In this document: positions 1 through 40,626 of the stretch, piece by piece
How positions within the stretch are numbered: position 1 is the first letter of the stretch
How the letters are laid out: every line of letters begins with the position of its first letter
DNA from: a virus
DNA length: 40,626 bases
IMG/VR virus record: IMGVR_UViG_3300033150_001986
Span: 1 to 40,626 of that record
Reading direction: 5' to 3' (one strand)
Position numbers and translations under genes: made by a program
The notes under the pieces: generated by a model
Told to the model about the DNA's origin: nothing
Databases searched by the model: none
What the model saw: only the letters and a program-made list of their open reading frames with translations

Positions 1-114
1 ACCCTGCTTTTTTCCAATCAAGAACTCACCGCCTCTTAATTTTGCAACAATAATTTCTTTCATTTCGTTCCCTCCATAACCAAAGTGTGCATGCAAGCAC
101 AATTAATTACATTT
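1..114. repeat. terminal direct repeat, left copy
   Basis: These 114 bases are identical to 40513-40626, the last bases of the window. The repeat spans the junction between the head morphogenesis gene and the next gene, and joining the copies keeps both genes intact with a normal ATGA overlap. This shows a circular map or a terminally redundant molecule. I cannot tell a real physical repeat from an assembler overlap. Confidence 0.95.
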
Positions 115-887
115 GCAGCAGAGCCCTTGGGGTCCCGCGGAAACATAAGTTTTTCGTAAGGGTAGCCGGGACCCGGTCTTACACTAAAAGGTTCATTAAC
201 AGGGATAGGATTAGCGGTATAATAAGCCTCCGCTTCTGCATGGCCTTCGCGACCCTTCGGTTTGTGAGACCAAAGCCAAATTTTTCGGGTCTTTGGTAAA
301 TGCTCCGCGACCTTCTGATAAGTCTTATGTTGTATGATTGATTGTGTTCGCATTAATTCAGTTCTTACAATTCTATCAATCTGTCCATAAGTTAAGTCAA
401 AAATTCTTTGTTGCCTTATATCATTGATTACTTGAAAAACAGATTTATTTCCCATTAGACCAAGCGACAAGACATTAGCAAGTTTTCCTTTTAAATAATC
501 GGGAACTGTTTTGATTAATTCGCCCGATAATAATTTAGTGGCTTCAATTGTATCCGGGTCAACAGTAATGCCGCCAACTCCAAAACCGCCTTCAACAAGA
601 AGTTTATTTGTGTTTTCTTGAGTTAGTTCAATCATTTTATCACTTGATTTATTTATTTCATTCACCAAGCGATTTTGAAGTTCTTGTATTCTTGCATCAA
701 CTTCAGCCTTGAGTTGAGGATAATACCATAATTGCCATTCAGTTGGTTCTTGCGCCCTTAAAATTTGAAGAATTTCATTTTTCACATCTTTTAATAATCT
801 TATAAAATGCTTTATTTCCTTTTCAGTTAATTTTTGAGTTTCATTCATAAAAGCCCTGGCTTTCCTCATTAACTTAAATCTACTCAT
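60..887 (-). CDS. minor head / head morphogenesis protein (SPP1 gp7 / Mu F-like)
   Basis: A 275-aa protein. The N-terminal half is helical and charged. The C-terminal part, from about residue 165, has the family layout: an RTEL motif, a W-x-H segment near 210, an FSVRPGPGYPYE turn and a closing PRDP...INCAC cysteine motif. Such proteins join the portal vertex in small numbers and are needed for capsid assembly or DNA delivery. The start overlaps the portal stop by 4 bases, so the two are probably translationally coupled. The stop overlaps the next gene as ATGA, visible in the terminal repeat. The family assignment is from motif and position. Confidence 0.85.
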   Translation of the reverse strand: MSRFKLMRKARAFMNETQKLTEKEIKHFIRLLKDVKNEILQILRAQEPTEWQLWYYPQLKAEVDARIQELQNRLVNEINKSSDKMIELTQENTNKLLVEGGFGVGGITVDPDTIEATKLLSGELIKTVPDYLKGKLANVLSLGLMGNKSVFQVINDIRQQRIFDLTYGQIDRIVRTELMRTQSIIQHKTYQKVAEHLPKTRKIWLWSHKPKGREGHAEAEAYYTANPIPVNEPFSVRPGPGYPYEKLMFPRDPKGSAANVINCACMHTLVMEGTK

Positions 888-2311
888 CTTTTCTTCTCTA
901 ATTGTTTAATCAAATTTTTAACTGCTTCATAAATACGAGGGTTAAGGCTTTCTTGTTGAATATTTTTCTCAATATCTTGAGCGGTTACTTCTATTCCAAA
1001 CTCACCCAAAATATTTGATAATAATCTTCTCGCTGTTTCAGTATCAAGAAGTCCATTTGTAACCGCAACACTTAAAGCCGGGACTAATTTTTGGACTGTT
1101 TCGGCTGTTTGAAAAACTTCTGCTTTAGATGGGTCAGGAAGAACAATATCATAATCCTTATCAACACCCGGTGATAAAATTTGGTGGTCAATTGCTTGTT
1201 GAATAACATAATCAAAGATGAAGGAAAACATATATAAAATATAACCTTGCCTTCTTTTTATCATTTTATGAACGGGTTCAGACATAGCCAAAGCCGTTGC
1301 CCTGTTTGTTGTATCACCAAAACCAAAAAGCCAATGGTATGGAAGTCCTGAACCTGAAGTCAATTGTTCTTCAAGTAATTTAAAGAAGTTGGTTAAATCT
1401 TGAGCCCGTAAATCTGGTGAAACTGCTTTCCATTGTTCCCTATCATTGTGAACTTGGAAAGAGCCTGGCTTTGGTGGGTTCATTTGCAATTCCCTTAATC
1501 TATTTCTTAACTGCTGTTCATTTGCTCCTTCAATCATTATATCCCAAACAAAAGCAAGTAAAAAGGAAATTCTTTCAGTCATTGTGAAGAGTGTTTTGTC
1601 ATATTTATCTAACCAATCAGCAATCGGCAATAAATCAGATTTTCCTCTTGTTGCAAAAGTCCCCTTGTTAATTCTGAAGAAAAATAAATCCCCATAGATT
1701 TTATTCGGCTCTCTTGTTTCAATAATATTTCCATTTTCATCCTTAATCACCCTTAATTTTCTGTTTACATGCATAACCTCAAGAATTTCTTTAGAACTAC
1801 CTTGTTTCAATTTTACCTTTTCAATTCTTTGATAACCTAAATCTTGAACAATTACTTCAGCAATTGATTCAGGGTCTACATCTTGCAAAATTACCTCACC
1901 GTTCTGTTTATCCACATAAACTTCGAAGATTAGTTCCCCATATTTTGATAAATCTTCAATCTTCTGAAATTGATTTAAATCCAACTGATTATTTTCCCAA
2001 AACTTTTCAAGAATTCTTTGAACATTTTCATCTTTTGCTTGAAACCTTAAGCCATCGCCCAAGGTGAAATCTGCAATCAACTTTAAAATTCTCTTTGCTT
2101 GCGGATTTCGTTCTTCGAGCCAATCAACAACTCTTATCATTCTATCTTGCTTTATAGGTGCTAAATTTCTACTTCTTGCGACATCAGTTATTCTTCTCCA
2201 GCCTTCATCTTCCTTATCCCTGGAGATTGCTGAAGTTATTCTTTGCTTAACCTTTTCTTCAACTCTCTTTTCAATCCCAAAAGGGTCTTTGAAAAAATTT
2301 AATATTCCCAT
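884..2311 (-). CDS. portal protein
   Basis: A 475-aa protein directly downstream of the large terminase and upstream of the minor head protein, the standard place for a portal. It has an N-terminal mixed domain, a middle with the typical IADWLDKYDK...MTERISFLLAF helices (about 235-265), then SGSGLPYHWLFGFGDTTNRA, which resembles the conserved portal core. A helical C-terminus follows. The portal forms the dodecameric ring through which DNA is packaged and ejected. The closest type is probably the Mu gp29/DUF935 or SPP1 gp6 group; which one is uncertain. Confidence 0.88.
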   Translation of the reverse strand: MGILNFFKDPFGIEKRVEEKVKQRITSAISRDKEDEGWRRITDVARSRNLAPIKQDRMIRVVDWLEERNPQAKRILKLIADFTLGDGLRFQAKDENVQRILEKFWENNQLDLNQFQKIEDLSKYGELIFEVYVDKQNGEVILQDVDPESIAEVIVQDLGYQRIEKVKLKQGSSKEILEVMHVNRKLRVIKDENGNIIETREPNKIYGDLFFFRINKGTFATRGKSDLLPIADWLDKYDKTLFTMTERISFLLAFVWDIMIEGANEQQLRNRLRELQMNPPKPGSFQVHNDREQWKAVSPDLRAQDLTNFFKLLEEQLTSGSGLPYHWLFGFGDTTNRATALAMSEPVHKMIKRRQGYILYMFSFIFDYVIQQAIDHQILSPGVDKDYDIVLPDPSKAEVFQTAETVQKLVPALSVAVTNGLLDTETARRLLSNILGEFGIEVTAQDIEKNIQQESLNPRIYEAVKNLIKQLEKKR

Positions 2312-2322
2312 TGCTTTACTCC

Positions 2323-3573
2323 TTAAATTAATCTTTCAGGTTCATTTATGTAAAAATTAGAATCAAAATAATTAATTGATGCTAAAGAACTACTTTGCCT
2401 TAATCCCCATGATGCTAATGCTAAAGCAATAACACAATCATCATGATAACCATAAGGTGCTTCCATTTTCAATTTTCCCGAAGGCAAAGTTTTATATTCA
2501 AAAATTCTTAACTCTTCAATTAATTCGGGAATTTCAGGAAAAGTTATTTTTTTATCTTCAATAAGTTTAGATAAATTATTTATTAAATCTGATTTTAATG
2601 CATTCGTGAAGGTTATTCCCTCAATATTATTATATTGCATCTTTAATGCTTCTAAAATTGCATCACCAACTTGACCTTTATCAATATAAATTCGGGGTTT
2701 ATATTTTTCTGCAAGGTTTAATATTCTTTGTATTTGAATTTTCCAAGCAATCTGATTAAATCTATCAAAAGCCACGACATGAGCGGAACCATCTTGTTTT
2801 CTTTTTAAAACAATCAAAACAGTGAAATCTTCATATTTGCCTAAATCAACACCCATAAAATATTCACCATCTTCCTCGGGTTCTTCAAATTGGCCAAAAA
2901 TACAATTGCGAACATTTCTGAAAACGCCTCCGATATTCTCAAGAAATTCTGCAAGTATTTCTTGCCTAAACAATCTTTCGTTCATTGTTTTTCTTGCCTC
3001 TTCAATTTCCTGTTTTAAGATTTGCGGATTATCCATTGTTGTAAAGTGAAAAGATTTATATTCCTTCTCTGAAGCATCCAAACCCTTTTGATATAAAAAA
3101 TAAAAAAAATTTTGTCCTTTAGGTGTTCCAATAAAACAAGCCTCACCTCGTGTATCCATTAAAGTAGGCCTTAAAATCTCTGACCAAATGCTTTCCTTCA
3201 ATGTTGCACATTCATCAAGAACTAAATAATCAAGCCCTATGCCTCTCAAATGGTCAGGCTTATCACCGCTTTTGAATTCAATTACTGAACCGTTCAGAAA
3301 TTCTATATAAAGTTCTGAATCATTTTTGTATTTTATTAATTCAGGAAATAAACTCTTCAAATATCTAAAAGCAATCTTTGATTGTGAATAGACAGGAGCC
3401 ACCCACCAAGACAAACTTTTCTTTCGTTCTAAAGATTTATCGGTCAACCATAACAAAGCCCCTCTTGTTTTGCCCCATCTTCTTCCACATGCGGCAATTT
3501 TGAAGCGGGCTGGGTCATTAAAAACTATTGCTTGCCCGGGTAAATAACTTAATTTAATTTTAATCTCTTGCAT
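2323..3573 (-). CDS. terL: terminase large subunit
   Basis: A 416-aa packaging motor. Walker A is GRRWGKT at about residues 30-36 and Walker B is LVLDE at about 117-121. A nuclease domain follows with VDLGKYEDF near 240, IYIDKGQVGD near 300 and YGYHDDCVIALALA near 385, giving the acidic metal-binding residues of the RNase H-like fold. I start at the ATG at 3573: the upstream in-frame TTG sits too close to the GGAG site to be a good start. The gene overlaps the preceding one by 14 bases. It hydrolyses ATP to pump DNA into the prohead and cuts the concatemer. Confidence 0.96.
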   Translation of the reverse strand: MQEIKIKLSYLPGQAIVFNDPARFKIAACGRRWGKTRGALLWLTDKSLERKKSLSWWVAPVYSQSKIAFRYLKSLFPELIKYKNDSELYIEFLNGSVIEFKSGDKPDHLRGIGLDYLVLDECATLKESIWSEILRPTLMDTRGEACFIGTPKGQNFFYFLYQKGLDASEKEYKSFHFTTMDNPQILKQEIEEARKTMNERLFRQEILAEFLENIGGVFRNVRNCIFGQFEEPEEDGEYFMGVDLGKYEDFTVLIVLKRKQDGSAHVVAFDRFNQIAWKIQIQRILNLAEKYKPRIYIDKGQVGDAILEALKMQYNNIEGITFTNALKSDLINNLSKLIEDKKITFPEIPELIEELRIFEYKTLPSGKLKMEAPYGYHDDCVIALALASWGLRQSSSLASINYFDSNFYINEPERLI

Positions 3574-3889
3574 GCCTTTTAGCAAACTCCTTTAATTCAT
3601 CTAAAACTGAAATTTCAATCTCATGAAAAGGAAATTTGGCTTTTATACCCCTGTATTCCTTTCTAATACTCTTAATCCTATCTATAATATACTTCTTAAA
3701 ATGTTTAAAGTCAATTTTCTTTTGAAATGCATTTTTGATAAAAGGCAAAAGTTCTTCTGAAATTAAATCTCTTTCATAAATATAGAGGACAAAGTCTTCA
3801 TCAGTTAAATTTTCCTTATCAATAAATCTTTGCAAATCTTTAACTCTACTTTTCAACCATTTGACTAAAATTTTTCTTTTAATTTTCAT
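3560..3889 (-). CDS. hypothetical protein between terminase subunits
   Basis: A 109-aa basic, helix-rich protein, lysine-rich at the N-terminus and with no cysteines. It lies between the putative small terminase gene and terL and overlaps both, so it is co-translated with the packaging proteins. I do not recognise a family. Its basic charge and place suggest, by inference only, a packaging accessory or DNA-binding protein. Confidence 0.75.
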   Translation of the reverse strand: MKIKRKILVKWLKSRVKDLQRFIDKENLTDEDFVLYIYERDLISEELLPFIKNAFQKKIDFKHFKKYIIDRIKSIRKEYRGIKAKFPFHEIEISVLDELKEFAKRHARD

Positions 3890-4328
3890 CTTTATTCTCC
3901 TTCATAATCACTTCCTTTTCAACTTTAATAACTATTTCACCTTTGTTATCATTTCTCTGGTCTTCTTCGCCCAACAAAAACATCTCCAAGCGAATTAATC
4001 TATCAATAGCAGAATCAATATTAGAAAATCTTACTTTGTCTTCTTTTAACTGCTGAATAAGTTGTCCCTTTAAAGCCCTTAAAATTTTTAGATTTTCATT
4101 CTTTATTTGCCTAATTTTCTCTTCAGTTAATTCTTCCCTTAATTTTTTCAATTTTTCATCCCAGCCATATAAACGGCTATATTTTTTTATAGTTTGATGA
4201 TGTCTACCGCACGCTTTTGACACTCTTTCAACATTCCCTTGATATTCAATATAAAGCCTCATCATTTCATCAATTTCTTCTTGTGTTAATTTTTGTCCTG
4301 TTTTGCTTTTATTGTTTAATTTTTTCAT
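3879..4328 (-). CDS. terS: putative terminase small subunit (HTH)
   Basis: A 149-aa protein. Residues about 15-60 form a helix-turn-helix: LTQEEIDEMMRLYIEYQGN then VERVSKACGRHHQTIKKYSR, a recognition helix typical of small terminases. A coiled-coil region with many K/E/L residues follows (about 60-115), the usual oligomerisation zone, then a charged tail. It would bind the packaging site and hand DNA to the large subunit encoded just downstream. The assignment rests on domain order and position; a general HTH regulator is the alternative. Confidence 0.75.
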   Translation of the reverse strand: MKKLNNKSKTGQKLTQEEIDEMMRLYIEYQGNVERVSKACGRHHQTIKKYSRLYGWDEKLKKLREELTEEKIRQIKNENLKILRALKGQLIQQLKEDKVRFSNIDSAIDRLIRLEMFLLGEEDQRNDNKGEIVIKVEKEVIMKENKDEN

Positions 4329-4473
4329 CAGTCACCTTCTCTTGTTTATTTTCCTCTTTAAAATCTTCTAAAGTTTCTATTTCATTTAAATCAGTCCCAC
4401 AAAAGGGACAAATCCAAAAATTACAATCGGGGCATTCAATTAATTGTTTGCATTCAGGACATCTTATTCTCAT
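4309..4473 (-). CDS. small zinc-ribbon protein
   Basis: A 54-aa protein with two CxxC pairs (CPEC, then CPDC) followed by CPFC, the pattern of a zinc ribbon, and an acidic tail. The start at 4473 follows a GGGAGG site five bases upstream. An in-frame codon 18 bases further up lacks a good site. The 3' end overlaps the small terminase start by 20 bases. Function unknown; such ribbons usually bind nucleic acid or protein. Confidence 0.75.
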   Translation of the reverse strand: MRIRCPECKQLIECPDCNFWICPFCGTDLNEIETLEDFKEENKQEKVTDEKIKQ

Positions 4474-4487
4474 TTCTTCCTCCCTTT

Positions 4488-4613
4488 TCAAGGTTTTTTA
4501 AAAACTATTACATATTCATAACATTTTACTGTTCTTCGCAGTTTATAACTTCTCTTCCTCAACCTCAACATTTGAGAAATAACTTCAGCAATTACGAAAT
4601 CCCATAATAAAAA
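4488..4613 (-). other. out-of-frame C-terminal end of the methyltransferase gene
   Basis: After the stop at 4592-4594 of the methyltransferase, the -1 frame stays open to TGA at 4488-4490. It encodes a segment beginning GFLLWDFVIAEV and ending RRTVKCYEYVIVFKKP. This is the expected C-terminus of this DNA methyltransferase family, which commonly ends in a WD.. strand and a HEYxxVFxK motif. The frame change lies at a run of five T (minus strand, 4609-4613). One extra T would give an intact 410-aa protein ending on the next gene's ribosome site. Confidence 0.8.
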
Positions 4614-5719
4614 CCGACCTTCTTCGCTAAATCAATACAAATAGAATGAAGCGGAACTAATTCGCCCTTCTTCCGAATATCATTTATTGTTAAAACAAAT
4701 AAACAATCCTTCTTTAAAACCCTATAGCATTCTGAAATTAATCTTTCCATATTTGAAGCCCAAACCTCAATTTTAGAATTTGCAATTTCTTTTTCCAAAC
4801 CAGAATAAAATTCTTCATCTAAAAATGGAGGATTACAATAAATAAAAGAAAAGATTTCATCCTTGAATTTCAAATGCATGGCATCCATCTTTAGCACTTC
4901 CACCTTACCTTGCCCTGGTATCTTTCTTAATTGCTTCTTTGTATGCTCCAAAGCAACATCCCAAATGTCAATTGCCTTACCCGAATAACCGTAAAATTTA
5001 GCAATAGACGAAAAAGTTCCCCAACCACAACAACTTTCAAGAAAATAATCACCTTTTCTCATATATGTCAAAATAATTCTTTCAATTTCTTCAAGATTGG
5101 TTCTTGAGTATTTATTTTTAACTATATTAGTTTTTCTAAAATGTGGAAGTTCAATTTGAAACTTAAAGACTCGAGAATTTTCATTCTTAATATCCTTCCA
5201 GAATGAAGATAAATTATAGCCAACTAAATCAACAATCCCATCATTGCCTCTTATTTTTAAATCCTCAGTCAGAGGTGGGTCCCAAACCTTTATTTTCTCA
5301 AGTTTTGAAAGAAATATTTCATCATTGAAATTAAATTCCGTCTTAATGTTATGCAAATTATCAGAAATAGAACCGAAAATATTCTCAATTTCTTTCGTTA
5401 ATAAATCAAAGTCCCAATCACTTTCATTTAATTTGTTATCCAAAATACGAATCTTCTTAACTTCTTCTTTATTTAAATGAAAACCATCAACAACTTCAAT
5501 TATCTTTTCTTCACCATATAATTCATTCAAAGCCTGAAAGCGAGCGTGTCCGATAATTATCTGATTATTCTTATCAACAACAATAGGCTGTAGATATTCA
5601 AATTTTTGAATGGACTCCTTAATCTGTTGAATTTGTTCTTTAGTGTGAATTTTAGGATTATTTTTATACGGTTTTATGTCTTTCAATCTTATTTTTTTTA
5701 ATTTAAGTTTAATATTCAT
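4592..5719 (-). CDS. ParB-like / DNA methyltransferase fusion, C-terminus frameshifted
   Basis: A 375-aa reading frame with two domains. Residues 8-95 are ParB/Srx-like, with NPKIHTKEQIQQIKESI, QPIVVDKN and IIGHARFQAL. Residues about 220-375 are an SAM-dependent DNA methyltransferase, with motif I FLESCCGWGTF at 227-236 and catalytic NPPF at 296-299. NPPF predicts N6-adenine or N4-cytosine methylation. The ParB-MTase pairing is common in phages and may protect phage DNA from restriction. The frame stops early at GFYYGIS; the normal end is encoded in the -1 frame to 4488. An assembly indel, a real mutation or programmed slippage could explain this. Confidence 0.88.
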   Translation of the reverse strand: MNIKLKLKKIRLKDIKPYKNNPKIHTKEQIQQIKESIQKFEYLQPIVVDKNNQIIIGHARFQALNELYGEEKIIEVVDGFHLNKEEVKKIRILDNKLNESDWDFDLLTKEIENIFGSISDNLHNIKTEFNFNDEIFLSKLEKIKVWDPPLTEDLKIRGNDGIVDLVGYNLSSFWKDIKNENSRVFKFQIELPHFRKTNIVKNKYSRTNLEEIERIILTYMRKGDYFLESCCGWGTFSSIAKFYGYSGKAIDIWDVALEHTKKQLRKIPGQGKVEVLKMDAMHLKFKDEIFSFIYCNPPFLDEEFYSGLEKEIANSKIEVWASNMERLISECYRVLKKDCLFVLTINDIRKKGELVPLHSICIDLAKKVGFYYGIS

Positions 5720-5805
5720 TTCTTAACCCCATCTGGACTACTCTTAATCATCAAATAGTGATTAATCTTCTTTCCAACTGTTCCAAAATTGAACAGGTTA
5801 AGCAT
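5716..5805 (-). CDS. possible 29-aa coupled peptide
   Basis: A 29-codon frame begins inside the end of the metallophosphoesterase gene and stops with ATGA on the methyltransferase start, so it would fill an otherwise empty 78-base gap. It begins MLNLFNFGTVGKK. There is no clear ribosome site, so translation would depend on coupling. It resembles nothing I know and may not be real. Confidence 0.3.
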   Translation of the reverse strand: MLNLFNFGTVGKKINHYLMIKSSPDGVKK

Positions 5806-6667
5806 AAAATGGAAACCATTCTAATTTTATTCTTGCTATCCCTTTCTTACCAACCTTTAAATCAACAACCCAAAAACCACTATGATGAGCCATTCTTTTT
5901 GTTCGCATCCATCTTGACTGTCTGCTTAATGCACCAGCAGAAACAACATGGACAAACCTATCAAAGAAATATCCACTTTTGTGAATATGACCCGCAATCA
6001 AAAGACCCGGCTTTTCACCACCAACAAAAGCCTCAATTATTTTCTGCAGTCTGTAAGAAATCGCATAACTACTTCCATCTTCACCATGCCATAATTTCAT
6101 TACAGCCTTTCCTTTAAGTGAAATATCACCTTCGTCATGACCCAAAAATTCAGCGTTTTTCAATCTTGAACAAATATCTTTCACCATTAAAGCCCCAACA
6201 TCTTTCGCAAACCAGCGGTCATGATTACCATCAATAAAATAAATCTTCTTTTTCCATTGTGAGAAAACTTTAACCGCATAATCCCGCTGAGCATCATAAC
6301 CCAAATGAGTTAATTCATAAATGTGTCCTTTTCTTCCGCTCATTCCTTCAACTACATCACCAGCATGACAAATAAATTCACATCTCTCTTTTTGAAAAAT
6401 TTCAAATGCTTGATAAATCCAATCTTCTGTTGCAAATATTGAACCCAGATGTGTATCAGAAATAATTCCAAATTTTATCCGCTCGCCTTCAAAATCAATG
6501 ATTGGAACCCGTTCTTGCCCGGGAACAATTCTACCACCTTCAGCGATTGCCTTTAGTTCTCCGATTGTATATCGCTCTGAAATCCGTTTCAAAACATCAG
6601 GCAATTCTTCAAACTTTTGAATTTTCTTCGCTTCTTTAATTTTTCTTTTTATTTCCTTTGAGACCAT
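5798..6667 (-). CDS. calcineurin-like metallophosphoesterase
   Basis: A 289-aa protein with all the metal-binding blocks of the superfamily: SDTHLG (D71, H73), GDVVEG (D104), GNHDRW (147-152), a WHGEDG block and GHIHK near 225. The roughly 65 N-terminal residues are helical and may contact DNA. Phage members act as exonucleases, phosphodiesterases or phosphatases; the substrate cannot be read from sequence. It overlaps the small HTH gene upstream, so the two are probably coupled. Confidence 0.9.
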   Translation of the reverse strand: MVSKEIKRKIKEAKKIQKFEELPDVLKRISERYTIGELKAIAEGGRIVPGQERVPIIDFEGERIKFGIISDTHLGSIFATEDWIYQAFEIFQKERCEFICHAGDVVEGMSGRKGHIYELTHLGYDAQRDYAVKVFSQWKKKIYFIDGNHDRWFAKDVGALMVKDICSRLKNAEFLGHDEGDISLKGKAVMKLWHGEDGSSYAISYRLQKIIEAFVGGEKPGLLIAGHIHKSGYFFDRFVHVVSAGALSRQSRWMRTKRMAHHSGFWVVDLKVGKKGIARIKLEWFPFYA

Positions 6668-6879
6668 TCTAATTCACCCCTTAATTTTCTCATGAAATAC
6701 ACAATAGCCGAATGGCTTCGCTTTGGCAGTAATTTAAACCTGTGAACAGTTGCAGGCCTTAATCCTTCTTTTATGCATTCGATTAAAATTTCTCTTTCCT
6801 TATCTGATAAAGGTCTTCGGCTCATTGTTTCCTGAAATTCTTTTGCTTCTTTAATTATCTTTTTTAATTTTTCCTCCAT
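6649..6879 (-). CDS. small HTH protein
   Basis: A 76-aa protein with a helical N-terminus and a likely helix-turn-helix at about 28-65: LSDKEREILIECIKEGL, then RSHSAIVYFMRKLRG. The 'RSHSAI' recognition helix resembles Myb/SANT-like or sigma-like HTH modules in phages. I choose the ATG at 6879, 7 bases after GGAGGG, over the adjacent TTG. The 3' end overlaps the phosphoesterase gene by 19 bases. Probably DNA-binding; target unknown. Confidence 0.75.
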   Translation of the reverse strand: MEEKLKKIIKEAKEFQETMSRRPLSDKEREILIECIKEGLRPATVHRFKLLPKRSHSAIVYFMRKLRGELEWSQRK

Positions 6880-6925
6880 CAAGCCCTCCTTAAATAAAAA
6901 TTAGATTCCAAACCACAACCCAAAT

Positions 6926-9133
6926 TTAATTCCATTTGAATAACCTTCTTAAAAATTCTGGAGCTTGCGTTGGCTCTATAAACCGACCATCAATCTCTGA
7001 AGGAATTAATTTCTTTAACCAGCATTCCCTAACCTTCAAATTTTCTTTTGTTCCTCTTTTCAGATAATACTCAAGAATTTCTTTCCTAAAACTGTAATCA
7101 AATAAATAGCCTAAATGATGTATCTTACCCAAAGATTCTAATGCAATGGGTTTTTCTAAACTTAAAAATTCTTTTTTCTTTTTATCATACAAAATATTAA
7201 AAGTACCTTTGTAAACTAAATCCTTATGAAATTTCCAGATACGGACAGGTTTATCATTAAAATTTTGGCCAACTATCCTATGATTAAAATCACCCCAATA
7301 ATGGACAAAATGATATTGCATCATCAACTTATTAGATTTTTCCAAAGTTCTTAAATCTTCCTCAAGTTTATCAACTTCATAAAATTCATCAACATCAACC
7401 TTGATATAAAAAGAGCCTTTTAAATTTTCTAAAAGTATATTCTGCATCTCAATCTTGTTTTTGAAAGGTCTATTTAAATCTTTCGCCCTCACAACTTTAA
7501 TTTTTTGAATTCGGTCCTTTTGCAAAATGAAATCAGAAATTAGTTCAAAAGTTTTATCTGTTGACTGAAGGGAATTTGTTATTTCAAACATTGACTGAAC
7601 CGCTCCCTCAACTATAATTATTTCATCTGCTATATCATAAATATTTTCTAAATTTTGCCAGATGAATTTTTCACCATTGTAAACAATCATCCCAAAGGAA
7701 TTTTTCTTAATCTTCTTTAATACACTAACAGACTTGATTTTCTTGTTAAAACCAAATCCTAAAAATTTTTCAAGTATAGATTTAAATTCTTTAATAGTAT
7801 TTTTATGAGAAAATTGCTTCTCTATTTCAGAAGAATTAATTACTAAAGGGGTTTTATAATCTCCAGATAACTTTATAAACTTTTCTATCTTTTTCTCTAA
7901 ATCATTCCAATCATTCAACTTTGCATAAATCAAATTCTTTCCATAGATGTGTTTCAAGATTGGCAAATCAAAAGCAATAACTGGTTTCCCACAAATCAAA
8001 GCCTCTGCAGGAGGTAAACCAAAACCTTCAAAAGAAGATGGAAATAACAAACAATCAACAGATTTTAACAGACTGAATTTTTCCCAATCATCAACTGATT
8101 CAAAAAATTTTAATTCCAATTTCGATTTTTTAAATTTCAACCTTGAACTCCAAGAATTAATTAAATTTCTTCCCACTGACGAAATAATTCCAAACCAAAT
8201 TTTCCTTTTCAGTGAATCCAAAGTTTCAATTAATCTTTGAATATTCTTATGCTCTACTAAACGACCGACGAAAAGAAATTTTACTTCTGCATCTGTTTTT
8301 ATTTCTTTTGCCTTCGCTTTGTTTAGAACATCAAGATTTATTGTGTTATTAAGATAAAAAGACTTCTTCTTAAAATCTTTTTCTCCAATCCATTCATTTA
8401 AAAACTCCATTCCAATCTTTGAATTGCTTAAAACTAAATCACAGTCAAGCATTGCTAATCTATAATCATGCCAAAAGCCATCTGTTGAATCCAAACCACC
8501 GCGATACCTCCGAATCCAATTGGGTGATTCAAATATGAGTAAAATGCTCGGAATTTGAAATCTTTTAGCATAAGAAACAGCAGAAACCCCACCTTCAACA
8601 GGGACCCCAATAACCAAATCAAATAAATTTTCTTTTATTTCATTTCCCATTCTGTATAAATTAGTTTCCTTTGAAATGTAAATTTGAGGTTTGTTTTTGA
8701 AAACTTTAAAAGAATTCCCGAAATCAGGTTTTCTGTTCGTAACAAAAACAACTTGAAAATTTTTATCTTTGTTCAAAATATGCCCTAGCAACCAAGCCCA
8801 ATATCTCCCCCCAGAATAATGGTCAACATTTTTCATGAAAATTCCGATTTTTATTTTTTCTCTATCAAGAGAATTTTTAATTTTTTCAAGTTGAACATTT
8901 GAACCAATTTCTAATTTTCTGCCGTCTTTCAAAACAAAAATAATTCTGCCTTCCTTTTTAATTATGGTTGCAATTTGTGACCTTTCAATTTCTAAAATAT
9001 CTGCAAACTTACTCATCAATTTCCTCCCATCTTCAAATAAAATTTTCTTAACCTCACCAGGTTTAAAAAAATAAAATCTCTCATCAATATAATAACTAAA
9101 TTCTGCATCTGTTTTATTCCTTAATTCAATCAT
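6926..9133 (-). CDS. two-domain glycosyltransferase (GT4-like + GT2-like)
   Basis: A 735-aa protein in three parts. Residues 1-90 are a small beta-rich unit. About 93-450 is a GT-B glycosyltransferase of the GT4 type, with FLFVGRLVEHKNIQRLIE and LLFPSSFEGFGLPPAEAL holding the E-x7-E nucleotide-sugar motif. About 470-735 is a GT-A-like domain with an ADEIIIVEGA strand and VDVDEFYEVD (DxD metal motif). It would transfer two sugars, or act twice on a glycan. Targets could be the virion, the host surface or modified DNA; the sequence does not decide. It overlaps the nuclease gene start by 4 bases. A second glycosyltransferase-like gene lies in the tail cluster. Confidence 0.85.
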   Translation of the reverse strand: MIELRNKTDAEFSYYIDERFYFFKPGEVKKILFEDGRKLMSKFADILEIERSQIATIIKKEGRIIFVLKDGRKLEIGSNVQLEKIKNSLDREKIKIGIFMKNVDHYSGGRYWAWLLGHILNKDKNFQVVFVTNRKPDFGNSFKVFKNKPQIYISKETNLYRMGNEIKENLFDLVIGVPVEGGVSAVSYAKRFQIPSILLIFESPNWIRRYRGGLDSTDGFWHDYRLAMLDCDLVLSNSKIGMEFLNEWIGEKDFKKKSFYLNNTINLDVLNKAKAKEIKTDAEVKFLFVGRLVEHKNIQRLIETLDSLKRKIWFGIISSVGRNLINSWSSRLKFKKSKLELKFFESVDDWEKFSLLKSVDCLLFPSSFEGFGLPPAEALICGKPVIAFDLPILKHIYGKNLIYAKLNDWNDLEKKIEKFIKLSGDYKTPLVINSSEIEKQFSHKNTIKEFKSILEKFLGFGFNKKIKSVSVLKKIKKNSFGMIVYNGEKFIWQNLENIYDIADEIIIVEGAVQSMFEITNSLQSTDKTFELISDFILQKDRIQKIKVVRAKDLNRPFKNKIEMQNILLENLKGSFYIKVDVDEFYEVDKLEEDLRTLEKSNKLMMQYHFVHYWGDFNHRIVGQNFNDKPVRIWKFHKDLVYKGTFNILYDKKKKEFLSLEKPIALESLGKIHHLGYLFDYSFRKEILEYYLKRGTKENLKVRECWLKKLIPSEIDGRFIEPTQAPEFLRRLFKWN

Positions 9134-9501
9134 GCCTTTAAAACCGTTAACTTAATCTCACCATTTTGAATTTTTTCTTTGTATAAAGCCTGGAATAACT
9201 TCCATTTCAATTTCCATAAAGGCATTTCTAATCCTTTAACTTCAATATATTCCAAAGTTCCATCATTATGTTCAACTATAAAATCAATGTAATAATTACA
9301 AATATGTTCTCCATTAACATCAAGAGAAATTTTTACTTGCCTTTGCCAATCTTTTATTTCACCAGCCTTCTTTTGAAAATCCAAATCCATAGCCACCTTT
9401 GCTTCTAATTTTGACGCGTAAGAATAACCGTTATAAGTTTGTCTCACATTATGTAATTTAGAAGTTGACCTAAAATTTTTAAATTTTGTTGTTCTATACA
9501 C
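9130..9501 (-). CDS. DUF1064-type PD-(D/E)xK nuclease
   Basis: A 123-aa protein with the layout of phage DUF1064 nucleases: a basic N-terminus, YNGYSYASKLEAKVAMDL (the conserved E near 33), YYIDFIVEHNDGTLEYIEVKG (D near 73, then ExK) and a closing KLKWKLFQALYK helix. The family is usually treated as a RusA-like or Holliday-junction-type endonuclease. It overlaps the glycosyltransferase gene as ATGA and abuts the transglycosylase. Confidence 0.8.
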   Translation of the reverse strand: MYRTTKFKNFRSTSKLHNVRQTYNGYSYASKLEAKVAMDLDFQKKAGEIKDWQRQVKISLDVNGEHICNYYIDFIVEHNDGTLEYIEVKGLEMPLWKLKWKLFQALYKEKIQNGEIKLTVLKA

Positions 9502-10049
9502 TATTTAAATCGCTCCCACTTAATTTTGAAATAAGTATAGTTTAGCCAAAATTTTCTTATATGCTTTTCATTTCTGTAACCCTTACGATAAGCACCGTAA
9601 CCAAGATTATATATCTCTATTGCTTTCGTCCACTTTTCAATTTCATTTCCTTCTGTGTAAGTATCAAGAATCATCCGTAAAAATAAACAACCCGCTTGAA
9701 TATTAAAATCTTCATCAAAAATATCATAATGCTTATATCCTAAAATTGTTGCAATCATTCTCGCCGTCGTTCCTGCAAGTTGCATATAGCCGCGACACTT
9801 GTTCTTGCTTATCGCATACTTATAACCTTCTGATTCTGACATTAAGCAAGCAAAAACTTTTAACCAATCCAAATCATATTTCAGGGAGTACACAAGAAGT
9901 TTTTGGGATGCCTTATCATTAAGATATTGATTTAAAAATTTAATTTTCTTTTCATAGTTTTTATAATACTTGATTTTGTTAGAAGCAGAAATGAAAAACA
10001 CAATCAAGAAAAATAAAATTGTATTTCTATACTTTACTGATGACATCAT
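9501..10049 (-). CDS. membrane-anchored lytic transglycosylase (SLT fold)
   Basis: A 182-aa protein. Residues 9-26 are an uncleaved signal anchor (NTILFFLIVFFISASNKI). The rest is a goose-lysozyme/SLT domain: catalytic Glu in LMSESEGYK near 70, GYMQLAGTTA near 88, a FNIQAGCLFLRMIL helix and EIYNLGYGAY near 150, all family hallmarks. It cleaves peptidoglycan glycan strands. It lies far from the lysis genes, so it may act at infection or as a second lysis enzyme. Confidence 0.85.
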   Translation of the reverse strand: MMSSVKYRNTILFFLIVFFISASNKIKYYKNYEKKIKFLNQYLNDKASQKLLVYSLKYDLDWLKVFACLMSESEGYKYAISKNKCRGYMQLAGTTARMIATILGYKHYDIFDEDFNIQAGCLFLRMILDTYTEGNEIEKWTKAIEIYNLGYGAYRKGYRNEKHIRKFWLNYTYFKIKWERFK

Positions 10050-10221
10050 CTTTCATTTCCTCAACTTGCATTTTCCTCCCGCAATAAATACAAAAGCGAG
10101 GTTCTAATTTTTCTTCATCAGTTTCAATAATTACTTCAACCAGACCATGACATTCGGAATTATTACATCGGTATTTTATTTTCTTGTGATGATAGATTTT
10201 TATTTGATTTGATTCTTTCAT
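10027..10221 (-). CDS. zinc-ribbon protein
   Basis: A 64-aa protein with CNNSEC in the N-terminal half and FCIYC in the second half, a four-cysteine ribbon, and a short acidic C-terminus. It has a good AAGGTG site and overlaps the transglycosylase start by 23 bases. Function unknown. Confidence 0.7.
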   Translation of the reverse strand: MKESNQIKIYHHKKIKYRCNNSECHGLVEVIIETDEEKLEPRFCIYCGRKMQVEEMKDDVISKV

Positions 10222-10249
10222 CTTAACACCTTATAATATAATAAATTTT

Positions 10250-10435
10250 TTAATCATTTTCCACAATTTTTTTTAATTTTTTAATATAAAAACCATTTCC
10301 ATAAAGTTGCCAAAGTTCTTTATAAAATTTTTCAGTTTCCCTTCTTCCCCATTTGCAATTAGTACATTTTTTATCCAAACCAAAAAATAAAACACAGTTC
10401 CCTAAATAATTTTTATAAATACAATCATGCTTCAT
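10250..10435 (-). CDS. small cysteine-rich protein
   Basis: A 61-aa protein with four cysteines (C5, C14, CTNC near 24-27) in the first half, probably binding a metal, and a basic aromatic C-terminus. Similar 'CxYKNxxGNCxLF...CxxCKW' proteins occur in phages without known function. Its ATG overlaps the stop of the preceding gene as ATGA. Confidence 0.65.
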   Translation of the reverse strand: MKHDCIYKNYLGNCVLFFGLDKKCTNCKWGRRETEKFYKELWQLYGNGFYIKKLKKIVEND

Positions 10436-10602
10436 TTTTTATCCTCCTCATAAATTATTTTTTCAACTAATTTATCATTCTTGCTAATCCAAAAAATCAT
10501 TTTTTTCGGACTTTTCTCCAACTTAATTTTAAAATCGTATCTATCAAGTGTCTCAAGTAAATTATAAAGCAACCATAAATCATTTATCTTCTGCTCTTTC
10601 AT
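10432..10602 (-). CDS. hypothetical 56-aa protein
   Basis: A 56-codon frame from ATG at 10602 to TGA at 10432, linked by overlaps to both neighbours (23 bases upstream, ATGA downstream). The product starts MKEQKINDLWLLYNLL and is helical and charged. Together with the neighbours it leaves no empty space, which supports it as a gene. Function unknown. Confidence 0.65.
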   Translation of the reverse strand: MKEQKINDLWLLYNLLETLDRYDFKIKLEKSPKKMIFWISKNDKLVEKIIYEEDKK

Positions 10603-10831
10603 TTCTCAATCCCCTTGGAAATTTTATGATTAAAATATCAAATAATGCATCGTCTTCAAATCTTCTTGTGAAAATAATTAAAGTTCTCTTATTCAATTTC
10701 TTGAATTCAGGATAACAATCAAATAATTCAATGGAACATAGAATAGAATGAAATTCGGAGATATTTTTAATTTTAATAATTTGAATAAAATTTTTTATTT
10801 TCTTTAGTTTGACTAATAAATTTTGAAACAT
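10580..10831 (-). CDS. hypothetical protein, possibly the 3' part of a longer gene
   Basis: An 83-aa frame with a basic hydrophobic N-terminus (LLVKLKKIKNFIQIIKIK) and a C-terminus with the strand RTLIIFTRRF. The ribosome site is weak. The frame continues upstream without a stop to a run of 12 A, where the preceding 33-aa frame ends. Loss of one A would join the two into a 123-aa protein. It could be a separate gene or half of a split one. Confidence 0.5.
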   Translation of the reverse strand: MFQNLLVKLKKIKNFIQIIKIKNISEFHSILCSIELFDCYPEFKKLNKRTLIIFTRRFEDDALFDILIIKFPRGLRNERAEDK

Positions 10832-10850
10832 TCTCTTAATTCTATTCCTT

Positions 10851-10952
10851 TTATACTTTTTTTTTTTTAAAATTTAATTTTAATTTTTCTTTCTCACTTT
10901 CTCTTTCATTAAAATAATTGTAAAGTATTTCTACGATTTCTTCTTCTTTCAT
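10851..10952 (-). CDS. 33-aa leader frame ending at an A12 run
   Basis: A frame of 33 codons starting MKEEEIVEILYNYF with a clear GGAG site. It runs through 12 consecutive A into a lysine tail and stops two codons later. The downstream frame is out by one base. Either a small protein, or the 5' part of a gene spanning 10580-10952 broken by a homopolymer error or read through by slippage. Confidence 0.5.
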   Translation of the reverse strand: MKEEEIVEILYNYFNERESEKEKLKLNFKKKKV

Positions 10953-10954
10953 TT

Positions 10955-11350
10955 TTAAACTCCTTGTTCTTCCCATTTTTCAATTTGAATTTTAATTAAG
11001 TCCCAATAATGCCTCAACTTTGTCATCATCATTTGATAATATTCCTCATCATCAAGATTCGTATCATTACTCATTATTATTTGCGCTCGCAATTTTTGTG
11101 ATTGCCTTCTTTTATCAACTACATAAGTTCTTCTTCCTTCTTCTGTTTTGATGACCAATTCGCCTGTGGGTTTTGCAACATAAATCAAATCTACAGTTCC
11201 ATCAAAATTTGAAGGTGTCCTAATTTCTGTGATATCAACCATCAATCCAATCGGATAAGTTAAATCTCTCTCAAGGATTATATCCTTTTCTAAATGAAAA
11301 GTTGAGGCATTAATTTTAATTTTCCTTTCGTTAATTTTTAAATCTTGCAT
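10955..11350 (-). CDS. hypothetical protein
   Basis: A 131-aa protein with a very strong AGGAGGAGG site. The N-terminal 90 residues look like a beta-rich fold (LIYVAKPTGELVIKTEEG), and the C-terminal 40 are helical with EEYYQMMMTKLRHYWDLIK. No family recognised. It follows the replication gene and may belong to replication or early-late control. Confidence 0.7.
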   Translation of the reverse strand: MQDLKINERKIKINASTFHLEKDIILERDLTYPIGLMVDITEIRTPSNFDGTVDLIYVAKPTGELVIKTEEGRRTYVVDKRRQSQKLRAQIIMSNDTNLDDEEYYQMMMTKLRHYWDLIKIQIEKWEEQGV

Positions 11351-11384
11351 AGTTCCTCCTCCTCCTTTTTTTTAGATAAAACAT

Positions 11385-12191
11385 CTACATTCTTTTCAAA
11401 ATGTTGATATTTTTTCCACCCGCAATCTGTTTTAACAAATTAATAAAATTAAAGTCTTGTTTTTTCTGATAATCCTTTGCTTTTTGATAAATTCCGCCAT
11501 TAACCTTCTCAAGTTCATCTATTATTTTATTTTTCATAATCGCAAAGTATTTTAAATCTTTTTTGAATGGCTCACATGCCTTTTTAATCGGATTAAACCA
11601 ACTCATGCAAACTTGAAAATTACGGGGACAATAACCATGTTCAATCATTTTATCGCACCAGAATTTCATTATTGTATTATTCTTAAGTGACCGAAAATAT
11701 TGGCATCGTTCCCAACCGGGAGGCCTATAACTATTTAAAGAACTTATCTTCTCTTCCTTAACTATTTTTTCTTTTTCTGAAGGAACTTCGTTATTCTTCG
11801 AAGAAGAATAATTATTATTAATTGTATTATTCATTGTAATATTCTTGGTGAAGTTTTCTTCATACCCCTCTGAACTTTTCTTCATACCCCTATGAAGATT
11901 TTTACATACCTCTTGAACTATAAAAATTTTTCGCTTAAAATTTTGTTCAATTTCAATTTTAATATAGCCTTCATTCTCTAATTGTTTCAACCACGCTTGA
12001 ATGCTCCTCTCACTTACCTTATACAATTCTGCAAAATATTTATTATTAGCCCAACAAAAACCTTCTTTATTGCAAAGTGCAGTTATTTCACCATATAATA
12101 ATTTCGCATTTGCGGTCAAATTTTTATTATACCTCACATAAGCGGGAATTACAGCGTAAAAAGATGGGTCACTTTGAATAATTTCATTCAT
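11385..12191 (-). CDS. HTH replication initiator-like protein
   Basis: A 268-aa protein. Residues 5-85 form a winged helix of the helix_turn_helix_36 type: FYAVIPAYVRYNKNLTANAK, GFCWANNKYFAELY, VSERSIQAWLKQLENEGYI. A low-complexity Asn/Ser-rich linker (about 115-150) and a helical C-terminal domain with conserved Trp and Cys follow. The same layout is found in phage and plasmid replication initiators and DnaD-like loaders. The leader upstream carries GC-rich interlocking repeats. It probably binds the origin; origin position unproven. Confidence 0.75.
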   Translation of the reverse strand: MNEIIQSDPSFYAVIPAYVRYNKNLTANAKLLYGEITALCNKEGFCWANNKYFAELYKVSERSIQAWLKQLENEGYIKIEIEQNFKRKIFIVQEVCKNLHRGMKKSSEGYEENFTKNITMNNTINNNYSSSKNNEVPSEKEKIVKEEKISSLNSYRPPGWERCQYFRSLKNNTIMKFWCDKMIEHGYCPRNFQVCMSWFNPIKKACEPFKKDLKYFAIMKNKIIDELEKVNGGIYQKAKDYQKKQDFNFINLLKQIAGGKNINILKRM

Positions 12192-12526
12192 AGAAATCCT
12201 CCCTTAAAAATAATAATGCCCCGGGTTTAGTGGAAGATGTGAGGAGGAAATGATGAAATTTCGAGGAGTAAAATTTAGAAGTTAAAAATTTACCCGGGGC
12301 TAAATTTTCCACTGAAATGAAAATATTGAATTTTTTTTTAAGAATCAAGCAATAATATTTTTTGTTCAAATGATTTCCTAAATTACGATATATCCGCATT
12401 TTTTTAAATGTTTAACCCATATAAACCATAGTCAGTTTTCCCAACCATATATGATTTCAAGGTAACAAAATTAACCCTATTTTTACACTTATGCAACCAT
12501 TTAAAAAATAATTGCTTTAGTTTGTT
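12192..12526. other. 335-base intergenic leader, possible origin
   Basis: No convincing gene. The part next to the replication gene holds two GC-rich arms (12218-12226 and 12292-12300) interlocked with two 7-base arms (12229-12235 and 12307-12313). The distal part holds repeated AACCAT/AACCCAT words (near 12414, 12424, 12444, 12494). Several weak -35/-10 pairs can be drawn on the minus strand; none is convincing. A 71-codon frame (12184-12399) is probably chance. Confidence 0.5.
12218..12313 (-). promoter_or_regulatory. interlocked inverted repeats upstream of replication gene
   Basis: On the minus strand the order is AGTGGAA, GCCCCGGGT, a loop of about 56 bases, TTCCACT, ACCCGGGGC. The two pairs cross, so the transcript could form a pseudoknot ending about 15 bases before the GGGAGG site of the replication gene. 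The loop carries two CTCCTC words able to pair with that ribosome site. It could be a translational control element or, as DNA, part of an origin. Confidence 0.5.
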
Positions 12527-12817
12527 TTAAACAAGGCCAAAGTATTCAGAAAACTCTCCCCATCCTTTACATTCAGGACATTCAATTAGAATATAACCAT
12601 TATCACTCCGTTTCCATCTGTGATAAATTTCTAATAATTCGCTAAAAGAATACTCATATTTTGAATAAAGGTCTTCTAAATAATCTTTTAGTTCTTCTTC
12701 ATCTCTAAAACCGACTTCAATATAACCCTCTCCATTGCAATGTTCACATTCACAATGTACTTCTTCATAGCAATCCATATAATTTCCCGTCCAACTCGTA
12801 AATTTTAAAACTTGCAT
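12527..12817 (-). CDS. DnaJ-type zinc-finger protein
   Basis: A 96-aa protein with two halves of a DnaJ cysteine-rich module: CECEHCNGEG at about 22-31 and CPECKGWGEF at about 80-89. A predicted helical acidic hairpin (EEELKDYLEDLYSKYEYSF) separates them. It probably folds as one zinc site and binds protein or nucleic acid. Small proteins of this kind are common in phage early regions; exact role unknown. Confidence 0.75.
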   Translation of the reverse strand: MQVLKFTSWTGNYMDCYEEVHCECEHCNGEGYIEVGFRDEEELKDYLEDLYSKYEYSFSELLEIYHRWKRSDNGYILIECPECKGWGEFSEYFGLV

Positions 12818-12829
12818 AAAACACCTCCT

Positions 12830-13405
12830 TTATTTTTCTTTTATATATTTTCTAACTTCTTTTCTGTTTTTCACATTACGACAATACCAATAAGCCCACT
12901 TATTATCTTTGATATTTTTCCAAACTTCTTTTCTATCTTTAACATCAAGACAATACCGACAAGCATATTCACTATCCGTTATATTCTTCCAAACTTCTTT
13001 TCTATCTTTTATATACTTGCAATATTCATAAGCCCATTTGCTATCTCTTATATTTTTCCTAACATCTCTTCTATCTTTGATATAAAGACAATACCAATAA
13101 GCCCATGCACTATCCTTAACCTTGCTTGCATCTATTTCCCTCAATATCTTTATTTCTCTACAACAAATTTTATCTTCGTCTTCAATATATTCATTTCCAA
13201 TAGGGATTGCCTCAAAAACACGACTCCCAAAATCTCCAACGCTAACGTTTTTCAATGATTTATATAAATGCAAACCATTTGCGCACATAAAAAGTTTTCC
13301 CTCAACTCTAAATGTTCGATTTTCCCAATTTTCATAAGAAAAATTCGTATTACTTGGTGCTTTTAAATCTTCTGTTAAGACTTTGTAATATCTTTTTTGT
13401 TTCAT
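12830..13405 (-). CDS. DUF7666-like protein with four 23-residue repeats
   Basis: A 191-aa protein. Residues 1-95 look like the phage 'YKVLTEDLKAP...F.CANGLHLYKSL' domain (DUF7666-like). Residues 97-188 are four consecutive 23-aa repeats with consensus DSxWAYxYCxxIKDRKEVxKNI. The repeats resemble DUF4116-type helical solenoids, which usually mediate protein contacts. At DNA level the period is 69 bases (12842-13117), so copy number could vary by recombination. Function unknown. Confidence 0.75.
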   Translation of the reverse strand: MKQKRYYKVLTEDLKAPSNTNFSYENWENRTFRVEGKLFMCANGLHLYKSLKNVSVGDFGSRVFEAIPIGNEYIEDEDKICCREIKILREIDASKVKDSAWAYWYCLYIKDRRDVRKNIRDSKWAYEYCKYIKDRKEVWKNITDSEYACRYCLDVKDRKEVWKNIKDNKWAYWYCRNVKNRKEVRKYIKEK

Positions 13406-13429
13406 CTTTACTTCCTCCTTTCATTATCT

Positions 13430-13597
13430 TTAAATAGAAAATCTTTTATAATTATTTTTCATTTTTATATATTGTTCATTTCTTTTCTGAATTCTTTTTT
13501 TTATTTCATATAATTTTTTTCTTAAATATCTATTTTCTTCTTTAAACTTCTCTATTCTATCAAATAAGATTTTTAACACTTCTTTATCAATATTCAT
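13430..13597 (-). CDS. 55-aa basic coiled-coil protein
   Basis: A 55-codon frame from ATG at 13597, coupled as ATGA to the nuclease gene before it. The product is almost entirely heptad-like helix rich in K, E, I and L (for example KFKEENRYLRKKLYEIKKR). It fills an otherwise empty gap. Possibly a small partner of the nuclease; no family recognised. Confidence 0.65.
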   Translation of the reverse strand: MNIDKEVLKILFDRIEKFKEENRYLRKKLYEIKKRIQKRNEQYIKMKNNYKRFSI

Positions 13598-14454
13598 TTT
13601 GATTTCTCCATTAAACTTCTATAAAAATTACAAAATTCTTTATAATCACAATATTCTAAACATCTTCGGGGTTCACCTTCTCTTTTCTCTATATAACAAT
13701 TGTGAAGATTATTATTCTCAATATACATTTCCGCTTCTGCATATGAATTTAACAATCTTATAGCACTTTTTCTATTTTTTTTCATAACAGCAAATTGTGT
13801 TGGTGATTGCCATCTGTCTGTTTCATCACATTCGGGGATATTATCATCATTAACTTTCGCATACTTGAATAATTCACATAATCTTTCTTTTATCCATAAT
13901 TTTACATTTTCGCAAATCGGAATGTCAATTATTTGAATTTGTGAAGCAGGATAATCTTTTTCTCTTTGCGCTCTTCCTTTTGACCAGTCCCTTAATATTG
14001 CAATTACTTTTAATTTCTTAACTTCAAAACCATATTCATTGAGCATATATTTATAGACATTAAGTTGATTAACCCAATTATTATAAGAAGAAGAACCATA
14101 CAAATATGACCAGACAGAAGTAATTTTGAAATCATATACAGTTTTATCTTCATACAAATCTGGAACTCCAACAATAGTGCACTCATTGAGTTCAATTTTT
14201 AATTTTTCTTCTGATAAAGCGTTTGCTTGTGCAGATTTTTCAAGAATGTAATGAACCGATTTTCCCAAAAGAAGCCAAATGCGACTTTCAACATCAACTT
14301 CAACTTCATTATAGTGTCTACGACGAAGCCAGAAATATTTTGGAGAATAATCTAATTCTGTTACAGAAATTCTGTTATCTTTAAAAACTCTGTCTTGTGT
14401 TTCTATCGCTCTAATAATTGATTTTGGATATTTTTCAGAATTTTTTATTTTCAT
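13594..14454 (-). CDS. RecB/Cas4-like PD-(D/E)xK exonuclease
   Basis: A 286-aa protein with the RecB-family nuclease core: GKSVHYILEK (H68), GVPDLYEDKTVYDFK (D99, D108 and K110) and a helix with WVNQLNVY (Q130). The C-terminus has cysteines at 253, 265, 269 and 275, probably an Fe-S or zinc cluster as in Cas4 and AddB. Such exonucleases resect DNA ends to give single strands for an annealing protein; a candidate partner is encoded two genes upstream. Confidence 0.82.
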   Translation of the reverse strand: MKIKNSEKYPKSIIRAIETQDRVFKDNRISVTELDYSPKYFWLRRRHYNEVEVDVESRIWLLLGKSVHYILEKSAQANALSEEKLKIELNECTIVGVPDLYEDKTVYDFKITSVWSYLYGSSSYNNWVNQLNVYKYMLNEYGFEVKKLKVIAILRDWSKGRAQREKDYPASQIQIIDIPICENVKLWIKERLCELFKYAKVNDDNIPECDETDRWQSPTQFAVMKKNRKSAIRLLNSYAEAEMYIENNNLHNCYIEKREGEPRRCLEYCDYKEFCNFYRSLMEKSK

Positions 14455-14468
14455 TTCTCACCTCCTTT

Positions 14469-14987
14469 TCAAAGTATTTCAGAACACATTTTGGACCGAT
14501 TAGCATCCAATCCGACTATATAAGCGATTAATTCATTTTTCCGAATTCTTATAATTCTATATTCATAATTCATTTCTATTTCACATTCATGAAGTTTACA
14601 ATCGAATAAACATAAAACAAAATTAAGAATCAAATCTGAAATTGCAACCCATCTTTCATCTTTATCAGAAAAAATGGAATATAAATTGTCTTCTTGATAT
14701 ATATATTTTAGTCTTAATCTTTCTATATCGTCTGAGAAATTCATTTTTTGCAATTTTCTTAAAGATTTTTGAAATCCAAGTCTATCCGTTGCACTAATCC
14801 TTTCCCAACCAGATAAATAAATTCCATCTTTTGTATCAATCTCTCTTATTTCTGATACTTCTTTTTTACCCACGCCTTCAATTATACAAGATTCACAATA
14901 TATTTTTTTATCTTTAATTCCTAACCATGTGAATTTTTCTAACATTTTTTCAAGTAATGAATGTATATAATATTTTGGATATAACAT
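14469..14987 (-). CDS. hypothetical protein
   Basis: A 172-aa protein with scattered cysteines (CESC near 31-34, CLFDCKLHEC near 126-135) and strands near both ends. No recognised motifs. It sits between the annealing protein and the nuclease, so a role in recombination or replication is plausible by position only. A terminator lies just upstream of its ribosome site. Confidence 0.65.
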   Translation of the reverse strand: MLYPKYYIHSLLEKMLEKFTWLGIKDKKIYCESCIIEGVGKKEVSEIREIDTKDGIYLSGWERISATDRLGFQKSLRKLQKMNFSDDIERLRLKYIYQEDNLYSIFSDKDERWVAISDLILNFVLCLFDCKLHECEIEMNYEYRIIRIRKNELIAYIVGLDANRSKMCSEIL

Positions 14988-14999
14988 TATTTACCTCCT

Positions 15000-15031
15000 A
15001 AAAAAAATAATAGTGGGACCGAAGTCCCACT
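15000..15031 (-). terminator. rho-independent terminator with UUCG tetraloop
   Basis: On the minus strand AGTGGGAC-TTCG-GTCCCACT forms a perfect 8-bp stem closed by the very stable C(UUCG)G loop, followed by ATTATTTTTTTT. It lies six bases after the stop of the annealing gene and just before the next ribosome site, so it should reduce transcription of the genes beyond it. Confidence 0.88.
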
Positions 15032-15036
15032 TAATT

Positions 15037-15834
15037 TTATTCAAAATTTGGCATCTCATCAATCGGAGTTTCAAAAGTATTAATTTTAGGTTTGTCATTA
15101 TTTTTATTCGGAACAGGCTTAATTACTTCATTTTCCACTAACTCTTCTACATCTTGAGTAAAGATATCAGAAACTCCAGTTGTGGTTAAAACAGCGTCAA
15201 CTAATGCTCTTTTTTTTGCAATCTTTCTTACAGTATTATATGTGTCAGCAATATTGGGATTTTCTTTTTCAATTTTTTCAAAAATAATATATTTTCCATT
15301 AATCTTTTTAATTATTCCGTGTTCACAACCTAATAAACTTCTATCTTTAGTGTCCCAGTATTCTTTTGGAACTTCTCTTCCAGTGTTTCTATATTCATTT
15401 CTATAACGAAACTTCTTTTCCATAGTTGAAGCACTTCCAACACCGTCTCCCCAGCATTCACCAGTTTTTCTGTGATAAAGCCCGATTATGTAAGTGTATT
15501 CTCTATGACCATTTCCCAAATCAACAACTTTTTCTTTCTCAATTTTTGGATATAACATAAACATCATCATTATTTTTTCTGCACCCGGTTTTAACAATGT
15601 AGGTTTATCTCCGCACCCGGGAATTTTTCCATAATGATAACCATCTTTCATAACTTTTTTATATAATTCATTAACTTTTTCCACTTGTCTAACAATATCG
15701 TCAGCAGATAATTCTTTTTTTTCTATTGCAGTTGAAGATTGTGAGTTTTGAACTTGAACGATTTCATAAGAATTGGGTTTAATTTCTTCAGATATTTTTT
15801 TCTTTGTTGTTTTTCTTTTCGTTGTTGTCATCAT
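15037..15834 (-). CDS. putative single-strand annealing recombination protein
   Basis: A 265-aa protein. After a basic N-terminus it has a core widely seen in phage recombination modules: LLKPGAEKIMMMF, a GDGVGSASTMEKKFRYR turn, then ADTYNTVRKIAKKRALVDAV and TTGVSDIFTQDVE at about 200-235. I recall this core from phage Rad52-like or Erf-like annealing proteins, but the exact family is uncertain. The C-terminus is acidic and proline-rich, as in SSB-interacting tails. The neighbouring RecB-like nuclease supports a two-component recombination system. Confidence 0.65.
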   Translation of the reverse strand: MMTTTKRKTTKKKISEEIKPNSYEIVQVQNSQSSTAIEKKELSADDIVRQVEKVNELYKKVMKDGYHYGKIPGCGDKPTLLKPGAEKIMMMFMLYPKIEKEKVVDLGNGHREYTYIIGLYHRKTGECWGDGVGSASTMEKKFRYRNEYRNTGREVPKEYWDTKDRSLLGCEHGIIKKINGKYIIFEKIEKENPNIADTYNTVRKIAKKRALVDAVLTTTGVSDIFTQDVEELVENEVIKPVPNKNNDKPKINTFETPIDEMPNFE

Positions 15835-16040
15835 TTCACCTCCAAAATAAATTTTTCAATTGCTTCGGAATAAATTTTTTCAATAGCTTCTAAAAGAAAA
15901 CTATCTCCAATGGCCGAATTATGAAGGGTAAGTTTTTCTTTTGAAAATATTTCTTCAAAAGTTTTCTTATCATTATTATCAAGTGCGTCTTTTAATTTTG
16001 ACAAATTTTCATAAACTAATCGATAATTAGTTGCTTTCAT
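15831..16040 (-). CDS. hypothetical 69-aa protein
   Basis: A small, mostly helical protein ending FLLEAIEKIYSEAIEKFILEVK. It has a GGAGG site and overlaps the annealing gene as ATGA, so it is probably translated with it. No family recognised. Confidence 0.65.
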   Translation of the reverse strand: MKATNYRLVYENLSKLKDALDNNDKKTFEEIFSKEKLTLHNSAIGDSFLLEAIEKIYSEAIEKFILEVK

Positions 16041-16219
16041 AATTTTTCCTCCTTGTTTAAAATTTTTTCAGCAATATTTTTTTTGCTTAATTTTTCTTTT
16101 GCAAAAATTAAAGAATATCGGACTATCATTGAGATTGGTATTTTTAATTCTTTTTTTAATTTTTTTAAATATTTATGTGTTTCTAAATCAACTTGAATTA
16201 ATTTACCATTCTTAACCAT
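16037..16219 (-). CDS. ribbon-helix-helix protein
   Basis: A 60-aa protein with the ribbon-helix-helix pattern: a strand KLIQVDLE, helix HKYLKKLKKEL, a turn at KIPIS and helix MIVRYSLIFAKEKL. Such proteins bind operators as dimers. It is the best transcription-regulator candidate in the early block, and its own message is preceded by a 16-bp hairpin. The palindrome at the early promoter is a possible, untested target. Confidence 0.65.
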   Translation of the reverse strand: MVKNGKLIQVDLETHKYLKKLKKELKIPISMIVRYSLIFAKEKLSKKNIAEKILNKEEKL

Positions 16220-16242
16220 TTACTCACCTCCTCTTATTCATT

Positions 16243-16278
16243 TACACCAACCTTAACAATTTTGTTAAAGTTAGTGTA
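16243..16278 (-). promoter_or_regulatory. 16-bp RNA hairpin, copy 1
   Basis: On the minus strand a 16-bp stem with two G-U pairs closes a 4-base loop (AAAT). It ends about 10 bases before the GAGGAGG site of the ribbon-helix-helix gene. A second copy lies at 17803-17838; together they form a 55-base repeat with about six differences. There is no U-tract, so it is not an ordinary terminator. It may be a processing or translation-control site. Confidence 0.7.
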
Positions 16279-16318
16279 TTTAATTGAGAATTAAACTTCC
16301 CGATTGTATCACCTCCTT

Positions 16319-16705
16319 TTATTCTAAAATAAATTCTTTGTCAAAATATTGATATTTTAATTCCTCCAACAAATTCATTATTTGAAGTTTCAGTGAAATC
16401 CATGCCTTGTATGAATTAAGTAAAACCGATTTAAGGAACTCTTTATCAATTAAATAAAAGTAAATTCTATTACTTTCTTGACAAAATAATTTTTTAAAAA
16501 ATTTGTAGTCTCCATTAAGAGACGTTGTAGAAATAAAAAAAATAGGTTGATGATTTTGAGCAAGTAGACAATAGTCGATATCGAAATGAACGCCGAAATC
16601 TTTAATTTTTTCATTAATCACATCTATAAATTCTTTATCATCATATTTGAAATCTAATTCATTAGCATTAGTAATGAAACCTTTTACTTTAATTTTCGTT
16701 TTCAT
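16319..16705 (-). CDS. hypothetical protein, paralogue A
   Basis: A 128-aa protein of unknown family, clearly related to the product of the next gene upstream (16721-17104). Both begin MKTKIKVKGF, share VINEKIKD-GVHFD and end DKEFIL. The fold looks alpha/beta. The pair probably arose by tandem duplication; divergence is much greater in the middle (about 45-90), which may be the part that contacts different targets. Confidence 0.7.
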   Translation of the reverse strand: MKTKIKVKGFITNANELDFKYDDKEFIDVINEKIKDFGVHFDIDYCLLAQNHQPIFFISTTSLNGDYKFFKKLFCQESNRIYFYLIDKEFLKSVLLNSYKAWISLKLQIMNLLEELKYQYFDKEFILE

Positions 16706-16720
16706 AATTTTTTACCTCCC

Positions 16721-17104
16721 TTATTTCAAAATAAATTCTTTGTCATACTGTTCAAAATTAATTGCTTCCAAAAAATCTGAAATTTGACTTTTCAATTCTT
16801 TCCAAGCCAATTCAGGAGTTTTTATGTATTCTTTTAAGAATTCTCTCTCATTCAAAAAAATATAATAAACACAGTCTCCATAATGATAATCAGTTTTTAA
16901 GAAAAAATAACCTTCTAAAGTCTTATTACTTTTAAATCGTATTGCTCTTCCTTCTTTACTGCATAAGAAAAAATCCTTATCAAAATGAACACCTAAATCT
17001 TTAATCTTTTCATTGATAACCGAGATTAAATGTTCATTATCGTAATCAAAATTAAGTTCATTCACATCAGTATAAAAACCTTTGACTTTGATTTTTGTTT
17101 TCAT
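16721..17104 (-). CDS. hypothetical protein, paralogue B
   Basis: A 127-aa protein paralogous to its neighbour at 16319-16705. I start at the ATG at 17104, six bases after AGGAGGTG, because it matches the paralogue's N-terminus exactly; the longer frame to 17170 has no ribosome site and overlaps the preceding gene. Function unknown. Its place in a block of small early genes fits an anti-host role, by inference only. Confidence 0.72.
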   Translation of the reverse strand: MKTKIKVKGFYTDVNELNFDYDNEHLISVINEKIKDLGVHFDKDFFLCSKEGRAIRFKSNKTLEGYFFLKTDYHYGDCVYYIFLNEREFLKEYIKTPELAWKELKSQISDFLEAINFEQYDKEFILK

Positions 17105-17117
17105 AATACACCTCCTT

Positions 17118-17513
17118 TTAATAAATTCTTCTAAATTTTTCAAATTTAAACTCTGATATTTTCTTTCCATTCTTTTCTTTAGAAATTCTTTTTGTTGTTG
17201 AAACTACGAATATCCAATTTTTCATTTTTTCAACCTTTTCAAAGATTAATGTGGTAGATAGTTGAAAAAAGAACGATAGTTCGCCCATTATGTAAAAATA
17301 AATTTTGTCATAATTTTTTAGAACCAGTCTTATTTTCGTTTCAATAAATTCTTTTGCTCTATACTTAATTTCATCCAAATCCCATTTTGGATTAATATTT
17401 GGAAAAGAAATATCTTTAAATTCAGTAACCTTAAAATGTTTTTTAGCATAGTCAATTTGCTCTTGATTTAATTTGTGATTTGAAATGTTTAAAAACAAAA
17501 TTTTTTCTTGCAT
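17118..17513 (-). CDS. Csx20-like ring nuclease candidate (possible type III anti-CRISPR)
   Basis: A 131-aa protein. I start at ATG 17513 after AAGGAGG; the longer frame is a shadow of the next gene. The N-terminal strand is ILFLNISNHKL, followed by a helix NQEQIDYAKKHF. A central YDKIYFYIMGELS and a C-terminal IFVVSTTKRISKE then FKFEKFRRIY follow. From memory, this order (short Rossmann-like domain, 'TTKR...E' and closing 'FxHVxFRxY') matches CRISPR-associated Csx20, reported as a ring nuclease that degrades cyclic oligoadenylate. If so, it would switch off type III CRISPR signalling. The match is by eye only. Confidence 0.5.
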   Translation of the reverse strand: MQEKILFLNISNHKLNQEQIDYAKKHFKVTEFKDISFPNINPKWDLDEIKYRAKEFIETKIRLVLKNYDKIYFYIMGELSFFFQLSTTLIFEKVEKMKNWIFVVSTTKRISKEKNGKKISEFKFEKFRRIY

Positions 17514-17523
17514 ATTAGCCTCC

Positions 17524-17778
17524 TTATTCTCCATAATTTTGTGTATAAACACAATAGTCATCCTCGTTATAAATTGAATACGACATAGAATTATAAGCAA
17601 ATCCATAACTTCTTACATCCCAACCAATCTCTTTTGCGATTACTTCAGCAAGCAGGAAAGGGTCATATAAAGGAAGTAAGATTTGTTTTCCATTTAAGTT
17701 AGCAATAACAGAAAACTTTTTTCTTACTTCATCCATCTTTGTAATAAGAGTATATTCTCTTTCAATTTGATTTTTCAT
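17524..17778 (-). CDS. hypothetical 84-aa protein
   Basis: A small alpha/beta protein with LLPLYDPFLLAEVIAKEIGW in the middle and an acidic, tyrosine-rich tail (SYSIYNEDDYCVY). It has a GGAGG site and lies ten bases before the ring-nuclease candidate, so the two are co-transcribed. No family recognised. Confidence 0.65.
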   Translation of the reverse strand: MKNQIEREYTLITKMDEVRKKFSVIANLNGKQILLPLYDPFLLAEVIAKEIGWDVRSYGFAYNSMSYSIYNEDDYCVYTQNYGE

Positions 17779-17802
17779 AACTTTACCTCCTTCTTATTTG
17801 TT

Positions 17803-17838
17803 TACACCAACCTTAACAAAATTGTTAAAGTTGATGTA
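17803..17838 (-). promoter_or_regulatory. 16-bp RNA hairpin, copy 2
   Basis: The second copy of the hairpin at 16243-16278, with a 16-bp stem and loop ATTT, before the AAGGAGG site of the 84-aa protein. Relative to copy 1, stem positions 5 and 6 exchange a C-G and a U-G pair, so both changes preserve pairing only in RNA made from the minus strand. Confidence 0.7.
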
Positions 17839-17850
17839 TTGAATTGGGAA

Positions 17851-18051
17851 TTAAATAACCTTCTTTTTAATTTTTTCAGGAACTTTCCAAAATAAAAAAT
17901 GCTTCTTAATTTTTTCATTGCTTTTCAACCATCTTTCCAATTCTAAAGTGAAATCATCAAAATCAATGTGTTCCCATAGTTCAATATAGCCATCAATTTC
18001 AGAAGCAAATTTTCCATTTTTTCCTCTGTGCCTAAATAACTCAACATACAT
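17851..18051 (-). CDS. hypothetical 66-aa protein
   Basis: A small protein beginning MYVELFRHRGKNGKF and ending in a basic helix. It starts after AAAGGAGGTG, directly downstream of the terminator/antiterminator structure, so its expression and that of the genes after it should depend on that switch. No family recognised. Confidence 0.65.
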   Translation of the reverse strand: MYVELFRHRGKNGKFASEIDGYIELWEHIDFDDFTLELERWLKSNEKIKKHFLFWKVPEKIKKKVI

Positions 18052-18081
18052 TTGTTATCACCTCCTTTAATTTTTTTCAAT

Positions 18082-18172
18082 AAAAAAAAAGCCCACACCC
18101 GGATTAAATAGTCCAGATGTGGGCTTTTCCCACACTGCTCCAATTTATATCCCGCTGGGCAGTAGTCAGCGG
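18082..18172 (-). ncRNA. pseudoknot plus terminator/antiterminator (riboswitch-like)
   Basis: Read on the minus strand. First comes an H-type pseudoknot: stem 1 CCGCTG (18172-18167) with CAGCGG (18157-18152), and stem 2 ACTGC (18163-18159) in the loop with GCAGT (18138-18134). Next TGTGGG can pair with CCCACA around AAAAG (antiterminator). The same CCCACA also pairs with a later TGTGGG in an 11-bp stem extended by CTGGA/TCCGG and followed by nine T, a strong terminator. The two hairpins exclude each other and the knot touches the switching strand. This is riboswitch architecture; ligand and class are unknown to me. Confidence 0.65.
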
Positions 18173-18185
18173 TTATTGATTTTGT

Positions 18186-18770
18186 TTAAGTTATTATTTT
18201 TTCTATCTTATCTTTGACTTTAAAAATAAGATATAAAGAATTAAAATGAAAAAATATCCAAAGAACTTTCTCAGTTTTATGTTCTGAAGAATTTTTAGGT
18301 TCTCCCCATATTATTTCCCATTCTGGGACGATTTTATCATCCCAGAATTGAAATCTTTTTCCTATTCTCTCTCTTACGATAGGGAGAGGATTATTTGAAA
18401 CTTCAAAATTTCTCTTCAAGAATTCAATAAAATCTTGAAGAGAAAATTCCCTGTGTAATAGAAACCCATTCAATTCATCATCGATTGAAGCATTCCAGTC
18501 GATGATGAATTGATGGGAAGGGGAAAAATATTTTTTTCCATTTTTTTTATGAAGTTGTAATAACGAAAAATACTCATTTATCCATAGATATTCTGTTTCC
18601 CACGTATTATGAGATACACAATTGCAAGTTCCTAATCCCAAGGAACTTGCGTTATAACATTTTAATCTCCATCTTTTTATTGAATTATCTGTTATTTCTA
18701 TATAATCATCATCAACTACCCCACCATTTTGATTAGAAATTTTATTTAAATCAATATAAATTTTTTTCAT
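18186..18770 (-). CDS. hypothetical 194-aa protein, coding sequence full of inverted repeats
   Basis: A tryptophan-rich protein (WRLKCYNASSLGLGTCNC, EIIWGEP) of no family known to me, with a good AGGAGG site. The coding DNA contains at least five perfect inverted repeats with loops of 9-14 bases: arms 18204-18211/18226-18233 (8 bp), 18320-18328/18340-18348 (9), 18409-18421/18433-18445 (13), 18465-18484/18499-18517 (5+14 with one bulge) and 18624-18632/18642-18650 (9). I did not see this in neighbouring genes. The mRNA must be strongly folded. Confidence 0.65.
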   Translation of the reverse strand: MKKIYIDLNKISNQNGGVVDDDYIEITDNSIKRWRLKCYNASSLGLGTCNCVSHNTWETEYLWINEYFSLLQLHKKNGKKYFSPSHQFIIDWNASIDDELNGFLLHREFSLQDFIEFLKRNFEVSNNPLPIVRERIGKRFQFWDDKIVPEWEIIWGEPKNSSEHKTEKVLWIFFHFNSLYLIFKVKDKIEKIIT

Positions 18771-18792
18771 AATTACCTCCTATTTTTTTTTT

Positions 18793-18936
18793 TTATTCAA
18801 GAGAACCAAATAAAATTGGTTCTCCTTCAATTGGGTCTATCAAGAAGACCCAATTGATTTCTCCATCAAAGACTATAGAATAATCAATATTTAATTTTCT
18901 TCTTAGTTCGTCCAAAAAATTTTTTTTTAATTTCAT
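18793..18936 (-). CDS. hypothetical 47-aa protein, also hairpin-rich
   Basis: A 47-codon frame starting MKLKKNFLDELRRKL and ending in an acidic strand-rich part (DPIEGEPILFGSLE), with a strong AAAGGAGG site. Its last 60 bases hold two perfect inverted repeats: 18827-18838/18846-18857 (12 bp, loop 7) and 18801-18809/18816-18824 (9 bp, loop 6). A pseudoknot lies just before its ribosome site. Function unknown. Confidence 0.65.
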   Translation of the reverse strand: MKLKKNFLDELRRKLNIDYSIVFDGEINWVFLIDPIEGEPILFGSLE

Positions 18937-18958
18937 ATTATTACCTCCTTTTTTTTTA

Positions 18959-19003
18959 TTAGCCTTTAATTATCCCTGCAGAGCACGGCTAACTCTGCAG
19001 GGA
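18959..19003 (-). promoter_or_regulatory. hairpin with possible pseudoknot before the 47-aa gene
   Basis: On the minus strand TCCCTGCAGAG and CTCTGCAGGGA form a perfect 11-bp stem. The loop begins TTAGCC, which matches GGCTAA (18964-18959) downstream, eight bases after the stem and just before AAAAAAAAAGGAGG. The knot is geometrically tight, with no spare base before stem 2. There is no U-tract, so it is not a terminator. It could gate the ribosome site. Confidence 0.6.
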
Positions 19004-19011
19004 AATAAAAA

Positions 19012-19227
19012 TCAAATTTCATCCATTATTGCGATGGCCAGCAACCGAACCTCAGGAACTAATCTGGTGTCGCCCGCCATATAGTCAAGTATTTTTAATT
19101 TAGTTAAAAGGTCTTCTTTTTCTAATTTCTTCATCAAAGAGTTTTTCAATTTTCTATATCCTTCTTCACCATATTCATCAATAAAGTATTGTTTGGCTTT
19201 TGCTATGTTATGGGCTAATTTTAACAT
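19012..19227 (-). CDS. hypothetical 71-aa helical protein
   Basis: The ATG at 19227 has an AAGGAGG site; the longer frame to 19311 is a shadow. The product is all-helical: MLKLAHNIAKAKQYFIDEYG, a basic middle and a C-terminal VRLLAIAIMDEI. No family recognised. Confidence 0.65.
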   Translation of the reverse strand: MLKLAHNIAKAKQYFIDEYGEEGYRKLKNSLMKKLEKEDLLTKLKILDYMAGDTRLVPEVRLLAIAIMDEI

Positions 19228-19238
19228 AATCCACCTCC

Positions 19239-19547
19239 TTATAAAGTAATATAACCAGCAATTGTACCAAATTGTAAAGTTCGTATTCGTCCTCCTAAAG
19301 ATTTTATCCATTCTTTAAATTCATTAATTTTTTTTTCTTCATTTCTTCTTCTTTGACTTGCTGTTCCTCCTGGACTCCAGAAATAAGTATTCTGGGTTAA
19401 AATAGAAGGAGCAGTCTTAAGAAGTTCAGCAATCTCTTTTTTGTTAGCTGTTGTTTTCCAACCTTCAAAATAGTATTCAACCTTTTTGTAAACATGTCTA
19501 CAACTTTCTACATAATTAAATTTAATTACAACTCTTTTTAATTTCAT
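19239..19547 (-). CDS. first early gene, hypothetical 102-aa protein
   Basis: The first gene after the early promoter, with a strong GAGGAGG site. It begins MKLKRVVIKFNYVESCRHVY and has a middle segment KTTANKKEIAELLKTAPS resembling a small HTH, then a basic region (ASQRRRNEEKK). Being first suggests a regulator or early host-takeover protein, but no family is recognised. Confidence 0.65.
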   Translation of the reverse strand: MKLKRVVIKFNYVESCRHVYKKVEYYFEGWKTTANKKEIAELLKTAPSILTQNTYFWSPGGTASQRRRNEEKKINEFKEWIKSLGGRIRTLQFGTIAGYITL

Positions 19548-19570
19548 TTCATTTCCTCCTCTTTTTGATT

Positions 19571-19594
19571 TTGTAAGTTAATCATAACTTACAA
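19571..19594. promoter_or_regulatory. operator-like palindrome
   Basis: TTGTAAGTTA, four bases, TAACTTACAA: a perfect 10-bp-arm palindrome just downstream of the early promoter's -10, covering the likely transcription start. This is a classic position for repression. The protein that binds is unknown. Confidence 0.75.
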
Positions 19595-19603
19595 TCTATA
19601 TAT

Positions 19604-19631
19604 ATTATAGCACTTTAAAATAAAAAGTCAA
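19604..19631 (-). promoter_or_regulatory. early promoter
   Basis: On the minus strand TTGACT, 16 bases, TATAAT with an extended TGC before the -10. AT-rich DNA lies upstream. The -35 sits in AAAAAATACTTGAC, the same context as the promoter at 36203-36231. It should drive the whole early block. Confidence 0.85.
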
Positions 19632-19683
19632 GTATTTTTTTACATTTTTTTTAGTATTTTTTACATCTATTGATATATAAAGA

Positions 19684-19692
19684 ATTATAGCA
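19684..19692 (-). promoter_or_regulatory. second, extended -10 promoter
   Basis: TGCTATAAT on the minus strand, identical to the main early promoter's -10, 80 bases upstream of it, without a clear -35. Between the two lies the direct repeat ATGTAAAAAATACT / ATGTAAAAAAATACT. A weaker tandem start is likely. Confidence 0.5.
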
Positions 19693-19761
19693 GAAAAAAT
19701 TTTAAAAAATTTGCGATTTTTTCCGAAATTTTGCAAAAAATTTTACGATTTCAAACAAGAT

Positions 19762-19837
19762 TGGAGACGCCGGGAGTTGAACCCGGGTCCGAGCCGTTCA
19801 CTTTGGAATTCGGCTCGTCAAGACCACCTTCGTCCCC
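19762..19837 (-). ncRNA. 76-nt minimal tmRNA-like RNA
   Basis: Minus strand. GGGGACG (19837-19831) pairs with CGTCTCC (19769-19763), giving a 7-bp acceptor stem with a G3-U70 wobble and discriminator A, the alanine identity of tmRNA. A perfect T-arm CCGGG-TTCAACT-CCCGG adjoins it. After the 5' stem comes AAGGTGGTCTTGACG, like the tmRNA D-loop region (GGxxTCGAC). Where tmRNA has its tag and pseudoknots, there is only a 7-bp GC stem (CGAGCCG/CGGCTCG) with a short extension. CCA is not encoded. A tRNA anticodon arm cannot be drawn. Possibly a decoy for AlaRS, SmpB or EF-Tu. Confidence 0.75.
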
Positions 19838-19903
19838 TTTATGACCTATTTATGACCCATTCAGCCCTTTGATATTTTCTTACTATGACATCTTACTATG
19901 ACA
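19838..19903. repeat. four TATGAC repeats before the tmRNA-like gene
   Basis: A perfect tandem 13-bp repeat (TCTTACTATGACA, 19878-19890 and 19891-19903) and a 9-bp repeat (TTTATGACC, 19838-19846 and 19849-19857). All four share TATGAC (GTCATA on the minus strand). They fill the gap between the amidase gene and the 5' end of the tmRNA-like RNA. They look like protein-binding sites; no good promoter is visible here. Confidence 0.7.
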
Positions 19904-19905
19904 AT

Positions 19906-20538
19906 CTACCTTATTCTAATAATTTTTTGATACTGAACTGGTAATTGACAAGCAAGCCAACCTTCATCAACTGTTGATATACTTTCATCTACATTAATAT
20001 AGTTTAATCCAGAATTTTCTATTATATTCGTAACAAAGGCAATACAATACATACTGTCAACTTTATCAAGCGGATTGTTGTTTTGCAAAAGTTTTTTAGC
20101 CTTCTTTTTTTTGCCAATTAAAATTAACCATCTCCATTTTAATAAAACCCATAAAGTTCCAAACAATTCTAATGTTCCATATTTATATTTTTTCTTCCAC
20201 ATTAATCTCGCTTCTTCTGTAATCCTTTCAACTGCTGTAGTGGAAATGAGAAGTTTTTGAAAGCCTAATTTGTGATAATCTTTTAACTTCTTAAAACGCT
20301 TTTCAACCTTCTTTCTCACAACTCCATTAATCAATTTACCCTTCCAATCAAATGTAGATTCATAAAAATAGCCATCTGAACCTATCCAACCAATATGAGA
20401 CCATTGGCTTTTCTTATGGAATTTTTTCTTTGTATAAATATCTTGACAGTATTTAATAGCAGTAGAAATAAAACTCTTCCCATCGAAGAAAACACAAGTC
20501 CCGGGTAAAAGATAGTTCTTTATATTTCGCTTTAACAT
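19906..20538 (-). CDS. papain-like NlpC/P60-superfamily (YiiX-type) enzyme
   Basis: A 210-aa protein with the permuted papain-like layout: LPGTCVFFDGK near 12, SHIGWIGSDGYFYES near 46-60 (catalytic His and downstream acidic residue), and MYCIAFVTNIIENSGL near 168 (catalytic Cys). Members hydrolyse amide or thioester bonds in peptidoglycan, lipids or proteins. It is the last gene of the late operon, after the lysis genes, so it may help lysis or modify host lipid or cell wall. Confidence 0.75.
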   Translation of the reverse strand: MLKRNIKNYLLPGTCVFFDGKSFISTAIKYCQDIYTKKKFHKKSQWSHIGWIGSDGYFYESTFDWKGKLINGVVRKKVEKRFKKLKDYHKLGFQKLLISTTAVERITEEARLMWKKKYKYGTLELFGTLWVLLKWRWLILIGKKKKAKKLLQNNNPLDKVDSMYCIAFVTNIIENSGLNYINVDESISTVDEGWLACQLPVQYQKIIRIR

Positions 20539-20541
20539 CTT

Positions 20542-20661
20542 TTATTCCTCTTTGATGATTTTTTTAACTCCTTCAATCACGGGAATCACAAATGTTATAA
20601 TCTTAATAACCTTCTTCAATATTTTTAAAATAGTATCTAATGAAAATTTTTTCTTTGCCAT
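20542..20661 (-). CDS. 39-aa amphipathic/membrane peptide
   Basis: A 39-codon frame with a good GGAGGTG site between the endolysin and the amidase-like gene. It starts MAKKKFSLDTILKILKK and has a hydrophobic KIITFVIPVIEGV segment followed by a lysine-rich end. Size, charge and place suggest a holin-like or membrane-disrupting peptide of the lysis cassette. This is inference. Confidence 0.65.
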   Translation of the reverse strand: MAKKKFSLDTILKILKKVIKIITFVIPVIEGVKKIIKEE

Positions 20662-20678
20662 TTTAACACCTCCATTAT

Positions 20679-21113
20679 TTATTTTTTTCGTTTTTTTTTA
20701 TCTTTTAGAAAAATATGTTTTAATTTCAAATTTAGATAAACTCTTTCAACTCGCCGAGCCCATTTCGGACAAACCAACTGCGGATTATAATAATAAACCA
20801 CGCCCGGGATAGGATTGTATTTTTCTTTTTCGTGTATTACATATTCGGCAACCATAAGACAAATCATATACTGCCATTTTCCGTTCAAATCTATTTTCTT
20901 AATTTTTTCTTCATTATATCCATTCCAGCAAGAAAATTGATAAGGTTGTAAACAAACTTCTTTATAACTGTTTGGGAATCTCTTATCGTTTTTTCTATTT
21001 CTAATAACCCAGCCAATCAAAATTTTCTCAAATATGTCACAAATACCTGCTTCAAAATATAAGGTTTTAGCAAGTATTTCTAAATCTGATAATTCTCTGT
21101 TTTTATTTTCCAT
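20679..21113 (-). CDS. SleB-type cell-wall hydrolase (endolysin)
   Basis: A 144-aa protein matching the hydrolase_2/SleB family: LAKTLYFEAG near 14-23 with the catalytic Glu, IGWVIRNRKNDKRFP, then QFSCWN near 60, and PGVVYYYNPQLVCPKWA near 105-121. The family cleaves peptidoglycan, typically as a lytic transglycosylase. No signal peptide is present, so a holin should release it. The gene follows the XhlA-like protein directly. Confidence 0.85.
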   Translation of the reverse strand: MENKNRELSDLEILAKTLYFEAGICDIFEKILIGWVIRNRKNDKRFPNSYKEVCLQPYQFSCWNGYNEEKIKKIDLNGKWQYMICLMVAEYVIHEKEKYNPIPGVVYYYNPQLVCPKWARRVERVYLNLKLKHIFLKDKKKRKK

Positions 21114-21115
21114 AT

Positions 21116-21352
21116 TTAAATTCCTTTTTTAACTATTAGAAAAACCAAAATTCCAGTATAAGTAAAATTTAAAATCCAAGAAATTACAGAAGGAAGTTTC
21201 TTTAATTTTTCCAAAGACCTAACTCTTTCAAATAATCCAATTGAACCATTACCATAAAGTTGTTTTTCAATGTTTTCTAATTTTTCAAAAATTTTATCAA
21301 CCTTCTTTTCAAGAATTATAATATGTTCTCTTGTTGTTACCCGTTCACTCAT
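21116..21352 (-). CDS. XhlA-like holin-associated protein
   Basis: A 78-aa protein: a coiled coil (HIIILEKKVDKIFEKLENIE) followed by one C-terminal membrane helix (SVISWILNFTYTGILVFLIV) and a short basic tail. This is the plan of XhlA/haemolysin-type proteins that work with holins in Gram-positive phages. I start at ATG 21352 after GGAG rather than the frame opening at 21370. Confidence 0.8.
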   Translation of the reverse strand: MSERVTTREHIIILEKKVDKIFEKLENIEKQLYGNGSIGLFERVRSLEKLKKLPSVISWILNFTYTGILVFLIVKKGI

Positions 21353-21366
21353 GATTACCACTCCTT

Positions 21367-21810
21367 TCAAATTGAAAATTTATATACAACAATTTTATAA
21401 TACCAATCTTGAACATTCAGAATTGAGATATTACCTAATGCACTTAAATATGCAATACCCTCCTTCCCTGTCTGAATTAAAATATTATTCTTATCAACAA
21501 AATGAATATGAACTCCGTAAATCCAATTAACCGACGAGGGTGATGCAGAATCATAAGCCCTTGCGACAATTGGAACTTCCCAGCAGGAAGAATCCGAACC
21601 TGTTGAAGAAACCAAAATTTTTACAAACAGTTCATAAAGATATGCGTCAAGATTATGATTAACATTTGAATCAGCATTTTTTGTCTGCGAAGAACCCAGA
21701 TGAACATTTCTCCATTCACTTCTGTTTATCCAACCTGTGTCGTATCTTTTAATCAAGTTATATAAATAATGATTAATACCGGGTCTGTCCTTTGTTCCTT
21801 CATTAATCAT
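21367..21810 (-). CDS. tail tip or fibre protein
   Basis: A 147-aa beta-rich protein with a low-charge composition (DTGWINRSEWRNVHLGSS, VNWIYGVHIHFVD), typical of receptor-binding or tail-tip modules. It lies between the tail hub-like protein and the lysis genes. Role inferred from place and composition. Confidence 0.6.
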   Translation of the reverse strand: MINEGTKDRPGINHYLYNLIKRYDTGWINRSEWRNVHLGSSQTKNADSNVNHNLDAYLYELFVKILVSSTGSDSSCWEVPIVARAYDSASPSSVNWIYGVHIHFVDKNNILIQTGKEGIAYLSALGNISILNVQDWYYKIVVYKFSI

Positions 21811-22900
21811 TTGTAATCACCTCATAAGCGACAACATCAATCCAAAAATCATTTTTTCTTATTTCTGCAACTTTAAATAATTTATTTTGAAAATTTAACC
21901 AACTGCAATTTAAAATAAAAATACTGTTTAAATCTAAATTATAAGCCTCATCAATTTTTAATTTTAATCTAATTTTGATTAGGGGTTCGGGATTAGTTAA
22001 AAGATTTTTTTGTGTTCGCTTTATCCATGTATTTCCAATAAACAAAGCCGAAGTTTTATCCTTGATTTCAATTTGCTGATATTCTGAACCATCAATCGCT
22101 CGCAAGGTTCTTGTTCCAAATTTTTCTCTTGATTTCAGACCTAAATTATCACCCAAAAAATCAGTCAAAGAAATACCAGCATCTCCAACATAGCCAATTA
22201 TGTAATCATTCACAATTTTATCTTTTAATGTTTGAATAGATTGAAAATTCAAGATTGAATTTTCATCTAAAGTTGTAATTATATTTAAGTTAAATGCTTC
22301 CCATAGTTCAAAAAATAACTCATTTTTCCATGAAAAACAATCTGCCGTTCCGATTTCTGCAATCTTTTCAATTGCTTGAATAAAATTTATATCATCATCA
22401 GATTCAAAATGACACTTTATATAACAATTGTTTTCTTCAAAAATTGCTTTGCTTCTATTTACAGAAGCAAGATTGTAATCAGAAAAACCAATTTGGTCAC
22501 AGATATTTTTAAAAGCATCTGCGGGAGTTTCCCAATCTGAAGATTCGTAGACAACATTCACTTCAGAAAATTTTGTTAAGGCCGAGGCAATTTTAAGAAC
22601 GGCCGAACCATTGGAAGGGTTCACTTCAATATCTTCAAGCAAACCTTCATAAACTAATTCATTGTCTCTACTATAAATTTTGACGGTTGTAAATCTCCAG
22701 TTGTAATCTGAAAAGATTGAATTTGTATCATAAAAAGAAAAAAAATTATCTATGTTCTTAACCTTTAAATTGATTTTAGAATCAATTATTTTATCCCTGC
22801 CAAATGTTTTTTTTCCAACTATATCGGGAAGAGTTGTGATATAGCCCATTTCAACAAGTTCATAAGTGTCATCAAGAATGTAGACCTTTGGCTCCGCCAT
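21803..22900 (-). CDS. tail tip / hub-like structural protein
   Basis: A 365-aa protein with an N-terminal beta domain (KIDSKINLKVKN pattern, EGLLEDIEVNPSNGSAVLKI), a middle resembling phage tail hub domains (WETPADAFKNICDQIGF) and a beta C-terminus. It follows the beta-helix protein and overlaps the next gene by 8 bases. Probably a baseplate or tail-tip component. Confidence 0.6.
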   Translation of the reverse strand: MAEPKVYILDDTYELVEMGYITTLPDIVGKKTFGRDKIIDSKINLKVKNIDNFFSFYDTNSIFSDYNWRFTTVKIYSRDNELVYEGLLEDIEVNPSNGSAVLKIASALTKFSEVNVVYESSDWETPADAFKNICDQIGFSDYNLASVNRSKAIFEENNCYIKCHFESDDDINFIQAIEKIAEIGTADCFSWKNELFFELWEAFNLNIITTLDENSILNFQSIQTLKDKIVNDYIIGYVGDAGISLTDFLGDNLGLKSREKFGTRTLRAIDGSEYQQIEIKDKTSALFIGNTWIKRTQKNLLTNPEPLIKIRLKLKIDEAYNLDLNSIFILNCSWLNFQNKLFKVAEIRKNDFWIDVVAYEVITND

Positions 22901-25900
22901 TTATAAAACCTCAAACCTAATTTCAAATCCTGTTTTCCATTCTTCTTTCTGATAATAGAAACCCGGCTGTTTTGGTTCAAATGAATCAGAAACAGGAACA
23001 ACTTCAAGAAAATCTATATAATAAGAATAATTCCCATCTATTAGCAAATTATCATCGTCGATTAAATGAAATGTATTTTTATCATGCTTGTTAATTTTAA
23101 AATAATTTTCTATTGACCAATTTGTTGAACCATCGGATAAAAAACCATCCGGGTCCGAAAGAGTTAGAATATTTGAAGTGTTAGATAAAATTCTAAAGTA
23201 ATAATCATTCCAATAGAGATAATAATTTTTCCATTGATTAGCCGTCCATGATGGGTCTGGTGAAACTGTTAAGGTTTTAGAACTCGCATTTATTGTTCCT
23301 GTAGTACCCTCAGCAAATTTAATTCCAATAAAGAACCATCTATACTTATTGTCTTTCAAATCTAAAGAAGAATCTACCAAAGTTTTTAAAGAAGATGAAA
23401 CTGTTCCTGTTCCACTTAAAATCTTTTGTTCGGGTAAAAAATGCAATCTTAATTTTCGTTCTTCTAAACTTAAAAATTCCTTCAAAGTTGAAGTTTTTTG
23501 AACTATCATCCTGAAAAAATCTTTCTGTTCTTCAGTTTGATAATCATCGTCTGCATAAGAAAAGACTATTGATTTTCCCCAATCTTTTCCCCATTTAGTT
23601 AATTCACCCTTTAAGTTTTCTAAAGATTTTCTCCCTTTCAATACTTCTGCTTCTGAAACCTTTCTGGGATTATTTGCTAACTGAAATTTTAACCATCTTT
23701 CATCTTGAACATCTTTATCAAGTTTATAAGCCCCGATATCATACCCATCGCTTGCTTGATTTTTACAAATAGAATTGAAAGAATAACCCGCTTCTAAAGT
23801 TCTAATATTTAAGTTTGAATTAGTTAATGAAATAAAAGAAGGATTTCCGAAAATATCCGTCGAACTTAAGTTAACCTTCTCATTTACTTGACCATCAAAA
23901 CAATTATTAAGCAAATCAATCAAATACGCTTCCGAATAAATATCATACTTTGAGTTATTTGAGAAAATGGAGTTTTCAATAGAACTTGAAAAATTAGTAT
24001 TAGCATAAAGTCCATATTGATTTGAAACAAAATCACAATGATTAATAGTGTTTGAAATTCCATCTGCAAATAAGCCAAAAACTTCATTATTAAAGAAAAT
24101 GCAATAAGAGAGTGAATTAGAATTCTGGTTAAAAGCAAAACCATTCCCATTATTTTTAACAAACACATCTATCAAAGCAATATTTTGATTCACTGAACTT
24201 GAATAATAGCAATCTGAACCCAAGCCAATAAAATTTTCTATATTAACATTTCTTAAAGTTAAATCTGTGCTTTTAAGATAAATTCCATTGAACCATTGAT
24301 TTTGACCATCTAATTTTATTCCATTCAATTCAAATCCTGAAACACTTACTTCTATTAAGTTCCTATAAATTCCTCTATCTTGCGAAGCCAACCCGCTCTT
24401 ATATGCTGTTGAATCGGGTCTGATAGAAAATTTATAATTTTGTTCATTTGTTATTTTCATATCTCCAGAAATCCCATTCGCTGAGGTTACATTCACATTA
24501 TAATCAGTAGTGCATTGATGAAACGCCGAGTAATTAACCGTAACAGCAATATCTGAATTTACGCCTGTAGTGCAGTCAATGAAAAGATTGTTATTATAAT
24601 TCGCAGTTAAAGAAATAGTTCCGCTTATCTGCCTAATTGAAAGTCCAATGGTGCATTTTGAAATTGTATTAGAGTTAAAATTATGTGTTAAAGTAAAAGT
24701 ATTTCCAACTGAACTCATCAGAACTTCAAATCCTTGAGTACAATCTGAAATATCATTATATTGAGTTGTATTAGTTCCCGAGACTGTAGAAGTTGCGGTT
24801 TCAACTATCCCGTAAGTTGAACATTGTCGGATAATATTGTTTTGTATTATTATAGAATTATTATTATTTTCAATATATATTCCAGAATAATTAAAATTAG
24901 AAATAAAGTTTCTGTAAACCTTACAACTCGAAGGACTTGTGAACCGAATTGCAGTTGAACCATTGATAAATGAACAATCATAAATTTCCAAAGTAACTGA
25001 ATTTCCAACTATGCATTTTCCTGAAATGTTTAACTGTTGAAATTTCCAACCAGAAATTTTTGAATTCACAGAAATATTCAATACTGAAGTCCCATTATAA
25101 TATAGCAAAGGCTGATAACCATATTCTGCATCTAAAACAAAAGTTCCCGAACTTACATTCAAAGATTCATTAAATCTTCCTCCTGAAACAGTTGCTCCTT
25201 GACCGCCGTAAACTAAATTTGTTTTCGAACCTAAACTTGCAAAGCCGTTCGCAAGTGTTTTTTTCGGACTTTGCCATGTTCCTGGGTTACTGTCGTCTCC
25301 GTTCTCATTCACAAAAATAGCATTAGAATTATTATAAACTTGCAATGGTTCTCTTGTTACTCGCTGACCAATGCCTCTGGTAATAGTAGGTTGAAATCCG
25401 ACTTCAGACTGTATGATTAAATTAGAAGTTGAAATTACTAAATTCTCATCATAAGTTTCGGAATCTAAAATAGTTATCAATGTTTTTGTTCCCAGATTTG
25501 TAATTGCATCATTAATCGTGGTGTAAGGATATTTCTGCGTTCCATTTCTTATAGAACGATAGCCACCATACTTTAAATCTGAATCATAGTAAGTTGAACC
25601 GCAAGAAGAAACATAAAGAGTTAATTCACCGCCTCCAAACTGTTCGCCTGATAGATATATATCCAATTGTGTATCAACATCAGTCTGAATTCTCAAAATG
25701 TCACCATCTGTTATTGAAACATTTCCTGATTTGCTTACAATTTTTATATAGATTCCCGAAGAAGCAGAAGATAAACTGCTCCCATCCACAAAGGTTGAAC
25801 TTGCGTTTTCATCCTTTAAAGTTGCTAAAAGAGTATTTGTATCAATATCATAAAATTCAAACCACCATTTGTTCGTTCCACCTCCATCAGAACGAGGATT

Positions 25901-26092
25901 TAAAATAGTTCCTGAAATTATATCAGTTATCTGATAATTTGAACCGAATTTCTTCACATAAATGCAATTGCTATCATTATGAGAAGTTATATTTCTCAAA
26001 GTAGTTGAAGAAGTTACACCAACTTCATTAAGTTTATCATTTTTGTAAGTAATTTCATGACCATAATGAAATAAAATTTTTTCGTTCTTCAT
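22901..26092 (-). CDS. tail protein with right-handed beta-helix
   Basis: A 1063-aa protein, the second longest. Residues about 165-760 show right-handed parallel beta-helix coils with ladders of Asn, Ile and Ser (NNNNSIIIQNNIIRQC, NHCDFVSNQYGLYAN). The 'GTQKYPYTTINDAI' and 'GTWQSPKKTLANGF' starts are typical of DUF1565-like pectate-lyase folds. The C-terminal 250 residues are more charged and may hold a baseplate-binding domain. Such proteins bind or degrade surface polysaccharide. It sits right after the tape measure gene. Confidence 0.75.
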   Translation of the reverse strand: MKNEKILFHYGHEITYKNDKLNEVGVTSSTTLRNITSHNDSNCIYVKKFGSNYQITDIISGTILNPRSDGGGTNKWWFEFYDIDTNTLLATLKDENASSTFVDGSSLSSASSGIYIKIVSKSGNVSITDGDILRIQTDVDTQLDIYLSGEQFGGGELTLYVSSCGSTYYDSDLKYGGYRSIRNGTQKYPYTTINDAITNLGTKTLITILDSETYDENLVISTSNLIIQSEVGFQPTITRGIGQRVTREPLQVYNNSNAIFVNENGDDSNPGTWQSPKKTLANGFASLGSKTNLVYGGQGATVSGGRFNESLNVSSGTFVLDAEYGYQPLLYYNGTSVLNISVNSKISGWKFQQLNISGKCIVGNSVTLEIYDCSFINGSTAIRFTSPSSCKVYRNFISNFNYSGIYIENNNNSIIIQNNIIRQCSTYGIVETATSTVSGTNTTQYNDISDCTQGFEVLMSSVGNTFTLTHNFNSNTISKCTIGLSIRQISGTISLTANYNNNLFIDCTTGVNSDIAVTVNYSAFHQCTTDYNVNVTSANGISGDMKITNEQNYKFSIRPDSTAYKSGLASQDRGIYRNLIEVSVSGFELNGIKLDGQNQWFNGIYLKSTDLTLRNVNIENFIGLGSDCYYSSSVNQNIALIDVFVKNNGNGFAFNQNSNSLSYCIFFNNEVFGLFADGISNTINHCDFVSNQYGLYANTNFSSSIENSIFSNNSKYDIYSEAYLIDLLNNCFDGQVNEKVNLSSTDIFGNPSFISLTNSNLNIRTLEAGYSFNSICKNQASDGYDIGAYKLDKDVQDERWLKFQLANNPRKVSEAEVLKGRKSLENLKGELTKWGKDWGKSIVFSYADDDYQTEEQKDFFRMIVQKTSTLKEFLSLEERKLRLHFLPEQKILSGTGTVSSSLKTLVDSSLDLKDNKYRWFFIGIKFAEGTTGTINASSKTLTVSPDPSWTANQWKNYYLYWNDYYFRILSNTSNILTLSDPDGFLSDGSTNWSIENYFKINKHDKNTFHLIDDDNLLIDGNYSYYIDFLEVVPVSDSFEPKQPGFYYQKEEWKTGFEIRFEVL

Positions 26093-28329
26093 CTTCTTAA
26101 AATCCTTGAACCTGAACTTTGTGCTAATTCATTTAATTGTTCAAAAAAATCGATTGGTTCAGACGTTTCAACAATTACTTCATTAATATATAATCTGTTG
26201 CTTCTATCATTATTTACGATACCACCGCCCTGAAAAATAGGAATTTGTGGTTTTATCAAACTGTTAATCCTTCCAAAAGACCGATTAATAGTTTCCAAAA
26301 TCGGAAGTGTTTGAGAAGTTACACTTTCTTTTCGAACTATATATTCACCGCCTTCGGCTTCAATTGGAATTCCACCCTGTGAATGGGAAGGACCCGAAAG
26401 CAAACCGCCTTCTTGAAAAATTCCAAAGGGACTTTTGACTCTCCCACCCTCACCGAAAACAATTCCAGTTGCTGCCATTATGCCTTTCATGATTAGTAAT
26501 TTAGTAATCAGTTTACCTAATGAAATCATAACATCCTTTATAAAATCTTTGAAAGATTTTCTAAATCTTTCACCTTCAAAAAGCATTGAAGTTATCCCAT
26601 CAGCATAGGCTTCAACTATCTTTGAATAAGAGTCCGTTGCAGTTTTTAATATTGAATCATTCAGGTCCTTTTCTATTTTATACCTTCTCAATGCTGCCTC
26701 ACGATTCTGTTTTGTAAGAACAGAATAATGAACACCATATTGCTCTTCAACCCATGCGAAAAATTCCAAAAGTTTTATTTTACTTAATTCTCTTCTTTCA
26801 TCTTCAGTCATTGCATAAGAATCTTTTATGAATTGAATGTTGTCTTGATGTAGTGTTTCTATTTCTTCTCTGTCTTTGTGGAATTGTATTGCCGCATTCA
26901 AAGCCTTTTCAAATCGTTCCTTTTCTTTCAATAAAGCGAGTTCTCTTTGCATTTCAAGATAAGAATAGTAATCCTCAATTTCTGCCTTTGCCTTTTCTAC
27001 ATTTGTTTCTATTTTAATATCAGTCTTAAATTTTGTTTTCAATCTTTCATCTAATTTCTTCAGTTGAACATCTGCTGAAATAACCTTTTCTCTTATCCTG
27101 TTATATTCAGTCTGTGCTTCTTTTAGCCTCTCTTGTAATTCATTCCACTTTTTATTTGAAACTTCTAATTGCCCATGTTCTTTTTGATATATCCTTGAAG
27201 CCTCGTCTAAAGACTCCATTTGTTTTCTTCTTGTCTCCAATTCACTTTGTAAGACAACATCTCTTTCTCTCAGTTTTCTGATTTCTTCTTTTATTTTATC
27301 TATTTCTTTCTCTTTCCTTTTTAACCTCTCTTCTTGAGTTCGCTTTAATTGTTCAAGAGATGCTCTGTCTGCTTCTGTAATTTCTCCATATAATAATCTT
27401 GTTTCTTTTCTCGCACTCTTAATTTTAGAAATAATTCCAGAAACTGCAGTTATTACGAGAGTTAAACCCAAAACTACAGGATTCAGATTCAAAGCCTTTA
27501 TAGCAATATTCAAAATTTTAAAGGCTGTTGCAGCGAAAATAAGAGTTCTTGCCATCGCAAGAATGGGTTGAGGTGCTTTGGAAATAACATCAAAAATTTT
27601 AGATAATTTTTCTATAATTGGAACTAAAATTGGGGTTAAAAGTCTTCCTAAAGTAATTCTGAAATTTTCCCACGATGCCCCAAGTTTAGCCATTTTTTCG
27701 GCAGTTGTTAAAGTTAATCCACCCGCCCGCTTTAATTCTTCTGAACCTTGTTCAAGAATCTTGTTCAAGATGAATTGAGCATCATAAGCCTTCCCCGCTG
27801 CCTTTGCCTCTTCAGCCCATCCTTTCGTAATGAAGCCTAAATTATCCAAAATTAAGGGTGATGCTCGTCCAATACCCGTTACAATATCATTGAAAGCCTG
27901 TGTTGTAGAAATTCCCATTGCCCTTGCCCTCAATCTCGCAATTTCCAAAAGTCTTGCCATAACCTTAACATTTTTAGTCACTCCTAAAGCGACCGCGCGA
28001 TTAGCCGCAAGGACTAAATTTTTATTGCTGATTGTTCCCGCAGAAACTTTCCTTAACTCTTGAACAATTTTCGTTGCAGACTGCCCTGTTTGCCTTGTTA
28101 ATGCTTGAAGTGATTGTTGATATTCCTGAAATTCTCTTGTAAAATCAAAAGCCTTCTTTACAGAATAAAAAACACCAACAATTTCCAACCATTTTGCTTT
28201 AATTGTTTTGAATAAAGATTTATTTTTTTCCTTGAAAGAATCAACTTGCTTTTCAGCCTTCTTTATTCCATCAACAAGTCCTTTTTCATTAAGTAAGATT
28301 TCAAACTGAATTTTTGGAATGTTCGGCAT
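26089..28329 (-). CDS. tape measure protein
   Basis: A 746-aa protein following the tail chaperone genes. It has an N-terminal helical region, a domain with ALTRQTGQSATKIVQELRK and ARAMGISTTQAFNDIVTGIG, hydrophobic helices near 255-305, a long coiled coil (about 325-440) and a C-terminal glycine-rich block (GGLLSGPSHSQGGIPIEAEGGEY) typical of tape measures. It sets tail length and enters the cell envelope on ejection. The length predicts a tail of the order of 110 nm by the usual 1.5 A per residue rule. Confidence 0.9.
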   Translation of the reverse strand: MPNIPKIQFEILLNEKGLVDGIKKAEKQVDSFKEKNKSLFKTIKAKWLEIVGVFYSVKKAFDFTREFQEYQQSLQALTRQTGQSATKIVQELRKVSAGTISNKNLVLAANRAVALGVTKNVKVMARLLEIARLRARAMGISTTQAFNDIVTGIGRASPLILDNLGFITKGWAEEAKAAGKAYDAQFILNKILEQGSEELKRAGGLTLTTAEKMAKLGASWENFRITLGRLLTPILVPIIEKLSKIFDVISKAPQPILAMARTLIFAATAFKILNIAIKALNLNPVVLGLTLVITAVSGIISKIKSARKETRLLYGEITEADRASLEQLKRTQEERLKRKEKEIDKIKEEIRKLRERDVVLQSELETRRKQMESLDEASRIYQKEHGQLEVSNKKWNELQERLKEAQTEYNRIREKVISADVQLKKLDERLKTKFKTDIKIETNVEKAKAEIEDYYSYLEMQRELALLKEKERFEKALNAAIQFHKDREEIETLHQDNIQFIKDSYAMTEDERRELSKIKLLEFFAWVEEQYGVHYSVLTKQNREAALRRYKIEKDLNDSILKTATDSYSKIVEAYADGITSMLFEGERFRKSFKDFIKDVMISLGKLITKLLIMKGIMAATGIVFGEGGRVKSPFGIFQEGGLLSGPSHSQGGIPIEAEGGEYIVRKESVTSQTLPILETINRSFGRINSLIKPQIPIFQGGGIVNNDRSNRLYINEVIVETSEPIDFFEQLNELAQSSGSRILRR

Positions 28330-28978
28330 TACCTTCTTAAACTCCTTTTAACTGCTAAAATTTTCTCTTCTTCCAATTCAGCCTCTCTCGTAAGAATTAA
28401 TAAAACCTTCAAAAGAGGCAAATCTATATCCTTAAACTTAACTAAAACCGAGGCTTCAGCCTTTCCCTTTCTCCGATGCCTACATAACCATCTCCGGGAC
28501 TCCAATACCCTGTAAAAGTCTGTGATTGTGGTTTCGTAATTCCAATCTTTTCGGATAATTCTTGAAGTTTTTTTTTGAAACCTGCAATGTTGAACTTGTA
28601 AATTAAATACAATATTTCAATTAACTGAACTGGAGTCAGATATTTTTCTAAATAACTTTTGCTTGCCTGTACTTCAAAGCCAATTTTCAAAATCTTTATA
28701 ATTTGTTTCCTTATAACCTTGAAAGAAATTATTTGTCTCAAAAACAAAAGCATCTTCTTTAACTGGTTCTTTTCCTCTTTGTCAGGAAAAAAGAAATCTG
28801 GCTGAACTTGCTTAATCAAATCAAGCAAAACCATAAATTGAGGCAAAAACTTATCATAATATTTTCCGATAGATAACATTTTTAGAACTATTTTTTTCTT
28901 TTTTGGACCAACCTTAAAAATAACAGGTTCTTCATTTAAGATTTGTAAATCTTCCAACTTCAGTTCAATCATAGTCAA
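28329..28978 (-). CDS. tail assembly chaperone, -1 frameshift product (gpGT-like)
   Basis: If ribosomes slip back one base at the A9 run (28576-28568), the chaperone frame continues as ...FKKKTSRIIRKDWNYETT... to TAA at 28329-28331, giving 216 aa. The -1 frame is open from the slip site onward and its stop shares one base with the tape measure ATG. Its last 40 residues are helical and acidic. This reproduces the lambda G/GT arrangement. The A AAA AAA heptamer is in the correct frame. Confidence 0.75.
28442..28978 (-). CDS. tail assembly chaperone, zero-frame product (gpG-like)
   Basis: A 178-aa protein between the tail tube and tape measure genes. It has a beta N-terminus (LKLEDLQILNEEPVIFKVG) and helical middle, and ends FTGYWSPGDGYVGIGERERLKPRF. 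It would coat the tape measure during tail assembly and would not be in the finished virion. The codons for GFKKK contain the slip site used for the longer form. The double start MTM is unresolved. Confidence 0.75.
   Translation of the reverse strand: MTMIELKLEDLQILNEEPVIFKVGPKKKKIVLKMLSIGKYYDKFLPQFMVLLDLIKQVQPDFFFPDKEEKNQLKKMLLFLRQIISFKVIRKQIIKILKIGFEVQASKSYLEKYLTPVQLIEILYLIYKFNIAGFKKKLQELSEKIGITKPQSQTFTGYWSPGDGYVGIGERERLKPRF
28568..28576 (-). other. A9 slippery sequence
   Basis: Nine A on the minus strand, read as AAA AAA AAA in the zero frame (Lys-Lys-Lys), then CTT. The last seven fit A AAA AAA, one of the most efficient bacterial -1 slip sites. A homopolymer sequencing error is an alternative, but the gene order makes programmed slippage more likely. 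Confidence 0.7.
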
Positions 28979-28988
28979 CTCTCAATTT

Positions 28989-29507
28989 TTATTTTTCAAA
29001 TCTAAAATAAGCCAAGTTCTTTGATGTATCGGATACACTATCGTCTTTCAATGCTTCAATGACCATTGGAATTCCTGCATGTTCAGTCCCGCCTGTTGGA
29101 ACTTCACCCATCTCTGTAACTTTACCCTTCAAGATTACAAATTCAATAATTTTGTTGTTTCGTAAAGTTCCTTTAAATCTGAATTTGTGAGTAGGAGGTT
29201 CAGTATAATTTGTTCCATAATAAATATAGTCATAAGTCGGGTCGGTTGTATCAAGAACACCACCTCGAGCCAACTGCCAAATTTGTGGAGTCCATTCCAT
29301 TACAGTTATTGAGATTGATAAACCGAATTTTGTTAAATCTTTTCGGACTAAAGTTTGTGGAATTCCTTCAAAAAATTCAGCGAACTCTGGAGAAAAGGTG
29401 ATTGGTTTTTCCGCTTTTGTGTAAAAAGCGGGTAAAGTTTCATCATCAATATAAACATCAAGGTCGCCTAAAAAGAAAACCTCAGCATCTTTTGGACTAA
29501 AAGCCAT
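28989..29507 (-). CDS. major tail (tube) protein
   Basis: A 172-aa beta-rich protein: FLGDLDVYIDDETLPAFY, KPITFSPEFAEFFEG, a FGLSISITVMEW strand, a KFRFKGTLRNNKIIEFVI hairpin and MVIEALKDDS at the end. This is the tail tube fold, and it is encoded before the chaperones as in most siphoviruses. It forms the hexameric rings of the tail. Confidence 0.82.
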   Translation of the reverse strand: MAFSPKDAEVFFLGDLDVYIDDETLPAFYTKAEKPITFSPEFAEFFEGIPQTLVRKDLTKFGLSISITVMEWTPQIWQLARGGVLDTTDPTYDYIYYGTNYTEPPTHKFRFKGTLRNNKIIEFVILKGKVTEMGEVPTGGTEHAGIPMVIEALKDDSVSDTSKNLAYFRFEK

Positions 29508-29511
29508 ATCT

Positions 29512-30093
29512 TCACCTCCAATTTAAAAATTGAAATTTATTTAAGTTTGAATCAGGATTTAAATTATAAATCTCCGATTTCCATCTCTTATAATCAAAAT
29601 CCTTCAGCCAATAACCCTTTTCAAGAACTCTTTGAATCATTCTTTTTTCACTGGGATAGATTGAAATTTTTCCTTCGTAGTAATGTGCTTTATTATCTGA
29701 TGTAAATTTATAATCAAAGCCAATCAAGAATATTTTCTTTAAGCCTAAAAGTTCAGCGAGTTGCAAAGCATAGAAGCCTGTATGACACCCTTCTTTAAAA
29801 ATCTCAAAGTCAAAATAATAATCTGTAAGACGAAAGATAACCTTTTCATAGGAAACTATTTTATTGTATAGAATAGGATAACCATTCTCTGAAACCCAAT
29901 TGCAGAAAAATCTATCTGTATGTATAACAAAATCAACCGGCTTTGGCAGATTTAAAAAACAGAAATTTGGAACGATAATAATCCAATCTGTTGGGATAAC
30001 AGAAAAATCAAAATGCTTTGCCGATTCCCCAGAACCAATCACAAGCCCAATTTTTCCTTTGTAAAAATTTTTCAACACCTTAACATAATTCAT
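29512..30093 (-). CDS. Rossmann-fold glycosyltransferase-like protein (DUF115/GT42-type)
   Basis: A 193-aa protein starting at ATG 30093 (GGAG upstream, ATGA overlap). GKIGLVIGSGESAKHFDF at about 15-33 is a nucleotide-binding loop, and CHTGFYALQLAELLGLKKIF with LIGFDYKF at about 108-135 is the signature of DUF115/MptE-like and sialyltransferase-like proteins. It probably transfers a sugar or handles a nucleotide-sugar. Its place between the tail terminator and tail tube genes is unusual and hints that tail proteins may be the substrate. Confidence 0.7.
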   Translation of the reverse strand: MNYVKVLKNFYKGKIGLVIGSGESAKHFDFSVIPTDWIIIVPNFCFLNLPKPVDFVIHTDRFFCNWVSENGYPILYNKIVSYEKVIFRLTDYYFDFEIFKEGCHTGFYALQLAELLGLKKIFLIGFDYKFTSDNKAHYYEGKISIYPSEKRMIQRVLEKGYWLKDFDYKRWKSEIYNLNPDSNLNKFQFLNWR

Positions 30094-30563
30094 GTCGAAC
30101 TCCAAAGTTCTGTATAAGTTACAGAAATTTCTGCCCTATGAACTAACCAATTGGAAAACATTTCTTCAGTTATATTTGAAAGCATAGGAGGATTATCATC
30201 CATCCACCTTGCTTCTGAATTCAACTGTTGCGTTTTATACAATGCTTCAAGAATTTCATCCAAAGCCTTTTCAAAATTAATTCCCGATAAAGAAGAATCT
30301 TCTAATGAATAAATTCCCACAATTCTGAAATTATAATTTTTATTCAATGCCAAAGAACCTGATGCAACCTTTTCAGCAGTTATGGAATTAAGTTCAATAA
30401 TCCAAGCATTTATTTTATTATTTTCTGAATAAAAGTTGTAAATCTCTTGCCAATCTGTTGAGTGTTTTCTGTAATCTGAAACCTTACCACCGCCCAAAGT
30501 TCCTGAGTTCAGTGTGTTCTGAATTAATGTCTTTAAATCACTTCTGATTGCTGTTAAACTCAT
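30090..30563 (-). CDS. tail terminator / tail completion protein
   Basis: A 157-aa protein: an N-terminal helix (LTAIRSDLKTLIQNTL), strands with NAWIIELNSI and YNFRIVGIYSLED, a helix FEKALDEILEALYK and a closing strand HRAEISVTYTEL. This alternation is typical of the lambda gpU/HK97 tail terminator family, which caps the tail tube. It overlaps both neighbours. Confidence 0.75.
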   Translation of the reverse strand: MSLTAIRSDLKTLIQNTLNSGTLGGGKVSDYRKHSTDWQEIYNFYSENNKINAWIIELNSITAEKVASGSLALNKNYNFRIVGIYSLEDSSLSGINFEKALDEILEALYKTQQLNSEARWMDDNPPMLSNITEEMFSNWLVHRAEISVTYTELWSST

Positions 30564-31084
30564 CCTTTAGCCAACCTCTCGCCTACTTTCTTCATAAATT
30601 CAATTATCCAACTTTTTATCCGGGGACCTAACTTTTCAACTGCTCTGCTTAAAAAATATTGTCCTTTTGTTCCTTTGAATTTTATCTTCCTTGCAATCAC
30701 AAAAGCAGCGCTCCAAACCGAAATTTTCGGATATTTTTCTTTTAATGCTTGAAAAAATGCTCTTCCTTTCTTACTTCTGCGAATCCAATTTATAAAAGCA
30801 CTTACAGGAGGCATCCTGCCCGGTCTTCTTCCAAATTCAACAGGATACCCATATAAAACATCAACCCAAACCTCACCTTTTAAGACTGGTTCAAAACTCA
30901 TTCTTTGCCTTATGCTTGCTCGCAATAAACCAGTATCACCAACAGGAGCGTTCCTTATCGCTTGTGATTGAATTGCACTTAAAGTCTTCATGAAAAATAA
31001 TGTTGCTTCTTCTCTTATAACCTTTTTAGCAAGTTCAGAATTGAAAAGAGGGACATTTGGAATTTTAATTCTTAAATTTAACAT
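30560..31084 (-). CDS. HK97 gp10-like neck / tail completion protein
   Basis: A 174-aa protein with the family's hallmark APVGDTGLLRASIRQ near 47-61, a YGYPVEFGRRPGRMPP turn near 84-99, then FINWIRR and AFVIARKIKFKGTKGQYFLSRA, common in HK97 gp10-like proteins. It bridges head connector and tail terminator. Confidence 0.82.
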   Translation of the reverse strand: MLNLRIKIPNVPLFNSELAKKVIREEATLFFMKTLSAIQSQAIRNAPVGDTGLLRASIRQRMSFEPVLKGEVWVDVLYGYPVEFGRRPGRMPPVSAFINWIRRSKKGRAFFQALKEKYPKISVWSAAFVIARKIKFKGTKGQYFLSRAVEKLGPRIKSWIIEFMKKVGERLAKG

Positions 31085-31086
31085 AA

Positions 31087-31767
31087 TTAAACCAACCTAT
31101 CATTCCTTGATAAAGATAAAGTATTCCAATAATTTTTCATATCCCATTCACCTATATAACCAGAGTTCTGATAACCTTTAATTTCTTCTTCCCATAATGC
31201 TTTGAAATTTTTTCCTCTGTTTTCCATATCTTCGCCTTTTGAACCATAATTAATCACGTCAGCGGTCAGAGTTGGGTCTGCTGTATTTGAATAATAATTT
31301 GCTAATTTGAAACAAACAAAAGCACAAGCCAGATTTGTTAAGGGACCAAAAAAGATGTCGGGAACTGTATTCTGTGAATCTGAAATTTGATGTTGAATTG
31401 TATATCTGAACCAAAACTTTTCTGAATTACCAGGGTAATAATTAGTAAAGCGAACTCGTTTACCTGTAGGTGTGTCTTCAATATAATAATAATTCTCATC
31501 TAAAAATTGAGGAGGATATTCATTAATAGGATATTCAATGTTATAAATTTCAGAAAAACCATCTTCCCAATCAGAAGGAACATCAAAGTAAGAATTGCCA
31601 TCACCAGTCAACTCAACAACTTTGATATATGGAAAGATTTTAGATAATTCCTTCACCGCTTCATCTAAAGCATTTTCATAATCATCCGGGTCAGTTAAAA
31701 CTCCTGATTTAGTAAACTTCAATTTTCTCTTAATTTCATTTATATAATCAGTCTTTGTTAGACTCAT
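31087..31767 (-). CDS. head-tail connector (adaptor) protein
   Basis: A 226-aa protein: an N-terminal helical start (TDYINEIKRKLKF, YENALDEAVKELSKIFP), a strand-rich centre with YFDVPSDWEDGFSEIYNIEY and RVRFTNYYPGNSEKFWFRY, and helices with LANYYSNTADPTL. This fits gp6/adaptor-type proteins that extend the portal. Assigned by position and pattern. Confidence 0.7.
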   Translation of the reverse strand: MSLTKTDYINEIKRKLKFTKSGVLTDPDDYENALDEAVKELSKIFPYIKVVELTGDGNSYFDVPSDWEDGFSEIYNIEYPINEYPPQFLDENYYYIEDTPTGKRVRFTNYYPGNSEKFWFRYTIQHQISDSQNTVPDIFFGPLTNLACAFVCFKLANYYSNTADPTLTADVINYGSKGEDMENRGKNFKALWEEEIKGYQNSGYIGEWDMKNYWNTLSLSRNDRLV

Positions 31768-31903
31768 TTATTTTTTTAACCTCTTCATCAATTTTTTTTA
31801 AAATGTCTTCTGCAATTTTTAAATACTTACTTTGACCGATTTTAAAGTTTACTTTTGACAATAATTCTGCTAAAAACAAAAGTTCATCTTTACTTAATTT
31901 CAT
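31748..31903 (-). CDS. hypothetical 51-aa protein in head-tail cluster
   Basis: A 51-codon frame from ATG 31903, ATGA-coupled to the gene before and overlapping the next gene by 20 bases. The product is helical: MKLSKDELLFLAELLSKV then ILKKIDEEVKKI. Similar tiny acidic/basic helical proteins are found near connectors. Function unknown. Confidence 0.65.
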   Translation of the reverse strand: MKLSKDELLFLAELLSKVNFKIGQSKYLKIAEDILKKIDEEVKKINESNKD

Positions 31904-32208
31904 TCAATAACTCCTTCAACACCTTCAACTTCTTGAACTTTTGAATAAAGTCTTTCCTTTACGATGTTAAAGGCATCAAGGTTACTTTGAACATATGCAT
32001 CAAATTCATCGCCTGTTAATTCAATTTTTCTTTGATTTTTTTCAGCAATAAAATTTCCGTTTTTGTCATCATAACCACCAACATAAATCACGACCAATCT
32101 TTTTTTGCCAAAAGAGAAATAAAAATCAAGTATTTCAAATTTTTCTATATTTTGTTCAGTTTCAATTAAGACCTTTTGAGTTTTTGGTTGATTCAATTTT
32201 AAAGGCAT
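31900..32208 (-). CDS. hypothetical 102-aa protein in head-tail cluster
   Basis: A small protein with a beta-rich first two thirds (FEILDFYFSFGKKRLVVIYV) and an acidic helical end. Probably a minor structural or assembly protein; no family recognised. Confidence 0.65.
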   Translation of the reverse strand: MPLKLNQPKTQKVLIETEQNIEKFEILDFYFSFGKKRLVVIYVGGYDDKNGNFIAEKNQRKIELTGDEFDAYVQSNLDAFNIVKERLYSKVQEVEGVEGVIE

Positions 32209-32222
32209 TTATTTATCCTCCT

Positions 32223-33368
32223 TTATAAAGAAGTTGTAATTAAATTTCCTGAATCATCTATTGTAATTCTCCAACGAGTTCCATTAGAAGATTTTAAAAT
32301 TAATCCCTTTATGTTATCTGTGATTTCAATATCTTTGTTGCTTAACATTTCACTCTGCAAAGTTATTTGATTAGAATTTGCATCAAAAGTCATCATCCTA
32401 ATATCTTCATGTGTATAACCAGCGTCGCCAGTTGCCCCTGAAGACTGCCCTGTTACTGTTCCATTTATTGTTCCATTTGCATTCGTAAAGTAAAGATAAG
32501 AATTACCAGCGTCCCATTTTGTAACTGTTGCAGTTTGTCCCTCAGCATCTTGAATTGTTTCACCGACTTGAAAAGTTCCATTTACATTCGTCAAGGTTAC
32601 CCTTTGAATTCCGTAAATGTATAATTTCATATCATCTCGTCTTGTACCATTAATCCATGAATAAGGCCATCCATAAGAACGAAGATAAACATATTGATAA
32701 TTTATTCCTCCACTCATATAAAGACCAAAAGAAGAATTATCACCACCATCGTAAAACAAACCAATTCCTTGACCTGTTGTAAAAGAAAATTGAGAACCCC
32801 ATCTTGAAGAATATATATCTACTTTACCATTCGTCTCAGATGCCCAAATACTGAATGACCCATCATTTCCGCCGAAAGAAGAAGTTTGAGTTAAAGAAAT
32901 GATTTTAGACCAATCAGAACCGCCTAATTTCGGATGACTCTGGGAATCATCTTTTAAAATTCTTATGTGTTTATCAAATTCAAATCTTCCACCGCTGAAA
33001 TAATGTTCATCTAACCCGGCATCATAATAGTAAGCATTTCCTGAAATATTTTTTCCAATATAAAAATCTTTATCTTGATTTTTTCCATTTATCCTGAAAT
33101 AAGTTGAAGACGCTCTCCAAACTTCATTCCACTCCTCATATAAAACAAAATTATTAGAATTACTTTGAAATCTATAATTTTTCTGATTAACCAAAAAATG
33201 AAGATAAAGACTTCCAGAATTATCAGGAGTTTCTAAAAATATCTCCTGTGCACCTGAATCTTTATATAAATGAATCTTTTGCTGTGGGTTAGAAGTTCCA
33301 AGTCCAATTTTATCAAGATATATTTCATTGAAATAACCTTTATTTGAATATTTGCTCCAGATACTCAT
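32223..33368 (-). CDS. head or tail fibre-like protein
   Basis: A 381-aa protein, rich in Ser, Asn, Gly and aromatic residues, with many short beta repeats (FSIWASETNGKVDIYSSRWG, VYLRSYGWPYSWING). A carbohydrate-binding-like or Ig-like insert (FQVGETIQDAEGQTATVTKW) lies near 275, and the end WRITIDDSGNLITTSL is common in phage fibres. Because it lies between capsid and connector genes it may be a head fibre. Confidence 0.65.
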   Translation of the reverse strand: MSIWSKYSNKGYFNEIYLDKIGLGTSNPQQKIHLYKDSGAQEIFLETPDNSGSLYLHFLVNQKNYRFQSNSNNFVLYEEWNEVWRASSTYFRINGKNQDKDFYIGKNISGNAYYYDAGLDEHYFSGGRFEFDKHIRILKDDSQSHPKLGGSDWSKIISLTQTSSFGGNDGSFSIWASETNGKVDIYSSRWGSQFSFTTGQGIGLFYDGGDNSSFGLYMSGGINYQYVYLRSYGWPYSWINGTRRDDMKLYIYGIQRVTLTNVNGTFQVGETIQDAEGQTATVTKWDAGNSYLYFTNANGTINGTVTGQSSGATGDAGYTHEDIRMMTFDANSNQITLQSEMLSNKDIEITDNIKGLILKSSNGTRWRITIDDSGNLITTSL

Positions 33369-33712
33369 TATTGAGCCCTCACATATAATTTTGAGTTCCC
33401 ATTTGCTGAAGTTTGAACTAATCTAATCGCCGTCACAGGGTCACAGGAATCTTGAGTATTAGTTGAAACTTCACCATGGTCCCAATCAATTGCAACAATA
33501 TCAGGGTGATTGTCTTTTATTTCATTAATTGTATTTGTTGAAGTTTGAACTTTTGCAGTTGCGCCGTTTTCAACAACAAGAGTCACTGTTATTTTAGAAA
33601 CTCTTGAGGGGATTAAAATCCAATCTGAATTTCCTTGCCCTGATAGTTGAACTACTTCCTGATAAGCAAAAGACCCTGAAACATCTTGCACTGCATCCAT
33701 TTTTCTAACCAT
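33368..33712 (-). CDS. putative capsid decoration protein
   Basis: A 114-aa beta-rich protein: SDWILIPSRVSKITVTLVVE, ATAKVQTSTNTINEI, DPVTAIRLVQTSANG. It directly follows the major capsid gene, the usual place for a decoration or cement protein. The stop overlaps the fibre gene start. Confidence 0.6.
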   Translation of the reverse strand: MVRKMDAVQDVSGSFAYQEVVQLSGQGNSDWILIPSRVSKITVTLVVENGATAKVQTSTNTINEIKDNHPDIVAIDWDHGEVSTNTQDSCDPVTAIRLVQTSANGNSKLYVRAQ

Positions 33713-33736
33713 ATTTCCACCTCATGAAAGAACAAC

Positions 33737-33760
33737 AGCGGAGGCATTTAGGCCTCCGCT
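33737..33760 (-). terminator. hairpin after the major capsid gene
   Basis: On the minus strand AGCGGAGGC, CTAAAT, GCCTCCGCT: a perfect 9-bp GC-rich stem, followed by GTTGTTCTTTC. The U-tract is poor, so it is probably a partial terminator or a 3' stabiliser that keeps the capsid message abundant relative to the genes beyond. Confidence 0.65.
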
Positions 33761-33782
33761 ATTATCAATTTAATTTATTTAA

Positions 33783-35549
33783 TTAAGATAAACCAGCCAC
33801 TATCCCAGCATAAAAACCTCTATAATCTACAACACAACCACCATATTCATGTCTTACTTTGTATCTTATTCGGTCATAGGTAAATACCTGGTCAACATTT
33901 GGAGCATCCTGTAAAATTATTTCTGGTTCTTGTCTTCCGTCTATAAAACCAATAACAATCGTTTCAATGTCATTTGGGTCTGCAATTATATACCAGTTAT
34001 TTTTATCGCCTCTCAAATAACCAGCGGGAACAATGATTGGTTCAAGTGCTTTATAATTTGGGTTCACGCTTTCAATTGTTCCTGTTGTCGAGGAAGCTGC
34101 AACAACTGGTCTTCTTTCAGAATCAATCAATACTTTAATTGTTCCTCTTAATTCATAAGGAACTACAGCAAACTTTGCTCTCAGCCCAAGTGGTTCATTA
34201 GAATCCTTTTCTGTCTGATTTGCTATTGCTGTTATTGCCGCATCAAGAGAATCAAAATCAAGAGTGTCGGTTGTTAAGTTATTATGGTCTGCATGATACA
34301 AGGCTTTTCCATCATAAATTGTCCCACCATTAATTGAGCCCGAACCATAATTAACAAGCAAATCAAAGACAAATTTTGCCAAAGTTCGTGCGGCAGCCTG
34401 TGCAATCTTAACAGGCCATTTTCTGATTGTTCGCAAATCATCATTCTTTATCATCTCTCTTGTAAGTGATAAAATTTTACCGTACTTCTTTGCTGTATAA
34501 CTTGCTTTTTCTTCTGAAGGAGAAGTGAAGGTTGTATAGTTACCATCTTCAGCAACCTCAGGTAAATCACTTAAACCGCCCCATCTTATGATATCTTGCT
34601 GTTTGAAATTATCTATGTTTTCAATAATTGTAAATCTTCTCCAAGCATCCTGAATTGGAAGTCTTCTATATTCCTTAACCATTCTTCTTGTCATTGAAGT
34701 TCCTAAAGCCTGTGGGAAGTCTGTTGACACTGCTTCAGTTATTCTTTTATCAAAATGACCATCCACATTTCTGTCGCCTGTAAATTGAATATATGCTTCT
34801 TTCAAACTTCTGAAAGCAGGAACATCTTTCCAATCATCCTTTTCATTATCTTCTGGTTCAACACCCATCATCTTGTGCATAGCAATCTGAAGTTTATCTG
34901 TTTTGTCTCTTGTAATGTGAACAGTGACAGGCTCAGATTCTGCAAATTTAGCAACATATTCTTTTTCCTCTGCAATTGCCTTTTGTATTTCTTCTTCACT
35001 TACCTTCTTGCCTTCAAAAAGTTTTTTAATTCTGTTTCTTGAAAATTCGGGAAGTTCAGATTTATTCAATGCCTCAATTAATTTCATCTGTGATTCTTTA
35101 ACTTCAATCTTTTCAAGAAGTTCATTTACTTTATCAAGTTTTTCTTTTACCTCATTATCCTCCTCTGAAGATTTTGCTGGGTAACCATAACCATAAGCAC
35201 CAGGTTTCTTATAGTAACCAGCCAATAGAGAAGATAACAAATCTAAAGCATCATCAACTTTCTTATCTTTTAACATTTTGATAACAGAACCCAAAACAGC
35301 AGAAGGAATTTCAACTTCCTTTAAATCTTGTGAACTTGTATCCTTTTTATCTTTTGCTTCCTGAACTTCAGGTTCTTCTGTTTTCTTCTCTTCTTTCTTT
35401 TTCTTTGCCTCTCTTGCATTCAGTGCTTCAGCAAGTAAATCAAGAATTTCCTCATCTGTTTTTTCATCAAGATTGATGTCTTCTTTTATGCCTAAAATCT
35501 CAGGATTATCCCTGATTATTGCAATTAATTGTTTTAAATTTGGACTCAT
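33783..35549 (-). CDS. internal product: scaffold-major capsid protein
   Basis: Inside the fusion gene, Met197 is preceded by AAGGAGGG with six bases of spacing, as good a site as any in the genome. Starting here gives 588 aa with the scaffold and capsid but no protease, like the nested scaffold of lambda C/Nu3. This would supply capsid protein in excess over the protease form. Confidence 0.6.
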   Translation of the reverse strand: MSPNLKQLIAIIRDNPEILGIKEDINLDEKTDEEILDLLAEALNAREAKKKKEEKKTEEPEVQEAKDKKDTSSQDLKEVEIPSAVLGSVIKMLKDKKVDDALDLLSSLLAGYYKKPGAYGYGYPAKSSEEDNEVKEKLDKVNELLEKIEVKESQMKLIEALNKSELPEFSRNRIKKLFEGKKVSEEEIQKAIAEEKEYVAKFAESEPVTVHITRDKTDKLQIAMHKMMGVEPEDNEKDDWKDVPAFRSLKEAYIQFTGDRNVDGHFDKRITEAVSTDFPQALGTSMTRRMVKEYRRLPIQDAWRRFTIIENIDNFKQQDIIRWGGLSDLPEVAEDGNYTTFTSPSEEKASYTAKKYGKILSLTREMIKNDDLRTIRKWPVKIAQAAARTLAKFVFDLLVNYGSGSINGGTIYDGKALYHADHNNLTTDTLDFDSLDAAITAIANQTEKDSNEPLGLRAKFAVVPYELRGTIKVLIDSERRPVVAASSTTGTIESVNPNYKALEPIIVPAGYLRGDKNNWYIIADPNDIETIVIGFIDGRQEPEIILQDAPNVDQVFTYDRIRYKVRHEYGGCVVDYRGFYAGIVAGLS

Positions 35550-36137
35550 TTTTTTCCCTCCTTGTTCTAAAATTTTTTGAATAGAAGCAACCATCCTCAA
35601 AAGTTTCCCGCCCGCCGCGGGTAATGTAACGATATCAACAGACGAAACTTCCTTAATTGAAAGAACCTTTTTTCCGCTTCTGCCATCAGCCACATACGGA
35701 ACAGCATCACCAATTGCATCAATAGAGAAACCGAGTAAATCCTTCTTACCTTCTTTAAAAGCATTCTTAAAAGTTTTTCTAAAGAAGTCATCTGTGATAA
35801 CAAAGTCAGCAGTTATGCGAGGATTTGGTTTTTCTTCATATTTCACATTTTCCAACCACCCGGCTAAATTTTTAGCAAAAGATAAATTATCTTGTTTTAA
35901 GTTGTCGGGTAAATGATTGAAAAAATTATTATCAAATTTGTAAGCAAAGACTTTTGAGCCCTCAAACAATGGAGCAGATTTTCGGAGAACCTCAGGAGAA
36001 TAATAAACATTATTTTTACTCCAACCGCTTTCAATAACTACGATTCTCCATCTGCGTCCCTCATTTTCAGACTCACGAAGAACTTTACAGATTAATTGAG
36101 TTTTATATTCTGTTGCATCAAAATCAGAATATAACAT
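33783..36137 (-). CDS. prohead protease - scaffold - major capsid protein fusion
   Basis: A 784-aa protein. Residues 1-190 resemble a prohead protease, with NHLP near 73, AGWLENVKYE, LLGFSIDAIGD near 135 (catalytic Ser) and VDIVTLPAAGG near 170. Residues about 197-400 are a charged Lys/Glu coiled region like a scaffold. Residues about 425-784 are a capsid protein with LSLTREMIKNDDL and IILQDAPNVDQVFTYDR, as in Mu-like and other HK97-fold capsids. The parts are usually separate genes. A consensus promoter lies upstream and an internal start at 35549. Confidence 0.85.
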   Translation of the reverse strand: MLYSDFDATEYKTQLICKVLRESENEGRRWRIVVIESGWSKNNVYYSPEVLRKSAPLFEGSKVFAYKFDNNFFNHLPDNLKQDNLSFAKNLAGWLENVKYEEKPNPRITADFVITDDFFRKTFKNAFKEGKKDLLGFSIDAIGDAVPYVADGRSGKKVLSIKEVSSVDIVTLPAAGGKLLRMVASIQKILEQGGKKMSPNLKQLIAIIRDNPEILGIKEDINLDEKTDEEILDLLAEALNAREAKKKKEEKKTEEPEVQEAKDKKDTSSQDLKEVEIPSAVLGSVIKMLKDKKVDDALDLLSSLLAGYYKKPGAYGYGYPAKSSEEDNEVKEKLDKVNELLEKIEVKESQMKLIEALNKSELPEFSRNRIKKLFEGKKVSEEEIQKAIAEEKEYVAKFAESEPVTVHITRDKTDKLQIAMHKMMGVEPEDNEKDDWKDVPAFRSLKEAYIQFTGDRNVDGHFDKRITEAVSTDFPQALGTSMTRRMVKEYRRLPIQDAWRRFTIIENIDNFKQQDIIRWGGLSDLPEVAEDGNYTTFTSPSEEKASYTAKKYGKILSLTREMIKNDDLRTIRKWPVKIAQAAARTLAKFVFDLLVNYGSGSINGGTIYDGKALYHADHNNLTTDTLDFDSLDAAITAIANQTEKDSNEPLGLRAKFAVVPYELRGTIKVLIDSERRPVVAASSTTGTIESVNPNYKALEPIIVPAGYLRGDKNNWYIIADPNDIETIVIGFIDGRQEPEIILQDAPNVDQVFTYDRIRYKVRHEYGGCVVDYRGFYAGIVAGLS

Positions 36138-36202
36138 TATTGAACTCCAAAATTATTTCTTTTTTTTTTGGTAAGGCTGGCTTTCGGCTGGCTTCTTGAT
36201 AT

Positions 36203-36231
36203 AATATACTCAACTTTAAGAATCTTGTCAA
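36203..36231 (-). promoter_or_regulatory. strong promoter for the capsid gene
   Basis: On the minus strand TTGACA, 17 bases, TATATT: a near-perfect housekeeping promoter, in the same AAAAATACTTGAC context as the early promoter. Between the start and the capsid gene lies a direct repeat of AAGCCAGCC (36174-36193), possibly an operator or stabiliser. Confidence 0.85.
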
Positions 36232-36238
36232 GTATTTT

Positions 36239-36427
36239 TTATTCTTCTTTCTTATTTAAAATCAGACCGCCTGTTTTTGTTATTTTTAAAATATATTCTT
36301 TCCTGCCTTCTAAATTGATGACAAGGGGAAGCGATTCCCGACTAATTGAGACTTTTCCATCTTTTATAATCAAGGTTTCTTCTCTTAAATCTTTTTCATC
36401 AAGTTCCTTATAAATTAATTCAGTCAT
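36239..36427 (-). CDS. hypothetical 62-aa protein
   Basis: A small protein with an acidic helical start (ELIYKELDEKDLREE) and beta-rich end (REYILKITKTGGLILNK). It follows the 1286-aa protein directly and ends 8 bases before the capsid promoter. No family recognised. Confidence 0.65.
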   Translation of the reverse strand: MTELIYKELDEKDLREETLIIKDGKVSISRESLPLVINLEGRKEYILKITKTGGLILNKKEE

Positions 36428-39400
36428 TTATCGCTCCTCCCCAACTGATTTTGAAATTTTAAAAACCCAAATATCACTTTCCGGGGACTCCCTGACAAAT
36501 ACTCTTCTACCCTTTAGTCTTTTGCCCTTGAAATCTATATGAATAAAATTATCTGTTTTTTCAATTACTTTAGCCTCGCCAGAGTCCAAAATTAAATAAT
36601 ACATCGGAATTCGCTTATTCGGATTTTTAACATGTTCGGCAGGAAGTTCTCCTTCAAAAGTTAACCAATCCTTAAAATCTCCCTTTGGAGGCTTCGTGTT
36701 TTCTATGCTTAAAATTCCAACCATCTCATCAGAATAGATTGGGTTGCTTTCAGTTTCAAATTTTTTAAGTTTATTTTCTCCAAAATCAAGAAATAATTCA
36801 AATCTTTGAACAGGCATCCCTCTTATAACAGTTTGTCCCTTCCACCATGCTTTTGATAAGGTCCATTTTATTTTTTCAGTTTTGGCTTCTTTTAATTCAA
36901 TTTTTTTGTAAGGAAATTCTTTTAAATTTTCTGTAAGCCAATTAAATGCCTTATCTATTAAATTCAATTTTTCTTTATCGCTTAACTTCTTCTTTTCCCA
37001 CCATCTTAATTCTTGTGGAATTCTTTTCTTCCATTCTTCATTTAAACCACTTAAACCATCAGGAGGTATATAATCTTTCTTTAATCTCGCTCTGCGAGTT
37101 AAGATATAAGGAATTTGATTCTCAAAATCTTCTTTTGCAAACCATGCCATCCAGACAAGTTTTCCTTTTCCAACTTTCTCCCATTCTTTTCTTGCAGGTA
37201 TTTTTCTAACAACCCATCTTCCATAATATCTTTTTCCATGTTCCCAATATTCTTTAAAATAGACTTTCTGAGTTCCGAATTCCTTTAAAGTTCCCTCTTG
37301 AATGTGATAAAAATAACCGGCCCCGTGTTCTGTTGCCCCAACCGTACCGGGTTCAACTTTGCCTTTAAATTCTAACCAGACTAAAGGTTGCCTTGCCTTT
37401 GGAAAGCAAAGGACTTTCCTTTCAGGCAATCTTGGGTCAAACTTCCAAAGTTTCTTTTCATAGAAATATTTTTCTAACTTTTTGGCTTCTTCTTCAGTAT
37501 CAACATCCTTTTCTATTCCCAATTCCTTTCTTGCTTTATCTACGATGCCCGTTTCAGGTTGGTCTGCAATGGTCCAACCATTCAGATGGTCATTAACCTT
37601 AAATCTATGGTCATTATGAACAGAAGACAATTTTCTCCAATGGTGTTCAAACAAAGTTTTATCTGTTTTGTCTGCAACTGGAATGTCAAATTGTTCTTTT
37701 AACCGGACTTCTTCTTTTAATTTTTCTTCAACTTGATTTTCAAATTCTAAAACTTCATCTTCTGTAAAATAATCATCCCAATATAAACCCAATTCCTCGG
37801 CTTCTTTGATTGCTTGAAGCCTTTGTTCTTGTAATTCGTCTTCACCGATACTTTCTAAAAGCGAATATTCATAAGGGTCTAAATCATATAGAAATGGGTA
37901 ACTTTCCTGAAGCCAATCTTGATAATCAAGCAAAGGTTGAAAAGTTTCCTTTAATTTTTCAAATGCAATTCTATATCTTTTGGGAAATTTTTTTTCTTCA
38001 ACTTCTCCATGAGTTTCCTTAACTCTTTCCTCAGCGAATTCTACAGTATCAGGTCGTTCTTTATCTTCCCTGTATTCAATTGGCCTTGGAGCCCACCAAT
38101 TAAACCAAATTTCTCCGGTATCCGGGTCAATATATTTATTTAAGTTTGTAAAGGCAACTCTAATAATTCCACCGATGGGAACTTGAATTGGTTTTCCTTT
38201 TCTTTCAAATTTCACATTATAAGTTCTCCCAATCGGGACCAATTTGCCTTTTGCATCTCTTATTGCACATAAATAATTATAAGAATCCGTTCCCTTAACC
38301 CTATGAACCTCAACAACTTCAGCATCTATGTCCGCTTCCTTTTTAAACTTCATCCATTCATTTGTATGACCTGTCAAGGGATAAATTGAATTATTTTTCT
38401 TTAACATCGCACCTTCTGAGCCTTTTTGCTTTGAAAAATATTTAATTGCTTTTTCCAAATCCTTTTCATTGTTTACAATTCTAATTTCAATTACTCTTAT
38501 TTTATCACCCGAAGGAATTTTTTCTAAAAATTTTCTTCTTTCTTTCAAAGGTAATTTATGCAAGTCTTGACCATCATAATATAAACAATCAAAAGCATTA
38601 ACAAAATAAGGGCTATCATCAGGCTCACCCTTCTCATGTGCATAACCTGAAACATCAGACCTTCCCATGTGTTCGCCTTCGGGAGTCCAACCTTCTAATT
38701 CACAATCTATGATAAAGTCATGTTTGATTTTATTTGCTTCTTTTAAGAAGTTCGGAAATCTTTTCGTAACATCCCCACCATCTTCAGACCAAATAATATT
38801 TTTTCCATCTTTTGAATGATGCCATTGAACTCGGAAGCCATCAAATTTTCGGTCTACCTCTATTTCGGGAAACTTCCCATCTTCAAGCCAAATTTCTTTT
38901 ATTTTTGCTATTGTTCCCTCAATGGTAAACATTTCTAATTTCCTATACCCTGCAATACCTTTTAACTGAATAAAGAATCTGAATAACTCAACCTTGTCTT
39001 CTTTTCTTGATTGTTCAGCCATCTTCTTAACTTCTGCATCTTTAATTCTTTGTTCTCTAAAAATGTCCCAACTTTCAGACATCTTAAATAATTTTCTTTG
39101 CTCGGGCTTAATCATTTCAACTTTTAAATTAGCAAATGGAACATAGTTAGTAAAAGGACCACGATAATCGGGAATAAGATGAATTTTATCTCTCCATTCT
39201 GGAGGTATCATAGATTTTAATCTGAATTCCAAAATATCAAGAAATTTTTTATCCCAAGAAGGCCAATTAACATTTATATCTATATCATTTCCCCAACCCG
39301 AAACACAACTTCCTCCAACAAAGCAAAGTAAAGGCTTTCTTACTTCAAAGCCATCTTGCCATAAATTTAAAAGGTCTTTTAAAAAAATTGCATTTTCTTT

Positions 39401-40288
39401 AATTTCCTTCTTCTTAAAAAATTCCAAAGATAACTCATCAAGTTCAGTTTGTGGCCTATGTTCCAAACCTCGCCTTCTCATTTCTTCCATGATTAAGATG
39501 TGTTGGTCAATCATCCATTCTGGAGGTTGCTTACCAGTTTCAAGAGAATATTTTCTTGCTTGCGCATGAATTTGGGCATGTAATTGAATTAATTGCTGGT
39601 CGGTTAACTTTTGCAAATTCCAATCTTTTGGGAGAAAAGTTGATGCAAATAATCGTTTGTCTTGAACAATTTTTAAACTGCCCGGGATGGGCTTTGGTTT
39701 TTCAAATGGGATAAATTCCCGAATTCTATACAAATAAAAATTTTCTAAATCATCAAAAATCTTTTGCCTCATTGAACAACGAAGTTCGCTTTCAGTTATC
39801 CTGTGTTCATTATAATAACTTTCAAAATCTTCTTTTGTGATTTTTTCGGGTTCTTGGAATCTGATAAAGCCCCAAACATAATCGCCTGAAATCAAAAAAT
39901 TCATTTTTTCTAAATTTTTATTCTCTTCTGCTGTTACTGTTGCAGTTTTCTTTCCGTTGAAAATTAGTTCGCCCTGTGGAGCAGGGAGTTCTATTCCTGT
40001 GTTGATTATCCGTCTCAAGGTTTGCCTTAAAAATCTTTTTGAACTCGGCTTCATTAAATCGGGATGGAAAGTTATTTCATTTAATTCAAGAATTCTTTTA
40101 AGAAGTTTTTCACCAGTTTTTAAAACATTTTCAATTCCTTCGTATTCAGTCTTTTTGCCTTGTTCTTCAAGAGAAAACTTCGCTGCTAAAATTCTGAAAT
40201 CATCAGCCAAAACTTTTGAATCCGAAATTTTGCTTGGGTCATAATTTTTCCAATCTTTTATCTCTCTTAATTTTTCTCCTTTCTTCAT
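36428..40288 (-). CDS. nucleotidyltransferase - ATP-dependent DNA ligase - phosphoesterase fusion
   Basis: A 1286-aa protein in the head gene cluster, ATGA-coupled to the gene before. Residues 1-310 are helical and unknown. About 320-400 is a Pol-beta-like nucleotidyltransferase: GGSCVSGWGNDIDI (G325, D335, D337) and KVEMI (E391). About 440-740 is an ATP-dependent DNA ligase: KFDG 481-484 with adenylated Lys481, FIIDCELEG, EGAMLKK 625-631, WMKFKK 645-650, then an OB part. About 878-1035 resembles the LigD 3'-phosphoesterase: HHWRKL, HNDHRF (H891, D893, R895), GWTIAD, EHGAGYF, YYGRWVVRK. About 1140-1286 may be a second, degenerate copy. Probably a DNA-end-joining enzyme carried in the head. 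Confidence 0.8.
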   Translation of the reverse strand: MKKGEKLREIKDWKNYDPSKISDSKVLADDFRILAAKFSLEEQGKKTEYEGIENVLKTGEKLLKRILELNEITFHPDLMKPSSKRFLRQTLRRIINTGIELPAPQGELIFNGKKTATVTAEENKNLEKMNFLISGDYVWGFIRFQEPEKITKEDFESYYNEHRITESELRCSMRQKIFDDLENFYLYRIREFIPFEKPKPIPGSLKIVQDKRLFASTFLPKDWNLQKLTDQQLIQLHAQIHAQARKYSLETGKQPPEWMIDQHILIMEEMRRRGLEHRPQTELDELSLEFFKKKEIKENAIFLKDLLNLWQDGFEVRKPLLCFVGGSCVSGWGNDIDINVNWPSWDKKFLDILEFRLKSMIPPEWRDKIHLIPDYRGPFTNYVPFANLKVEMIKPEQRKLFKMSESWDIFREQRIKDAEVKKMAEQSRKEDKVELFRFFIQLKGIAGYRKLEMFTIEGTIAKIKEIWLEDGKFPEIEVDRKFDGFRVQWHHSKDGKNIIWSEDGGDVTKRFPNFLKEANKIKHDFIIDCELEGWTPEGEHMGRSDVSGYAHEKGEPDDSPYFVNAFDCLYYDGQDLHKLPLKERRKFLEKIPSGDKIRVIEIRIVNNEKDLEKAIKYFSKQKGSEGAMLKKNNSIYPLTGHTNEWMKFKKEADIDAEVVEVHRVKGTDSYNYLCAIRDAKGKLVPIGRTYNVKFERKGKPIQVPIGGIIRVAFTNLNKYIDPDTGEIWFNWWAPRPIEYREDKERPDTVEFAEERVKETHGEVEEKKFPKRYRIAFEKLKETFQPLLDYQDWLQESYPFLYDLDPYEYSLLESIGEDELQEQRLQAIKEAEELGLYWDDYFTEDEVLEFENQVEEKLKEEVRLKEQFDIPVADKTDKTLFEHHWRKLSSVHNDHRFKVNDHLNGWTIADQPETGIVDKARKELGIEKDVDTEEEAKKLEKYFYEKKLWKFDPRLPERKVLCFPKARQPLVWLEFKGKVEPGTVGATEHGAGYFYHIQEGTLKEFGTQKVYFKEYWEHGKRYYGRWVVRKIPARKEWEKVGKGKLVWMAWFAKEDFENQIPYILTRRARLKKDYIPPDGLSGLNEEWKKRIPQELRWWEKKKLSDKEKLNLIDKAFNWLTENLKEFPYKKIELKEAKTEKIKWTLSKAWWKGQTVIRGMPVQRFELFLDFGENKLKKFETESNPIYSDEMVGILSIENTKPPKGDFKDWLTFEGELPAEHVKNPNKRIPMYYLILDSGEAKVIEKTDNFIHIDFKGKRLKGRRVFVRESPESDIWVFKISKSVGEER

Positions 40289-40575
40289 TTCTTTATCTCC
40301 TCTAAATTGATTATCTTATTTTTTGAAACCACGATATTTGAAGTTAACTCAATATATTTCTCTGCAAGTTTCTCACTTGCCTCTGCATAGTATAAAGTTT
40401 CATCTAAATTAATTTTTATATCCTTTGCATTTTTAAAAAGCCTTACGAAGATATCAGAAAAACCGATTCCATTTCGGTCAAAGAAAATATTTAAGGGTCG
40501 CTCAATAAGATTACCCTGCTTTTTTCCAATCAAGAACTCACCGCCTCTTAATTTTGCAACAATAATTTCTTTCAT
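40285..40575 (-). CDS. hypothetical 96-aa protein
   Basis: I start at the ATG at 40575, overlapping the head morphogenesis stop as ATGA (read in the terminal repeat) with GGAGGG upstream; the frame opening at 40614 is not used. The protein begins MKEIIVAKLRGGEFLIGKKQ and is alpha/beta, with a C-terminal basic strand. No family recognised. Co-translated with the ligase fusion. Confidence 0.7.
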   Translation of the reverse strand: MKEIIVAKLRGGEFLIGKKQGNLIERPLNIFFDRNGIGFSDIFVRLFKNAKDIKINLDETLYYAEASEKLAEKYIELTSNIVVSKNKIINLEEIKK

Positions 40576-40626
40576 TTCGTTCCCTCCATAACCAAAGTGT
40601 GCATGCAAGCACAATTAATTACATTT
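40513..40626. repeat. terminal direct repeat, right copy
   Basis: Identical to bases 1-114. The circular unit is therefore about 40,512 bp. Confidence 0.95.

Follow-up and report, generated by a model that had tools for sequence, protein, structure and literature searches.

What could a multidomain protein with a DNA ligase core be doing when its gene lies among those for the virion head? The question is posed by the virus record IMGVR_UViG_3300033150_001986, the whole of which (40,626 bases) was analyzed and is referred to below as the window. The initial annotation had placed in it a single-chain DNA end-joining enzyme, encoded between a minor head protein gene and the capsid gene.

Position of the ligase gene in the viral genome

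The window begins and ends with an exact 114-bp direct repeat (positions 1..114 are identical to positions 40513-40626). On this basis it is a complete genome, and its map was treated as closed. The open reading frame at 36428-40288 proved to be real: a single open frame on the minus strand encodes a protein of 1286 aa, designated P0001. The features around it are as follows:

2323..3585, minus strand: terminase large subunit (TerL)
884..2311, minus strand: portal protein
60..887, minus strand: MuF-type head morphogenesis protein, upstream of the ligase gene over the circular junction
40285..40576, minus strand: small gene directly upstream of the ligase gene, phrog_527, of unknown function (PHROGs)
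36428..40288, minus strand: ligase gene, P0001, 1286 aa (open reading frame)
36239..36427, minus strand: 62-aa open reading frame between the ligase and capsid genes
36203..36231, minus strand: σ70-like promoter match TTGACA-17-TATATT (11/12), ahead of the capsid gene
33783..36137, minus strand: major capsid protein fused to the maturation protease

As can be seen, reading the minus strand through the junction gives TerL, portal, MuF, the small gene, the ligase, the 62-aa ORF and protease/capsid, in this order. The head-gene context claimed for the ligase is borne out, but this depends on closure of the contig through the 114-bp repeat; one small gene intervenes on the MuF side and the 62-aa ORF on the capsid side. 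Since the ATG of the ligase gene overlaps the stop codon of the preceding gene (ATGA), the ligase gene probably belongs to the portal operon; a motif resembling a ribosome-binding site, GAGGAG, is located ahead of it at 40297-40302. The capsid gene has a promoter-like site of its own, and expression of the ligase may therefore be separate from that of the shell.

Several other window genes were noted in passing. A ParB-like N-terminal domain is fused to a DNA methyltransferase at 4592-5719, and a 735-aa glycosyltransferase (group 1, with “GT4-conflict” also matched weakly) is encoded at 6926-9133. A similar protein is found among tail genes at window positions 29512-30105 and in relative L006 at 11141-11713, with a DUF115-type likeness judged by eye only. 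An SLT lytic transglycosylase domain at 9501-10049 (E = 2.9e-13) is a hint of a bacterial host; by contrast, the relative of P0001 that is closest among those named comes from an archaeal virus.

Domains of P0001

The following regions were delimited in P0001, from the N-terminus to the C-terminus:

39737..39976, minus strand: probable ASCH (PUA-like) domain, residues 105-184 (weak Pfam and profile matches; module aligned in L006-L008)
39449..39637, minus strand: small helical domain, residues 218-280, common to L006 and L007 (alignment A2; AF2 helices)
39089..39391, minus strand: probable Pol-beta-type nucleotidyltransferase (NTase), residues 300-400 (motif conservation)
38309..38911, minus strand: ATP-dependent DNA ligase adenylation domain, residues 460-660 (Pfam, Foldseek, profile search)
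37994..38308, minus strand: OB domain with motif VI (PRPIEYREDK), residues 661-765 (alignment, AF2, Foldseek)
37109..37681, minus strand: PE1, LigD-type 3′-phosphoesterase (PE)-like domain, residues 870-1060 (hhalign; Pfam LigD_N in relatives)
36431..36886, minus strand: PE2, second PE-like domain without catalytic residues, residues 1135-1286 (A4 profile, Foldseek)

By sequence and predicted structure, residues 460-765 are certain to represent an ATP-dependent DNA ligase core. All three motifs named in the initial annotation, KFDG (residues 481-484), EGAMLKK (residues 625-631) and WMKFKK (motif V), were located, together with motif VI, and Pfam DNA_ligase_A_M matches P0001 with E = 8.4e-29. 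In the family alignment, the nucleophile K481 (codon at 38846-38848), E625, K630, K647 and K649 are invariant, motifs I-V being present, and P734 and R740 are conserved within motif VI. The AF2 model of the OB region and Foldseek match DNA ligases; for the whole core, the best Foldseek hits were archaeal DNA ligases (2.2e-21), and a profile search of PDB retrieved DNA ligases (best 1e-25). A Pfam search of P0001 did not reveal the N-terminal DNA-binding domain that is classical for replicative ligases. In a tree of ligase cores that included 3 LigD-type and 10 archaeal ligases as references, the family forms a clade of its own (100/100), apart from both.

Residues 300-400 probably contain an NTase of the Pol-beta type, as the initial annotation had held. 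What stood of that claim is the motif: both aspartates of GG...NDID, D335 and D337, are present in nine of nine members and the third acid, E391, in eight of nine. Support at the level of fold was not obtained, since most of the region was modeled by AF2 with pLDDT below 50 and a PDB profile search returned no match. The Pfam signal is weak; in hhalign the region scored 21.6 against NTP_transf_2, compared to at most 11.4 in 30 shuffles, with a probability of only 8.5 and a match of no more than motif length. Further upstream, an ASCH-like domain is weakly supported by a Pfam match over residues 105-184 that falls under the cut-off (E = 0.024) and by a weak match of profile A3 over the same residues (E = 0.23) to PDB entries 1WK2/2DP9, which we take to be ASCH-fold structures.

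The C-terminal half is, by homology, a tandem of two LigD-PE-like domains, the second of which is degenerate. When compared to 12 canonical PEs by hhalign, PE1 was matched with a probability of 92.6 (E = 4.6e-7), which bears out the LigD-PE relationship proposed earlier for residues 870-1040. Pfam LigD_N recognizes the PE1 region of relatives (E down to 3.7e-5); it gave no match with the P0001 sequence of the window itself. The A4 profile matches archaeal LigD PEs, PDB 3P43 (6.8e-8) and 3P4H (1e-4), over the C-terminal part and best over residues 1135-1286, the segment of the degenerate second PE. All six significant Foldseek matches of the modeled C-terminal half were LigD PEs, not assigned by the tool to PE1 or PE2; PE2 is the better-modeled part.

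P. aeruginosa LigD holds manganese through His42, His48 and Asp50 and contacts the phosphate through Arg52, His84 and Tyr88; mutants at either His84 or Tyr88 are inactive (PMC8656161). PE1 retains the counterparts of the manganese triad and of Arg52 (H883, H891, D893 and R895). In alignments to canonical PEs, which keep His at the His84 position and keep Tyr at the Tyr88 position, Trp being rare there, PE1 has Q967 and W971, respectively. Family-wide, position 967 varies and W971 is nearly constant. PE2 has none of the catalytic set (His42, His48, Asp50, Arg52, His84 and Tyr88). Thus, the proposed relationship of PE1 to the LigD 3′-phosphoesterase stands, but with the counterparts of His84 and Tyr88 gone, PE1 cannot be assumed to clean 3′ ends in the manner of LigD.

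Relatives of P0001

Scans made directly with the peptides P0001 and P0002 retrieved no viral relatives, while a two-sequence profile search found relatives that these scans had missed. Profile searches yielded six viral contigs, contigs of a Methanosarcinales MAG and one contig of the bacterium Ca. Hatepunaea (L013); two of the viral contigs, L009 and L010, are identical over the stretch compared. Among 58 genomes of the archaeal class to which the MAG belongs, 5 held further copies at E ≤ 1e-30. Matches of ca. 74-88 bits to the ligase core in genomes of the order Methanosarcinales were set aside as cellular archaeal ligases. A Parachlamydiaceae locus (L014) was matched by the profile but is an ordinary Ku-PE-LigD operon, and it was used as a reference.

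The closest named homologue, AJP62006.1, is encoded by the ANMV-1 virus of methane-seep archaea (KP703175.1). Like P0001, it carries NTase-like, ligase, PE1 and PE2 regions in a single chain, with 34% identity over 301-767 and 29% over 955-1277. Unlike P0001, it is 866 aa long and has no N-terminal ASCH/helical part. Its annotation, “ATP-dependent DNA ligase”, names the ligase only.

The ANMV-1 gene is located directly after the portal gene. When each place was counted once, the family gene lay beside a portal or MuF, maturation protease or capsid gene at 11 of 17 loci (the window, L006, L007, L008, L009, L011, L012, L018, L085, L088 and ANMV-1). In L006, the capsid gene was called by its similarity to that of the window in order and sequence, and a gene sized like the small upstream gene of the window sits directly upstream of the ligase. 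The gene directly upstream in L009 is unnamed by PHROGs; a terminase gene precedes it and a capsid gene follows. At L084, only a weak terminase match was found, and at five of the 17 loci (L013, L083, L086, L087 and L090), several of them short, no head gene was recognized with a limited query set.

The architecture varies between members. The L007 protein has additional MBL-fold and D12 methylase domains, and the L009 protein has a D12 methylase inserted downstream of the NTase acids. A fused prohead protease was considered for the last 183 aa of the latter protein, but neither PHROGs nor hhalign supported it. L012 has a divided gene: PE1 is encoded by an ORF of its own, separated from the ligase ORF by about 3.5 kb (2341-5859) that holds other genes. 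The L006 ligase gene (867-4659) is frameshifted within PE1, possibly by an assembly error or a real break. In Ca. Hatepunaea, the family gene is followed by one (7277-14158) whose 2293-aa product contains repeated units and a stretch resembling endonucleases (phrog_452). For L011 and L012, which are related copies from archaeal MAGs, dN/dS was 0.067 over the NTase and ligase and 0.109 over PE1. It thus follows that, in this pair, both regions are under strong purifying selection and are maintained.

Possible roles of P0001

Bacterial LigD is the known enzyme that comes to mind, since it combines a ligase with a 3′-PE-type domain and, in many members, a nucleotide-transfer domain. LigD, however, has a primase-type polymerase and a Ku partner, and the P0001 system has neither: the complete genome contains no match to the LigD primase-polymerase (AEP, PF21686) at E up to 10 and no match to Ku (PF02735), although a Ku of the host is possible. 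In addition, the PE of P0001 is duplicated and altered. With its ligase in a separate clade and no Ku or primase-polymerase, P0001 is not a LigD, though it may work like one. Of the “end-joining enzyme” first proposed, the ligase and the PE relationship remain; the altered PE1 and the NTase region lacking fold support weaken it, and with no Ku or LigD primase-polymerase in the complete genome the name is a guess. Sealing of nicks or gaps is at least as likely. Stand-alone archaeal LigD-PEs (PDB 3P43, 3P4H and 5DMP) share the fold of part of the C-terminal half but are single-domain proteins. African swine fever virus, according to PMC6344480 and PMC5330486, encodes a Pol-beta-like polymerase X and a ligase for genome repair; these are separate proteins of an unrelated animal virus, and the parallel is an analogy only. 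No paper describing the ligase family was found in a partial coverage of the literature.

A closer parallel is offered by polyvalent proteins, in which disparate domains are joined in one chain encoded beside portal, MuF or capsid genes, and for which Iyer et al. 2017 (PMC5512222) argue that, being encoded next to virion genes, they are packaged and injected with the viral DNA. P0001 likewise has unrelated domains in one chain, and its gene lies among those for the virion in a virus of the portal-terminase kind. In its main text, that paper names no LigD, ASCH or DNA ligase domains and speaks of ligases only as RNA ligases; its NTases differ in being of a minimal type, mostly from conjugative elements. 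By analogy with polyvalent proteins, and given the recurrent gene position, packaging and injection of P0001 are plausible. The D12 adenine methylase and MBL fusions in relatives are as expected of polyvalent proteins.

We therefore favor, at a probability of about 0.5, the reading that P0001 is a multidomain DNA repair protein of the polyvalent type, produced from the head-gene operon of a tailed virus, packaged, delivered and used to mend the incoming genome. P0001 would enter the capsid during head assembly and be delivered into the cell together with the DNA, where its targets would be nicks, short gaps or 3′ ends that are blocked, and their repair would allow the genome to be sealed or circularized. 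Such a process would assign nucleotide addition to the NTase, trimming or binding of 3′ ends to PE1, DNA binding to PE2 and sealing to the ligase domain. In favor of this reading are the ligase and PE domains, the conserved NTase motif, the purifying selection on both regions and the recurrent head-gene position; against it count the separate promoter-like site of the capsid gene, the two substitutions in PE1, the NTase region lacking fold support and the five loci at which no head gene was recognized. A bolder version, in which archaeal and bacterial viruses inject with their genomes a virion-borne, single-chain, Ku-free machine for end joining or gap repair, with the Pol-beta-type NTase replacing the LigD primase, we consider doubtful.

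The same operon position, and a need for the same activities, would be expected if P0001 were made late and acted in the producing cell, where it would repair replicated DNA that has nicks or gaps, either ahead of packaging at the portal or while this proceeds, without itself being delivered. This is possible, if somewhat unlikely: by itself it leaves the adenine methylase and MBL fusions of relatives unexplained, and these fit protection of incoming DNA better. P0001 could also be an ordinary viral ligase for replication or repair with accessory nucleic-acid-binding modules (degenerate PEs and an inactive NTase), its place among head genes being inherited and functionally meaningless. The degeneracy of PE2, the changes at two essential sites of PE1 and the NTase region without fold support all agree with such a view, which is nevertheless rather improbable, since the NTase acids and the PE1 metal ligands are kept across diverged members, PE1 is under purifying selection and the head-gene position recurs in diverse viruses.

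Finally, the substrate may be RNA, such as tRNAs cut by a host defense, with the ASCH-like and NTase domains binding and maturing RNA ends. ASCH domains as a rule have links to RNA, which is also the substrate of many Pol-beta NTases, and a weak ASCH match is present in P0001. Yet the ligase core matches DNA ligases in both sequence and fold searches of PDB, and the LigD-type PE works on 3′ ends of DNA (PMC8656161), which makes repair of RNA highly improbable.

Returning to the repair protein of the polyvalent type, the fact that viruses of methane-cycling archaea have the same protein at an equivalent position suggests that it may be taken into the cell as a means of repairing the viral DNA that arrives there. 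If so, the particles of tailed viruses of archaea and bacteria would come equipped with their own tools for mending the genome. P0001 would then offer a concrete, testable protein with which to ask what becomes of viral DNA that is damaged or gapped when it enters, and it would join ligase, NTase and PE in a natural combination whose build differs from that of LigD.
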